A DNA stretch of 64,000 nt from NCBI GenBank assembly GCA_964017235.1, contig OZ024934.1, forward strand, positions 81,868,706 through 81,932,705, in the 5' to 3' direction. A model generated the notes under the pieces. The model did no database searches. It worked only from the letters and a program-made list of their open reading frames with translations, and was not told where the DNA came from. Positions within the stretch are counted from its first letter, which is position 1; every line of letters starts with the position of its first letter. This stretch comes from Sabellastarte sp. h YS-2021. Its lineage: Eukaryota; Annelida; Polychaeta; Sabellida; Sabellidae. A program made the translations under genes and the position numbers. This document shows positions 1 to 64,000 of this stretch, in pieces.

Positions 1-339
1 CCTGTCACTGGAAAGCTCACAACACATTTACAAATTTCTATCTAAAAGACCTTACTTGGTCAGACAACAACAATCTGTATCTGAGGCCAGTAGTAGAGGC
101 ACAACAGGTCCTAGACCCTTCCCCTCAGACCTGTCATCCTCGGAAAGAAAAGAAAGGGGAAAGTTTTCGACCCGGGACGAAAATCTCCTCAAATTACAAA
201 GTTCATACATTTGAAGTCTTTATTTACAAATAACAACAAACACCACAGCTTACTGGGATATATCACCTTTTGACAGCACTGATAAACCCTTCCTTCCAGA
301 CTAAAAGGGCACAAGTCCTCAAGGAAGTTTGTTACTTGA
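1..339. other. no recognisable feature
   Basis: I see no gene or repeat family that I can name here, nor in 576-1084 beyond a G/T-rich stretch near 1020-1050. Confidence 0.5.
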
Positions 340-575
340 TGCAGTTTTTAACACTAGACGATAGGAGAGATTTATTGTGATCAGTTTGTTTCTGTCTGTC
401 TGTCTGTCTGTGCACTGTTTTGCCCTTATAACTCAAAAATTATAACACCAATCAAGCTCAAATTTGGGGTACAGATGGATTCTTCCGAACTTGGTGTAAT
501 TTGTGTGAAAATTAAAGCCAGGAGAGAGTTTTTTTTATTTTTAATTGGGAATACACAGTGAAACTGCTTCTCTTC
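340..575 (+). repeat. dispersed repeat R1, copy 1
   Basis: The segment GACGATAGGAGAG... (TGTC)n ...CCCTTATAACTCAAAAATTATA...AATTTGG... is repeated in opposite orientation at 38355-38608. Class unknown; no coding content. Confidence 0.7.
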
Positions 576-1314
576 ATCACATACATAAACAAGGCCAAAG
601 AGTCTTTCGATTTACGGGCACATGCTGCAAAGCCATCAGTAGGGCACTACAGCAGTATGCACTGCATGGCAGTCTGGAGACATAAACAGTGACAAAAATA
701 CCAAAAAGTGATCTCTTGGAAAAATAGAAAATGATTTTATAAAGATGACTTAAGCAGTATCATCAAATCTAGACACGGTTACTTGGTGCCCATTGTGAAT
801 TCCCTGTCAAATATAGAGGGTGCCATATTTAATTCATAAATGACCACATAATCTAGAAACATATTCATTTGTAAATATAATGTTAAGGGTGTATCTAACT
901 TTAAATGGGGGTTACATGTCCACGGCATGCATGATCCAGTGCATCATGTTCAACCGTTCAACTTTAAAATCTGTTTCTGATGCTTTGGGTTGACTGTCGA
1001 ACCCCTAACATTTTTCAATGGGGGTGGTGGTGGTGAGGGGGTGTGTGAACTCCCTGAACCCCCCTCTTGATTCTTTAGTGAATTAGACAAAACTTTTTGT
1101 ACACAAAAACAAAGCGTCCCTACAGCTTTTAAGTGTTATAAGAAATGCTAAAGGACCAATGTGAAGAGGTAAATGTTATTGGTGAAGAGAAATTCTCCTG
1201 AAAGGACCATGTTAGGGTCACAAGAGTGATCTTGAAACGAAAAAAGCAATCAGTGCCTGTGAACAGGTTCTGTATCAGCTGACTGTGTCTTTTAAGCTGC
1301 AAAGTAGAAGAAGC

Positions 1315-2791
1315 ATGTTTAGGTTTGGCTATGCTGGTTTGACCTTGAATGAGAGGCCCAAGGTCAAATCCGTCCACACCAGAAGATTCCCAGCACATGA
1401 TTTCCTACATGATGGTTTCACATCCCAAACCTCTAGGACTAATAATAAGCGAGTTATTGAACTTTTAAGTTTGGCTATGCTCGTTTGACCTTGAAGGAGA
1501 GGCCCAAGGTCAAATCTGACAACACCAAAAGATTGCCAGCCCATGATTTCCTATATGTTGGTATACCATCCAAAACCTCTAGGACCAATAATAAGCGAGT
1601 TATAAGCGCTTTTCAGTTTGGCTATGCTCATTTGACCTTGAATGAGAGGCCCAAGGTCAAATGCGACCACACCAGAAGATTCCCAGTCCATGATTTCCTA
1701 TATGTTGGTATACCATCCCAAACCTCTAGGACCAATAATAAGCGAGTTATAAGCACTTTTAAGTTTGGCTATGCTTGTTTCACCTTGAAGAAGAGGCCCA
1801 AGGTCAAATCTGACCACACCAAAAGATTCCCAGCCCATGATTTCCTATATGTTGGTATACCATTCCAAACCTCTAGGACCAATAATAAGCGAGTTATAAG
1901 CACTTTTAAGTTTGGCTATGCTCGTTTCACCTTGAAGAAGAGGCCCAAGGTCAAATCTGACCACACCAAAAGATTCCCAGCCCATGATTTCCTATATGTT
2001 GGTATACCATTCCAAACCTCTAGGACCAATAATAAGCGAGTTATAAGCACTTTTAAGTTTGGCTATGCTCGTTTCACCTTGAAGAAGAGGCCCAAGGTCA
2101 AATCTGACCACACCAAAAGATTCCCAGCCCATGACTTCCTATATGTTGGTACACCATCCCATACCTCTAGGACCAATAATGAGCAAGTTATAAGCACTTT
2201 TAAGTTTGGCTATGCTCATTTGACCTTGAAAGAGAGGCCCAAGGTCAAATCTGACCACACCAAAAGATTCCCAGCCCATGGTTTCCTGTATGTTGGTATA
2301 CCATCCCAAACCTCTAGGACCAATAATAAGCGAGTTATAAGCACTTTAAACTTTGCCTGTCCTCGTTTGACCTTGAAGGAGGGGCCCAAGGTCAAATGCG
2401 ACCACACCAGAAGATTCCCAGCCCTTGATTTCCTACATGTTGGTATACCATCCCAAACCTCTAGGACCAATAATAAGCGAGTTATAAACACTTTTAAGTT
2501 TGGCTATGCTTGTTTGACCTTGAAGAAGAGGCCCAAGGTCAAATCTGACCACACCAAAAGATTCCTAGCCCATGATTTCCTATAGGTTGGTTTACCATCC
2601 CAAACCTCTAGGACCAATAATAAGCGAGTTTTAAGCACTTTTATGTTTCGTTATGCTTGTTTGACCTTGAAGGAGGGACCCAAGGTCAAATCCGACCACA
2701 CCAGAAGATTCCCAGCCCATGATTTCCTACATGTTGGTATACCATCCCAAACCTCTAGGACCAATAATAAGCGAGTTATAAGCACTTTTAA
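1315..2791 (+). repeat. S147 tandem array, block 1 (about 10 monomers)
   Basis: A 147-bp monomer recurs (starts near 1320, 1468, 1615, 1763, 1909, 2057, 2203, 2350, 2497, 2642). Each holds TTTGACCTTGAAG, CCCAAGGTCAAAT and CCAATAATAAGCGAGTTATA. Because 147 is divisible by three, open frames run through many monomers, but these are not genes. The block ends at a TTAA where a Kolobok-like element is inserted. Confidence 0.95.
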
Positions 2792-4563
2792 AGGTCATAG
2801 GAAGTATTTTCAAATCATTAATTAGTGATTACATATACATATGTAAGTTCAATTTCTGTGAAAATAAGATGCGTCTGGACAAGGTTACATGGTATATTCA
2901 ATCACTTTCTGGCTGTTTTTTCAAGATTTTCACAACTGTCGCCATTATTTTTCACTCGACAACTCCCATAGAAAATACTAGCCTTGACGTCACAGGTTCA
3001 TGACAATGTAAACAAACTATTATTTCCGTAAGCCTTTTAATACATACATATATATTTAAAAGATTGCATAATGTGTTTTTATGAAGTTTATTTGTTTATA
3101 AGACATCAGTCTGCCACAGTAAATTTTTGAAATAGCCTTCAGAACATCTTTTATATTTGTTCTCAGATAAAAAATATTTAGAGAGGTATTAAGCAAGTTG
3201 CATAAAAATCACCAAACAGTGCAGTCAACCAGGTTCAACTCTGAGATGAATTTTGATAGTTATTTTTTTCAATTTTGAAAACACTATTGCCAGGAGATGA
3301 AATAAATACAACATAAATGTCTTTAGAACTGGGCCTCAAGCAAGGATAATCATATATGTTCCCCAAATTAGTTTCCCACCAAAACTGTAAACAATACTGC
3401 TTTCATAGTATACATAATGCGTCTAGCCATCTACAGTGTTGATTACAGTTCCCCTAAACACATATCCTTTTTTTTGGTCTCAACAAAGGCTTAAATTGAG
3501 AATAAAATGTCACCAACTAATTTCCAAAACTTTAAATTATCCAAACTTAAGGCCAAGAAATATTGAACTAATATCTTAAGGAAAACTCATATACTGAATT
3601 ATTTCATAAACTGATAATGTAACAGTTAGAACTTCAAACATGATTCTTTCAGAATAAATTCAATAAATTTGACTACAACAGCATGCTTTTATAATTTATT
3701 GATGCAAATGAAAACAAATTGTGTAGTTTGATTTCACTTTACATCATGCCTTTTCTTGATAGAAATGCTGGTGATTAAAGGCAAAAAAACAGTATCCAGT
3801 AAGTTCAAATGACCACTTTTGAATTTATCAAGAGATTCTTAGTTTTGTGTAAATTTATCTAACTTGAAAGGCTACTTTCCCATCACAGTTTAAAAACCTG
3901 GAAAAAAATGATGGAAGGAGGCAAAATCTCATACATATGTTTATGCTTTCTGCATTCCAAGACAAGCCTACTTACAGTATATCTGTGTTTGTTAGAACTG
4001 TCAGTGGTTAAAAGTTAGGTAAAACTTGAGAAAAAAACAGCATCCAGAAAAAATAGAGGCTAGTGAGCTTTTTTGGCAAAGGAAAATGTTATCTTCCTTC
4101 AGTTTGTAAATATATACACTATATCTCCAACTACACAGAACTTCATTATGAACCTGTGACGTCATCAATCATCTACTACCAGAAAAACAATATGTCCACT
4201 TTTTACTCCATGTTCGGTTCTCGCCTCCAACCTCTGTGGTCGCCGGTTCGAATCTCGGGCCGGGCGCTTCATGTTGGAAAGTTGGTAGTTACTTGCCGAT
4301 GCCCGGTGGTTTACAGTGCACTATGCACTGGTTTACTCCACCTGTAAACTACCCGTCGCAATATGACCCTGGCTGTTGAACGTGACGTAAAGCAACAAAT
4401 GAATAAATTTACTCCACGTTCGTGATATTTATTTTTATAATGCTATTTATGGCTCTTGTACCATATATTTCTTAAAATAAACCACATTTTCATTCTTATA
4501 GGTTGTTTGTCCACTGAATGAAGTTAACTTCATAATTTTTGTGAAAAATGTTTCCTATGACCT
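2792..4563. mobile_element. Kolobok-like non-autonomous DNA transposon (TTAA target) inside the S147 array
   Basis: The left end is TTAA|AGGTCATAGG (TTAA 2788-2791) and the right end is CCTATGACCT|TTAA (4564-4567). This gives a perfect 10-bp terminal inverted repeat and perfect TTAA target duplication. Removing it rejoins the satellite monomer in register. TTAA targets occur in piggyBac and Kolobok; a TIR starting with AGG favours Kolobok. There is no transposase; the interior is AT-rich and carries a SINE at 4217-4407. Confidence 0.8.
4217..4407 (+). mobile_element. SINE-A copy (tRNA-derived, 5'-truncated)
   Basis: Contains a tRNA B box (GGTTCGAATC) and the family body ...TTGGTAGTTACTTGCC... 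and CGCAATATGACC, ending in an A-rich AAATGAATAAA tail. Flanking target duplications of 15 bp (4202-4216 and 4408-4422, 14/15 identical) show retrotransposition. The A box is missing, and it carries an extra internal segment compared with the other copies. Confidence 0.8.
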
Positions 4564-7335
4564 TTAAGTTTGGCTATGCTCGTTTGACCTTAAATGAGAG
4601 GCCCAAGGTCAAATACGACCACACCAGAAGATTCCCAGCACATGATTTCCTATATGCTGGTATACCATCACAAACCTGTAGGACCAATAATAAGCGAGTT
4701 ATAACCACTTTTCAGCTTGGCTATGCTCATTTCACCTTGAATGAGAGGCCCCAGGTCAAATGCGACCACACCAGAAGGTTCCCAGCCCATGATTTCCTAT
4801 ATGCTGGTATACCATCCCAAACCTCTAGGACCAATAATAAGCGAGTTCTAATCACTTTTAAGTTTGGCTATGCTCGTTTCACCTTGAACGTGGGGCCCAA
4901 GCTCAAATCCGACCACACCAGAAGGTTCCCAGCCAATGAATTTCCTACATGTTGGTTTACCATCCCAAAGCTCTAGGACCAATAATAAGCGAGTTATGAG
5001 CATTTTTATGTTTGGCTATCCTCATTGGACCTTCAAGGAGGGGCCCAAGGTCATATCCGACCACACCAAAAGATTCCCAGCCCATGATTTCCTATATGTT
5101 GGTATGCCATCCCAAAGCTCTAGGACCAATAATAAGCGAGTTATAAGCACCTTTAAGTTTGGCTATCCTCGTTTGACCTTGAAGGATGGGCCCAAGGTCA
5201 AATCCAACCACACCAGAAGATTCCCAGCACATGATTTCCTATATGTTGGTATACCATCCCAAACCTCTAGGACCAATAATAAGTGAGTTATATGCACTTT
5301 TCAGTTTGGCTATGCTCATTTGACCTTGAAGGGGGGGCCCAAGGTCAAATGCGACCACACCAGCACATGATTTCCTACATGTTGGTATACCATCCCAAAC
5401 CTCTAGGACTAATAATAAGCGAGTTATAAGCACTTTTCAGTTTGGCTATCCTCGTTTGACCTTGAAGGAGAGGCCCAAGGTCAAATCTGACCACACCAAA
5501 AGATTCCCAGCCCATGATTTCCTATATGTTGGTATACCATCCCAAACCTCTAGGACCAATAATAAGCAAGTTATAAGCACTTTAAACTTTGCCTATCCTC
5601 GTCTGACCTTGAAGGAGGGGCCCAAGGTCAAATCTGACCACACCAGAAGATTCCCTGCACATGATTTCCTATATGTTGGTATACCATCCCAAACCTCTAG
5701 GACCAATAATAAGCCAGTTATAAGCACCTTTAAGTTTGGCTATGCTCGTTTGACCTTGAAGGAGGGGCCCAAGGTCAAATGCAACCACACCAGAAGATTC
5801 CCAGCACATGATTTCCTATATGTTGGTATACCATCCCAAACCTCTAGGACCAATAATAAGCGAGTTATAAGCACTTTTAAGTTTGGCTATGCTCATTTGA
5901 CCTTGAACAAGAGGCCCAAGGTCAAATCCAACCACACCAGAAGATTCCCAGCACATGATTTCCTATATGTTGGTATACCATCCCAAACCTCTAGGACCAA
6001 TAATAAGCGAGTTATAAGCACTTTTCAGTTTGGCTATGCTCATTTAACCTTGAATGAGAGGCCCAAGGTCAAATCCGACCACACCAGAAGATTCCCAGCA
6101 CATGATTTCCTATATGTAGGTATACCATCCCAAACCTCTACGACCAATAATAAGCGAGTTATAAGCAATTTTAAGTTTGGCTATGCTCGTTTGACCTTGA
6201 AGGATGGGCCCAAGGTCAAATCTTACCACACCAGAAGATTCCCAGCACATGATTTCCTATATGTTGGTATGCCATCCCAAACCTCTAGGACCAATAATAA
6301 GCGAGTTATAAGCACTTTAAACTTTGCCTATGCTCGTTTGACCTTGAAGGAGGGGCCCAAGGTCAAATGCAACCACACCAGAAGATTCCCAGCCCATGAT
6401 TTCCTACATGTTGGTATACCATCCCAAACCTCTAGGACCAATAATAAGCGAGCTATAGGCACTTTTAAGTTTGGCTATGCTCATTTGACCTTGAACAAGA
6501 GGCCCAAGGTCAAATCCAACCACACCAGAAGATTCCCAGCACATGATTTCCTATATGTTGGTATACCATCCCAAAGCTCTAGGACCAATAATAAGCGAGT
6601 TATAAGCATGTTTATGTTTGGCTATCCTCGTTTGACCTTGAAGGAGAGGCCCAAGGTCAAATCCTACCACACCAGAAGATTCTCAGCCCATGATTTCCTA
6701 TATGTTGGTATACCATCCCAAACCTCTAGGGCCAATAATAAGCGAGTTATAAGCACTTTTAAGTTTGGCTATGCTCGTTTGACCTTGAAGGGGGGGCCCA
6801 AGGTCAAATGCGACCACACCAGAAGATTTCCAGCACATGATTTCCTATATGTTGGTATACCATCCCAAACCTCTAGGACCAATAATAAGCGAGTTATAAG
6901 CACTTTTAAGTTTGGCTATGCTCGTTTGACCTTGAAGGGGGGGCCCAAGGTCAAATGCGACCACACCAGAAGATTTCCAGCATATGATTTCCTATATGTT
7001 GGTATACCATCCCAAACCTCTAGGACTAATAACAAGCGAGTTATAAGCACTTTTCAGTTTGCCTATCCTCGTTTGACCTTGAAGGAGACGTCCAAGGTCA
7101 AATCTGACCACACCAAAAGATTCCCAGCCCATGGTTTCCTATATGTTGGTATACCATCCCACACCTCTAGGACCAATAATAAGCGAGTAATAAGCACTTT
7201 AAACTTTGCCTATCCTCGCTTGACCTTGAACGAGGGGCCCAAGGTCAAATCTGACCACACCAGAAGATTCCCAGCACATGATTTCCTATATGTTGGTATA
7301 CCATCCCAAACCTCTACGACCAATAATAAGCGAGT
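4564..7335 (+). repeat. S147 tandem array, block 2 (about 19 monomers)
   Basis: Continues block 1 after the Kolobok-like insertion, with the same 147-bp period and high identity. One monomer near 5360 is short by about a dozen bases. A 636-codon open frame at 5456-7366 runs through it only because the period is a multiple of three; substitutions show no codon bias that I can see. Confidence 0.95.
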
Positions 7336-7834
7336 TCAAGGCTTAATCTTAGCAAAATTTTTATGAACTTATAATCAATCGCCCGTCAATCGGTAAATTA
7401 TGGCCCGACTGATCCCAATATCGACTGGTACCTAGATTCTTCCCTCAGGAATGTGCATACCAAATTTGGTTGACCCACACCCAGTACTTTCTGAGGAAAT
7501 CTAGTGAAAAGGAAGTAAATTTTTTTTTGAATTTTTGATAATGTGACCTTGATAAAGGTCAAAGGTCAAATTTATGCCTGTCAAAAAATTTCCCCACGCC
7601 TATAGAAGAACACTGCCACATATCATTTGGATAGGCCTAATAACAAGGGAGATATTCAAGGGAGACGATAATGCGGCAGCGGTGGCGGCGGCTGACTGAA
7701 AACCGGGGGTGAAACCAATAAGCGTCCCCTTTTCAAGGGATGCTTAATTATGATATGTAAGGTACATGTAGACAGGTCATATGCCATTTTTTGGACACTG
7801 GCTTTGCGTAGAAACTTTATTATAGCCTCTTCAA

Positions 7835-8027
7835 GGGGCCACAGTGGCAGAGTGGTAACACTCTCGCCTCCCACCTCTGAGGCCAGGGTTCAGTTCCCGG
7901 CACGGCCTCAAGTGGGAAAGCTGGTAGTTGCTTGCCGTTGGTCCAAGTACCTATCGTGATATGACCTGTACAGTGTTGAAAGCGACATAAACCCCCAAAT
8001 AAATAAATAAATGGGTAAATAAATAAA
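7835..8027 (+). mobile_element. SINE-A copy, full length, perfect 14-bp target duplication
   Basis: Starts GGGGCCACAGTGGCAGAGTGG (A-box region) with B box GGTTCAGTTCC, then a body ending CGACATAAACCCCCAAATAAA with AAATAAA tail. It is flanked by perfect TATAGCCTCTTCAA duplications (7821-7834 and 8028-8041). Intact SINE of 193 bp; the tRNA-derived head should carry an internal pol III promoter. Confidence 0.9.
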
Positions 8028-8044
8028 TATAGCCTCTTCAAATG

Positions 8045-8338
8045 TCAAAGCTGGGGTTTTATGTCCCTCTGTCTCGTACAACAGCCACAGTCTTACAGGT
8101 CCTCACCTATGTCACTTGTGGGAGGTGAATCCACACAGAGGTGACAGTCTGTGATTAAATGCCAATCCCGACAACCTACATGGCCAATCAATGCATGTTT
8201 GCCATAGTTTGCAAGTAGTTTAGCATCTAATCACAGGCTGTCACCTCTATGTGGGTTCAACCCAGACAAGTGACAATGCTGAGGGCCTGTCCCATTATAA
8301 CCCTGGTTGAACAGGATGTAAAATCCAAACTTTGACTT
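8045..8338. mobile_element. foldback MITE
   Basis: Ends are inverted: GTCAAAGCTGGGGTTTTATG against the complement of ATCCAAACTTTGAC. An inner inverted pair (CACACAGAGGTGACAGTCTG near 8133 and CAGGCTGTCACCTCTATGTG near 8235) extends the fold. No coding sequence. Confidence 0.65.
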
Positions 8339-9529
8339 TTAGTTTGTATGAACAGTAGTATTCATGATATTGTACATACCCCTCATAAGAACACTGATTT
8401 GTTTACAGTTACCCATTCGTGATCACAAGGAGATCTCTTGAGAAAGATTTATGTGGTGATCACGAGAAAGTCTCTTGACAAAGCTTGTTATGTGGTGACA
8501 AACAGAAGATCTCATGAGCACAAGAGATGATCTTGTGAGAATGAACTAAACCAACTTCTGAACAGAACTTTTTATGTTGTGCTGCTCCTAACTTATTATG
8601 TCATGATAACAAGACAATCTGGTGATCACTATATTATCACCTTTTCATAAAGTCAGTTGCATAAATATGCTTTAATCACCTTCACTTTTTCATGAAGCAC
8701 AATATCCCTTCTGTGCAAACATATTATACATTTCAAATCTGAAAGGCTGTAGCTACTGATATTGCAGGTGTTTAAGTGTAGGAAAACATGTAATAAAATT
8801 ATTTGATATACTTAACTACACACGAAACATTTGACGTCAGGTATTTGTTTTTTCAGAGGTGAAAACAATGGCTTCAAAAACTAGTATATGTGGGCGTCAT
8901 ATATAACTAACATCTGGCTAGAGTTAAAAATAGAAAAGGAGAGAATAGTATTATGAAAACTATTATCAGAGTATCACAATGTTCAATAACACTAGAAAAA
9001 GGTTTTAATGACTGCTACATTATTTTTGGTAAAATAATAATTAAACCAGATGGCATGCAAATTTATTAAAAATGCACCTGAATCTGGATTCACCCTTGAT
9101 TTTTAACCTACACATAGACAGGAGCAAAATATACCGTTTATGTAGAAAAATTAGCTAGAAAAAAATTGACTAATTCTTAGCATTAAGAGACTCACTAGAA
9201 ATAGTTTTCACTCATGGTCAGTTCTGGATTACAAATTTTCACTCGGAATGAATTGTAACTGTCCAAGGTAAAATAGCTAAATTAATACCCAGTGAAATTC
9301 CACTGATACAGTATATTAACTGGTATTATCTCCATGATGCATGTAAATCCTCACTTGGTTGTTTTGGATATCTTGAAACTCTCCAAAATACATACAAGAA
9401 TGGCTGAAATTATAAAGCTTTAACTTAGCTTTTCATAAGATTATTTCGGGACATTAAGCACCTTGGCAGTACTTTAAACTCATATGACAAAACTAATCTA
9501 CAAAAAAAAAAAAAACAGTCCAGATACCT
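8339..9529. other. AT-rich intergenic, short degenerate repeats only
   Basis: Nothing gene-like. Around 8420-8540 there are several short repeats of a GAGATCTCTTGAGAAAG-type motif in both orientations. Confidence 0.5.
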
Positions 9530-10160
9530 AATAAAAATGACCATAACCTCTTCATTTGTGGTATAATTTTATTTTTTTTTTATCACCATATTATGTTTCA
9601 GCTTGAAGAGGTCTCGAAGAATGACTCACATGGAATGGGATCAGAACGGTATGGCGTGTCCTGACCTTGACATTAATCCCTTAAACCCCAGGAGTTGTGG
9701 GTGAGAAATTCTCATTGAGAATATGGCATGTCATGCTTGGCAATGAGTGATTTACTTACATGCACTGTGTTTTACAACAGCAAAATATGACCATGTTGAC
9801 AAGATTTATTACTTTTAACATAATTATAAGTGACATTCACATCCCCAGTTAAAATGACCATAGTTTCTCCATTTCTTGTGTGATTTTGATTTATTTTCAC
9901 CATAATGATATGCTTCAGCTTGAAGAGGTCTTGAAGAATGACTCATATTGGGTAGCATTAGAACGGTATGGTATGTACTTACCTTAACACTCATCCCTTA
10001 TACCCCTGAAGCTGTGGGTTTCAATTTCAGGCTTTAAGGGAGAAATTCCCACCACTGAAAATATGGCAAAATGATTGATCAGTGATTTACCAATTGGCCA
10101 CCACGTTCACATGACCTAAGAATCTGATTACAAGTGACATTCAGATCTCTTTGAGACTAT
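9530..10160 (+). repeat. direct duplication, about 315-bp period
   Basis: AAAATGACCATA...CAGCTTGAAGAGGTCT...AGAATGACTCA... occurs at about 9534 and again at about 9852, with moderate divergence. Two units only. Confidence 0.7.
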
Positions 10161-10286
10161 TGGCAAAGAATATACGCATTATAATAGTAACATTTAGTTA
10201 ATTAAAACTACACATACACGTATTTCATTCCGTAGCTGGCATGAGAACGTGTTATTAAATGTATTTTGTAAAAGCTGGCATCGTTA

Positions 10287-10511
10287 GAGTAAGAAATCTA
10301 AAATTCGCCACATATCTGAAATTCGCTACATGTAACAATACTAATAAAATAAATGAATTGTGGTGAGATTTGTTGAATGTATAGTAAATTAAGGCTTTTT
10401 GAACAGAAAAATACCAATTGTGAGACAAAAAGATCATTTTCTTCATAAAATTAACTAAGGTTTTAGAGGTGGCGAATTTTAGATTCCTGGCGAATTTTAG
10501 ATTTCTTACTC
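10287..10511 (-). mobile_element. MITE-T copy 1 (TA-flanked, 225 bp)
   Basis: Ends are GAGTAAGAAATCTAAAATTC and its complement, with TA on each side. A CTAAAATTCGCCA-type motif is doubled inside one end. Three more copies lie at 16436, 45187 and 61213 in the opposite orientation. The TA target suggests the Tc1/mariner class, but this is an inference. Confidence 0.88.
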
Positions 10512-10951
10512 TATGTTTTCTGCAGGTTTGTTTAAGGAGTAAGGCCACTTCTACCAAATCTGGATGTGTGATACATGTGTTCCACTGTCACGAGGTTACC
10601 TCCTTACCATCTGGATTATGTGGCATGTGGTTTTGTCAGTTGTGGGACCTATCTCTTCATTTATGACGATTGGGAGGGTGAGGGTACATGTCAAACCTAT
10701 TTATCAAAGCTGTTTGAAATGCTTTATAATTGATCATCCTTTCTTGTCAACCATAACTGTATAATGACTTTTCTTTGGGGTTATACAACCTATACCTTTT
10801 TCGGATGCGACACTTAATTTGTTAAATTATTTCTTGTTACAACTAACCTGTTAACATGGAATCAAGTGAAATGTTATCCAATAAGAAGATACATGTACAT
10901 TTAAGAGTCTCCCAATTAATTTCCCTGCTTTCACAAATTGATCCTTACTAG
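10512..10951. other. no recognisable feature
   Basis: Intergenic; short open frames only. The same applies to 11149-11673. Confidence 0.5.
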
Positions 10952-11139
10952 TAGACTTGCTCAAAGTCTTTGTATTTCTTATTCCACCAAATCTGACATA
11001 CATGGAATCCTTATGAACCCATCACGATGGGTGGGGAAATTACTGAGGGATGAAATACTTTTGTCAGCCCCATATTTTGACCAAAAAGTCATTCAGTCCT
11101 CATATAATACCTAAGACAAAAGGACTTGAGGAAAGTCTA
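10952..11139. mobile_element. MULE-like MITE copy 1 (9-bp target duplication)
   Basis: Ends are TAGACTTG and AAAGTCTA. Flanks CCTTACTAG (10943-10951) and CCTCACTAG (11140-11148) match at 8 of 9 bases. The second copy at 27708 also has a 9-bp duplication. Nine-base duplications are typical of Mutator-like elements. Confidence 0.75.
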
Positions 11140-11683
11140 CCTCACTAGCTGTTATAACTTATCTTCCTGAATCATTACAACCAGGAGCAAGTTATAAGAT
11201 GTATAAGTTATAAGAGTTTTTGTAGCATAATTCATCCTTTCCTTTGTGTAATACCATAAGAATTTTATAGGTAGCTTACATGTTTTCACACCATTTTTAT
11301 TTGGATCGTTTGGAACAGAACCCTAACTTTAAATTTGTCGAGGTCTTACGATAACTGAGGAATATGGAACAGTAATATAAACAGATGGCCTTAGAGTATT
11401 ATAATGATACTGACACCTTTTGATAAACTTTTTTTTTTGGTGAACCAGTAATATTCAGTCCCCGACCTAGTGGAATCCCACGACAATGATACAACACAAG
11501 AGGACCATGAAATATTTATTCATTAGTTATTACAACACTCACACGTTACTATCTACAGAGCAAAGAGTCTTGACTGGGTCATGATGATTTTTAACAATTC
11601 AAATTAAAACAAGTTACCAACCATCAGTTCTTGGCAGTTCCCATTTCTAATTTCAGGAATAAATACAGAAGATGTTAGAGGGG

Positions 11684-13770
11684 GGATCATAAAAAACCCC
11701 ACCATAAAAAACACCACTATAAAAACCCCACCCTTAAAATTGACAGGGGCTTAAAAAAACCCACTTTTTATAATTTAATGTCAGCTTCTTTAGAATTACT
11801 TTTTCTTCCGGACAAGCGATTATGTCTCATTTCACATTGTTTTGCATAAAATAAAAAAGTAATCTTTTGAAAATTTATTTTGTTATAACTGTGGAGTTTT
11901 CAAATTTAACCATGGTTTGAAAAATCATTATAACTTGGATGATGTTATTAAAAAAGGTAAATATTTTTGTTGCATTAATTGAAATTAAAAAACTCAATTT
12001 AAAACTTAGATTTAAATCTAAGATTTTACTGAGAAGCCACATACACTGTCCCTGTACCCAGACTCAGTTGTTGTCTTTGTAATCCACTATTTCCAGTTAT
12101 TCTATTGAAGGATTAAACAAAGCATTATGACTGTTTGTTCTTCACAAGAAGCCACATACATTGGTCATATACCAAGACTCAATTGTTTATCTTCACTTAG
12201 TAATCCACTATTTCCAGTTATTCTGTTGAAGGATTAAACATGGAAGGGCTTCCCATTGACCAGCACATGCAACATAAGGTTTGTCTGTTTAATTATATTC
12301 ACCATTGAATCACCTGTGAAATAATACTAACAAACAATATACAATATACATGTACTTACTTTCTCTGATGAAATCCAAACAATCCATCAATGTATTATAT
12401 TGTCTCCTAAAATGATCAATTCTGTCAGAGTAGGGTTTTTTATGTCCCGAGAAATTTTGAATGAAAATCTTGATTACAAAGTTTGTGCCCAAGAACTTGC
12501 AGATGCTGGCGGCCATGCACTAGGTAGCTTAATATCAAAATTCAAACCATATAAAGGTATTGGTTATAGTACATTTACAAAATTGTATGAACAGGGAGTA
12601 ATACCAATAACCGATTACTGTAGCAGTGTTTGGGGGTTTTCAAACCGATCATTCGCAGAAAAGATTCAAAACAGGGCCTGTCGATATTTTCTGGGAGTTC
12701 ATTCAAAAACCCCATTGCATGTACTTCAAGGTGATGTAGGCTGGTTGAAACCAAAATATAGGATTTATTTGAATATACTTAAATACTACAATAGACTTAT
12801 TAAAATGGATCATGACAGACTAACTTATCGTATATTTGAACATGACCTTCAGAATATAACAAATGATAGCTGGTGTGGAGAACTAGAGAAAATTCTTGAT
12901 CAGATAGGCATGCTGGGAAATCTAATCGATGGTACTGAAATTGATATTGATGTAGCAAGAGAGAAATTATTTACACTTTATGACCTAGAATGGCAGGATT
13001 CTATTAGCACTAAACCAAAACTGAGAACGTATGTGAAATTCAAGTGTCACATCTCCACTGAAAATTATGTTTCACAAAATATTAATAAATATGAAATATC
13101 GCTTTTGGCTAAACTAAGGTCTGGCACATTGCCACTGGCAGTAGAAACAGGAAGATTCAAATGCAAACAATTATGTAAAAGGTTGTGTGATTATGTAATA
13201 GTAATGAAATTTAAGACGAAGAGCACTATATTGTTACTTGTCCATTTTATAAGACCCAAAGAATATCTTTTTTAATTATATATCTCATGTAATGTTTCTG
13301 AGAATTTTGATAATTTAAATCCTGAAGACCAGTATATAAAACTGATGACTTTAAACAACAAAAATTTAAGGGTTTTTGTTAAATATATAACCTCAATTTG
13401 GGATTGTAGAAAATCCACATTATTTAAAATCTAAAGTAGAGTGGTTTCACTAAAACTACACCTAGGAGCGTTTTTGTTTTTGTGTATATTTCTAATCTTT
13501 CTTCATATTGCTATGCACATACGTATACTGTTAGAAGATTTCATACTGACCTGTAAGCCTAAATGGCTGGGTGTTATTATATTCTGTTTCAGTAAAACTG
13601 TTGTATAAACTTTCTGTTTATATATATGTAACTCTGGATAACACACCATCAGTAAAATAAAAATATTATCTATCTATCTATCTTGAGGGTGGTTTTTTTT
13701 ATGGATTTTCCAAAATCAGTGGAGGTTTTCAATGGTGGTGTTTTCTATGGTGGTTTTTTTTATGTAAATC
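11684..13770. mobile_element. Mutator-like (MULE-type) non-autonomous element with perfect 10-bp target duplication
   Basis: Left end GGATCATAAAAAACCCC... and right end ...GGTTTTTTTTATGTAAATC are inverted versions of a long imperfect repeat built of CATAAAAAACCCCACC-type units. GTTAGAGGGG occurs exactly on both sides (11674-11683, 13771-13780). A long degenerate TIR with 9-10-bp duplication fits MULEs. The interior holds a ~90-bp direct duplication (12032 and 12148) and a LINE fragment, but no transposase. Confidence 0.75.
12400..13690 (+). mobile_element. 5'-truncated LINE fragment (C-terminal part of reverse-transcriptase ORF)
   Basis: A 291-codon frame (12400-13275) contains the post-RT region of a non-LTR retrotransposon: LISKFKPYKGIGYSTFTKLY, ITDYCSSVWGF, IQNRACRYFLGVHS, LLAKLRSGTLPLAVETGRF. 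Around 13199 the frame shifts away from the usual Cys/His-rich tail, where the alternative frame has DEEHYIVTCPFY. The 3' end is AATAAAAATA(TTATC)n near 13670-13685. The catalytic YADD portion is absent. The jockey/CR1-like superfamily is likely; the exact clade is unclear. It is dead. Confidence 0.8.
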
Positions 13771-13780
13771 GTTAGAGGGG

Positions 13781-15060
13781 TCAGTTTTAACAGAGTCTCT
13801 TGTTTATATTTGTTCTCTTTTGTCTGGCATGTCTCATTGGGAGATAACAAGATAATCTGGACCGTTCACAAAACACTTTCACACCTAACCACCTACCTTT
13901 CATAAACAAAAATATATTTTTTGGACCTATGTGTTAATCTATTCTTGTTTACGTGGTCAGTGATCTAATTATTTTGGTCTGAATTCATCAAGGGCAAACA
14001 AACCAACATTATTAATGGAGGGATTACATTATTTTCTTGGAACACTACTTCTATTGATGTCTTAGATACATAATTTTATGTACCCACTGGCTTTAAGTTG
14101 CCCAACTTACATTAATGTACCACTGAATGAGGACTAGTGTTTTGAAAGCTTTCTAGCTGGGCAGATTTCCAAGCCTTTTCCCCTAAACATCCTCTTATTG
14201 GTTATTGTGGGTACAAAAAATATATGGCTTTATACAATATGTTATAGGTAATACAAGGATATCCTAGTTTTACTTAGGCAGTGAAACATGCAGTTACTGT
14301 ATACACATAACTTATTACATTCATTCAATATCTGCGCCAACTTCTGTTTAGTTTTCAGATTGGTTAAAATAAACATGGAGAAGAATAGTACAACAACTGA
14401 GCTTATTCTAGCAGAAAAAATTAAAATTATTCATTTATGGGAAGCCTTATGGAAAAACAGATTATGCCTAATATCATGGACAATACGCACATCTACAGTG
14501 TAAAATTGATGTAGTTGTTAATTTAATATGGCATGAGCTCTAACTCAAATCAATTGACTCGCAGATGTAGTCAAATAGGATTTCCTTCTGCACAAGCCAT
14601 ATTGATCGGGAATCCAATCTTTCAATATATTAGCATATGATTACGCAGGCGTGGTAATACACTCTATGATCAAAACAATCAACAATAGCACGTGAAAACA
14701 TCTGGTAAAATGAATAGATACTTTTAATTTCAATACAGTTAAATCCAGGAAAATTCCTATAAATATATGGCTGATATGGATATATGGCCAGCAGCATCTT
14801 AACTGCTCATGTGTGTTGGCAGACAACAAAATTTATCATTTTGCCAGTTTTGGTTCTTTAATTTACAAGTTAAATGAAGCTTCATGCCAATTGATGATGC
14901 AATATCAATATCCTCCTTTTAAAGCTATATAATTTGGATGAAAAGCAAAGTTTTATTGAAGCATCCTAAGTTATAAAATGACACTATAGTGTGTAAAAAC
15001 AAATTGGCAACTGTTTGAAGTGTAGTGTCATTTGTCAAATCAATTAAGCTGATTTTTTTT
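13781..15060. other. ChaC upstream region
   Basis: AT-rich intergenic DNA. It must contain the ChaC promoter and any upstream exon, but I recognise no TATA box, Inr or repeat with confidence. Short frames here are not convincing. Confidence 0.5.
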
Positions 15061-15094
15061 TCTCAGAAGCTATAAAACACTAATCTCCATCAAA

Positions 15095-15316
15095 ATGGTT
15101 GATAATAAACAGTCTTTTCTGTCCATTTTTGAGGGTGAATCTATTGAGATTATACCCCAGGACTACATTGAAAATCAGACAGTTTGGGTGTTCGGTTATG
15201 GGTCCATCTTGTGGAAGAATGGATTTACATATCGTGCCAAGAAATCTGGATATATCCAAGGGTTTGTCCGGAGATTCTGGCAGGGAAATACAACACACCG
15301 GGGCACTACAAATAAG
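15095..15316 (+). CDS. CHAC1-like: ChaC coding exon 1
   Basis: This exon encodes residues 1-74, including the glycine-rich WVFGYGS loop and the RFWQG/HRG motifs. The donor is AAG|gtaagt, a near-ideal consensus. The open frame continues past the donor to 15436, but the extra residues have no family similarity and the splice to PGRV restores the expected sequence. Confidence 0.92.
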
Positions 15317-18300
15317 GTAAGTACTTTTAAAACAGTGATGTGGTGGAGAAGGCTAATATTATGGAATTACTCCACGAACTGTTTAATAAATGTACCTTGT
15401 GTATGGGTTGTGCACATTTTACAAGCCACTCTGTAAAGTGATACAACCCCCACTCATCACTCCTGCCTGAAGAGCTAATTAAGCTCATAAGAAGGCATGA
15501 CAGGTTTTTTTTTTCAAACAGTTTTAAAAATTTGATCTATGTTGAAATGGCCATCTTTGCTGTGGAGAATCTGTCCCAATCAAATATAAATCCAAATTTA
15601 TTAAAATGGATACTACTTAAAGACAAAGAGTGTCGAGCCAGAAATCAGCCTGGAGGAGTTAAATCTTTTCAGCACATAAATAGCTTGTGAGGAACAATAT
15701 GGAACAAGGCCACATGTAAGATGCACTGTGACCCTGTCCTGATGTGATCTAAATTCTGGAAAAGAGTGTAAAACCACCCTTTGAACTTAATACAAGATAT
15801 AGAGCTTAACACTACAGTTGAAGTATATGTGTGAAGCTGTTATTTATAAAAGAAATCAGATAGTTATCTGGTTTGGCTAGCTCTGGTTTGATAGGGTTGA
15901 TGATTGGTGTGTAGTTATATTGTAATCATAACCTAGTGCATGACAAATTTTCACTCATGAGATGACCTACTGGGTTAGATTCCAAGATCTCTGAGAACTG
16001 AAAGCTACATGATTGTAATTTGGACACACCCCTATATCAACATATTGCATCAGTTGGTACTTGCAAAAGGGACATATTTTAATTAACTATCAAGAGTGTA
16101 TTTTTTATCTTTCAGAGCAGTGCAAAGAAAGCAATTGTCTTTTGATGTATCCTGTTGGAAAGTTATTTGGTCAAAAAGTAAAACTCAAACCAGCTAATAT
16201 ATTTCAGTTTGACAACCTCTCACACACAGCTGTTTTACTTTTATTTTTCAGCCTGGAAGAGTGGCCACAATAATACCACAAGATAATGTAAGTAATTTGT
16301 AATGTATTCTTCTTTGTAATAACTGACCATTGTGATCAATATCTGAGCTATGAATACAAAATTACCAGTCGATTGGTATATACATATGTATACAATGTAC
16401 TGAGTAGTGGCAGATGCACTCTGTATTATTGACTAGAGTAAGGAATCTAAAATTCGCCAGGAATCTAAAATTTGCCACCTCTAAAACCTTAGTTAATTTT
16501 ATGAAGAAAATGATGTTTTGTCTTAAAATTGGTATTTTTCAGTTCACAAAGCCTTACTTTACTGTACATTCAACAAATCTCACCTCAATTCATTTATTTT
16601 ATTAGTATTTCCACATGTGGCGAATTTCAGATATGGGGCGAATTTTAGATTTCTTACTCTATTGACCAGGGCTTTGAAATAAATCAGCAGTAGTAGATTC
16701 CTCGAGTTCAGTTCATGCTCTGTCAATCAATGTCACTCAGTGTGTATATTCAGGTCACCGAAAAACTGTAAATAAAATAGTATGTCACCTAAATTCATTT
16801 TTTTTTGGTAAAACATACAGTCAAAATATTTTGAGTATTGGATATTAATTATTAAGTGAAAGTTTCTGTTACAGTTTAATGTCTTAAAATGCTAATTTAG
16901 TATCATTTAAGCCATCATAGACATTTTAACAAACAAACAAAAAATAAAAACAAAGTGGACCTTAATCTGTGCCCTCTTGCTTGTGTACCACAGGGTTATT
17001 ACTATGCCATTAACAAAGATAAGATGAATTTTACCAAACTGCAGATTTGTGGGTCATTGTCCACCAATCACTATTGATAGAGGGAAAATGAATATATTTG
17101 TCCTCTATTGTTTAAGGATATTAACTTGTCAGCTCTTTCAGAATCGCTTTTGGCCACGAGTTATAAAACATCAACCAGGGGCCGATTTCACTAAAGGACT
17201 TAAACTAAGTCCCTTTATTGGCTAAGTCAGGGACTCAAATCTAAGACTTTGGTCTTAGCTAGGTCTGGGATTTAAAATGGATTTCACAAAGGTGACTTTA
17301 CTAAGTCCATGGTTATCAAATAACCACAGTGGTTTTCTGTGTCTTGTGACCTTTTATATATAATCAAATGATAATATTGGTGCCATAATACGGAAGCTCT
17401 GAACTGCCAAAGTTTTTTTATTTTACTAACTTGAATATACGAGTTAGTTAACTTGAATATTCAAGTTAATAACTGGAATATTCGAGTTACTAACTTGAAA
17501 ATACCAGTTAGCTAACTTGAATATACGAGTTAGCTAACTGGAATATACGAGTTACTAACTGGAATATACAAGTTAGTAACTGGAATATACAAGTTACTAA
17601 CTTGTAAATACCAATTAACTAACTTGAATATGCGAGTTAGCTAACTTGAATATGCGAGTTAACTAACTGGAATATACGAGTTAGCTAACTGGAATATACG
17701 AGTTAACTAACTGGAATATATGAGTTACTAACTGGAATATACCAGTTAGTAACTGGAATATACGAGTTACTAACTTGAATATACAAGTTAACTAACTTGA
17801 ATATACGAGTTAGCTAACTTGAATATACCAGTTAACTAATTGGAATATACGAGTTAGCTAACTGGAATATATGAGTTAACTAACTCGAATATACGAGTTA
17901 GCTAACTGGAATGTATGAGTTAATAACTGGAATATATGAGTTAGTAACTTGAATATTCAAATTAGTTAACTGAAATATACCAGTTAATAACTGGAATATA
18001 CGAGTTAGCTAACTGGAATATATGAGTTAACTAACTCGAATATACGAGTTAGCTAACTGGAATGTATGAGTTAATAACTGGAATATATGAGTTAGTAACT
18101 TGAATATTCAAATTAGTTAACTGAAATATACCAGTTAATAACTGGAATATACGAGTTAGCTAACTGGAATATATGAGTTAGTAACTTGAATATTCAAATT
18201 AGTTAACTGAAATATACCAGTTAATAACTGGAATATACGAGTTAGCTAACTGGAATATATGAGTTAACTAACTCGAATATACGAGTTAGCTAACTGGAAT

Positions 18301-21300
18301 GTATGAGTTAATAACTGGAATATATGAGTTAGTAACTTGAATATTCAAATTAGTTAACTGAAATATACCAGTTAATAACTGGAATATACGAGTTAGCTAA
18401 CTGGAATATACAAGTTAATAACTGGAATATATGAGTTAGTAACTGGAATATTCCAGTTAGGTAACTGGAAAATACCAGTTAGTTAACTTGAATATACAAG
18501 TTAGCTAACTCATATATTCCAGTTAACTAAAAGGTATATTCCAGTTACTAAGTCATATATTCCAGTTATTAACTTGTATATTCCAGTTAACTAACTGGTA
18601 TATTCAAGTTAGCTAACTGGTATATTCGAGTTAGCTAACACATATATTCAAGTTAGCTAACTGGTTTATTCCAGTTACTAAGTCATATACTCCAGTTATT
18701 AACTTGTATATTCCAGTTAGCTAACTCGTATATTCCAGTTATTAAATGGTATATTCCAGTTAGCTAACTGGTATATTCAAGTTAGCTAACTGGTATATTC
18801 CAGTTAACTAACTGGTATATTCAAGTTAGCTAACTGGTATATTCAAGTTAACTAACACATATATTCAAGTTAGCTAACTGGTTTATTCCAGTTAACTAAC
18901 TGGTATATTCAAGTTAGCTAACTGGTATATTCAAGTTAACTAACACATATATTCAAGTTAGCTAACTGGTTTATTCCAGTTACTAAGTCGTATATTCCAG
19001 TTATTAACTGGTATATTCCACTTAGCTAACTGGTATATTCAAGTTAGCTAACTGGTATATTCCAGTTAACTAACTTGAATATTCAAGTTACTAACTCATA
19101 TATTCCAGTTAGCTAACTCATATATTCGAGTTAGTTAACTCGTATATTCCAGTTAGCTAACTCGTATATTCCAGCTAGTTAACTGGTATATTCAAGTTAG
19201 CTAACTTATATATTCAAGTTAGTTAACTTGTATATTCAAGTTAGTAACTGGTATATTCCAGTTACTAACTGGTATATTCCAGTTAGTAACTGGTATATTC
19301 CAGTTAGTAACTCATATATTCCAGTTAGTTAACTCGTATATTCCAGTTAGCTAACTCGCATATTCAAGTTAGTTAACTGGAATTTTCAAGTTAGTAACTT
19401 GTATATTCCAGTTACTAACTTGTATATTCCAGTTAGTAACTCATATATTCCAGTTAGCTAACTCGTACATTCAAGTTAGCTAACTCGTATATACAAGTTA
19501 GTTAACTGGTATATTCAAGTTAGGTAACTGGCATTTTCAAGTTAGTAACTTGTACATTCAAGTTACTAACTCGAATATTCCAGTTATTAACTTGAATATT
19601 CAAGTTAACTAACTTGTATATTCAAGTTAGTAAAATAAAAAAACTTTGGCAGTTCAGAGCTTCCGTACCATATATCCTTCATTTGTTGTATTTTATTTAA
19701 GGATAAGGAGTGGAGAAAAGTTTATAGCGGCCATATTTAAGTCCTCTTTACAAAATTTAAGCCCACTACCTCCCAGACTTAAAGTTAAGACCACTGACTT
19801 AGCAATTTCATGGATTTAGCTGCTTTGCAAAATCCGCTAAGTCTAAGACCACAGACTTAACATTCTTTTGACAAAATTTAAGACCAAAGTCTTAAATTTA
19901 AGTATAAATCTGGACTTAAGTCCCTTTGTGAAATCAGCCCCTGGATTAGTCTTTTTCTCTTATTTTTTCTCTCTTTGTTGTACTTAACCATGCCAATGGT
20001 ATGTTTTTGTAACAGGATTGGAATAATTTATCAAAAAATTGTTTGATGTAAATCATCATCCACAAAAGCAAGAAAGAAAAGAAAAACAGATTTTCACTTC
20101 AGATTTAAACTGGGCATTAGTTCCATATTTTTTGGACTAAATATAATAAGATGAACTTATGTTGTTTATTCTTATGAATTTCTAATTGTGTTCTATACTC
20201 CCAGGCCCAGATGACACAACATGCTTTAAAATGAACGAGCCTGGAAATTTATGTGCCAGTGTCAAAAACAATAATAATAAAAATAATTATAAAAACTTTT
20301 ACAGTTCAAGTACTCTGTAATAACAATTTAGTCTAAATAGATTTTGCATTCATCATTATGCAAAATAAACAACAGATATATTCAAAACACTGCATGGACA
20401 GAAACAAATGAGCCAAATATTCACTAGTACAAACCAGCTGAATTGATATTACCACAGTATCAAGAGCTGTGTAAACCTTGGCCCAATTTTCCATGTGTTC
20501 AGTGTTGCCATTTTATAAAGAGCATTGTAGAGTCTGTCAAGGACACACAGTGTTGCATCATATTCTGGTGAAATGTTTTGATTCGTGCCAGTGCTCACTC
20601 ATGTTAAACGTCAATATGGGCAATCCCTAAGAAAACTAAGGGGGTATTGAAATACGAGTCAATATCCTGGAGAGTTAAGTTTGATGGTACTTTAAATATC
20701 ATTGCAGTGTTGTATGGCTATTCGTTTATTTGCGTTTTAGAGCTAAGTTGTGAAAGACAACTAGTAAACACAATATCAGCAAACTAAATGTGCACTAAAA
20801 TTTGGGGTGGATTTTACAATGGTTGGAATCCACTCTGTTGGTGGATTTTAAAACAGGTTTCTGATAGTTTTCAAGCAATGTTATTATTGGGCCTCGAAAG
20901 CTTTCAAAATGTATCCTGAAAAGTTGCAGTTGTTTCCTGATTCATGGGACTAGTGCATGAAAATGATCAGTTCCCAATTTCTCCTGAATGGATTACGAAC
21001 CTAATGAAAGCCTATGGTCACTTGGATAGACTTAAGATAGAAAAGATTGTTAAAGATGCTAAGATGAGTTTAAGATAGGTTTGTAATGGGATTCCTAAAT
21101 GCAAGATCTGATACGAGTTGGCGACAGTTTACGATAATTTCAAGCAGTTTGAATTGACTAGAGGTTTACACAATTCAATCCCAAATTTATTTATTAATGC
21201 TCCAAAATGCAACCTATCCCAAACTGTTGGTTTAAGTTGATCCTGAACATTTTGATCATGGTTTAAGAACATGTTGACTGAGATCAACCTCAAAAGAAAA

Positions 21301-21891
21301 AAGACGTTTATTCAAAATGTATTTGATACTTCGTTTAAGCAAGCTGTCAGGCATGTTGTCTCTATGCATTTTCAGGGCAAAGTGTGGGGAGAAGCATACC
21401 AGCTTGTTGGTGAAAACATGGTTAGGGAAGCCATGAAACATCTGTACAATCGTGAGTGTCAGCTGGGTGGCTACATCATGCAGCAGGCGACATTTCATCA
21501 GAGTGAATGTATCTGTGATCCTGTGACAGTCCTGCTGTTTCGCGCAACATCCGAAAGTCAGTATTACCTCGGACCTGCACCAGAGTTGCAACTCGCTACA
21601 CAGATCATCAACAGCCAAGGTCCAAGTGGACATAATGTGGAGTATGTGCTGTTATTATCGATGTATCTCAGAAGACATATGCCCCATGCAATGGATGAAC
21701 ACCTCAGTGAACTGGAGGTACACCTTTTGAATATGCTTGGTGCCAAGGGCATCAAACTGGAGGATTATGTCAGAGTCTCATACTTGCCCGATTCAGTATT
21801 ATATGACAATTGCCAAAAGTGTTCAGTCAAATCAAAACAAAGCATTTGTGATAAAGTAAAAACCAGGGAAAGACGTTTCAGTACAGGCTAA
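15095..21891 (+). CDS. CHAC1-like: ChaC-type gamma-glutamylcyclotransferase (glutathione-specific), 3 coding exons
   Basis: The product should cleave glutathione in the cytosol to 5-oxoproline and Cys-Gly, as known for ChaC enzymes. Coding exons are 15095-15316, 16252-16287 and 21376-21891; all introns are GT-AG and phase 0, giving 257 aa. Visible family signatures in order are WVFGYGS (res. 31-37, glycine-rich substrate loop), RRFWQG (59-64) with HRG (68-70), PGRV (75-78), VWGEAY (89-94), NRE then GGY (111-119, with the probable catalytic Glu at 113), YLGPAP (150-155) and GPSGHN (168-173). The spacing around the catalytic Glu resembles ChaC1 more than ChaC2. The ~35-residue tail after position 220 is basic and not typical of the family. 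The start is the first ATG before the conserved core; a polypyrimidine tract ending in CAG at about 15065 suggests a spliced 5' UTR. No frameshift or stop is seen. Very likely functional; the exact paralogue is less certain. Confidence 0.93.
15317..16251 (+). other. ChaC intron 1
   Basis: A GT-AG intron of 935 bp. I see no repeat family or coding segment in it. Confidence 0.85.
16252..16287 (+). CDS. CHAC1-like: ChaC coding exon 2 (36-bp microexon)
   Basis: This is a 12-codon exon encoding PGRVATIIPQDN. The acceptor is a T-rich tract ending in cag, and the donor is AAT|gtaagt. It supplies exactly the PGRV segment expected between HRG and VWG in ChaC proteins. Both flanking introns are phase 0, so skipping it would keep the frame but delete a conserved loop. 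Confidence 0.9.
16436..16659 (+). mobile_element. MITE-T copy 2 in ChaC intron 2
   Basis: Same ends and subterminal doubled motif as the copy at 10287. The flanks show TA and a longer 7-bp direct match (TATTGAC on both sides if the left end is taken as TAGAG). Confidence 0.88.
17175..19944. mobile_element. TIR element (CCAGGGGC...TTTCACAAAGG ends) hosting the foldback element
   Basis: Left end CCAGGGGCCGATTTCACTAA, right end the complement of CCAGGGGCTGATTTCACAAA. Inside both arms are repeated TAAGTCC/GACTTA segments. Similar ends bound 22829-24798. The two host arms without the insert sum to about 490 bp. No clear target duplication. Confidence 0.7.
17389..19667. mobile_element. giant foldback (FB/TU-like) element with arms of inverted ~20-bp tandem repeats
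   Basis: The first 52 bases (17389-17440) are the exact reverse complement of the last 52 (19616-19667), beginning TACGGAAGCTCTGAACTGCC. Between them lie about 100 tandem ~19-20-bp units. From 17430 to about 18510 the units read AACTGGAATATACGAGTTAG; from about 18510 to 19630 the core is reversed (GTATATTC). The switch lies near the midpoint (18528). Within the left arm a ~150-bp higher-order unit is repeated about three times (about 17847-18380). The design matches foldback elements known from Drosophila FB and sea urchin TU. There is no coding sequence. A direct CCATA lies on both sides, one base out of register on the left, so the target duplication is doubtful. Confidence 0.88.
21376..21891 (+). 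CDS. CHAC1-like: ChaC coding exon 3 (terminal)
   Basis: The acceptor is ttttcag|GGC. The exon encodes residues 87-257 with the catalytic-Glu motif NRE...GGY, YLGPAP and GPSGHN, and ends at TAA (21889-21891). An open frame extends upstream of the acceptor but carries no family similarity, and the long open frame on the opposite strand is a shadow. Confidence 0.92.
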   Translation, partial: GKVWGEAYQLVGENMVREAMKHLYNRECQLGGYIMQQATFHQSECICDPVTVLLFRATSESQYYLGPAPELQLATQIINSQGPSGHNVEYVLLLSMYLRRHMPHAMDEHLSELEVHLLNMLGAKGIKLEDYVRVSYLPDSVLYDNCQKCSVKSKQSICDKVKTRERRFSTG

Positions 21892-22680
21892 AAGATTAAG
21901 GCTATTTTTTGTCAGTAGTATGTGTTCAAGTCTACTGAAAACTGGTGAGATTATTGCATAAAATTAGAAAGACTTATAATTAAAATATGATATTTTAACC
22001 TAATTTGGCAGCATAATCTTCAGAATATTAAATTTTTGTAATTACATGAAATTAACATTTCAGTCAGTTATTACTTTGAGTTTCATTCAGTTCAAGAAAA
22101 AAAAGGACAATTGATATCAGAATCATTTCTTACTATGTAAGTTTTGATATAAATGATATTTTTTTGTTTGTGCATAAACACCCTCAAATATATCTAGTTT
22201 CCTTTTCGTTCAATGGTGGTGGGACATTTTATTTATGCTTTATTGCAGTGCCTTCTGTTGTATGGTTGGTGTTAAATTGTAAATGCTAAGTAACCCTAAA
22301 GTGCTGGTCACTTTAGGAATCAGGACAGCAACTTCTGAATACTAATTATATGCTATATACATTTAAATTTTATGTGTAAACCTGGTATATTTATACGCTT
22401 AGTTTTGCAAGTTTACTGTGATACCATTGTATTGCTAAATACATACACTGGAACAGGGAAAACAGGTGCTTCAAGTGTTTCAATCTTGTCAAAATGGATA
22501 ATGGTCAATTTGTTCAGTTCAGTAATGTTCCAATAACCATGTATGAATCATAACAAATAATTTGTTTGTTGTAATTTTGTATTCCTTATCAATATCTTAT
22601 ACATCATTCTTCAATCATGACAAATCTGATAAATATACAGTGTTGGGTACATGTTTGACTTAGAAATCCTACAAAAGCTT

Positions 22681-22686
22681 AATAAA
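22681..22686 (+). other. candidate poly(A) signal of the ChaC gene
   Basis: An AATAAA hexamer about 790 bp after the ChaC stop, just before the next repeat element. The intervening 21892-22680 is AT-rich without repeats I recognise and is a plausible 3' UTR. Other AT-rich hexamers could also serve. Confidence 0.4.
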
Positions 22687-22904
22687 CGATCAAATATTGT
22701 ATGGTTTTCTTTCTCAGTACCCCGGTATCACTGTCCAGTCATGACAAATTTAACTTAGCAAAGTACTCAGATAACACAAAACCTCCTCTAAGGCCCAGTA
22801 CCATCTTAAAAAAATCCTTTGAAAAAATCCTGGGCCCAGTTTCACAAAGGCCTACTAAATATAGAAGACAGTATGCCATTGAAGCTAGATATTAACTAAA
22901 CCTA

Positions 22905-24587
22905 TCGCATCGGAGAACCGATGCAAATTGTATCCACCAGAAGAAAACTCACCAAAGCCATTGTAACATCGCTTAACCTTGAAGGAGAAGCCCAAGGTGA
23001 AATCTGACCATATCAAAAAATTCTTAGCCCATGATTTCCTATAGGTTGGTGTGACACTGCAAACCTCTAGGAATATGAATAAGCAAGATATAAACACTAA
23101 TTTTGGCAATCCTCATTTGACCTTGAAAGAAGGGCCAAAGGTCTAATCCGATCACACCAAAAGATTCCCAGCCCATGATTTCCTAGATTTTGGTTTACCA
23201 TTCCAAAGCTCTAGGACCAATAATAAGCGAGTTATAAGCACTTTTAAGTTTGGCTATCCTCGTTTGACCTTGATGGAGGGTCCAAGGTCAAATCCGACCA
23301 CAGCAATAGATCCCCAGCACATGATTTTGTGTACTATCCTCGTTTGACCTTGAAGGAGGGGTCCAAGGTCAAATCTGACCACAGCAAAAGATTCCCAGCC
23401 CATGATTTCCTATATGTTGGTTTACCATCCTAAACCTCTAGGACCAATAATAAGCGAGTTATAAGCACTTTTAAGTTTGGCTATCCTCGTTTGACCTTGA
23501 AGGAGGGGTCCAAGGTCAAATCCGACCACACCAAAAGACTCCCAGCCCATGATTTCCTATAGGTTGGTTTACCATCCCAAACCTCTAGGACCAATAATAA
23601 GCGAATTATAAGCACTTTTAAGTTTGGCTATCCCCGTTTGACCTTGAAGGAGGGGTCCAAGGTCAAATCCGACCACACCAAAAGATTCCCGGCCCATGAT
23701 TTCCTACAGGTTGGTTTACCATCCCAAACCTCTACGACCAATAATAAGCGAGTTATAAGCACTTTTTAGTTTGGCTATGCTCGTTTGACCTTGAAGGAGG
23801 GGTCCAAGGTCAAATCCAACCACACCAAAAGATTCCCAGCCCATGATTTCCTATAGGTTGGTTTACCATCCCAAACCTCTAGGACCAATAATAAGCGAGT
23901 TATAAACACTTTTAAGTTTGGCTATGCTCATTTGACCTTGAAGGAGGGGTCCAAGGTCAAATCTGACCACACCAAAAGATTCCCAGCCCATGATTTCCTA
24001 TAGGTTGGTTTACCATCCCAAACCTCTAGGACCAATAATAAGCGAGTTATAAACACTTTTAAGTTTGGCTATGCTCATTTGACCTTGAAGGAGGGGTCCA
24101 AGGTCAAATCTGACCACACCAAAAGATTCCCAGCACATGATTTCCTATAGGTTGGTTTACCATCCCAAACCTCTAGGACCAATAATAAGGGAGATATAAG
24201 CACTTTTCATGACTGCAAAGAAATGCCTGTGGCGGCCATCTTGTTTTTCAAAATGAGGCCAAAAATATTCCCAGTCAAAATTTTGTAATGAGGAACATAT
24301 CCTGCGAATTTGAGATCTCTACCTATAATACCCTTTGCTCTAGAGGGCCACCAAAAGTCCTTGTCGAAAAACACCCGTGGCGGCCATCTTGTTTTTCAAA
24401 ATGAGGCCAAAAATATTGCCAGGCAAGATTTTATGGCTATGAATATATCCTGCAATTTTGAGAAGGCTAGCTAGAATATTTTTTTCGTTAGAGCGGTAAT
24501 GGTGAAATCTCTCTACACACTGCGGCGGCGGCGGCATAACGAAGTCAAATCCATAATATCCACCGGATGCTATCCGGTGGATACAGT
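22905..24587. mobile_element. H2 element copy 1: hairpin-ended, S147-bearing
   Basis: The left end has a hairpin GCATCGG...CCGATGC then TGTATCCACC; the right end is a near-perfect hairpin TATCCACCGGA-TGCTA-TCCGGTGGATACA (24557-24585). Before it lie two copies of a GTGGCGGCCATCTTG segment and a CGG repeat. Related ends occur at 38178-38311 and 57262-58130. No coding sequence. Confidence 0.75.
22970..24215 (+). repeat. S147 tandem array in H2 copy 1 (about 8-9 monomers)
   Basis: Same monomer as at 1.3-7.3 kb but with its own shared variants: GGGGTCC instead of GGGGCCC, and CCTATAGGTTGGTTTACC instead of CCTATATGTTGGTATACC. The latter puts a TAG stop in the frame that is open in the H1 array. 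One monomer near 23310 is shortened. Confidence 0.93.
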
Positions 24588-24799
24588 AAGCCCTCAGTAG
24601 CCACTACAAAAGTGTTCCACTGAGCTGATACTTGGGATCTATCATGTTCCTGAGACAGCAGGGCTTCTAGTGAGGACAGCCTACGAATTACTGCAGTAAA
24701 AAACCATCTCGGTGAAACAGATAGTATTGGCTTAGTAGACTACTAGGACTTAGCAGCCTACTAAGGAGATAGTAGGCCTTTGTGAAACTGGGCCCTGGA

Positions 24800-25490
24800 T
24801 CCTAACTGTGATCGGGAACTGGATCAAACTTTTATCATCTGCTCCTTGTGCTATTGTCAATATTTTGTAAAAATTTTTGAAGATAAAGTTCAAACTCCAA
24901 TTTAAAAAAAATAGAATCAGAGATGCCCGTACCCCACAGCCTCAGGAAATAGTTTTCAACACCATGAGATATAGAAGTAGTGAAACAGTACACAGTTTGG
25001 GATACTTTCACAGCAGTGTCAGTGTCCAAATAATGTTTAAGTAAAGAAAGTAACATCTAGTAAAAAGAAACTGCATGTAAAGATTAAGTATTAAAACAGT
25101 ATTAAGATTAAGTATTAAAACAGGACAATTCAGTAAACTAAAAAATATGAAGCTTTAAGACTTCTCCCATTTTAATATTCATTTGTATGGTCGAATTATG
25201 GTTTGCAAGTTTTGAATATTATCCATACTACATACAAATGTGGCAACACATGCTTTTGTGCTGAGTTTGGGCAAAACCTGTGGCTCACTTGATGCAATAC
25301 CATCTGTTACAATGAGATGTTGCAAAAGTAAACAGTTAATGAATTCTAATATGACTTTAACAGTGCTTAATCTACATCAAAAGACACCCACAGGTGCAAC
25401 AACCAAGATTTAAGTAAAAGACATAAGAGACATATAAGAGAGATAAAATAGTATTAGATATCCCTGTAGAGAGATAAAATAACATCATAT
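24800..25490. other. intergenic, short shared segment
   Basis: No gene. A segment around 24920-24985 (GAGATGCCCGTACCCC...GGAAATAGTTTTCAACACCA) resembles 61095-61160, so it is a dispersed repeat of unknown class. Confidence 0.5.
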
Positions 25491-26420
25491 ATGCAAGATC
25501 AAAGGTCAAATCCAGGTTACACCATGACGTTGCACACATATACCGCCGACCAATGTCCCTACCAAATATCAACTTCCAACCACCTTATGGTTTCCAAAAT
25601 ATTGCCCAGACAAGGAATTATAGATCAAGGTCGCTACTGCAAGGTCAAAGGTCAAATCAAGGTCACACCATGATGTTTTACATCTATACTGCCTAATCAA
25701 TGTCCCTACCAAGTATCGACTTCCTACACCTTACGGTTTCCGAGATATAGCCCGAACAAGATTTTATAGGTCAAGGTCACTACGGCAAGGTCAAAGGTCA
25801 AATCAAGGTCAGACCATGATGTTGCACACCTACACTGCCTAACCAATGTCCCTACCAAGTATCAACTTCCTACGCCTTACGGTTTCCGAGATATAGCTCG
25901 GACAAGATTTTATAGGTCAAGGTCACTACGGCAAGGTCAAAGGTCAAATCAAGGTCAGACCATGATGTTGCACACCTACACTGCCTAACCAATGTCCCTA
26001 CCAAGTATCAACTTCCTACGCCTTACGGTTTCCGAGATATAGCTCGGACAAGATTTTATAGGTCAAGGTCACTACGGCAAGGTCAAAGGTCAAATCAAGG
26101 TCAGACCATGATGTTGCACACCTACACTGCCTAACCAATGTCCCTACCAAGTATCAACTTCCTACACCTTATGGTTTCCGAGATACAGCCTGGACAAGAT
26201 TTTATAGGTCAAGGTCACTACGGCAAGGTCAAAGGTCAAATCAAGGTCACACCATGAGGTTGCACATCTACACCCTCTAACCAGTATCCCTACCAAGTAT
26301 CAACTTCCTACACCTTACGGTTTTGGCGATACAAGCCGGACAATCTTCTTCCCGCCGCCCCCCCGCCCATCTGGACACCATGGGTGAAAACAATACCCCG
26401 ACAGCCCTTAAGGGCTGTGG
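25490..26420. mobile_element. H3 element copy 1: 146-bp tandem array with ACAGCCCTTAAGGGCTGT end
   Basis: About five to six monomers with a 146-bp period (ACCATGATG-type landmarks at 25665, 25811, 25957, 26103). The array is followed by a G/C-rich segment, CCATGGGTGAAAACAATACC, and the palindrome ACAGCCCTTAAGGGCTGT (26401-26418). A reversed copy of the same end is at 42959. Each monomer has five AGGTCA half-sites. No coding sequence. Confidence 0.8.
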
Positions 26421-27698
26421 GATAAAAACTGTTTTAATTATGCCTATGGCAGCATTAAGGACAATGTACATGCAAATAAAAACTGCTTTTCCACAGTTCT
26501 AATGTCAAAAGTATGACTCGGGACCATCCTGATAATGTAGTCCTGCGCATGGTCTTTTTATTTGGTTGACTAATCATTTTGATTGTAGAGGCCAGGAGCA
26601 CTGCTATAGTGTGAGTATTGTTGTCTAGAGTTACCATATTTTTCAGTCGTAAGTCACTTACGATTTATCGCCTTCATGGTACTAAACTGCCAATCAAACT
26701 ATAATTCTGCATAATTCTGTCTATAATTCTCTCCAGTGATGGATTACGGTGCTTAAAAATCTGTAGTTTACACATTTTAAATCCTCTTTTATGCTGATAT
26801 TAACCATTTATACATAATATACTAACATGTAAAATAAAATTGTAAACCAAATCTTTTACTTGTCTTCCTACTTGGTAGACCTTAGACCTGTTACCTCTGG
26901 GTTCGAACCTGGGTTTGCTATTGGGTTCGAGCACTACCAGTGCATCAAACTGCTGTAGACATCTTTTTGGGTTTCAAATCCTCTACCATCAAACTGATGG
27001 ATTATTAGTAAAACAATTTTATTTCATGAGAACAACTGTCATATATCCACCAAAAGAACCATTGTTTTCTGGGATTAGTGCTGATTACTCTTTTACTGCT
27101 ACTTTTATGCATCGTCACAGTCAGGAACATGTAGTAAGACTTTATATTAGGTCATAGGAATTATCTGTTCACTCGGGACAAATAATATGTTTTGCTACTT
27201 TTTTCCCGCCGTTTTTCAACATGAACAGTCATAGCAGTCTCCCAAGTTAAAAATTAGGGTGGTCGTATGACAAGTCTTGGAAATGGAACTAAAGTGTTAT
27301 TCTTAAAATCTTTACATTGTCTAGTACACGAGTATGAGGTTACCATTTCCTGTACCACTGCCCCTTTTAAGTGACAAAATAAAACTGGTTAAGAAATACT
27401 GCACACATATAACTGAACATGATTGATCAAAACACCAAAAATAGTAATAATAGTAATACTAAACTAAAACATTACAGCTGGGCGTCACTCTACAGATCTT
27501 CTTTCTGTCCATGGTACTTTTGACGCTTAACATGTAAGATTGCTTTATGACAAGTAAAAGTTCCAGATATTGTACTCAGGACTGCTGTTGATTGAGTTGA
27601 GTGTTCTGACTTCAGTGTGTCAAAATAATGAAGCTGGCTTATTAGAGACATTTTTAGAAACTGGTATACATGTGTCATAAGCAGAATGCACCATTTCA
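26421..27698. other. intergenic, no recognised gene
   Basis: A tRNA-like B-box pair (GGGTTCGAACCTGGG near 26899 and GGGTTCGAGCAC near 26922) may mark a decayed SINE. The rest is unrecognised. Confidence 0.4.
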
Positions 27699-27707
27699 GA
27701 CAGGTTG

Positions 27708-27896
27708 TAGACTTGCTCCAAGTCTTTGTATTTTTCATTCCAGCAAATCTGACATACACATGGAATCATTATGAATCCACTTGATGAGTAAAAAAAGCTT
27801 CTGTCTAGAGAAATACAAAGTCAGCCCCACATTCTGGTAAAAAAGTCATTCAGTCCTCATGTAATACCTTAGACAAAAGGACTTGATGAAAGTCTA
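27708..27896. mobile_element. MULE-like MITE copy 2 (perfect 9-bp target duplication)
   Basis: Same ends as the copy at 10952, flanked by GACAGGTTG at 27699-27707 and 27897-27905. The interior is similar but with a replaced central segment. Confidence 0.8.
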
Positions 27897-27905
27897 GACA
27901 GGTTG

Positions 27906-28249
27906 TAGATTTTTGGTTAGACTTGATAAGGCTCAGATTTTGTCTCAAACTGTATAAAGGTACATTAATTGTTTTAGAAAAGAAAGCTTGAGCATTGCTT
28001 TAGCTAAACAAAAGAAATGTTTTACCATCACATAACTCTTCAGGGATCTATATCACAGAAATATGTGATCTATGCAAAATTAAACCTTACATTACAGGTG
28101 GGTTTTTCGAGGGTCAGGAGGAATGGTTATAGAGTCAGTTAGGATTAGTTTTAGTTTCATGGTTTGTCGCAGTTGGTTGGCAAAATATCAAACATGTTTG
28201 ATTTTTCAATGACCTTCCACAACTCTAGATTTTGACCATGGCTGGGCCA
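27906..28249. other. no recognisable feature
   Basis: AT-rich sequence between the MULE-like MITE and the pseudogene. Confidence 0.4.
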
Positions 28250-29080
28250 ACCTGAAAACCATCCTGTTGGCCGACACATCTCAAGCACACTCCAGGTGCA
28301 AGAAAGGACATTTGACAAACAATTTTTTAAAAGACTCAGATGAGGAGGCTATTGTGGACTTTATGACAAGACCAACAAGCACTTTAAGGGCAAGGCCAGG
28401 AAGGATTGCCGCAACTTGTCAGTGAAAGTGTGCAAGACTTGGTCCAAATCCCATACAGACCGGCATCTGCTTTGACACAACACACCAGCCATCCGACCAG
28501 CTGCAGCAGTGCTAGTGCCAGTGTGGTGTCCCAGCCTTCATCAATCAACTAGCAGGTCATGGATCAATTTGCCCAAATGAAGACTATGCTCACATCTTTC
28601 ATAGGGCTGAGGCAAGAGACCACCAGGACAGCCTTTTGCAACTATGTGAAGCATCTGAAAAATTTGGAGAAAAGAGACTTTTAAACTGTTGGAAACGAGG
28701 CTGTGAAATTTTTAAGTGTGATATACAGCAGGGCAGAGAGGACTGGTCAGCCCCAGGAACCTTACACTTTCTAGGAGCTCAAGTACCACTATCACATATG
28801 CTCCACTGAGTTATCAGCAGCCACAGCAACTAGTAGTTGCTGCCAGGGAATACATCTTGACTATTCCAGAAACACATATGCCAGCAAGCCAGGCCATCCA
28901 ACCAGTTCATCAGAGTCCATCAAGTAGTGTCCATAGACCAGCAACAGCCCAGAGGACTGCAGATTTAATGAACAACAACCCGGTACAGCTACATTTCATC
29001 ATCAGCTCAAGCAAGGCGAAAAAAGTGCACACAACATCTCAGGACTCTCTAGCATTTAAGATTATAGAGTCGTCATGAGA
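28250..29080 (+). pseudogene. MADF-like (Myb/SANT-like) transposon-associated protein, pseudogene
   Basis: Reading different frames on the + strand gives AIVDF, then YDKTNKHFKGKARKD followed by LSVKVCKTW (28355-28445), which resembles a MADF domain. Then comes MDQFAQMKTMLTSF...ETTRTAFCNY (28558-28640), a stop at about 28682, further coding-like sequence, and finally AAREYILTIPETHMP (28840-28895) to about 29078. Frameshifts and stops break it throughout. Such MADF-like proteins accompany PIF/Harbinger-type elements; that link is an inference. Not functional. Confidence 0.55.
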
Positions 29081-29369
29081 TACCTGCAGATGGATACATG
29101 GCAACCGTTGATACCAATCAGCTAGAGCATCCTCAATGGCCAGCCAAGCCCCCCAGCAGTCATCTGAACCCAAGCAGCAGCAGTAGATTTAGTTCATGTA
29201 CCTACAGCTAGTCCTTCTCAGGACCGCTGCTGTAAAATATATCCTTTGCAGGACAACTGCTAATTTGTTGGTCCTTCTCAGGACCACCAAACTCTTCCCA
29301 AACAATTACATGTATTCTAAAAAAAATCCCAAAACAAAAAATATTACACTGCCCCACAACAAAACACAA

Positions 29370-29463
29370 GGGAGGGAGGGAGGGTGGGTGGGTGGGTGAG
29401 TGAGTGAGTGACAACACAAGGGAGGGAGGGAGGGTGTGAGTGAGTGAGTGAGTGAGTGAGTGA
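29370..29463 (+). repeat. GGGA/GGGT/GAGT microsatellite
   Basis: Two related tracts of (GGGA)n(GGGT)n(GAGT)n separated by CACACAAG-type sequence; an internal duplication is evident. Confidence 0.9.
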
Positions 29464-29767
29464 AAAACTGAACTTAGAAAACCCTCAAACATTGAATTAA
29501 AGAATTTTGACCTTCGAAAAAAATGTGGAAACTTTCTAATAATTTTAATCTTAAGAAATTTTGACATTTTAAAAATTATTTTGACTTTTGAGAAATATCT
29601 CAGATCTGAAAAAGACTTTGACCTTAAACAAGTTTGACTAAGAGACCAAATCAACATTGCCACAAAAACAGCCAGTGGGTGAAGTCAGTAGTTGAACATG
29701 CTGCACTCCAGACAGATCAGAAGTATACATTTACTTTAAACTGTGATGTGTTTTGTTATATTCCCCT

Positions 29768-30050
29768 GTGGCCTAGCGGGTAACACACTTATCTAGGTAG
29801 AGGCAGATACATAGTGGCTCGGATTACCACTTAAAATGGCGGTCCTCTGTCATTGGGTCCTATCCCTATTGGCAGGCTAAAAAACCTCAAAGACGTTGAT
29901 AAATGCTCATCCTTGAGCCTCTATTATTCAGTTAGGGGAATGTGTGTTACTTGTGAGTTGGGACTGTACTTGTGCAGTTGGATGGGTTAAATAGCGCTTT
30001 GAGTCTTGTAGTATATGGAGATATTGCGCTGAGTATAAAAATAAAAATAA
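29768..30050 (+). mobile_element. SINE-B, tRNA-derived
   Basis: The head GTGGCCTAGCGGGTAACACA resembles a tRNA A-box region, followed by a B-box-like GGCTCGGATTACC. The tail region has TAGCGCTTTGAG and ATTGCGCTGAGTATAAA with AAAATAA repeats. Target duplications are not clear. H1 copy 2 begins right after it. Confidence 0.6.
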
Positions 30051-30549
30051 CTAGAGGATCGCTCGCAAAAAAAAAAAGATAATGTTTTTGCATAGCAAAA
30101 ACAAAGCGTCCCGAAAAGGATATAAAGGTGAGTGCTGAAGTATTAAGAAAATGCTTCGTTTCTAGCCTTATACTGTTGTGGCAACCAAAGTCAGCGCAGT
30201 CTGCTCTATCTAGCACGGTTTTCAAGATATAAGCATTTTTGTGTTTTGCAAAAAATAAAAAAATTAAAAATGTCCACTATATTTGGCGAGACAAAAATAT
30301 TTTGAAAATTGGCATGGCTACTCTGCAGAGATACCCAGCAGGTCCAAAATTTTGTTGAGTTCGCTCCATATAGCACGGTTTTCGAGATATAAGCATTTTT
30401 GTGTTTTGCAAAAACTTTGAAATTTCAAAATTTCCACCATTTTTGGGGAGACAAAAATTTTTGTCAAGACCACTGCCGCGGTGTGTATCTCCCACCGAGC
30501 ATTAAAGCAGAAGAAATAGCTTTTCCGAGATATTCACAATTTTTCATTT

Positions 30550-32440
30550 TCATGTGTGAAAGCTCTTCCAAAAGTAGGTGAATGAGTTATTTGAGAAAAA
30601 TTGGCTATCTGCAATACTATTAAGAGATAATTCACATTTACTCATTTTGAGTAGGTGAATAATTATCTATGGGTCTGAAACTTCACCAAGTGAAAGCTCT
30701 CCCAAAAGTAGGTGAATGAGTTATTTGAGAAAAATTGGCTATCTGCAATACTTTTAGAGATAATTCGCATTTACTCATTTTGAGTAGGTGAGTAATTAGC
30801 TATGGGTCTGAAACTTCACCATGTGAGAGCTCTCCCACAAGTAGATGAATGAGTATTTGATAAAAATTGGGTATCCGCAATACTTTTACAGATAATTAGC
30901 ATTTACTCATTTTGAGTAGGTAAATAAATAGCTATGGGTCTGAAACTTCACAGAGTGAAAGCTCTGCCAAAAGTACCCGGTAGGTGAATGAGTTATTTGA
31001 GAAAAATTGGCTATCTGCAATACTTTTAGAGATAATTCGCATTTACTCATTTTGAGTAGGTGAGTAATTAGCTATGGGTCTGAAACTTCACCAAGTGAAA
31101 GCTCTCCCAAAAGTAGGTGAATGATTAATTTGACAAAAATTGGCTATCTGCAATACTTTTAGAGATAATTCGCATTTACTCATTTTGAGTAGGTGAGTAA
31201 TTAGCTATGGGTCTGAAACTTCACAGAGTGAAAGCTCTCCCAAAAGTAGGTGAATGAGTTATTTGAGAAAAATTGGCTATCTGCAATACTTTTAGAGATA
31301 ATTCGCATTTACTCATTTTGAGTAGGTGAGTAATTAGCTATGGGTCTGAAACTTCACCATGTGAAAGCTCTCCCAAAAGTAGGTGAATGATTAATTTGAC
31401 AAAAATTGGCTATCTGCAATACTTTTAGAGATAATTCTCATTTACTCATTTTGAGTAGGTGAGTAATTAGCTATGGGTCTGAAACTTCACCATGTGAAAG
31501 CTCTCCCAAAAGTAGGTCAATGAGTTATTTGAGAAAAATTGGCTATCTGCAATACTTTTAGAGATAATTCGCATTTACTCATTTTGAGTAGGTGAGTAAT
31601 TAGCTATGGGTCTGAAACTTCACCAAGTGAAAGCTCTCCCAAAAGTAGGTGAATGATTAATTTGACAAAAATTGGCTATCTGCAATACTTTTAGAGATAA
31701 TTCGCATTTACTCATTTTGAGTAGGTGAGTAATTAGCTATGGGTCTGAAACTTCACCATGTGAAAGCTCTCCCAAAAGTAGGTGAATGATTAATTTGACA
31801 AAAATTGGCTATCTGCAATACTTTTAGAGATAATTCTCATTTACTCATTTTGAGTAGGTGAGTAATTAGCTATGGGTCTGAAACTTCACCATGTGAAAGC
31901 TCTCCCAAAAGTAGGTCAATGAGTTATTTGAGAAAAATTGGCTATCTGCAATACTTTTAGAGATAATTCGCATTTACTCATTTTGAGTAGGTGAGTAATT
32001 AGCTATGGGTCTGAAACTTCACCATGTGAAAGCTCTTCCAAAAGTAGGTGAATGAGTTATTTGAGAAAAATTGGCTATCTGCAATACTTTTAAGAGATAA
32101 TTCGCATTTACCCATTTTGAGTAGGTGAGTAATCATCTACGGGTCTGAAACTTCACCATGTGAAAGCTCTCCCAAAAGTACATGAATGAGTTATTTGATA
32201 AAAATTGGGTATCCGCAATAGTTTTTGAGATAATTAGCATTTACTCATTTTGAGTAGATGAGTAATTAGCTACGGGTCTGAAACTTCACCAAGTGAAAGC
32301 TCTTCCAAAAGTAGGTGAATGAGTTATTTGAGAAAAATTGGCCATCTGCAATATTTTTAGAGGTAATTCGCATTTACTCTTTTTGAGTAGGTGAGCAATT
32401 AGCTGTGGGTCTGAAACTTCACCAAGTGAAAGCTCTTTGG
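30550..32440 (+). repeat. 133-bp tandem array with higher-order structure (about 14 monomers)
   Basis: The monomer contains GTGAAAGCTCTCCCAAAAGT, TTGGCTATCTGCAATACTTT and TTTACTCATTTTGAGTAGGT; landmarks at 31097, 31230, 31363, 31496, 31629, 31762 and 31895 are exactly 133 apart. Variant monomers alternate, and a three-monomer (399-bp) unit at 31363 is repeated at 31762. Confidence 0.93.
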
Positions 32441-32444
32441 GATA

Positions 32445-34205
32445 GCTGCTCTGCAGAGATACCCTGAAGATAAAAAATTTCGTCAAAATCGCTCTATGTA
32501 GCACGGTTTTGGAAATATTAGAATTTTTGTGTTTTGCAATTTTTGCGCAAAAATTCGAAAATTCAAAATGGCCGCCATTTTTGGCAAGAGAAAATTTTTT
32601 TGAAAATTGGCATGGCTACTCTGCAGAGATACCCCGTGGGTCAAAAATTTCGTCGAAATCGCTCTATCTAGCACGGTTTTCGAGATATAAGCATTTTTGT
32701 GTTTTGCAATTTTGCGAAAAATTCGAAAATTCAAAATGGCCGCCATTTTTGCGAGAAATTTTTTGTTTGAAAATTGGCATGGCTACTCTGCAGAGATACC
32801 CTGTGGCTCAAAAATTTTCGTCGAAATCGCTCTATCTAGCAGGGTTTTCGAGATATAAGCATTTTTATGTTTTGCAATTTTTGCGAAAAATTCGAAAATT
32901 CAAAATGGCCGCCATTTTTGGCGAGACAAAATTTTTTTGAAAATTTGCATGGCTACTCTGCAGATATACCCTGTGGCTCAAAAATTTCGTCGAAATCGCT
33001 CTATCTTGCAGGGTTTTTGAGATATAAGCATTTTTATGTTTTGCAATTTTTGTGAAAATTCGAAAATTTAAAATGGCCGCTATTTTTGGCGAGACAAAAA
33101 TTTTTTCAAAATTGGGATAACTACTCTGCAGAGATACCCTGCGGGTCAAAAATTTCGTCGAAATCTCTCTATCTAGCAGGGTTTTCGAGATATAAGCATT
33201 TTTATGTTTTGCAATTTTTGCGAAAAAAATTTGAAAATTCAAAATGGCCGCCATTTTTGGCGAGACAAATTTTTTTTGAAAATTGGCATGGCTACTCTGC
33301 AGATATACCCTGTGGCTCAAAAATTTCGTCGAAATCGCTCTATCTTGCAGGGTTTTCGAAATATAAGCATCAAACGAAAAATTCGAAAATTCAAAATGGC
33401 CGCCATTTTTGGCGAGATAAAATTTTTTTGAAAATTGGCATGGCTACTCTGCAGATATACCCTGTGGCTCAAAAATTTCGTCGAAATCGCTCTATCTTGC
33501 AGGGTTTTCGAGATATAAGCATTTTTATGTTTTGCAATTTTTGCGAAAAAAATTCGAAAATTCAAAATGGCCGCCATTTTTGGCGAGACAAATTTTTTTT
33601 GAAAATTGGCATGGCTACTCTGCAGATATACCCTGTGGCTCAAAAAAAAAATTTCGTCGAAATCGCTCTATCTTGCAGGGTTTTCGAAATATAAGCATTT
33701 TATGTTTTGCAATTTTTGCGAAAAATTCGAAAATTCAAAATGGCCGCCATTTTTGGCGAGATAAAATTTTTTTTCAAAATTGGGATAACTACTCTGCAGA
33801 GATACCCTGTGGGTCAAAAATTTCGTCGAAATCGCTCTATCTAGCACGGTTTTCGAGATATAAGCATTTTTGTGTTTTGCAATTTTGCGAAAATTTCGAA
33901 AATTCAAAATGGCCACCATTTTTGGCCAGACAAAAATTTTTTGAAAATTGGGAAAAGTACTCCGCAGAGATATCCTGCGGGTCAAAAATTTTGTCGAAAT
34001 TGCTCTATCTAGCACGGTTTTTGAGATATAAGCATTTTTGTGTTTTGCAATTTTTGCGAAAATTTCGAAAATTCAAAATGGCCGCCATTTTGGGCGAGAC
34101 AAAAATTTTTTGAAAATTGGGAAAACTACTCCGCAGAGATACCCTACGGGTAAAAAATTTCGTCGAAATCGCTCTATCTAGCACGGTTTTCGAGATATAA
34201 GCATT
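32445..34205 (+). repeat. about 169-bp tandem array (about 10 monomers) with ATGGCCGCCAT core
   Basis: Monomers carry ATGGCTACTCTGCAGAGATA, TCGTCGAAATCGCTCTATCT, TTTCGAGATATAAGC and CAAAATGGCCGCCATTTTTG. Landmarks recur near 32563, 32731, 32900, 33070, 33241, 33393 (shortened), 33566, 33738, 33907 and 34075. The period is not a multiple of three, and frames on both strands are spurious. Confidence 0.93.
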
Positions 34206-34611
34206 TTTGTGTTTTCTTTATTTGGAAAATTCGTAATGATTAATTAATCATTAATTACTCGGCCATTTCTTGACCAATCAATGCCAAAATCTAATGATTT
34301 CCAGATTTTAATAGAATGAATGTATTTGCCAAGTTTCAGGTGAATTGATAAAATTCCTTTCAAGTTATCATCCGGACAAGCTTCCCTATCGAAAAAAGAC
34401 ATTTTTGGTCATGTGACCTCTCTGATTGGTTGAAATGTCACTGCAGCATATTCAAAAAAATTCCCTAAGGCTACTGCCTAAACCTGCCAAATTTGAAAAG
34501 AATCCGCCTAACGGTTACAGAGTTATAAGGAAAACAAAATGCGGAGCCGGCGGAGCCGCCGGAGCCTGAAGCTCTCCCATACACAAACAAGCGTCCCTTG
34601 CGGGACGCTTA

Positions 34612-34963
34612 AATACACACAAAAATACACACACACAGTGTAACAATTCTCTATATACTAATACAGGTAAACTCCTCGGAACTCTACAATACCAAAAAAT
34701 ATTGGAGAACAAGGCCCGCTAGGGCCGAGTTCTTCAATATTTTCTGGTATTGTAGCTCTCCCATACACAAACAAGCGGGACGCTTAAATACACACAAAAA
34801 TACACACACATAATTTAACAATTCTGTATATACTAATACTGAATATACTAATACAGGTAAACTCCTCGGAACTCTACAATACCAAAAAATATTGGAGAAC
34901 AAGGCCCGCTAGGGCCGAGTTCTTCAATATTTTCTGGTATTGTAGAGTTCCGAGGAGTTTGTC
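34612..34963. repeat. duplicated H1 end plus hairpin element
   Basis: CTCCCATACACAAACAAGCG...CGCTTAAATACACAC appears at 34574-34625 and again at 34757-34800, each followed by AAACTCCTCGGAACTCTACA... The second sequence forms a ~105-bp near-perfect hairpin at 34858-34963 (loop GCTA between GGCCC and GGGCC); the first copy (34670-34755) keeps only part of the right arm. In the second H1 end one stem arm and the loop are deleted (AAGCGGGACGCTT). Confidence 0.8.
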
Positions 34964-35078
34964 TGTTGTAAATCCCATTTAACATTAAAATAACACCCCC
35001 TCAAGAAAGGAAAATCTGTCCCTAAAATTTCTTTTTCTCATGTCCATAAAGAGGTCATTATACTGAGTACTGTTCATT

Positions 35079-36925
35079 GGGTATTGGAGAGTTTTTTTGA
35101 GAATTGGAAACTTAGTGGTCCTCAAATATTGGACAGTTCTAGAGAGCCATTTGCAGAATACATACAGAAAAAAGCATGTCAGCCATGGATAGGGGCATTA
35201 GTGATAGTCTTTTTATCACACAAGAAAAGTTTCTTTAGATAAGTCTTTGTCATATGACACCGAGTCAGCTATTGATGCAGTTCTTTTCTTAGGAAACCTG
35301 GAAAGTTCCAATTTAATTGCTGAAACTGATCACACATCTATACCAAACCTAGAACTGCAAGTGGATAATAAAAGTGGATATCAGTTTTCACCGATATTAG
35401 TGATGATAAGGGCTGCAAGCTTGTCAAAAATGGAACAAAATATTTTGTAATACTTTCATAGCAAAAAAGCCCTGGAAATGCCAGAAGACTGGTTCCAGAG
35501 CCCAGTTAGTGAAGAAGGAAAAATAGGAAAGCTGTCACAAGGTAATTAAATTTTGTTATGTAAAGATTTTTATTTCATACATTTTATTTTTGCATACATT
35601 TTATAAAATATTGATTCTTGTGGCACTATGGCTGGCAGGTCTGCCAAATATTCTGTGGATGAACACTGATTACGCATTGTATCACATTAATCTTTGTATC
35701 ACCCAAGATCATTTAGAATTTTGACCATATGGCATAAACAACTTTATGTAAAATATTATCATAGTCAGGTGCAAAAGATTTTACATGTTGACTACAGAGC
35801 ATGGAATAGTTTATGAACCTCTTAAATGGTATTTTAATATAATGTCATTAAATTATATAAATAAAATAAATTTACAGTGAAACATTTAAATATGAATGCA
35901 TACTGTAAAATATTTTTAGATCTGCTGACTATACACAGAAGAAAGTTTAATAGGGTGAATCTCTGTTTGATGACTGGTTGGCCAATTGCACCAGAAAAGC
36001 TCTCGGCAACCCTGGTTTGAGTATAAGTCCCATTCTGGTAAAACTTGAGGATATGACTGTAGATGAATTGAACTACAGTATTTGTCATTTTATAACAGAT
36101 TTGACATGCAGATAAAGCAGAACACTCACCAGCTACCTTAAAATCATTGGTGCTCATGCTGCAGCTGTATCTACAGAGGTGTATCTGCACGCCCTGGGAT
36201 GAATTGCCTTATTTTTACTTGAGATAACTATCTGCAACTACCTCTAATGTGTGGTATACTGGCAACCATAAGGTTAAGAATATTTGTAGCAAAGGAAATA
36301 ATGCACAAATCACTACCCATAAGCAAGAGTGGCTACACGTTTGTTTGATGCGGACACTTAATCACAGAGGTGACTGGTCATAGATCTTTGGCTGTTCATA
36401 ATTATATATGTGTCAGTGATACAAAACGTGAAAAGGTAAATGATGTCATTCAAGGAACATCTTCAGATATAGCTAGGAGGGTGGTAGCTGTCACAACTAC
36501 ACCTTCCTCTATTGAAAGCAGTGATGGCAAAGTGTCACTTACAATAAATCTAAACTAAAATTAAGCACATCTTAATGTTTAAACTTAGTATTTCATGGGG
36601 ATTACCAGCTATAGCTTTAATTTTAAGTATTTTGTGTAATGTGTCAGTTTTGTTTGCTGAGTCTGACATTTAGAGGTTATTTTACTTTTTATTGACATCT
36701 TAACATTTTGGGGGTATTTGTTTTGTTGCAACTGTAGTTTCTAATTAAGTCCAATTGGTAAAAAAAATCTTTTTATAAACATAAATATTTGTTTTAGCTG
36801 TATGTTAGCAAAGTTGCGTGCCTGCAGTACTTTTGATAACAATGTCAATTAAATGAAGTCTAAATATAAATATTTTTACATAAATGCTGCTAATATAATT
36901 GGATAATTAACTCTCCAATACCCAC
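35079..36925 (+). mobile_element. decayed tyrosine-recombinase element (Crypton-like), TIR-like ends
   Basis: Inverted GGGTATTGGAGAGTT occurs at 35079 and 36910-36924. On the + strand near 36331-36560 an ATRLFDAD segment, a one-base frameshift, then LITEVTGHRSLAVHNY (36360-36410) and KREKVNDVIQGTS resemble the GH...Y end of tyrosine recombinases of the Crypton/DUF3504 type. An upstream fragment with SAIDAVLFLGNLESS (35265-35310) is unrecognised. Frame breaks show it is dead. Confidence 0.5.
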
Positions 36926-37910
36926 CAGGTATTGGAGAGTTAAATCTCCAATACTTAGTAGTATTGGATCGTTTTTCTTTTGCGATAACCACCACCTGGG
37001 ATTTACAGGTATATCAATGATTTATTTTCCCAGGAATGGCAGTATTAAGAAGGTGAAGCATTTCACACAGAACAAAGGCTAAAACATTTTTTACACATTT
37101 TATTTTTGTCAAATGATTTCTTACAAAACAACTTCTAGTACTTTGAGGCTTCTGTGCTTGTGCGCTTGTTACTGCCAAAAGGTATCCTTTTAAAAGAATA
37201 AAAGTTCAAGGCTGAACAATCTATTTTGACACCTGATACGGATAAATACATCTTTGTGCATGTATTGACAATATTTAGGTAAAAATAAATTTTATTCATA
37301 GTTTAATGAAATGGAATGTTTAAATATAGGTAGATATTGTACACTGCTTAGCACTGATTGTTATAAAACCTTGAAGTTAACATTTTACATACTTGGCTGG
37401 CCGAAATAAGAAGAGTAACTTTTAATCCAGACAAAAAGAAAGTTAAAACTTTGTTCAACTCATTTTAAGGCAGATGATTTTGTACCAGATACAGATATTC
37501 ATATATCAAACTATATAGTCATAAAACATAATTGCAAGTTTACAATATCCCTGAGCACTGTGTCACAAAGTGATTTTTCATTTTGTAAATATTTTACTAC
37601 TTGTCATTAGGAAGTTATGATTTTTATTTAAAGTATTTTAGCTTGGGTGTATTATGAATGTCACAAAACCATTTCACACATTGTTTTTCATATATAGGAA
37701 AAGGTGAAATATGTGCAAGGTGTGTGTTTCTTGAATCTTGGGTCAGTTGATGAAATGATTTCAGCCTGAAGGGTGTACTTTTGGTGTTTGTTTTTCTCCA
37801 GCCAGATGCAGGCTGCTTTTATTACCTAAGACATCTAGCTGTGGCAGTTGTTGATGCTATCTGACATTCACTGTTGGATGTGATGTTGTTTATGCTATTC
37901 TAATAGTACT
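36926..37910. other. AT-rich, only a small hairpin pair
   Basis: 36926-36970 holds a further TCTCCAATACTTAGTAGTATTGGA hairpin-like pair. The rest shows nothing I recognise. Confidence 0.5.
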
Positions 37911-37924
37911 TTTATAGTAATTAA

Positions 37925-38121
37925 AGGGGGGCCACGGTGGCAGAGTGGTAACACTCTCACCTCCCAACTCTGAGACCGGGGTTCAGTTCCCGGCACGGCC
38001 TCAAGTGGAAAAGCTGGTAGTTGCTTGCCGTTGGTCGGCATTTTACAATACAGAACCCTAACTGCCGTCGTGATATGACCTGTACAGTGTTGAAAGCGAC
38101 GCAAAACCCCAAATAAATAAA
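37925..38121 (+). mobile_element. SINE-A copy, full length
   Basis: GGCCACGGTGGCAGAGTGG head, GGTTCAGTTCC B box, CGTGATATGACCTGTACAGT body and AAATAAATAAA tail. TTTATAGTAATTAA (37911-37924) and TTTATAGTGCTTAA (38122-38135) form a 14-bp target duplication with two mismatches. Confidence 0.88.
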
Positions 38122-38177
38122 TTTATAGTGCTTAATCTCTAATCAGAGATCATAATCATTAAATCAGATAAAATAAG

Positions 38178-38311
38178 GCTAGCTCTAATATTTTTTTCGT
38201 TAGAGCGGTAACGGTGAAATCTCTACACACTGCGGCGGCGGCAGCGGCGGTGGCATAGGCGTAACGAAGTCAAATCCATAGTATCCACCGGATGCTATCT
38301 GGTGGATACAA
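38178..38311. mobile_element. H2 element copy 2 (right end only)
   Basis: Matches the last ~125 bp of H2 copy 1: TTTTTTTCGTTAGAGCGGTA, CGG repeats, then hairpin TATCCACCGGATGCTATCTGGTGGATA (38282-38308). The left part and satellite are missing. Confidence 0.75.
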
Positions 38312-38354
38312 AAAGCTTTGGGGGAAGCAAAGCTGATTGTGTGTGGATTATTGA

Positions 38355-38608
38355 TTTACATTTGTGAGGAAGAGAAGCAGATTTCACTGTAAAAGCCCAA
38401 TTAAAAATAAGAAAAACTCTCTCCTGGCTTTAATTTTCAAACAAATTACACCAAATTTGGAAGAATCCGTCTGTACCCCATGAAATACCTGCCCACCAAA
38501 TTTGAGCTCGATAGGTGTTACAGTTTTTGAGTTATAAGGGCGAAATGGTGCACAGACAGACAGAAACAAACTGATCACAATAACCCTCTCCTATCGTCGA
38601 GCGTTAAA
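38355..38608 (-). repeat. dispersed repeat R1, copy 2
   Basis: Reverse complement of 340-575, with the CAGA/CTGT stretch and AATTACACCAAATTTGGAAG landmark; it extends to GATAGGAGAGGG on its complement. Confidence 0.75.
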
Positions 38609-38894
38609 ATCAATATTTTGCTTTCTGATGATGTCATTACTCAGTGATGTCACAATGCAATTGTTATTGTGAGGTCACAAACCTAGCTTGTGATACTTGC
38701 TGTCTTTAAGTAAAAATATTTCTTCTCATTTTATGTCTTAAAATACACATAAAGATAATAAAGAGAGGGGTGGTATAGTCATCATTTTTATTAAACTATT
38801 ATTTCTGTTTTATTTTCTCCTTTTTCTTTCAATTCCTTGACAGTCCATCACAAAAAATTACCATGCGTGATTTTCACCAAGAAGTGACCTTTAA

Positions 38895-39022
38895 GCAATA
38901 GTTTTACCTCCACCAGCAGTTTATGTTTTTGTGTGTTAATTGTTTGCCTATTTGTATAGCAATAGATTTACCTCCACCAGCAGTTTATGTTTTTGTGTGT
39001 TAATTGTTTGCCTATTTGTATA
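38895..39022 (+). repeat. 64-bp tandem duplication
   Basis: GCAATAG(T/A)TTTACCTCCACC...TTGTATA occurs twice in a row (starts 38895 and 38959) with almost no divergence. Confidence 0.85.
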
Positions 39023-39574
39023 CGGACTTTATTTAAATTTTCAACAGCACATTCCTACATGAGCCCCTTTGTATACAGCAGTTCTTAATTATCTGATTAT
39101 AGGTGTACATTACAGTAACTTGCCATGCAACATTAGTTTGCTTACTTTAGCATCACATTTGACAGAGGAATGAAGGTTCTTAAATGCTCTTTGACCCCTC
39201 AACTTTGGGCTTTAAGTGGGAAAAAAAACCTTCCCTTACTTAGATCTAAAGTCACCTTATCTAACTATTGTTGTAGAATATGGCCCCTCGACAGACTCTC
39301 CATGCATTTGCCATGTCTCCATCAGCTGGATTTGAACCTAGCTACCACCACAGATATAAGAGCCAGCTTCCTTAATATGCATAGAAAACAACACTACAAG
39401 GGGTTTTGGTCTACTAATGCACCAACACAGTCACCCATCCCTGGACTAACGTAGCCCATTGTTGCTTATCTTCTGTAAAAAACAGAATTGATACTGAATG
39501 ACACAAAACAAGAAAAATACTAAATATTTCTTGTAGGCACAAATCCCTTTCACAAAACTACTCAACAGAGACTG
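39023..39574. other. no recognised gene
   Basis: Short frames only; includes a segment around 39290-39450 that resembles coding sequence by composition but has no family match I know. Confidence 0.4.
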
Positions 39575-40125
39575 GTCTGAGCCTAGCCCTAATGTAGGCC
39601 GTTAGAACATTTGCGTTACCGCATACTAACATCCTATCAGCTTCCATTTGAAAACCTCAGGCATTTCAAACTTTGACTTTATACCCTTTAAATAGAAAGA
39701 ATATTCTTCGATACTCACTGGTTTTACGTTCAATGTCAATAGTTTTAACAGTCTAAAACCAAACATCCACTGTTTTTAAGATACAAATGCAATATTCTGC
39801 TATTATATTCAACTCCTTCTGTAGCCATAATGTAGCCCGTTAGTAAATTTGCGTTACCTTCATTGAACAAAGCATACACAAAACACCTTTATATTGGTAT
39901 TAATATGTGGATTATAACAGCTTTATTGTTTTAGACTGATAATACTACATACAAGGCATATCAAAACTGTAAGTAACCAATATTTATTTGATACATGTAA
40001 GAGTATAAAGCCAAAGTTTGAAATGCCTGAGATTTTTAAATGGAAGTCGATAGGACGTTATGTCGGCGGTTTACTGCTATTAGATATAACAGCCTTTTTT
40101 TGGGCTAGTCTGAGCCCAGAAGTCT
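39575..40125. mobile_element. foldback element beside the last DHDH-like exon
   Basis: The left arm (TCTGAGCCTAGCCC...ATCCTATCAGCTTCCATTTG...CAGGCATTTCAAACTTTG) is inverted at 40010-40125. An internal direct repeat (GTAG(G/C)CCGTTAG...ATTTGCGTTACC) occurs at 39595 and 39835. Confidence 0.65.
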
Positions 40126-40166
40126 CAACTATTAAACTGAATAAATTCTACCATTTCAGTTTATTT

Positions 40167-40384
40167 TCACCACCTATAACTTGGATGGTTTAGAACTTTA
40201 TAAACATCATCATGAATGATGGACACATCTCTGACCTTCACCACAGTAGACTGTGTATCATTGATCATCTTGGAACAGCAGATTGTAGCCTGTTGGTCCA
40301 GGGTACACCTGAATGATGTGTTACATACTGCCATACGGTGTCCACTGTACTGAAAGATGACACTCACTGCCTCATCTATACCAC
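40167..40384 (-). CDS. DHDH-like: DHDH-like coding exon 6 (last visible; 3' end uncertain)
   Basis: The acceptor is gctctag|GT, in phase with exon 5. [14 protein letters not shown] fits the family's G-x-D-x-x-V-x-V-x-x-x-Y-x-G. After about residue 240 the match fades and the frame ends at TGA (40169-40167). An AATAAA starts two bases later (40165-40160), so this may be the true end with a very short 3' UTR. Alternatively an internal donor such as AAG|gtcaga near the middle of the exon may join to an exon I could not find. Confidence 0.7.
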
Positions 40385-43300
40385 CTAGAGCAAAACAAAG
40401 GCAAACAAATGATAAAAAAAGCAATCAGTGGCCGTGTATCGGCTGTCACTGTGTTTTAAGTTTCAGAGTAGAAGTGAAAGAACAAAAGGACACAAAAATT
40501 GCACCCTGCAAATGGTATTTAAAAGTAAAGTACCAAGTTAACTGTTAAGGTGTAAAAAGTAGGTGGAAAACATATTTAAACAAAACTAGAGGATTGCTTG
40601 CAAAAAAAAGACAATGTTTTTGCACAGCAAAAACAAAACGTCCTGAAAAGGATACAAAGGTGAGTGCTAAAGTATTAAGAAAATGCTCTGCTTTTAGCCT
40701 TATATTGTTGTGGCAACCGAAGTCTGCATAGGGTAAAAAATTGCTCTACCTAGCAGGGTTTTCGAGATATAAGCATTTTTGTGTTTTGCAATTTTTGCGA
40801 AAAATTCAAAATAGCCGCCATTTTTGGTCAGAGCAAATTTTTGAAAATTGGGATAGCTACTCGGCAAAGATACCCTATGGGTAAAAAATTCTGTTGAAAT
40901 CACTTTATCTCGCACAGTTTTCGAAATATAAGCATTTTTGTGCTTTTCTTTTTTGGAAAATGCGTAATGATTAATTAATCATTCATTACTCGGCCATTTC
41001 TTAATCAATCTAATGATTTCCAGATTTTAATAGAATGAATGAATCTGCCAAGTTTCAGGTGAATTGATAAAATCGCTTTGTGATCTCTCCGACTGGTCGA
41101 AATGTCACTGTAGCATATCCAAAAATTTCCCCCAGGCTACTGCATACACCTGCCACATTTGAAAGGAATCCGCCAAATGGTCACAGAGTTATGAGGAAAA
41201 GAAAACGGAGCTCATGAAGCCGGGAGAGCTGGCGGAGCCAGATATCCTCCCATATCCAAACAAGCGTCCCTTGCGGCAGTGTTCGAAACTGCGCGGGCCC
41301 GGTGGCCAGGAACTACCAAATTCTGCTCCGGGCCATCTTTTTTCGCAAATGCATAGCCCGGCTGGCCATTAACTCGAGCGAGAACATGTGGAGTCAAAAC
41401 AAAACTTTAATGCTCTGGTTCCTGATTAAACGTGAAGAAAAAAATTGTACGCCAACCAGTCGAAATACTTGAAACATTTTAAAATCGAGAGAACTTCGCT
41501 GATTTCTGCTTTCCGATGGTAACGCTTTGAATGCAAACACTCTAGTATGTGGGACGTCTTTATTTTTTAAAGATTTGGAGTTAAAATTTTTATCAATATG
41601 TAAAACAAATAACACATAGAAAACAAAAAGATTTAAATTTTAATTCTATTGGGCTATTTAAATTTCATACGGGCCATGAAAAGTGAAAAGTTAATGGCCC
41701 TGCTCGCCATCTGGCTTTTGTTAGGTAGTTCATACACTGCCTTGCAGGACGCTTGATACTGTAAATGCAATAGTTTTTGACTTACAACTGATTTACTTAA
41801 CAGTGAGAATCTCAAAGTAGCTTTTGCTCAGCTATGCAATGAGTTACAGGCCTGCAATTTTAATATGTCATACCTGTAGCTATGCACGAGCTACAGGTCT
41901 ACAATTTCACTATGTTATAGCTGACCCAAAAGTCAATGAATAACATGTGTAAACAAAATTCTCTAAATGCAAGTTTTCAAGTTACAAGTGTTTTATTCAA
42001 CAGTGAGAACCTGAATGTAGCTATTGCTCAGATATGCAATGAGCTACAGGTCTGCAATTTCACTATTTTATAGCTGACCCAAAAGTAGGTGAATAACATA
42101 TTGAAACAAAGTATTGTAAATTCAATTATTATAGTTTTTCAAGTTATAAGTGATTTACTCTTCAGTGCGATCGTCAAAGTAGGTATTGCTCAGCTGGAAT
42201 GAGCTACAGGTCTGTTATTTTGTTGTGCTATAGCTGACCCCAATGTAGGTGAGTCAAATATTCAACAAAATAGTCTCAATGCAATAGTTTTCAAGATACA
42301 AGTGATTTACTCAACACTGACAACCCCAAAGTAGCTACTGCTCAGCTTTGCAATGAGCTGCAGGTCTGCAATTATACTATGTTATAGCTGATCCCAAAGT
42401 AGGTGAATAACATATTTCAACAAAATACTCTAAATGCAATTAGTTTTCAAGTTACAAGTGAATTTTACTCATAATGGAAGGTACTGAAAAATCAGAAAGT
42501 AGCTATTTACTCACTTAGCTATTGAGACAGACTCCTAAGTTACCTACAATGTTGTAGCTATGGAAAAAGTAGGTGAACACCATATTTCAGCAAAATGCTC
42601 TAAATACAATACTTTTCGAGAAATAAGTGATTTACCTCATGAATTCATGAATTTTAAGGAATTAAAAATTATTTTAAAAAGTCATAAAAAATAATTAAGA
42701 AAGACTCAAGCCTAATACTTACACAAGGGAATCTACCTGTGACCTAAAACATATATATGTTACAGTAAAGTTGTGTAACCAGTAATTTCGCGAAATTACT
42801 GAATATTTTAGGAATTTCGCAAAATTCCTGATTTGGTCAGTAATTTCGCGAAATAACTGAAATTTTCAGTAATTACGCGAAATTATTGAAATATTCGAGC
42901 AGGAATTTCATGAAATTCCTAAATATTATATGCAGGTTAAAATAATACTTTTTACTGCACAGCCCTTAAGGGCTGTCGGGGTATTGTTTTCACCCATGGT
43001 GTCCGGATGGGTGGGTGGGCATGCGGTCGGACGGGCGGGTGGCGGGAAAAAGTTTGTCCGGGCTGTATCTCAGAAACCGTAAGGTGCAGGAAGTTCATAC
43101 TTGGTAGGGACATTGGTCAGGATGTGTAGGTGTGTAACATCATGGTCTGACCTTGATTTGACTTTTGACCTTGACTTTTGACCTTGCCGTAGCAATTACC
43201 ATAATTACCACAATACTAGAAATAAAATAAACCTAAATCCATGTTAAAAATATTTATATTAAAACACAGCTCAAAATGTACAACTTTCACTACTGTTTGT

Positions 43301-46300
43301 AAATAAGTCACTTAATTACATTACATTGCCTCATATTAGTGAGATTATTGTTGTTTCACTAAAATTTATACCAGATAATTGAAAAATACACCAAATAGTC
43401 ATACAGTCAAAAAGTAACAGCATATCAGTCAAATATTTCCATTCTTTCTAAATTAAAGTTGATATGCTTATGAAACAAAGTTTTATGCTTGTGCAAAGTA
43501 TATGTATGATAATAATATGTATTAATATGTATTATCAGTCATAATATATTTAAATGATAATAATTGTTAACACATTTTTAAGGTTATTTATGTGAAGGAT
43601 TATGAAAAACTTACCTATGTTATAAGCTAAAATTTACTTTTAAAGTGTAAATACTTAATGTGCATTATGTATGATAATAATATGTATTAATATGTATTAT
43701 TATTCATAATATATTTAAATGATAATAATTGTTAAATTTAAGATCAATTTCAATATCAAGACCAATTATGACAGGTATCACATTAAATGTTGACTAAAAC
43801 TATTATTATTACAAGCAAAAGTATATCAGTTTCTAAATTTATACTTTAAAAGTCAATTTTAGCTTATAACATAGTTAAGTTTTTCATAATTCTTCACATA
43901 AATAACCTTAAAAATGCATTTCCAATATTTCACAAATTTACTGAATGCTCATCAGTAAAGCTGTGTAAAATATTAGCAGAGATTTCAGGAATTTCGCGAA
44001 ATTACTGAAAATTTTAGTTATTTCGCGAAATTACTGACCAAATCAGGAATTTTGTGAAATACCTAAAGCATTCAGTAATTTCACGAAATTACTGGTTACA
44101 CAACTTTACTGTAACATATACAAGCTAAGAGAGAAATCCCTGCAATTGTCATTGAGAAAATTGTGACAAAGTGTTGACATTTTCACACCTTGGGTGAGGG
44201 TACCTCTTTTCTAATGGCTCTTGAGAACAGACGAACAGAAAGATCTGCATGCCTTGAACAATTTATCATCCTCGACAGATAAGGTATTTTTTTAAAGTAA
44301 CATCTCTCTGGGCCTTGTACTTTTGGAGAAGAAATTGTTCATGTGGATGCGGCACAGTGATGTCATGATGTCATCTCAGCTGAGGTAAAATGTGACAAAG
44401 AAGAAATTGAAATTTTCAGAATGCAATTAATGTCTTGGTATGCCTTCTTTTGTATAAACTGGTGGCATTAATCATTCAAGAATCGCCTAGATTTGTTTAG
44501 GAATACTTTTTTTAAGTTCAGTACTTTGCAAAATTCCAAAGTGAGCTTTCTCTCCTCTGGTTGTGCAAACACTTTCTGGTGCCAAGTTTTTACAGCCCAT
44601 GAATTTACAATATTTCCTCTATCCATTCTGTTTTGTGGCACCTTAGAAATTGATATGTGTCAATATTTAGCACTTTAACAGTTTCTAAAAATAATAACTA
44701 CAACATTGCTTCTGAAGCAAGAGAAAAAGACCCTGCCAACCAAAAAATTTGTCAAAATCACTCTATCTGGCACTGTTTCTGAGATATTAAAGATTTTTCA
44801 TTTCAATGCTAAAAAAATTGGGGCGTTTACTAAATGATTAAATAGTCGGCTATTTTGTACTGGATCACTTCCAAAAGTTAATGATTTCCAGATATCTATA
44901 TAACAAACCTACTTGTCAAATTTCTTGTGAAGTACCTTTTAAGTTATCATCTGGACAAGCACACCCCTTTGGAAAACATGTTTTTGGTTATGTGACTTCT
45001 CTTATTTATCAAAGTGTCATGACATCATACTCAGCCCTTCCCCGTGAATTTCTCACAAAGGTCCCTAGTGAGATGCTTAATAACTTCAAGAAGTTCCTGA
45101 AATCTCTGATAATATTTTATCCTATTTTACTTATTGGAATAAAGTAAAATTATGGTATGTTACTGAATGCATTTTCTTTATAATTAGAGTAAAAAATCTA
45201 AAATTCGCCAGGAATCTAAAATTCGCCACCTCTAAAACCTTAGTTAATTTTATGAAGAAAATGATGTTTTTGTCTCACAATTGGTATTTTTCAGTTCAAA
45301 AAGCCTTAATTTGCTATACATTCAACAAATCTCACCACAATTCATTTATTTTATTAGTATTGTCACATGTGGCAAATTTCAGATATGTGGTGAATTTTAG
45401 ATTTCTTACTCTACATGATAAACTAGAAGAATGTTTTTGCTGACAAAAACGAAGCGGCCCTGATGAAAAAGAAGTCACCCATAAAAGATGTCAACATATG
45501 CATCATAAGCAATAGAAACTATGAACTTTATTGCATTGTGTATGTGACTTGTCCCTATTTTCATCTTTAATGAGTGCGCACAATTAAAGTGAGGTCAGCT
45601 GAACAATACAATAGCTGGAGATTAAAAACTCCATAATTTCACTGCAAGATTAGGGCTGTTAAAGAGTACTCGAGTACTCGTTAAAGATTAGATTACTAAA
45701 TTATTTGGAGTACAAAATGAACAAAAGAGTACTCTTTTACACTCAAATAGTGACCTTTTATAAACCATTCTTGATAAAAGTGACATAAACTGGGTAAATT
45801 TCTTTTAATTTTCATGGCAAAATGGCACATTTTGTTGTATTTATCGCTAAAAGAGTACTCGTTTTAGAGTAGAGTAATGGTGAGAGAGTACTCGAGTACA
45901 AAATTTGCTACTCGTGGCAGCCCTATGCAAGATGGCCATAACTTCATTCATATGGGGACTTTAAGGTGACCATAAAATAAGAATGTCCCTTTTCTTATCC
46001 TTTATAAGTGCATAAAGTTTAGCTCAGGTCAGTTGAACAATAAGAAAGCTGGAGGCTGCAACTTCCTTTTTCACTGTAAGGTGACCATAACTTCATTCAT
46101 ATTGCGACTTTAAGGTGACCATAATATGAGAATGTCCCTTCAATATCAATATATGTTAGATATGGAAAAAGAAAGGAGCCAGATGGCTTTATTCAAATCT
46201 TATGACTTTAGGGGGGGCCAAAATTATATTAACAGTTTATGGTCACCTTAAAGTCAGGATAACCCTTTGGTTTGCCATCCTTTATAGGTGTGCAAAGTTT

Positions 46301-49300
46301 AACTGAGGTCAGTCGAACAATAAGATACTTGGAGGCTGAAAACCCCCTTATTTCACTTTAAGGTGGCTACAACTCCATTCATACTGAGAGTTTAAGGTGA
46401 CCATAAGTATTATTTTTATCTAGTTTAATACCAGTGATAATTTCGATATAAAAAAATGGAAAAAGAAAGGAGCCAGAGCATTTTATTCCAATTTGATGAC
46501 TTTAAACAGGCCATATGCCCATTAACATTTTGAGTTTAAGGTCACCATAAAGTCAGGATATTCCTTTGGCAAATCTTAATATATGTGCCAAGTTTGGTTG
46601 AAAAAAGTGAAAAACTAAGTGAACTGGAGGGCTAAAACCCCGTTTTTTGACATTAAGGTGACCTTAAAATTGCAGATACAGGGCTAAAACTTCGGCATGT
46701 GAAAGATTATCAAAAAGTAGCTGAATAAGTTATTCCAATGAAACGCCAAAATCCTGACCATTTTTGAGATACAGACCAAGTACCCATTTTTAAAAAATTT
46801 ACGAAAATAAAACGCCTCCTATTCAGGCATCTATGGTCCGATTGATGAGAAAATCCTTTCCGACCTTGGAAATTTGGTCTAGAATGTACCTGATAAATTT
46901 TATAGCATAGGTGTGTCTGTTTTTTTCCGAAACACGATGACGAGGTGTTTTAGAGTTATGCTTAAGGTTACCTTAAGTAAAGCTTAAGGTCTGCGCAAAG
47001 TATCTCAAAAATTTTTCCCGCCCCTATAGTTTTAAAGAAAGATAAGAAGGAAAGAAAAATTTGAAAGGCTAAGAAGTTATTCAAGGGAGACCATAATCCG
47101 GCGGCGGCAGTGATCAGTTGAACTTCGGTGAAAACAAATAAGCGTCCCTGACGGGCCGCTTAATAATTAAAAACTTAGCTCTTTCATGAATCAGGGTTCC
47201 CTTTTAAAGGGTAAGCACTTGATAAGCCATTCTGAACAACATTCTTACAATATTTCTATTTTGAACTATTCAACTCTGCAATCAACCCTATGTGAATATG
47301 TTTAGGAGGTTCCGCATGCCCCTACAAATATTTTAGTGGTTATTTAATGCATGGCAATATCCATTCCTCTCTAAGTCAGTAATTAAGATTCAACCTACTT
47401 TCCTGCAGAAAACCAGCGGCCACAATTTTGGGTTTTTCATGATTGTAAACCATCTGGACAAACTGAATAGGGTAACCTCCTATGTCTAGCAGTGCTCCAC
47501 CTGAGACAAGAATGGTAAACACCAACACATTTGTACTGAATGAGTATAATATATATAGGTTATTGAATGAGTGCATTATCTATAGGTTACTAAACTAGCA
47601 CATTATATATTAGTATTAAGTATACACATGCAGTTTTATAAATGACCACTTGTAATCAACAGAGTGAAAAAAAACTGCAGAAAAAAAAACAATTATTTTT
47701 GTGTCATAGGTAGGACATAATAAGTACACAACATAAAACACTACAGGACTGTTACTTTTTACATATATCAACTGTTCCCATTTTATTTAGTTCTATACAA
47801 CACAACTTTGCCAGTTTTAAAAATATATGAGTAATGTACATATTATTCCCATATTTACCTCCAAGATCTTTGTTTAACAGTCTTTCAATATTCTGATGCA
47901 AAATGGCTGTTCCAAAATTGGCGCTCACAAACTGTGGTTCACCGATCTCTCCAGAACTCAGGAGCTTCCTTAAGTCATCGTAGACTGGGAAAAACCGGCT
48001 CCAGACAGCCTGTTCAACAGTACAAAATTGTCACCAATACTGAAATTCTGAGCGAATGGATACCCCCTGTGAAAAGAACTGATAAAAAGTGGTCATATAT
48101 AGTGACTGTCATGCCCTGTATTTCCCAATCAAATTCACTGCAAAATTAGACTATTTTGGTATTATTCTTAACAATGGGTATGAGGCACCCTGATAACCAC
48201 ACTAGGCAATATCGAAATAATAATACTACTGTTCTACTTTCACCAATTATAATAAGGCCTGACCAATTTTAAACTCATAAACCCATAAACTACAGGTTCT
48301 GTCCCATTGGAAAAGTTGTATGACCAAAAAATATCAGCCTTATAACAACTTGTCTAGTACTTATAAGTCCTGATAACTTGGTCATGGCATGATGAAAATA
48401 AGTCTTACAATGCCTTTCAACTGAAATCATTGGTCACTCATGACAGATATGCTGAATCCCAACATGTTTTATATTTGGGATGAGCGCCATGTTTGTACTA
48501 CCAACTTTTATAACTGAAAAGATGTTGCACAATCAATAACAGTCTGCTTAGCACTACTTTTTATTAAGGTAATCTGAAGGAAAACTCGTAATAATAATAA
48601 TAATAGTAGGATTTATATAGCGCAAAATTGATACAAATCCTCTAATGCGCTTGAGTCCAAGAAGGGAGAGTCCAGGGACAGGCATGGGTCGACATCTAAA
48701 AAGCGCCCGCCAGGGTATAACTAAGGTGGGGGGTATGCCAGCCTAAACAAGTAGATCTTTAGCTGGCTTCTGAAACCATCTATTGTTTGCTGAGATCTGA
48801 CAGTCTGTGGCAGCTTGTTCCATTCGGCTGGTGCAGCTACTGCAAAGCCACGCCTTCCTAGGGCGGGTTGAGGAGATAGATAGCCTGTTGCCACGAGTGA
48901 GACTGCTCGATCTTATTAAAGCTGAAAGATACGGGGGCTGTGAAAGACTAATAGCCTTGAACACCAAAACGTTGTACTTAAACAGGATGCGATGTTGAAT
49001 TGGGAGCCAGTGGAGTTTTTTCAAAAAGGGTGTAACATGACTCATTTTGTCAAGTCTGAAGATGACGCGGCAAAGAGCATTCTGGACTCTCTGTAGTTTG
49101 GCTATGTTGGACTTGCTTACCCCATAGAGTAAAGAGTTACAGTAGTCTAGACGACTACTGACCATAGCGTTTGCCACAAGTATTGCTGTCTCAACTCCAA
49201 GGAATTTGCGAATTCGTCGCAAATCACGAAGATGATAGTAACATGCTCTGCAAACCTTGGCAACATGATTGTCAAGGGAGTTGTCTGAGTCAAAAATAAC

Positions 49301-52300
49301 ACCCAGGTTTGTTACTTCCACCGACGGAGAGATATTGTTTTGGAGGAGTGGAACAGGAAAATTTGGTGCAAGTGACTCTCTGATGGCTTTTTGACCTATA
49401 ATGATAAATTCGGTTTTTTCTGGGTTTAGTTTTAGTTTGACACCGTCCATCCATTCCTGTACAGACTTGAGACACTCGGTCAGCTCTTCCATGCTAGAGT
49501 CAAAATTCCTGGAGTCAACTGCTAGGTAGATCTAGGTGTCATCAGCATATAGGTGATGAGTAACATTGAATTTTGAAATAACTTGACTGAGGGGACTAAT
49601 GTAGAGGGTGAAAAGGAGAGGACCAGTACAGAGCCTTGGGGGACTCCGAAAGGGAGAATTACCGCCTCAGAGAAACTATCACCTATTTTAATTTTTTGTT
49701 TACGGTTTGAAAGATACGATTTGATCCATGACAAAACAGTACCATCTAGACCAAACCAGTCATGCAAACAGTCATGTAAAAGAGAGTGATCAATCGTATC
49801 AAACGCTGCTGATAGGTCTAATAATGTTAGGGCCACTGCCTTTCCTGAGTCCACTGAGAGAGCTATATCATTTTGAATCTTCAACAATGCAGTTTCAGTG
49901 GAGTGAGAACTCTTATAAGCAGACTGGTTGACATTTAAGAGCCCCTCGTGCGAAATAAATTCATTTAGCTGCTTTGCCACCACCTTCTCAATAAGTTTAG
50001 ATATAAAGCTGAGGTTTGACACCGACCTGTAGTTTTTGAGGATATTTCTATCAAGGCTCGGCTTCTTTTGAAGGGGAGTGACATATGCCATCTTAAAATA
50101 GTTGGGGAAACTACCTTCTGTGATTGAATAATTTACAATTTTAGTGATGGGGGTGATGAGAATATCAGCACACTCCTTGACCAGTGACATCGGAATCGGG
50201 TCAAGGTCACATGATTTGGACGGTGAGGACTTTAGAATTTTGAGTAGTTCTTCCTCAGACACAGGTGTGAAAGAGGACAGAGTATTTTTAGTGGGGTTGG
50301 GTCTAGTAACTAAAGATGATATTGATGACTGCAGTGTGGATCTTATCTTGAGGATTTTGTCATAGAAGAACTTGCAGAAAGTGTTCGCAAGGTCAGTTTT
50401 ATTTGTGTACTCTGGTAGAACAGCAGCAGAGGACCTGTGTAAGATCTTTTTGAAACAGTTCCACAGAGCCTTGGGATTTCCTTGGTTTTCAGCCACAATG
50501 TTGGAATAATGATTGCATTTGGACTTCTCTAACAGGAAATTATAGTGGTTGATTGCAGCCCGGTATCGGCTACGATTACTGGCTGAGTTTTCATGACGCC
50601 ATGCCCGCTCATATTTCCTCTTGAGTCATTTTGCTTTGAGGATGTCACAGTTCATGAAACCAGTCTCGGCATGCCTCGGTATATTTTTCTTCATGATTGG
50701 GGCATGCTTGTCAAGAAGGCTTCTCAAAGTATTAAAGTATTGATGACTGAGAAGACTGGCAGTTTTGTACGGGCATCTAATGAGGTCGGATTTCAGGATA
50801 TCCATTCTAAAATCTGAAATATTTATCTTTTGAATTTTACGGATGGGAACACATTGAAACTTACAGGATTCCCTGACAGGGAAGATAAAGCTGAATATGA
50901 TTGCCTGGTGGTCTGATAGTCCCCCAATAACTTTGGGACTAATGGCCCAGGAGAAGGAATCCCTCACACATAGAGCATCCAAAATATGACCCTGAATATG
51001 TGTGGGTGTATTGATAAGTTGTGTAAAACTGAATTGCTCAAGGATATCATAAAATTTCAATGTCCAGGTGTCATGTTTATCCAGATGAAAATTAAGATCA
51101 CCAAGGAGAATATTTTCATAGCCTGATGAAGCAGCACCTTCGAGGAACATGCCAAATTCGTCTAGGAACTGCGACTTTGAGAGATTTGGGGGCCTATAGA
51201 CTACATGAAATATAACATCTTTAGCACCCTCAGTGCTAATCTGAATGGAGATAATTTCAAAAGCCTGATAACTGTTTTTTGAAACTTGCTCAAAACTCAG
51301 GTCCTCCTTGATGAAAAAGCCAACTCCACCCCCTTTTTGACATTTCGAGGTACATGAGTGAACTTATAACCAGGAGGTGTGATACTAGAGATAAAACTTT
51401 CAGTATCCTCTGGCCTAAGCCATGTCTCAGTGACAGCTATAAGATCAGCATTGTTATCTTTGATGAACTCCAGAAAGGAAGCCAATTTATTTCTGATAGA
51501 TCTAACGTTGAGAAGACAACCATTAAGAGATCTAGAACCAGGGCCTGGATTGAGACTAATATCACCCGAAAGAGCTAGGAGCAATGATGTCCACGGACTT
51601 ACATTCCGGAAACTATGTGTCATCCTTCGACAGTGACCCTGGAAAGCCAGATAGGCAAAATTGATGCTATCTACACATGGGTGAATCCCCGACTCAATGA
51701 TCACAGGATGACCTGAGTGCATGGTAGGTTCAGATGAGTCACAGACTCTGATGCCAGTCAATATGAGGTAAACGGCAAAATGCAAGAGGTGCATTTTGGA
51801 GAATCTACTTTATGGATTAGTTGAACAAGAAGTGCATTGCCAGACCAACAGAGGCCAAAAATTAAAATTTTAGAAAAGGTGCACTTACCTTCCCTATGTA
51901 CAAACCTGTCTTTCCCAATGGAACCAAAAGAAAAAGGTTGTAATAGATTGTGAAGGTAGGAAAAAGATTAGTGCATATCTATGGAGTAGGTGAAATAAAA
52001 ATTTGGTGAAACCAAATTCTGGTATGGATGGTCAATCAGGGCTATAGTTTGGTTATTGTATATTTCGATTTTATATAAAGGAAAGTAGGTATAGATATGT
52101 GGTAAAATCTGTGGAGAACAATAAAATTGAACCACGGGAATTATCGGGTGGGCGATAATACCCTTTTGGAGCCAAAACAACAGTTTTATAATGTTTTGAT
52201 GATAAAATATAATTATAGTTTGATTGTCTGTTGTAGATCTTACATAATTTATATAATTTGACAAATACAGACCACTTTCCTTGTCAGAATTAAGAAATTT

Positions 52301-53855
52301 AAAACCGCATCGTAAAAAACGTGTACCCCGGCGAACGCTAAAACAACTTAGGCCGTGTTTTACCTTATCTTTGAATAAGAGCTACCTGCTACAATAGTTA
52401 TCATTACTGTTATACAAATATGAGAGTATTGACAAGATGTACTTGGAGAGAGCAAAATTCTTAACTGGATGTGACCTCAGCCCATCTTCTTTATTCTAAC
52501 ATGACACGGTTGTGTCCGCGATTCTGATTGGTCGAGAGCTATGGTAAAACCTAGATATACATGTTGGCTGTTCCATTGTCATCCCATCGCAAGTAACAAT
52601 AACCAAGTACATGCTTCCGGTTTTTGGACAATTAAGGATCACAACTTATTATTATTGATAAAAGCAATTTTTCATTGAATATAATTCTGATAATGAAAAG
52701 AAACGTAAAAATTTTTTTTAAAAACTCTTTATTTTCGGCATATTTAGTGAGAAAATGCTACTGCCACAATGTACAATTGGTGGAACAGCCTAATTGTTTT
52801 GAACGTTTGTGAAATGGACATGATTTTTTGCAAAATATAATGAATTCCCGGACCGGGCAAGCCGGTAGGGATAGCAGTTTTAACATAGTCTCTTGAAGGT
52901 TCTGTCACCGGTCCAGAGTCGGTCGGAACCGATCAGGCCTGAAGTCGAACTGGTAGCCTACAAAATCAAGGTCTTGTTTGGGCTCCCGCTCTGATTTCTG
53001 TAAGTTCATCAGCCATCCCAGTGGCTGACACATTATTTACTAGTTCCTGTGAATGTTGGAGACCAGCCTGGGATCTGGCTCTCACCAACCAGTCGTCTAG
53101 GTACTGGTGGCTTCTTAAGTCCTTGTATATGGTCACAAGTTTTACCTCCTTTGGTATCACAGTGAACTCCAAAGGTGCTGTGGACAAAACCGAATAGCAG
53201 GCATTACCTGGATTGTTCTTGTATAGGTATATGGGAGTAGGTATCCCTCCTTGAACATTTGTAATACCTAGTGTCCAGCCCCCAAGGCTTCCTAACTTCC
53301 CGAAAAGGGGCTTAGTCTGGACCCTACAGGCCGATTGTGTGCCACATTTGGGACATTTGGTATTTTGATAAACATTTCCTGTCCCTCCGGACACTGGTCC
53401 GGTCTAGTGACAATGATCCAGGTTAACAGTCTCTCTGTTCTTATTGTGGTCTGGTGGGACTGACACAACTTTTCATATTAATAGACTCTTCGCCCCAGGC
53501 CAGCAGCCTGCAAGGTGCAGCATTTACAGAGCAATTGTCATTCGTGAGATGTTTGACCCCTGGCCGGACATGACCAAATTTATTATCTCTCCAGCCAAGT
53601 CCAGCACTGATAACAGGTTGTTGAGAGATGTGATAAGGGAAGGTTGCCTGGCAGTAGCTTGGGACACTGGCATGCCACATCACCAAGACCACTGACCGGT
53701 CTAAGAATTCTCTGTAACCAAATTAACCTTAGGCAACTCTGTCCGGTACCAGGACTCCATACCCGGTACTTAACTGTAACCAGCAATTCTCTGTAACCGG
53801 CAAAAAACTGGCAGGCTGGGGTGACCAATTAATTTGACAGCTACTGGTCTATATT

Positions 53856-53890
<35 letters not shown>

Positions 53891-56800
53891 TAACCCGCAG
53901 GTTGAAGCAAGTGTACTAGGCTGTGTAGCCAATACCAGTTGGTACACTCTGTAACCATTTGTTGAAGCCAGTGTACTAGGCTGTGTAGCCAGTACCAGCC
54001 GGTACACTGTGTAATCAGTTGTTGAAGCAAGTGTACTAGGCTGTGTAGCCAGTACCAGCCGGTACACTCTGTAACCAGTTGTTGAGGCAAGTGTACACGG
54101 CTGTGTAGCCAGTACCAGCCGGTACACTCTGTAACAAGTTGTTGAGGCTGTAGTCGGTGCACTCTGTAACCCATTGCTAAAGCAATTTTACAACTATCTT
54201 TTGTGTTGAATTCAGCTTGCTGTAGGTTTCCTCCATTAATTAAAGTATTTCTTAAATCGCACGTCTTGTTCGAAGATTTGACAGTTGCTGGGAAAGCCCT
54301 TGTAATCTATTTTTAGAAACACTTGGTATTCGGTGTGTCACGTGACCAGCCTGCTGGTCGGAAGGACACGCGATTGGCTGATTGGAGTTCGTCACTTGCC
54401 GCGTTCTTTTGTGATAATTAAACATGCAAATGCGCAGTATACTGCTCATCCACAAACCCCACTACCGACAACGAAGGTCGGTTCATGAGAGAAGGACTGG
54501 TATCGCAGTAGATGTAAGTTGTGAAGAACGCAGTTCCGACCTTCCTGGTCGGTGAAAACACGTGACCAGCTTCGTGATTTGGTCGGAAGGACACGCGATT
54601 GGCTAACTGGGAATGACATCAGTATTCGCGTTCTTTGTGTGATGCTTACCAGCAAGTTTACAGTCCACAAAACCCCACTACCGACAACAAGGTCGGGTCT
54701 GTAAAGCAGGGACTGTAGTCACAGTAGACGTGAGTTCTGAAGAACGCACTTCCGACCTTCCTGGTCGGTGAAAACACGTGACCTGCTTCGTGATTGGTCG
54801 GAAAGACACGCGATTGGCTGACTGGATATGACGTCAGAGGTCGCGTTCTTTTGAGCTGGCCGGCCGGCTGATGCTTTTAAAGCAGAGAAGCCTGGGCCAG
54901 TGCGCTCTGTAGATGAAGTCCTGGCCGGTCTGAAGTCGACTCTTCTTTTCAGCCGGCTGTACACTCAAACCAGTTTCCTGGCCATCCACCTCCCTTACTA
55001 CCGACACAAGTGCCGGGTCCACAAGGGAGGGACTGAGAGTGATTAAAGATGAAGTTCCTTCTATGTAAATACTAGGTGAGGTCGGCTGAACATGAGCTTG
55101 CCGGTCAACTAATGCTTTACAGCAAAGATGTCTGGACCAGTGTGCTCTGAAGAAATCTGAAGAATTCATCTCTTGCTGCTGATGTACATATATATAAGCT
55201 TACCGGTCGACTAATGCTTTAAAGCAAAGATGTCTGGACCAGTGCGCTCTGAAGAAATCTGAAGAATTCACCTATTGCTTCTGATGAAAAAACACTAAAT
55301 ACTCGAGCTAGGCTGGTGTGACTGATGCTTTACAGCAGAGAAGTCGGTACCAGTGCGCTCTGAAGAATCTGAAGAATGCATCTCTTGCCTGGGGAATTCC
55401 TTCTATTACAGTGTTCAAAACTACGTAGATAGCAGTTCCCCGTGATTTCTATTGGAAGTACTAGAAGACGTTTCTATGGTGACTGTAGCCTCAAACAAAA
55501 GACACGGATAAAAATACCTGTAAGTAGTATATCCATAATTCCTCAATATTGTCGATCTGCCCCAAATAACACAAAGGTTGAATGGGAGGAAACTAGTAAA
55601 ATGGCTGCCTGTATATTTCGCGTCGTAACTGCCCTATCATCAACACTAAATTGAGTCAGCTAGGGAGCGTTTCCAGCAGATTTAATCATGTATATCCGTG
55701 CTTGATATGTAGAGAACACTTTAAAACCAAAATATCTGCAATTCAGGTGAAAAATCCATCATAATGCACACTTTTCCTTAAAATATCTGGAGATTGTTGA
55801 AAACACGTTCGCACAGTACACGCGCCAAACGAAAAAGATGCTATGACGTCAGGTTGTCTAGACAGGAAGGAAGTACGAGGCGCCATCTGGGGAGTGCACA
55901 GTACTACGGACCGGCCAGCCGGTGGCAACACAGGACGTCTTTTTCTGGCGTTTGGCGGGCCGGTCTGCGCCGACCGGATTAGCAATTGTCCATTGGATAG
56001 GATGTATTAACGCAATAAAATACAAGTATTTTAATTGTTTTGTCATGTTAGAATAGGAATAACACCCTCCAAACCATGGTACCTTCGGGGTTTATAATCT
56101 CAAACCATGGTAAAATTCTGCATATACCATGGTTTGTCAGGCGTTATTCCTATAACAATACTTAGATTGTACCTACCTTGGACTCTAAGTTTTTCTCAAG
56201 CTTTTACCAACTTAGATCAAAATGGTATTCATCAACATTCCTAACTCTAAGGTCAAATTATCTGCAAGAGGTACCTTACATGATGGAATGTTTTTAAAAT
56301 ATGCAGTAATTGCAGGGAATCTTGTGCTTTACTGATATAAAACTGTGACAGAATATTAAAAACAGCTTTTTCCCACAAGAAACTGAGCTTTTCACAATTT
56401 ATAACAAACCAGATGATTCAGTAAAAAAAACAAAGGATACCTTACATAAGAATTGTTGTGGAATAAGACTCTTGCTAACTTAGATATATTGGTTTCCAAG
56501 TTTACAGTTACAGTAAAAAGTATAGGGATTTTTCCTGACTTAGAATCTAAGTAATACTTAACAAAGGAGAGGTTGATGAATACAAAATCTAAGTAATACT
56601 TTGGTAAGTAGAAAACCATTCTTGACTCGGATCTAAGGTGATTTTAGCAAAGTACTGCCACACGATATGCCCCCTGACTCATGGGGAATTTGAAATGTTT
56701 AAATTTGTAGCCGACTACTAGCTGTGTAAGGAGACAGTTAGCAGAATTACTTCAACAACAATTTATAGGGTAGACTTGTGCCGATAGGACTTATATTTGC

Positions 56801-59800
56801 AAAATGTTTGCATAAGTCAAGCTTTCCCTTGGATTTTCTTCTATTTGGCGAGATATGTCGAGTACATGTACTGAGCTGAAATGTGATGTCAAAGGTTTGC
56901 AAATATTTCAAAGTTACAGCTGTCATTTTTTAACAGCACATTGAATATTGAATTTTTAGGGTTAGCACATATTTTAAAATAAATATATATGAAACTGTTA
57001 TACATTTACTAGGTTTTTTAATAAATATATATATATAACACTCTGGATTATATAAAAGTGTGTTATGTGGTTTTTATAAAATACGTACAATTTTTTCAGA
57101 ACAATTTCTGTAATAAGAAGACATATACTGGTTTGAAATCCTCATGATCTTTAAAGATGTAGTACTCAGTACTAAAAATATTTTCATGTAGTGTCAAGTA
57201 CAATGGCCATATTCAAGTTTTATAAATATTTTAAAGGAACTTAAAAAAATAGACCAAGGACGCATCTGTGGCCAGATGCAAGATGTATCCACTGGAAAAG
57301 GATAACTAACATGGTTTCGAAGATAAACAGCATTTTTCAATAATAATAGAGTTCTAAGAACTTTTAAATTTGGCTACCCTTGTTTGACCTTGAAGCAGGG
57401 GCCCAAGGCCAAATCTGAACACATCAGAAGATTCTCAGCCAATGATTTCTTATAAGTAGGTTTAACATTGCAAAACTCTAGGACCAAGAATAAGCAATTT
57501 ATAAAGCATTTTGAACTTTGGATATCCTCGTTTGACCTTTGCAGCCCATGATTTCCTACAGGTTGGTTTCACATTGTAAACCTCTAGGACCAATAATAAG
57601 TGAGTTATAAGCACTTTTAAATTTGGCTTTCCTCGTTTGACCTAGAAGGAGGGGCGCAAAGTCAAATGTGACCACATCAGAAGATTCCTAGACCATGATT
57701 TCCTATAGCTTGGCTTCACATTGCAGACCTCAAAGACCAATAATAAGTGAGTTATAAGCCTGTTTTTTACTATCCTCAATTGACCTTGAAGGAGGGGCAC
57801 AAGGTCAAATCTAACCACATCAGAAGATTCCCAGCCCATGAGTTAATATAAGTTGGTCTCACATACCAAATCTCTAAGACCAATAATAAGGGAGATATAA
57901 GCAATTTTCATGACTGATAAGAAACGCCCTTGGAGGCCATCTTGTTTTTCAAAATGAGGCCAAAAATATTCCCAGGCAAGATTTTATGATTATGAACATA
58001 TTCTGCAAAATTTTAGAAGTCTGCCTATAATGCCCTAGCCTCAAGAGGGGTAACGAGAAAATCTCTACACATTGCGGCGGCAGGATACTGATGCATAATC
58101 CATAGTATCCATAGCATCTGGTGGATACAATAACCTAGTATTTTCAAACCTTCGAATATCTTTCTAGTTATATACCCTAATCAAAGCAATGGTTTACAGA
58201 TCTTTTCCTTTTCCCACGCTTTTGAAACCCAATCTGATGATCTGTGCTCACCAATAGTAATAAGTTGTTCAAGTCTGAATATTTGTTAAATTTGATCTTG
58301 CAAGATCAAGCAAATATAAAGTTACATTTTCTCAAAAAAAAAAAAAATATAAATAAATATGAAGCAAATATACTAGAAAAACATCCCAAATGACATATAC
58401 AGGAAAATTATATCATGAATGGAGATGACAATTTATATGAGTGCGTAGCATGGATAATATTTTCTTAAACTTCATGAGTGATTTATATGTGTATATGTCT
58501 AATGATTGATGTTTTACTTTTATTATCCACCATTTCATATGATTTATGAGTCAAATAAATGCAAATTTACAGAGAGAATGTAAAAAAGTCTGTCTTATAT
58601 GTTCACCAATGAAAATAAAAACCTCAATCTTTTGTGATTTTTCAGCTATTTCTGTAATTAGTAAAACATGTTTTATTCACAATATAGCAACAAATGATTT
58701 AACAATTATATCAAGCCTCCTTGTAAGCTATTTCTGTATGGTTTTTATGTACCAAATATGAGCAGAAGTGCAGTAAAAATACCTTTCCGATATATAATAC
58801 ATATCTGTAGGTTACATAGTTCTGGAGATATCAATGAAAAAACCGGCACTTATTGACACTAATTATCCATGACAAGAAGGTGCCACTGTATACAAAATAT
58901 ATATATCCTGTTCTATATAGATTATTTTTTAAATTTATTTTTTGTTGTAAGCCGCATTCAACAGCCATGATCATATTGCGACAGGTAGTTTATGGGTGGA
59001 GGAAACCAGTGCATACTGTTTGCTCAAGACTGCACTGTAATCCACAAGACATCAGCGAGTAACTACCAACTTTCCAAGTTGAACATGAAGTGCCCGGGCC
59101 CAGATATGAATCGGTAGTGACCTCACAGGTTGAAGTTGAACACTCTAACTGCTATACCACCGAGCCCCCCCCCCCCCCCCTGCTCTGTATATCCCTCTAC
59201 ATAGGACATATATGTGACTTGTGGTGGATAATAAAATGTCCAATTGTCATTCAACACATGTTTCAATGGATATTATTCCAGGATATCAGGATGTACAAAA
59301 TATTTCACAACTTGCATAGTGTAAAAACATTCCAGATCTACCTCTGCTTTTGCAGATCTATCAATTTTATATAGAATTCCAATGGTCAGCGTTTTAAACT
59401 GTATAAACTGTATAATATACATGCACCTTACTTTTATAATAGGCTTTACACACTGGCAAATATATTTAGACATATATCATTAACGAGTGAATATAAACTG
59501 CAAAAAATGTGGTATGTGTATATTTCATAAATGAATGAAGTTATGTGACTGGAGTACTACAGATTGTTCATATCACAAGACTCTCTTCACAGCTTGAATG
59601 GAAACAATTAAAGAGGAAGAAATCCTGATATTGTCTGATGTAGGGAAGCAGATTTCTCTATATATGCTGAATTGAAAAAAAAGATAAACTGTCTCCTTAC
59701 TTTAATTTTTACTCAAAGTTCACCATATTTGTAGGAAGCCTTGTATTATTACCTTTTGTTTGGGGAAATCAAAGAATATTATTCTTTGGATAACAACAAC

Positions 59801-62800
59801 CAGTAACAGGTGTACCCCATTCAAAGGTAGCGTCAACTACATTTACATTATTTCCTTCTTTTTACACATACATACTCTACTTTTATGTTGCAAAATTTTA
59901 AAGAACTTAATAAATAATTCTGCATCCCATGAAGTTCAGATGACTTAACTTAATCTTAAAGCCTAACATAACATTATTTGAAAACATAAAACATGCCATT
60001 ATAATACACATAATAACTGAAACAAACAAAAATTTAAAAATATAAAATATATATATACTAAATATATATATTTAATTTTATGTGAAATACTTTTTATCCT
60101 ATATGTCTCATACTTTTTGTCAGAACACTCTTTGTCTAGCTGCAATACTTTTAGTCCAAATCCTTTTTGTCTTAGACTACAAAGTTGTGAAGATAGACAC
60201 CTTATTATTGTTAGTGCCAAGACACTATTTAAATCTATTATATTATAACAAAGAATGCAGGGGATATTGTGATAATGTAAAAAATCTTCATCTTTACACA
60301 GCTGCAATCTGCTATATCTGATCTCAAAGGACTACAAAATCACATCTATTACACCATGAACTCCAGATAACTACACACTTCAATGGAAAAAGGCCTTCTG
60401 ACAACCCGATATTTACTTATTCATGTATATCAAAAGGAATTCTCTTTATCAAGGTTCAACTTAAGGAGATGGGACTTTTCTATGTCTTTATAAACTTTCC
60501 AATCAGTATGTGGGTTTACCTCCATGAAGAATACATTTTTAGCCCTTGCCAAAGCTATGACTTCTTGACACTGGGCAGAATTTATCACCAGCGGCTTTTC
60601 ACAAAGCACATTGTACCCAGCTCCCAGGAACAGCTTACACAGTGGGAAGTGCATTGTGTGAATACTTCCAATGTAGATGACATCTGAGAAGTGACAATAA
60701 ATGACATCAGATTTTAAACAGACATTAACCATCTTTGAGATGGTTTTATTGTACCAGTATACACAAAATAACTAATTTACATTATGACACCAGGCAAGAA
60801 GGGAAAAATAATAAATAAATGTAAAGCTTAAGCAACTACTATGACATGAAGCTGAATATAGCTGGCGAGTAACTGCTATCATTAGCCTTTGACTTGTTGG
60901 TTAACTGTTTCCAATGTACAGTATCTTTCATGAAATAATGAAAACGTCAGATATGCAAGCAATGCAAATATAAACATTACAAATACGGTGGATCTCAGGG
61001 GTGAGAAAAACAACAAAATTCAGGCAAATTGTTGGTTAATTTGGAAATAAATGTCATATTTTATGCTTGTAACATAACATACAGAAAATAGCATCGCAGA
61101 TGCCTGTATCCATAGCCCAGGGAAATAGTTTTCAACACCAAGAGATACAGGAGAACTGGAACAGTTCAAAGATCAGGAGACTCTTGTGGCATGTGACCCC
61201 TGTTTATATGTAGAGTAAGAAATCTAAAATTCGCCAGGAATCTAAAATTCGCCACCTCTAAAACCTTAGTTAATTTTATGAGGAAAATGATGTTTTTGTC
61301 TAAAAATTGGTATTTTTCAGTTCAAAAATCCTTAATTTACTATACAGTCAACAAATCTCACCACAATTCATTTATTTTATTAGTATTTTCACCTGTGGCG
61401 AATTTCAGATATGTGGCAAATTTTAGATTTCTTACTCTATATGTTTTCAATTCACTCTTTCAGATGACATATTTTATATAAAATCTAAATCATCATGTTC
61501 TCTGTTCTGTTAGGTTGTAAAATTGTGAAATGGCCAGGAACATATATTGTAGTTTACCATTTTATCAGCCCATTAAGGAAGTAGTAAATATGACTTTTAA
61601 TGGCAAGTTTTACAATTTTATATGTACATCTGATAAAAATAACAGAATGCCAGTTGTTGAGTGTTGAAAGATGTTTTAATATTTGTTCAAAACATGAATT
61701 CTTGTTCTATGTTAATGCCAAAATACACATAATTAACCAAAAATATGAGTTAGGCTGAATATACAAGGATTAACAATACATACAACTGATACAACATGCA
61801 AATCACCTAAGTCTTTATCCTTTGCCAGCTCTTCATATGATCCATAGCTTCTTTTTATACCAAATCGCTTGGCAAATTCACGAGCTTTTCTCAGATCTCG
61901 TGCTGCAACTGCTTTCACCTATCAAAGAAAATAGTCCAAAACCATACAAATAAAATCTGTTTTTTTTAACAAAATATATCTCCCCTAAGAAGAAGTAATT
62001 TCTGTTTTATTTTTTACAGCTAGTTATATTGTTTAAGAACAAGTACGGTAGATATTCTGATCTTTTTAGTTACAACTCAGGTCCAAGACTAAAAAGTATG
62101 AAAATGACTGAATGTTGAGAAAGACTCAATAACCTTTGATGTTTTATCAGTCTTTCATGAATTGTGGAGCAGTGTGAGGAGCGTACATCTCATCACTGAA
62201 GGCAAGCCGCAGTGGGCTACGTTAGTACTTGGATGGGTGACTGTCTGAGTTCTACACCAGTTATGGGATGTGTCTGAGTTGGAATTTCTTTTTGTCGCCA
62301 GACTTTCACAAATTCTAGTGCACTACTTGTGCCTATGATGGCTGTACAGCTCAAGCATGTAGACTGAAGGACTTTTCGGCCTTATTTCCTTTAATACCTC
62401 TTTTGTGTGGTTAAAATACCATCACTGTCAGGTTAGTGGCATCTTATTTGTTCTGCAAGCACTGATAAATGTGATGCAAAGTTGAACTGGATAAACAAAG
62501 TATTATTGATTTTTTTTTGGCGTCGGTATACCTTCTAATTATGGCATCATCTAGTTGTACTCCCAACACTTAACACTGCAAAAGGTATATGACGAACTGA
62601 CAAAAGAAAATTTTTTTAAACACTACTGATTAAAGTTTTATATATTTTAAATATCTGAATATACATGCAATGTAATTAATAAAATCTAATTATTCTCTAT
62701 TACAATAACATAGAATCAATACTTCTCTTAGCTGTGCAGTATTATTGTTATGAAAGAATATTTTTATATTTATTGTAAAAAAAACTATTTAATGATATCA

Positions 62801-63040
62801 TAACAATGTACTGTTTTAGTGTGTTTAGATATGTAATTATATACTATTTGTTGACAAAAAAACATGAAAAACTGAAATCATTTTTCATAACCCAATGGTT
62901 AACAGGATCTGGATAACATTTTCAGACTTAACAAAACTAAAATGTCTTACGCAATGTTCCTCCTTTGGTAATAAGCTGAGAGCTGTGACAAAATCACTGC
63001 TAATCTTTCCAGCACTTACAATACCCCAACGGGTAGCCAT
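40167..63040 (-). CDS. DHDH-like: Dihydrodiol dehydrogenase-like oxidoreductase (GFO/IDH/MocA family), 6 visible coding exons
   Basis: DHDH enzymes oxidise trans-dihydrodiols and some sugars (D-xylose) with NADP+. Minus-strand exons are 63040-62951, 61918-61807, 60683-60520, 48009-47859, 47500-47399 and 40384-40167. All junctions are GT-AG and in frame, giving 278 aa. Visible in order: [14 protein letters not shown] (Rossmann start, res. 1-14), VAARD (34-38), [10 protein letters not shown] (55-64), EKP with Lys97 (expected catalytic lysine), WSRFFP (125-130), and [11 protein letters not shown] (172-182, with the conserved Asp and Tyr). The first 200 residues fit the family closely. The last exon ([14 protein letters not shown]...) matches at first, then diverges and stops about 55 aa short of the usual ~334. 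Either more exons lie downstream or this copy is C-terminally altered. The 2-nt leader after a cag acceptor at 63042 implies an upstream noncoding exon. The gene spans at least 22.9 kb because its introns are full of transposons. Confidence 0.9.
40584..41754. mobile_element. H1 element copy 3, array-poor, with a hAT MITE in its terminal hairpin
   Basis: The left end is nearly identical to copy 2 (AACTAGAGGATTGCTTGC...GTTTTTGCACAGCAAAAAC). It retains one or two degenerate 169-bp monomers (40740-40930) and the shared right segment. The terminal hairpin AAGCGTCCCTTGC|GG...GGACGCTT is split by the insertion 41277-41739. Confidence 0.8.
41277..41739. mobile_element. hAT-type MITE (8-bp target duplication)
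   Basis: Ends CAGTGTTCG...CACTG; 8-bp flanks CCTTGCGG (41269-41276) and CCTTGCAG (41740-41747), 7/8 identical. CAGNG-type ends and 8-bp duplications are hallmarks of hAT. 463 bp, no transposase. Subterminal repeats of GGCCA type are present. Confidence 0.8.
41770..42650 (+). repeat. degenerate tandem array, about 155-160-bp period
   Basis: Repeated landmarks are CAATGAGCTACAGGTCTGCA, ATAGCTGACCCAAAAGTAGG and TTTTCAAGTTACAAGTGA (near 42035, 42195, 42349). Five to six diverged monomers. The AAAGTAGGTGAAT motif recalls the 133-bp monomer. Confidence 0.8.
42754..44120. mobile_element. 1.37-kb foldback element with repeated TTTCGCGAAA palindromes
   Basis: Ends TATATGTTACAGTAAAGTTG and its complement are perfect over more than 30 bp. 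Each arm (42754-42930, 43975-44120) has several AGTAATTTCGCGAAATTACT-like palindromes. A second inverted pair lies at 43580-43645 and 43850-43915, and a ~70-bp direct duplication at 43500 and 43668. An H3 fragment is inserted at 42959-43190. No coding sequence. Confidence 0.85.
42959..43190 (-). mobile_element. H3 element copy 2 (fragment, reversed)
   Basis: ACAGCCCTTAAGGGCTGT (42959-42976) followed by the reversed G-rich segment and about one 146-bp monomer (TGACCTTGATTTGAC...). It sits within the left half of the foldback element. Confidence 0.8.
44121..45186. other. intronic DNA, DHDH-like intron 5
   Basis: A stretch at 44750-45060 (CACTCTATCTGGCACTG..., GATTTCCAGATAT...TTTTAAGTTATCATCTGGAC) matches diverged pieces of the H1 interior (34000-34400). 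No gene. Confidence 0.5.
45187..45411 (+). mobile_element. MITE-T copy 3 in DHDH-like intron 5
   Basis: Same 225-bp sequence and TA flanks; it sits just before an H1 element start. Confidence 0.88.
45418..47163. mobile_element. H1 element copy 4 with its own ~145-bp array
   Basis: Left end AACTAGAAGAATGTTTTTGC, GACAAAAACGAAGCGGCCC; right-end hairpin AAGCGTCCCTGACGGGCCGCTT (47140-47161), preceded by TTATTCAAGGGAGACCATAA and a CGG repeat as in copy 1. The interior array uses AAGGTGACCATAA and AGGTCAGTTGAACAATAAGA landmarks (45592, 46025, 46306). A hAT MITE is inserted at 45651. Confidence 0.75.
45651..45925. mobile_element. hAT-type MITE with perfect 8-bp target duplication
   Basis: Ends TAGGGCTG and CAGCCCTA; TGCAAGAT on both sides (45643-45650, 45926-45933). 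The 275-bp interior contains several GAGTACTC palindromes in both arms. Confidence 0.9.
47399..47500 (-). CDS. DHDH-like: DHDH-like coding exon 5
   Basis: This exon encodes [20 protein letters not shown] through GFLQE, covering the conserved GALLDIG-x-Y segment at the active site. The acceptor is tctcag and the donor GAAA|gtaggt, phase 1. Confidence 0.9.
47859..48009 (-). CDS. DHDH-like: DHDH-like coding exon 4
   Basis: This exon encodes [20 protein letters not shown] through [10 protein letters not shown]. It follows ...FFME directly, reconstituting the family motif ME-x-W-x-RFFP across a 12.5-kb intron. The acceptor is gaacag and the donor GGAG|gtaaat, phase 1. Confidence 0.9.
48590..51840 (-). 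mobile_element. CR1/L2-type LINE, nearly full length but frameshifted, in DHDH-like intron 3
   Basis: Reading down the minus strand: a short hydrophobic leader ([14 protein letters not shown], 51794-51753), a 2A-like GDISLNPGP (near 51550), the start of an APE endonuclease ([17 protein letters not shown]), a frame break near 51300, endonuclease GDLNFH (51090) and SDHQA (50920). A second break near 50620 precedes the reverse transcriptase ([28 protein letters not shown]) to about 49650. A further frameshift puts the YADD region (near 49540) in another frame, followed by [23 protein letters not shown] and [10 protein letters not shown] to 48743. The 3' end reads GCGCTATATAAATCCTACTA then (TTA)n at 48589-48606. 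Three or more frameshifts make it inactive. It is on the same strand as the host gene. Confidence 0.9.
51841..52840. other. intronic DNA, no gene recognised
   Basis: AT-rich. A TTATTCTAACATGACA at 52490 is inverted relative to TGTCATGTTAGAATA at 56041 and may mark the edge of the DIRS-containing block. Confidence 0.4.
52840..53400 (-). mobile_element. DIRS-type reverse transcriptase remnant
   Basis: The minus strand encodes [16 protein letters not shown] (YLDD catalytic motif, 53091-53111), then after a frame change a segment with FVGYQFD near 52955-52935. HxYLDDWL followed by F-x-GY-x-F is characteristic of DIRS elements. An upstream CPKCG-like stretch (53350) looks out of order, so the fragment may be rearranged. 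No recombinase or MT domain was seen. Confidence 0.65.
53401..53859. other. low-complexity and unrecognised DNA beside DIRS remnant
   Basis: Moderate-GC stretch with repeated CCGGTAC and CTGTAACC motifs. Open frames on both strands, none of which I can match. Confidence 0.4.
53860..54165 (+). repeat. poly(T) tract (30 T) and 60-bp minisatellite
   Basis: T30 at 53860-53889 is followed by about 4.5 copies of a 60-bp unit with GTTGAAGCAAGTGTACTAGG, CTGTGTAGCCAGTACCAGCC and GGTACACTCTGTAACC; starts are exactly 60 apart (53941, 54001, 54061, 54121). The open frames it creates on the minus strand are spurious. Confidence 0.93.
54270..55420. repeat. complex direct repeats (~215 bp, then ~95-105 bp)
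   Basis: GAAGAACGCA(G/C)TTCCGACC with CGTGACCAGCTTCGTGATT and GGACACGCGATTGGCT recur near 54340 (partial), 54515 and 54735. A second unit (CTAATGCTTTACAGCAAAGA, CCAGTGCGCTCTGAAGAA) recurs near 54865, 55108, 55205 and 55325. May be the end region of the adjacent DIRS-like element or independent minisatellites. Confidence 0.7.
56053..56153. mobile_element. short palindromic MITE
   Basis: GGAATAACACCCTCCAAACC...ACCATGGTT...GGCGTTATTCC forms a ~100-bp fold with three ACCATGGT palindromes. No clear target duplication. Confidence 0.65.
56154..57261. other. intronic AT-rich DNA
   Basis: No gene or repeat family recognised; scattered CTTAGAnTCTAAG-like short motifs. Confidence 0.45.
57262..58130. 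mobile_element. H2 element copy 3 with decayed S147 monomers
   Basis: Left hairpin GCATCTG...CAGATGC then TGTATCCAC; about four eroded S147 monomers (57360-57900) with CCAATAATAAG(T/C)GAGTTATAAG; then the GGAGGCCATCTTGTTTTTC segment and an end related to TATCC...GGTGGATACA. More diverged than copy 1. Confidence 0.8.
58131..58924. other. intronic AT-rich DNA
   Basis: Nothing recognised; A-rich microsatellite near 58335-58365. Confidence 0.45.
58925..59180 (-). mobile_element. SINE-A copy (diverged, minus strand) with poly(C) tract
   Basis: Reading the minus strand: GGGCTCGGTGGTATAGCAGT head, B-box-like region, CGGGCACTTCATGTT, and CGCAATATGATCATGGCTGT near the end, matching the 4217-4407 copy. 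The head abuts C16 at 59165-59180 on the + strand. Confidence 0.7.
59181..60519. other. intronic AT-rich DNA, DHDH-like intron 3
   Basis: No gene or known repeat; an AT-only tract (TATATA) lies at 60040-60075. Confidence 0.45.
60520..60683 (-). CDS. DHDH-like: DHDH-like coding exon 3
   Basis: This exon encodes [12 protein letters not shown] through [10 protein letters not shown] to NVFFME, including Lys97 of the EKP motif. The acceptor is ttctcag and the donor GAG|gtaaac, phase 0. Confidence 0.92.
61213..61437 (+). mobile_element. MITE-T copy 4 in DHDH-like intron 2
   Basis: Same sequence with TA flanks; a 6-bp direct match TATATG occurs on both sides. Confidence 0.88.
61807..61918 (-). CDS. 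DHDH-like: DHDH-like coding exon 2
   Basis: This exon encodes [20 protein letters not shown] and on to LAKDKDL, the second Rossmann strand and following helix. The acceptor is gatag|GTG and the donor TTAG|gtgatt (a weaker donor), phase 1. Confidence 0.9.
62160..62400 (+). mobile_element. 5S rRNA-derived SINE
   Basis: GTTAGTACTTGGATGGGTGA (62223-62242) matches the internal control region of 5S rRNA genes, preceded by AGCCGCAGTGGGCTAC and ACATCTCATCACTGAAGGCA at the positions of the 5S A-box side. It diverges enough to be a SINE head, not a 5S gene. The tail after 62290 is unrelated to 5S. It lies in DHDH-like intron 1. Confidence 0.75.
62951..63040 (-). CDS. DHDH-like: DHDH-like coding exon 1
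   Basis: This exon encodes 30 residues from the initiating Met, including the nucleotide-binding [10 protein letters not shown] ttttgcag acceptor lies two bases before the ATG, so this is probably the second exon of the transcript. The donor is TGC|gtaagac, phase 0. Confidence 0.88.
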
Positions 63041-63042
63041 GT

Positions 63043-64000
63043 CTGCAAAACATTAAAGTCAAAAGAACATGTAGTACATTCACAAAATAACTGAGAATAG
63101 AAGAAACATGAAACTTACTGTAAAATTATCCAAAAGACTCTTCTGAAATATTAATTATTTAAAGAGCTTCACAATTATAAATGTATGAAAGATTTTAACA
63201 GATGGCACCATCTCCAGCCACCCATTGAATATGAAAAGCCTTTCATGAAAATAACCTCAAACAATTTAAACAATATTGTATGCAATGCTTTTTAAATCTA
63301 CTTTATACTAGCAATCAGCTTATTTTTTTTTCTTTAGAATTTATGATATTTAAACAAAAGCAACATGTGTTAATTTTGGTCATCAGACAAACAATAAATA
63401 CAATATGATTTCACTTTAATGATTGTAGAGGTTAAGTCACTGTTCTATATTTTTATATCCAAATATCTGGAGCATATGCTTGTCAGCAATATACGTACCA
63501 ATATATACGTTTATTCTGTATTTTTATGCAATCCATGGAAACCTTCAATACAGTAATAGTATCATCCATATAAAATGTCAGACACGCTAACCAGAGCAAT
63601 ACTTGCATGTAGAGCCATGGCAACACCCCTACACAGAACGGGAGATTTGCATAAAAAACAAACACCATAGAAATATGTACACCTCAGTTCTAAACACACA
63701 CGTAAAGAGCTGAGGTAACCATGTCTAATAAAATGAGTTACTCACATCATTTAATGTGTGATATACACTGAAATAACAATCTACTTGGCCAAATTGATTG
63801 TTCTTGTAATGCCCCACCCCAATAAGACCTGTGCTGTTAAATGAGGAACCTCATCTGTCCTTTTTCAATCATGCATATCTGTGTCCGCTAATTGAAGGTT
63901 TAGTCTTACATTTTAGTTGAAAATGTTTACATCAGCAGTAGATAAGAGTGTATGACTTTGCCACCATAGAATTCACCACCCATAGATCTCGCCACTTTTT
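63043..64000. other. region upstream of the first DHDH-like coding exon
   Basis: Presumably the intron between a 5' UTR exon and the ATG exon. AT-rich, no recognised repeat or exon; the promoter is not visible. Confidence 0.5.

Follow-up and report, generated by a model that had tools for sequence, protein, structure and literature searches.

The window, that is the whole 64,000-nt stretch of DNA that was analysed, carries a very long inverted repeat in the second intron of a ChaC gene, and the question raised by this locus is whether the repeat belongs to the workings of the gene or has merely landed in it. We found that the element is a real, unusual transposon and not a special regulator of the ChaC gene, because it belongs to a multicopy family and its arms consist of around 100 evenly spaced palindromes.

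Borders of the element and its setting in the ChaC gene

The foldback element spans exactly 17389-19667 (2,279 bp), the very coordinates given in the initial annotation, and lies within ChaC intron 2 (16288-21375). Matches of the flanking exons to Pfam PF04752 and the GT/AG borders of both introns bear out this placement, which was also proposed there. The coding part of exon 1 (15095-15316, forward strand, with a putative start codon) encodes MVDNK...HRGTTNK, is followed by GTAAGT and matches profile positions 1-45 (E 1.7e-16). Exon 2 (16252-16287, forward strand; 36 bp, PGRVATIIPQDN) is enclosed by CAG and GTAAGT and bridges profile positions 45 to 57, and exon 3 (21376-21888, forward strand, end provisional) starts after CAG and matches positions 57-172 (E 1.2e-24). 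Within the intron an older element with imperfect terminal inverted repeats (TIRs; CCAGGGGCYGATTTCAC...) occupies 17175-19944. It is split by the foldback insertion and measures ~490 bp without it; a TIR pair of the same type is found ~590 bp apart at another locus (L044, 2650-3240).

The terminal 52 bp of the foldback proved to be perfect inverted copies in an end-to-end comparison, as had been claimed, and are followed by one mismatch and then 27 more matching bp. The left TIR outside the array (17389-17426, forward strand) begins with TACGGAAGCTCTGAACTGCC, the 23-mer of which is multicopy, and its right counterpart (19630-19667, reverse strand) ends in ...CCGTA; the termini TACGG..CCGTA occur in the window copy and in other copies alike. 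The 36 other copies that could be delimited have a perfect TIR stretch with a median of 84 bp and a maximum of 224 bp, and a few of them fall below 30 bp. The window copy is flanked by 6-bp target-site duplications, CCATAA at 17383-17388 and CCATAT at 19668-19673, which share five of the six letters. Perfect 6-bp duplications were recovered for 31 of the 36 other copies, whereas two showed one mismatch and three showed four or five. A TA duplication as in Tc1/mariner, which could be read from the window copy alone, is ruled out by the 6-bp duplications outside the TA elsewhere: the TA is part of the TIR and the duplication lies outside it. Nor does a length of 6 bp agree with the 8-10-bp duplications of Mutator/FB and Tetris-type foldbacks.

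Array anatomy and the copy family

The initial annotation described the interior as two opposed arrays of a ~20-bp unit. We could substantiate this, as the interior is a single uninterrupted tandem array of 102 contiguous 20-bp units, 50 in the left arm (17427-18503, forward strand, consensus TAACTGGAATATACGAGTTA) and 52 in the right arm (18506-19629, reverse strand), which has the opposite sense. The arms meet head to head at the dinucleotide GC (18504-18505), where the unit orientation switches without loop or spacer. One correction to the earlier description is that each 20-bp unit is itself palindromic, with a mean self-complementarity of 79%. The units cover 90% of the element and follow one another at a spacing of 22 bp (62 times) or 21 bp (39 times). 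A search of the window with the pattern TAASTNRNATATNYNASTTA, allowing one mismatch, gave 100 matches where 0.05 were expected, every one of them within the element. Beyond the ends the idea that one arm is a mirror copy of the other is barely supported: the left arm and the reversed right arm are 88.8% identical, while right arms with their units shuffled reach 87.1 +/- 0.9% and, in the best of 20 shuffles, 89.7%, which puts the mirror order only ~1.8 SD above the shuffled arms.

Uniqueness of the ends within the genome had been named beforehand as speaking against the foldback reading. A search of the host genome with the 23-bp end, tolerating up to 3 mismatches, yielded 449 + 428 matches, and the reversed control yielded 0. 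The hairpin in the window thus appears to belong to a young family of mobile elements, several hundred in number, that lack a transposition gene of their own. Over the first 101 bp the median copy end is identical to the consensus, in a comparison set of 36 copies (37 with the window copy) that is biased to young copies since 33 were selected for an unaltered 23-mer at each end. The terminal 101 bp of the window copy show 98-99% identity, and its left 240 bp are just 85% like the family consensus. The host assembly also includes a 15,345-bp contig (C647) that, with its genes recognised by eye, reads as a mitochondrial genome carrying genes on both strands.

The anatomy recurs throughout this set. 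In the 37 copies 2,860 of the 2,924 unit spacings are 21 or 22 bp, and only 24 of the 2,961 units break the two-arm orientation rule, 16 of them in a single compound copy (L024). The gap at the orientation switch is 2 nt in 33 copies, and the junction of the window copy, together with both flanking units, is matched exactly in 19 of the 37, in either orientation, as counted from the listing. Arm lengths vary: the unit numbers of the two arms are uncorrelated (rho -0.11, p 0.52), with counts of 27 vs 16, 46 vs 4 and 22 vs 67 in individual copies, and across all copies blocks are repeated at lags of 7-8 units. In 25 of the 37 copies the array is broken by a gap of 625-1,336 bp. The possibility that this spacer forms the loop of the hairpin was rejected, as 24 of the 25 copies with a gap of more than 500 bp have their longest gap 6 or more units away from the orientation switch. 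It sits at the switch in one copy (L041), and in another (L020) the longest gap is a further insert. All in all, the long inverted repeats made of short tandem subrepeats in variable number, and the dispersed, multicopy occurrence between target-site duplications, are those of the foldback class.

Related ends extend the picture somewhat. Periodic palindromes were detected at six of the 12 sites with a variant TIR (0 of 300 shuffles as good) and at a seventh (1 of 300), one site (L095) having a visibly different unit; at the remaining five the array was not significant in the shuffle test. Some of the 12 may simply belong to the foldback family itself and have an altered end. Two neighbouring related ends were without significant array (35 of 300 shuffles as good for L012 and 195 of 300 for L033). 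A 5,026-bp element with related ends (L098; target duplication CATCAC/CATCAT) contains no open reading frame above 106 amino acids, its four frames above 80 amino acids have no Pfam match, and its left 36 bp occur only once in the genome.

Probable superfamily, proposed movement and possible consequences for the host gene

The cited accounts of IS3EU (with GingerRoot) give 6-bp target-site duplications, TA..TA termini and TIRs longer than 30 bp, with TAYGG..CCRTA as termini in the fungal set (PMC10045372, PMC12730594). The foldback shares the 6-bp duplication, the termini (TACGG..CCGTA) and the TIR length (52 bp perfect in the window copy); it differs in that the copies examined are without transposase and in its arms of 20-bp palindromes, which are absent from the published IS3EU descriptions examined. 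Judged by its ends, the element at 17389-19667 is probably a non-autonomous IS3EU-type DNA transposon with a foldback structure. A search of the genome with the IS481 profile NF033577 gave 66 scored matches, and 20 loci were fetched with 1.5-kb flanks. None of these 20 has the ends of the foldback, and among the loci examined with this profile neither a transposase gene with such ends nor a DDD/E transposase of the IS3/IS481-like group was recognised. The best four of the 66 matches constitute one Ginger1-like family, with rve and OTU domains above and an F-box-like domain below the cut-off, a 205-bp TIR and, by eye, the target duplication CCAG; the remaining fetched loci contain frames of up to 1,457 amino acids.

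Given these observations, we infer that an IS3EU transposase encoded elsewhere would recognise the TACGG...CCGTA ends, mobilise the element in trans and join it to a new site via a 6-bp staggered cut. A single founder would have had two arms placed head to head without a loop, the arm lengths having changed later by gain and loss of unit blocks, and the window copy would have entered the older inverted-repeat element that was already present in ChaC intron 2. The 20-bp palindromes would be phased at two helical turns, and the units would most likely serve as additional docking sites for a protein that binds DNA as a dimer, presumably the transposase, by analogy with the TIR tandem repeats of Galileo. 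More speculatively, an IS3EU transposase, an anti-silencing factor or a host factor might assemble cooperatively on such a helically phased lattice, and selection on the lattice rather than on the hairpin would then keep the phase while the length drifts. In this way a synaptic end with many sites, satellite-like in structure, would have evolved in an IS3-like transposon, and the dsRNA hairpins that recipient genes gain in their introns would be a side effect; we consider this extended scheme possible, though rather unlikely.

A rival view, to which we grant a chance only a little short of even, is that the arrays are without function: they would arise from slippage during replication and from unequal exchange within palindromic sequence, and would be tolerated because movement requires just the last ~35 bp. 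The free and mutually independent variation of the arm lengths fits this view, as do the long gaps that interrupt the array in 25 copies and the presence of an array at only one end of L098. The variation among units is concentrated at two positions that mirror each other, and the concentration, which might be taken as evidence of binding-site selection, is ruled out as such since 22 of 85 comparable runs of a neutral simulation show it too. That the two positions mirror each other came up in 9 of 237 neutral runs, close to the chance expectation of 1 in 19, and is no more than a weak hint of selection. Against functionless arrays, the strict 21/22-bp phase suggests upkeep, and so do the arrays at seven of the 12 variant-TIR sites, including the one with a different unit.

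For the RNA, the initial annotation stands as far as the foldback in ChaC intron 2 and its predicted long hairpin are concerned, but not as to a special feature of a stress gene, the element being one of hundreds of transposon copies. In the folding prediction the transcript forms a single long hairpin with an MFE of -1478, as compared to around -447 for five mononucleotide shuffles and -797 with pairs restricted to 60 nt. Of the 1,037 pairs predicted, 857 join positions more than 300 nt apart; branches and bulges interrupt the predicted duplex, in which the longest perfect helix measures 101 bp. The hairpin could thus be imagined as a working part of ChaC regulation, kept by selection, in which the intronic dsRNA would be edited by ADAR, diced or slow down splicing, and the depth of the predicted fold and the report that dsRNA from young repeats is the main target of A-to-I editing across metazoans (PMC9989829) would be in line with this. 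Considering that the window copy is one among several hundred insertions, that within the host genome, where it was viewed, no sign marks it as conserved, and that the single mismatch in its target duplication and the 98-99% identity of its terminal 101 bp fit a fairly recent insertion, such a role is very unlikely. It is plausible that the RNA effects would be a by-product of the transposon, the folding of the ChaC intron being a passive consequence. Short-period arrays are hard to assemble, and the left arm of the window copy contains repeated blocks of 7 and 11 units, as might be expected if the symmetric array were partly an assembly artefact and the true array length or the inverted half differed. 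Yet the two-arm plan recurs at 36 other loci, 33 of them with target duplications that are identical or one letter off, and the junction type is shared among copies of greatly differing arm length, which makes an artefact highly improbable.

Comparison with known foldback systems

Foldback transposons have mostly been assigned to Mutator and in a few cases to other superfamilies (PMC4079207). Our literature search recovered no description of a foldback with an IS3EU signature, the terms 'IS3EU' and 'foldback' co-occurring, in the texts retrieved, only in a single paper, where they stand in unrelated contexts, in table rows and in the title of a reference. The even 21/22-bp spacing of the palindromes makes it possible to test by a binding assay what foldback arms are for, and the copies of differing arm length would offer a natural series for relating the length of intronic dsRNA to splicing and editing, provided that enough of them reside in genes.

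A comparable build is seen in Tm1, a Mutator/Foldback element of root-knot nematodes, the TIRs of which consist of a variable number of 13-15 bp tandem repeats (PMC3169594). Here too short tandem repeats build the TIRs and the two ends of one element differ in size; however, Tm1 has mostly 9-bp target duplications and a MULE-like transposase, and the cited descriptions do not term its repeats palindromes. Mcmar of Meloidogyne chitwoodi, as described, is a Tc1/mariner-like element with TIRs far shorter than the arms found here. Galileo, a foldback-like member of the P superfamily, resembles our element in its long, internally repetitive TIRs, and its transposase domain has been reported to bind sites in the TIR tandem repeats (PMC3688188), but it belongs to another superfamily, has a known transposase and carries few, long repeats, with the binding site described in two of four. 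Tetris of Drosophila virilis is likewise a non-autonomous foldback with tandem repeats in its TIRs, the partner of which had not been found in the account cited (PMC4079207); it differs by repeats of ~220 bp, 8-10-bp target duplications, a middle domain and a total of three complete copies. To these known systems the present element adds a foldback that bears the IS3EU signature.

The foldback element and its place in the ChaC gene

The foldback element at 17389-19667 (2,279 nt) lies exactly where the initial annotation had placed it, and its 52-bp termini are, as claimed there, inverted copies without mismatch. The interior, described as two opposed arrays of a ~20-bp unit, could be tiled without a break by 102 palindromic 20-bp units, 50 of which have the consensus TAACTGGAATATACGAGTTA and the other 52, in opposite sense, the consensus TAACTGGTATATTCCAGTTA. 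The units, with a mean self-complementarity of 79%, follow at spacings of 22 bp (62 times) or 21 bp (39 times), and the degenerate unit pattern with at most one mismatch gave 100 matches in the window against 0.05 expected, every one within the element. Only at the ends is the mirror symmetry of the arms firm; deeper inside it is slight at best. The left arm and the reversed right arm are 88.8% identical, and when the units were shuffled (20 times) the value was 87.1 +/- 0.9%, with a maximum of 89.7%. The left arm shows block repetition of 7 and 11 units.

The location in ChaC intron 2 was confirmed, because the ORFs 15053-15433 and 21259-21888 match positions 1-45 and 57-172 of the ChaC domain (Pfam: PF04752), a 36-bp exon (16252-16287, PGRVATIIPQDN) fits between them, and both introns have GT/AG borders. 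The foldback takes up around 45% of this intron (16288-21375) and is nested in an older inverted-repeat element of ~490 bp (17175-19944) with imperfect ends (CCAGGGGCYGATTTCAC / GGGGCYGATTTCAC); the intron has therefore been struck by insertions more than once. Relatives of the older element were recovered among the loci fetched from the host genome (362 kb; reversed-pattern control 0), as a pair in L044 (2650 and 3223) and as single ends in L007 and L094. Considering that the foldback family has hundreds of copies, any effect on ChaC would probably be incidental.

A short inverted-repeat element of ~229 bp, with ends like TAGAGTAAGAAATCTAAAATTCGCC, also occurs in the intron (16434-16662); its three other copies in the window (10285-10513, 45185-45413 and 61211-61440) are ~93% identical to that one. 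Upstream of the gene, a 314-codon open frame (12331-13275) had no Pfam match at E 0.01.

A young family with a phased palindrome array

The foldback is a young transposon whose ends are of the IS3EU type; its phased array of palindromes is unusual. The initial annotation had named uniqueness of the ends as a ground for refutation, and they are not unique: a 23-bp pattern from the terminus, allowing up to three mismatches, has 449 forward and 428 reverse occurrences in the 1.786-Gb assembly, and its reversed control has 0. From 100 places among the matches listed, 40 regions were drawn (33 pairs and seven single ends), of which L042, L043, L047 and L048 (single ends) were dropped as the partner end was absent from the 7 kb fetched. 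The final 36 copies measured 967-4,059 bp (median 2,638 bp), a sample biased to young copies because for 33 of them an exact 23-mer was required at both ends. Directly outside TACGG...CCGTA, the target-site duplications (TSDs) were an identical 6 bp in 31 of the 36 copies, differed by one letter in two and by four or five letters in three. The window copy is flanked by CCATAA / CCATAT; taken alone it was initially read as a TA duplication, which the 6-bp TSDs of the other copies ruled out.

Unit spacing was 21 or 22 bp, which corresponds to two turns of B-DNA, in 2,860 of 2,924 cases (37 copies, window included), and the two-arm plan of unit direction was broken by 24 of 2,961 units, the compound copy L024 accounting for 16 of these. 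The gap at the arm junction was 2 nt in 33/37 copies, and since 19/37, as counted from the listing, exactly match the window's junction and flanking units in either orientation, the sequences point to a single founder. Left and right unit numbers were uncorrelated (rho -0.11, p 0.52). For the median of 74 ends, the terminal 101 bp are identical to the consensus; in the window copy, identity is 98% and 99% at the two ends, but only 85% over the left 240 bp.

A gap of 625-1,336 bp breaks up the array in 25/37 copies. Twenty-six of the 28 gaps above 500 bp match the spacer of copy L021 (best pieces mostly 94-99% identical), which the window copy and ten others lack, and the two without a match, in L019 and L020, are other inserts. 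The spacer holds a 237-bp stretch that is 73% like window 7532-7764. Tandem arrays of a 147-bp repeat occur in the window at 1311-2791, 4563-7336 and 23334-24207 (~10, 19 and 6 copies, 90-96% matches), and parts of the latter two weakly resemble the spacer.

Predicted fold of the transcript

The initial annotation expected a ~1.1-kb dsRNA hairpin. A long hairpin is indeed the predicted minimum (-1478 kcal/mol for the 2,279 nt; antisense strand -1462), with 857 of 1,037 predicted pairs spanning more than 300 nt, but it would carry local branching, and its longest perfect helix is 101 bp. Capping pairs at 60 nt gave -797; the range was -432 to -465 for five mononucleotide-shuffled sequences and -548 to -613 for three further stretches of equal length from the window. 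Editing of the transcript is plausible, given that metazoan editing acts mainly on dsRNA from young repeats, according to PMC9989829.

Related ends, putative function and affinities

The foldback end minus its T-run was found at 14 + 28 places in the genome, and a GG variant at 142 + 145 (controls 0). Inspection of 373 bp at 12 of the 42 places without the T-run revealed a palindrome periodicity of 20-22 bp that exceeded all 300 first-order shuffles at six places and all but one at a seventh (window arm 0/300; two window control stretches 28/300 and 143/300). Periodicity was absent by this measure at the other five, and likewise at the related ends beside L012 (35/300) and L033 (195/300), so the arrays are recurrent at ends of the foldback type, yet not universal. 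Several of the seven array-bearing places, with a nearly identical unit, may be plain family members with an altered end; the L095 unit is visibly different. A 5,026-bp element (L098:23-5048) has TATGG ends akin to those of the foldback, and a TSD agreeing in 5/6 letters (CATCAC/CATCAT). It carries a palindrome array only at its right end and lacks a long ORF, and the genome contains a single occurrence of its left 36 bp.

The strict phase and the recurrence at related ends favour the units as putative binding sites, as does the precedent of Galileo, whose transposase domain binds sites inside the TIR repeats (PMC3688188); VANDAL elements, where anti-silencing proteins bind noncoding tandem repeats (PMC10398659), are a second precedent. 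Two observations count against such a role: L098 has its array on one side only, and arm length varies freely. Most unit variation falls at positions 6 and 15 (TAACTKGAATATACVAGTTA). Its concentration was dropped as a sign of binding-site constraint, a neutral duplication-mutation simulation giving at least the same in 22 of the 85 runs with overall variation similar to that observed. That the two are mirror positions, matched in 9/237 neutral runs (about chance), is at most a weak hint.

An IS481-type profile (NF033577) search of the genome, with 66 scored among 5,540 first-look candidates and 20 of these 66 loci fetched and inspected with 1.5-kb flanks, yielded no transposase partner and no foldback ends within the fetched stretches; IS3EU membership, as suggested by sequence, thus rests on the ends. 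The best four matches (L064-L067) belong to one Ginger1-like family, in which rve and OTU domains score over cut-off and an F-box-like match falls short of it; the TIR measures 205 bp and the TSD is 4 bp (CCAG). This transposon family (L084:2009 to L085:2770, C20 of the host genome) has integrase and OTU protease domains in one ORF; the TIRs are 97% alike and composed of short repeats, and copies are 98-99% identical. PMC10045372 gives a 4-bp TSD for Ginger1, and for complete IS3EU families TA..TA termini with usually 6-bp TSDs; in a set of fungal IS3EU, according to PMC12730594, TIRs exceed 30 bp and termini are TAYGG..CCRTA. Unlike Mutator-type foldbacks, with their 8-10-bp TSDs, and unlike Tc1/mariner, with its TA duplication, the foldback family resembles IS3EU in its 6-bp TSD, its TA..TA / TAYGG..CCRTA termini and its TIR of more than 30 bp.
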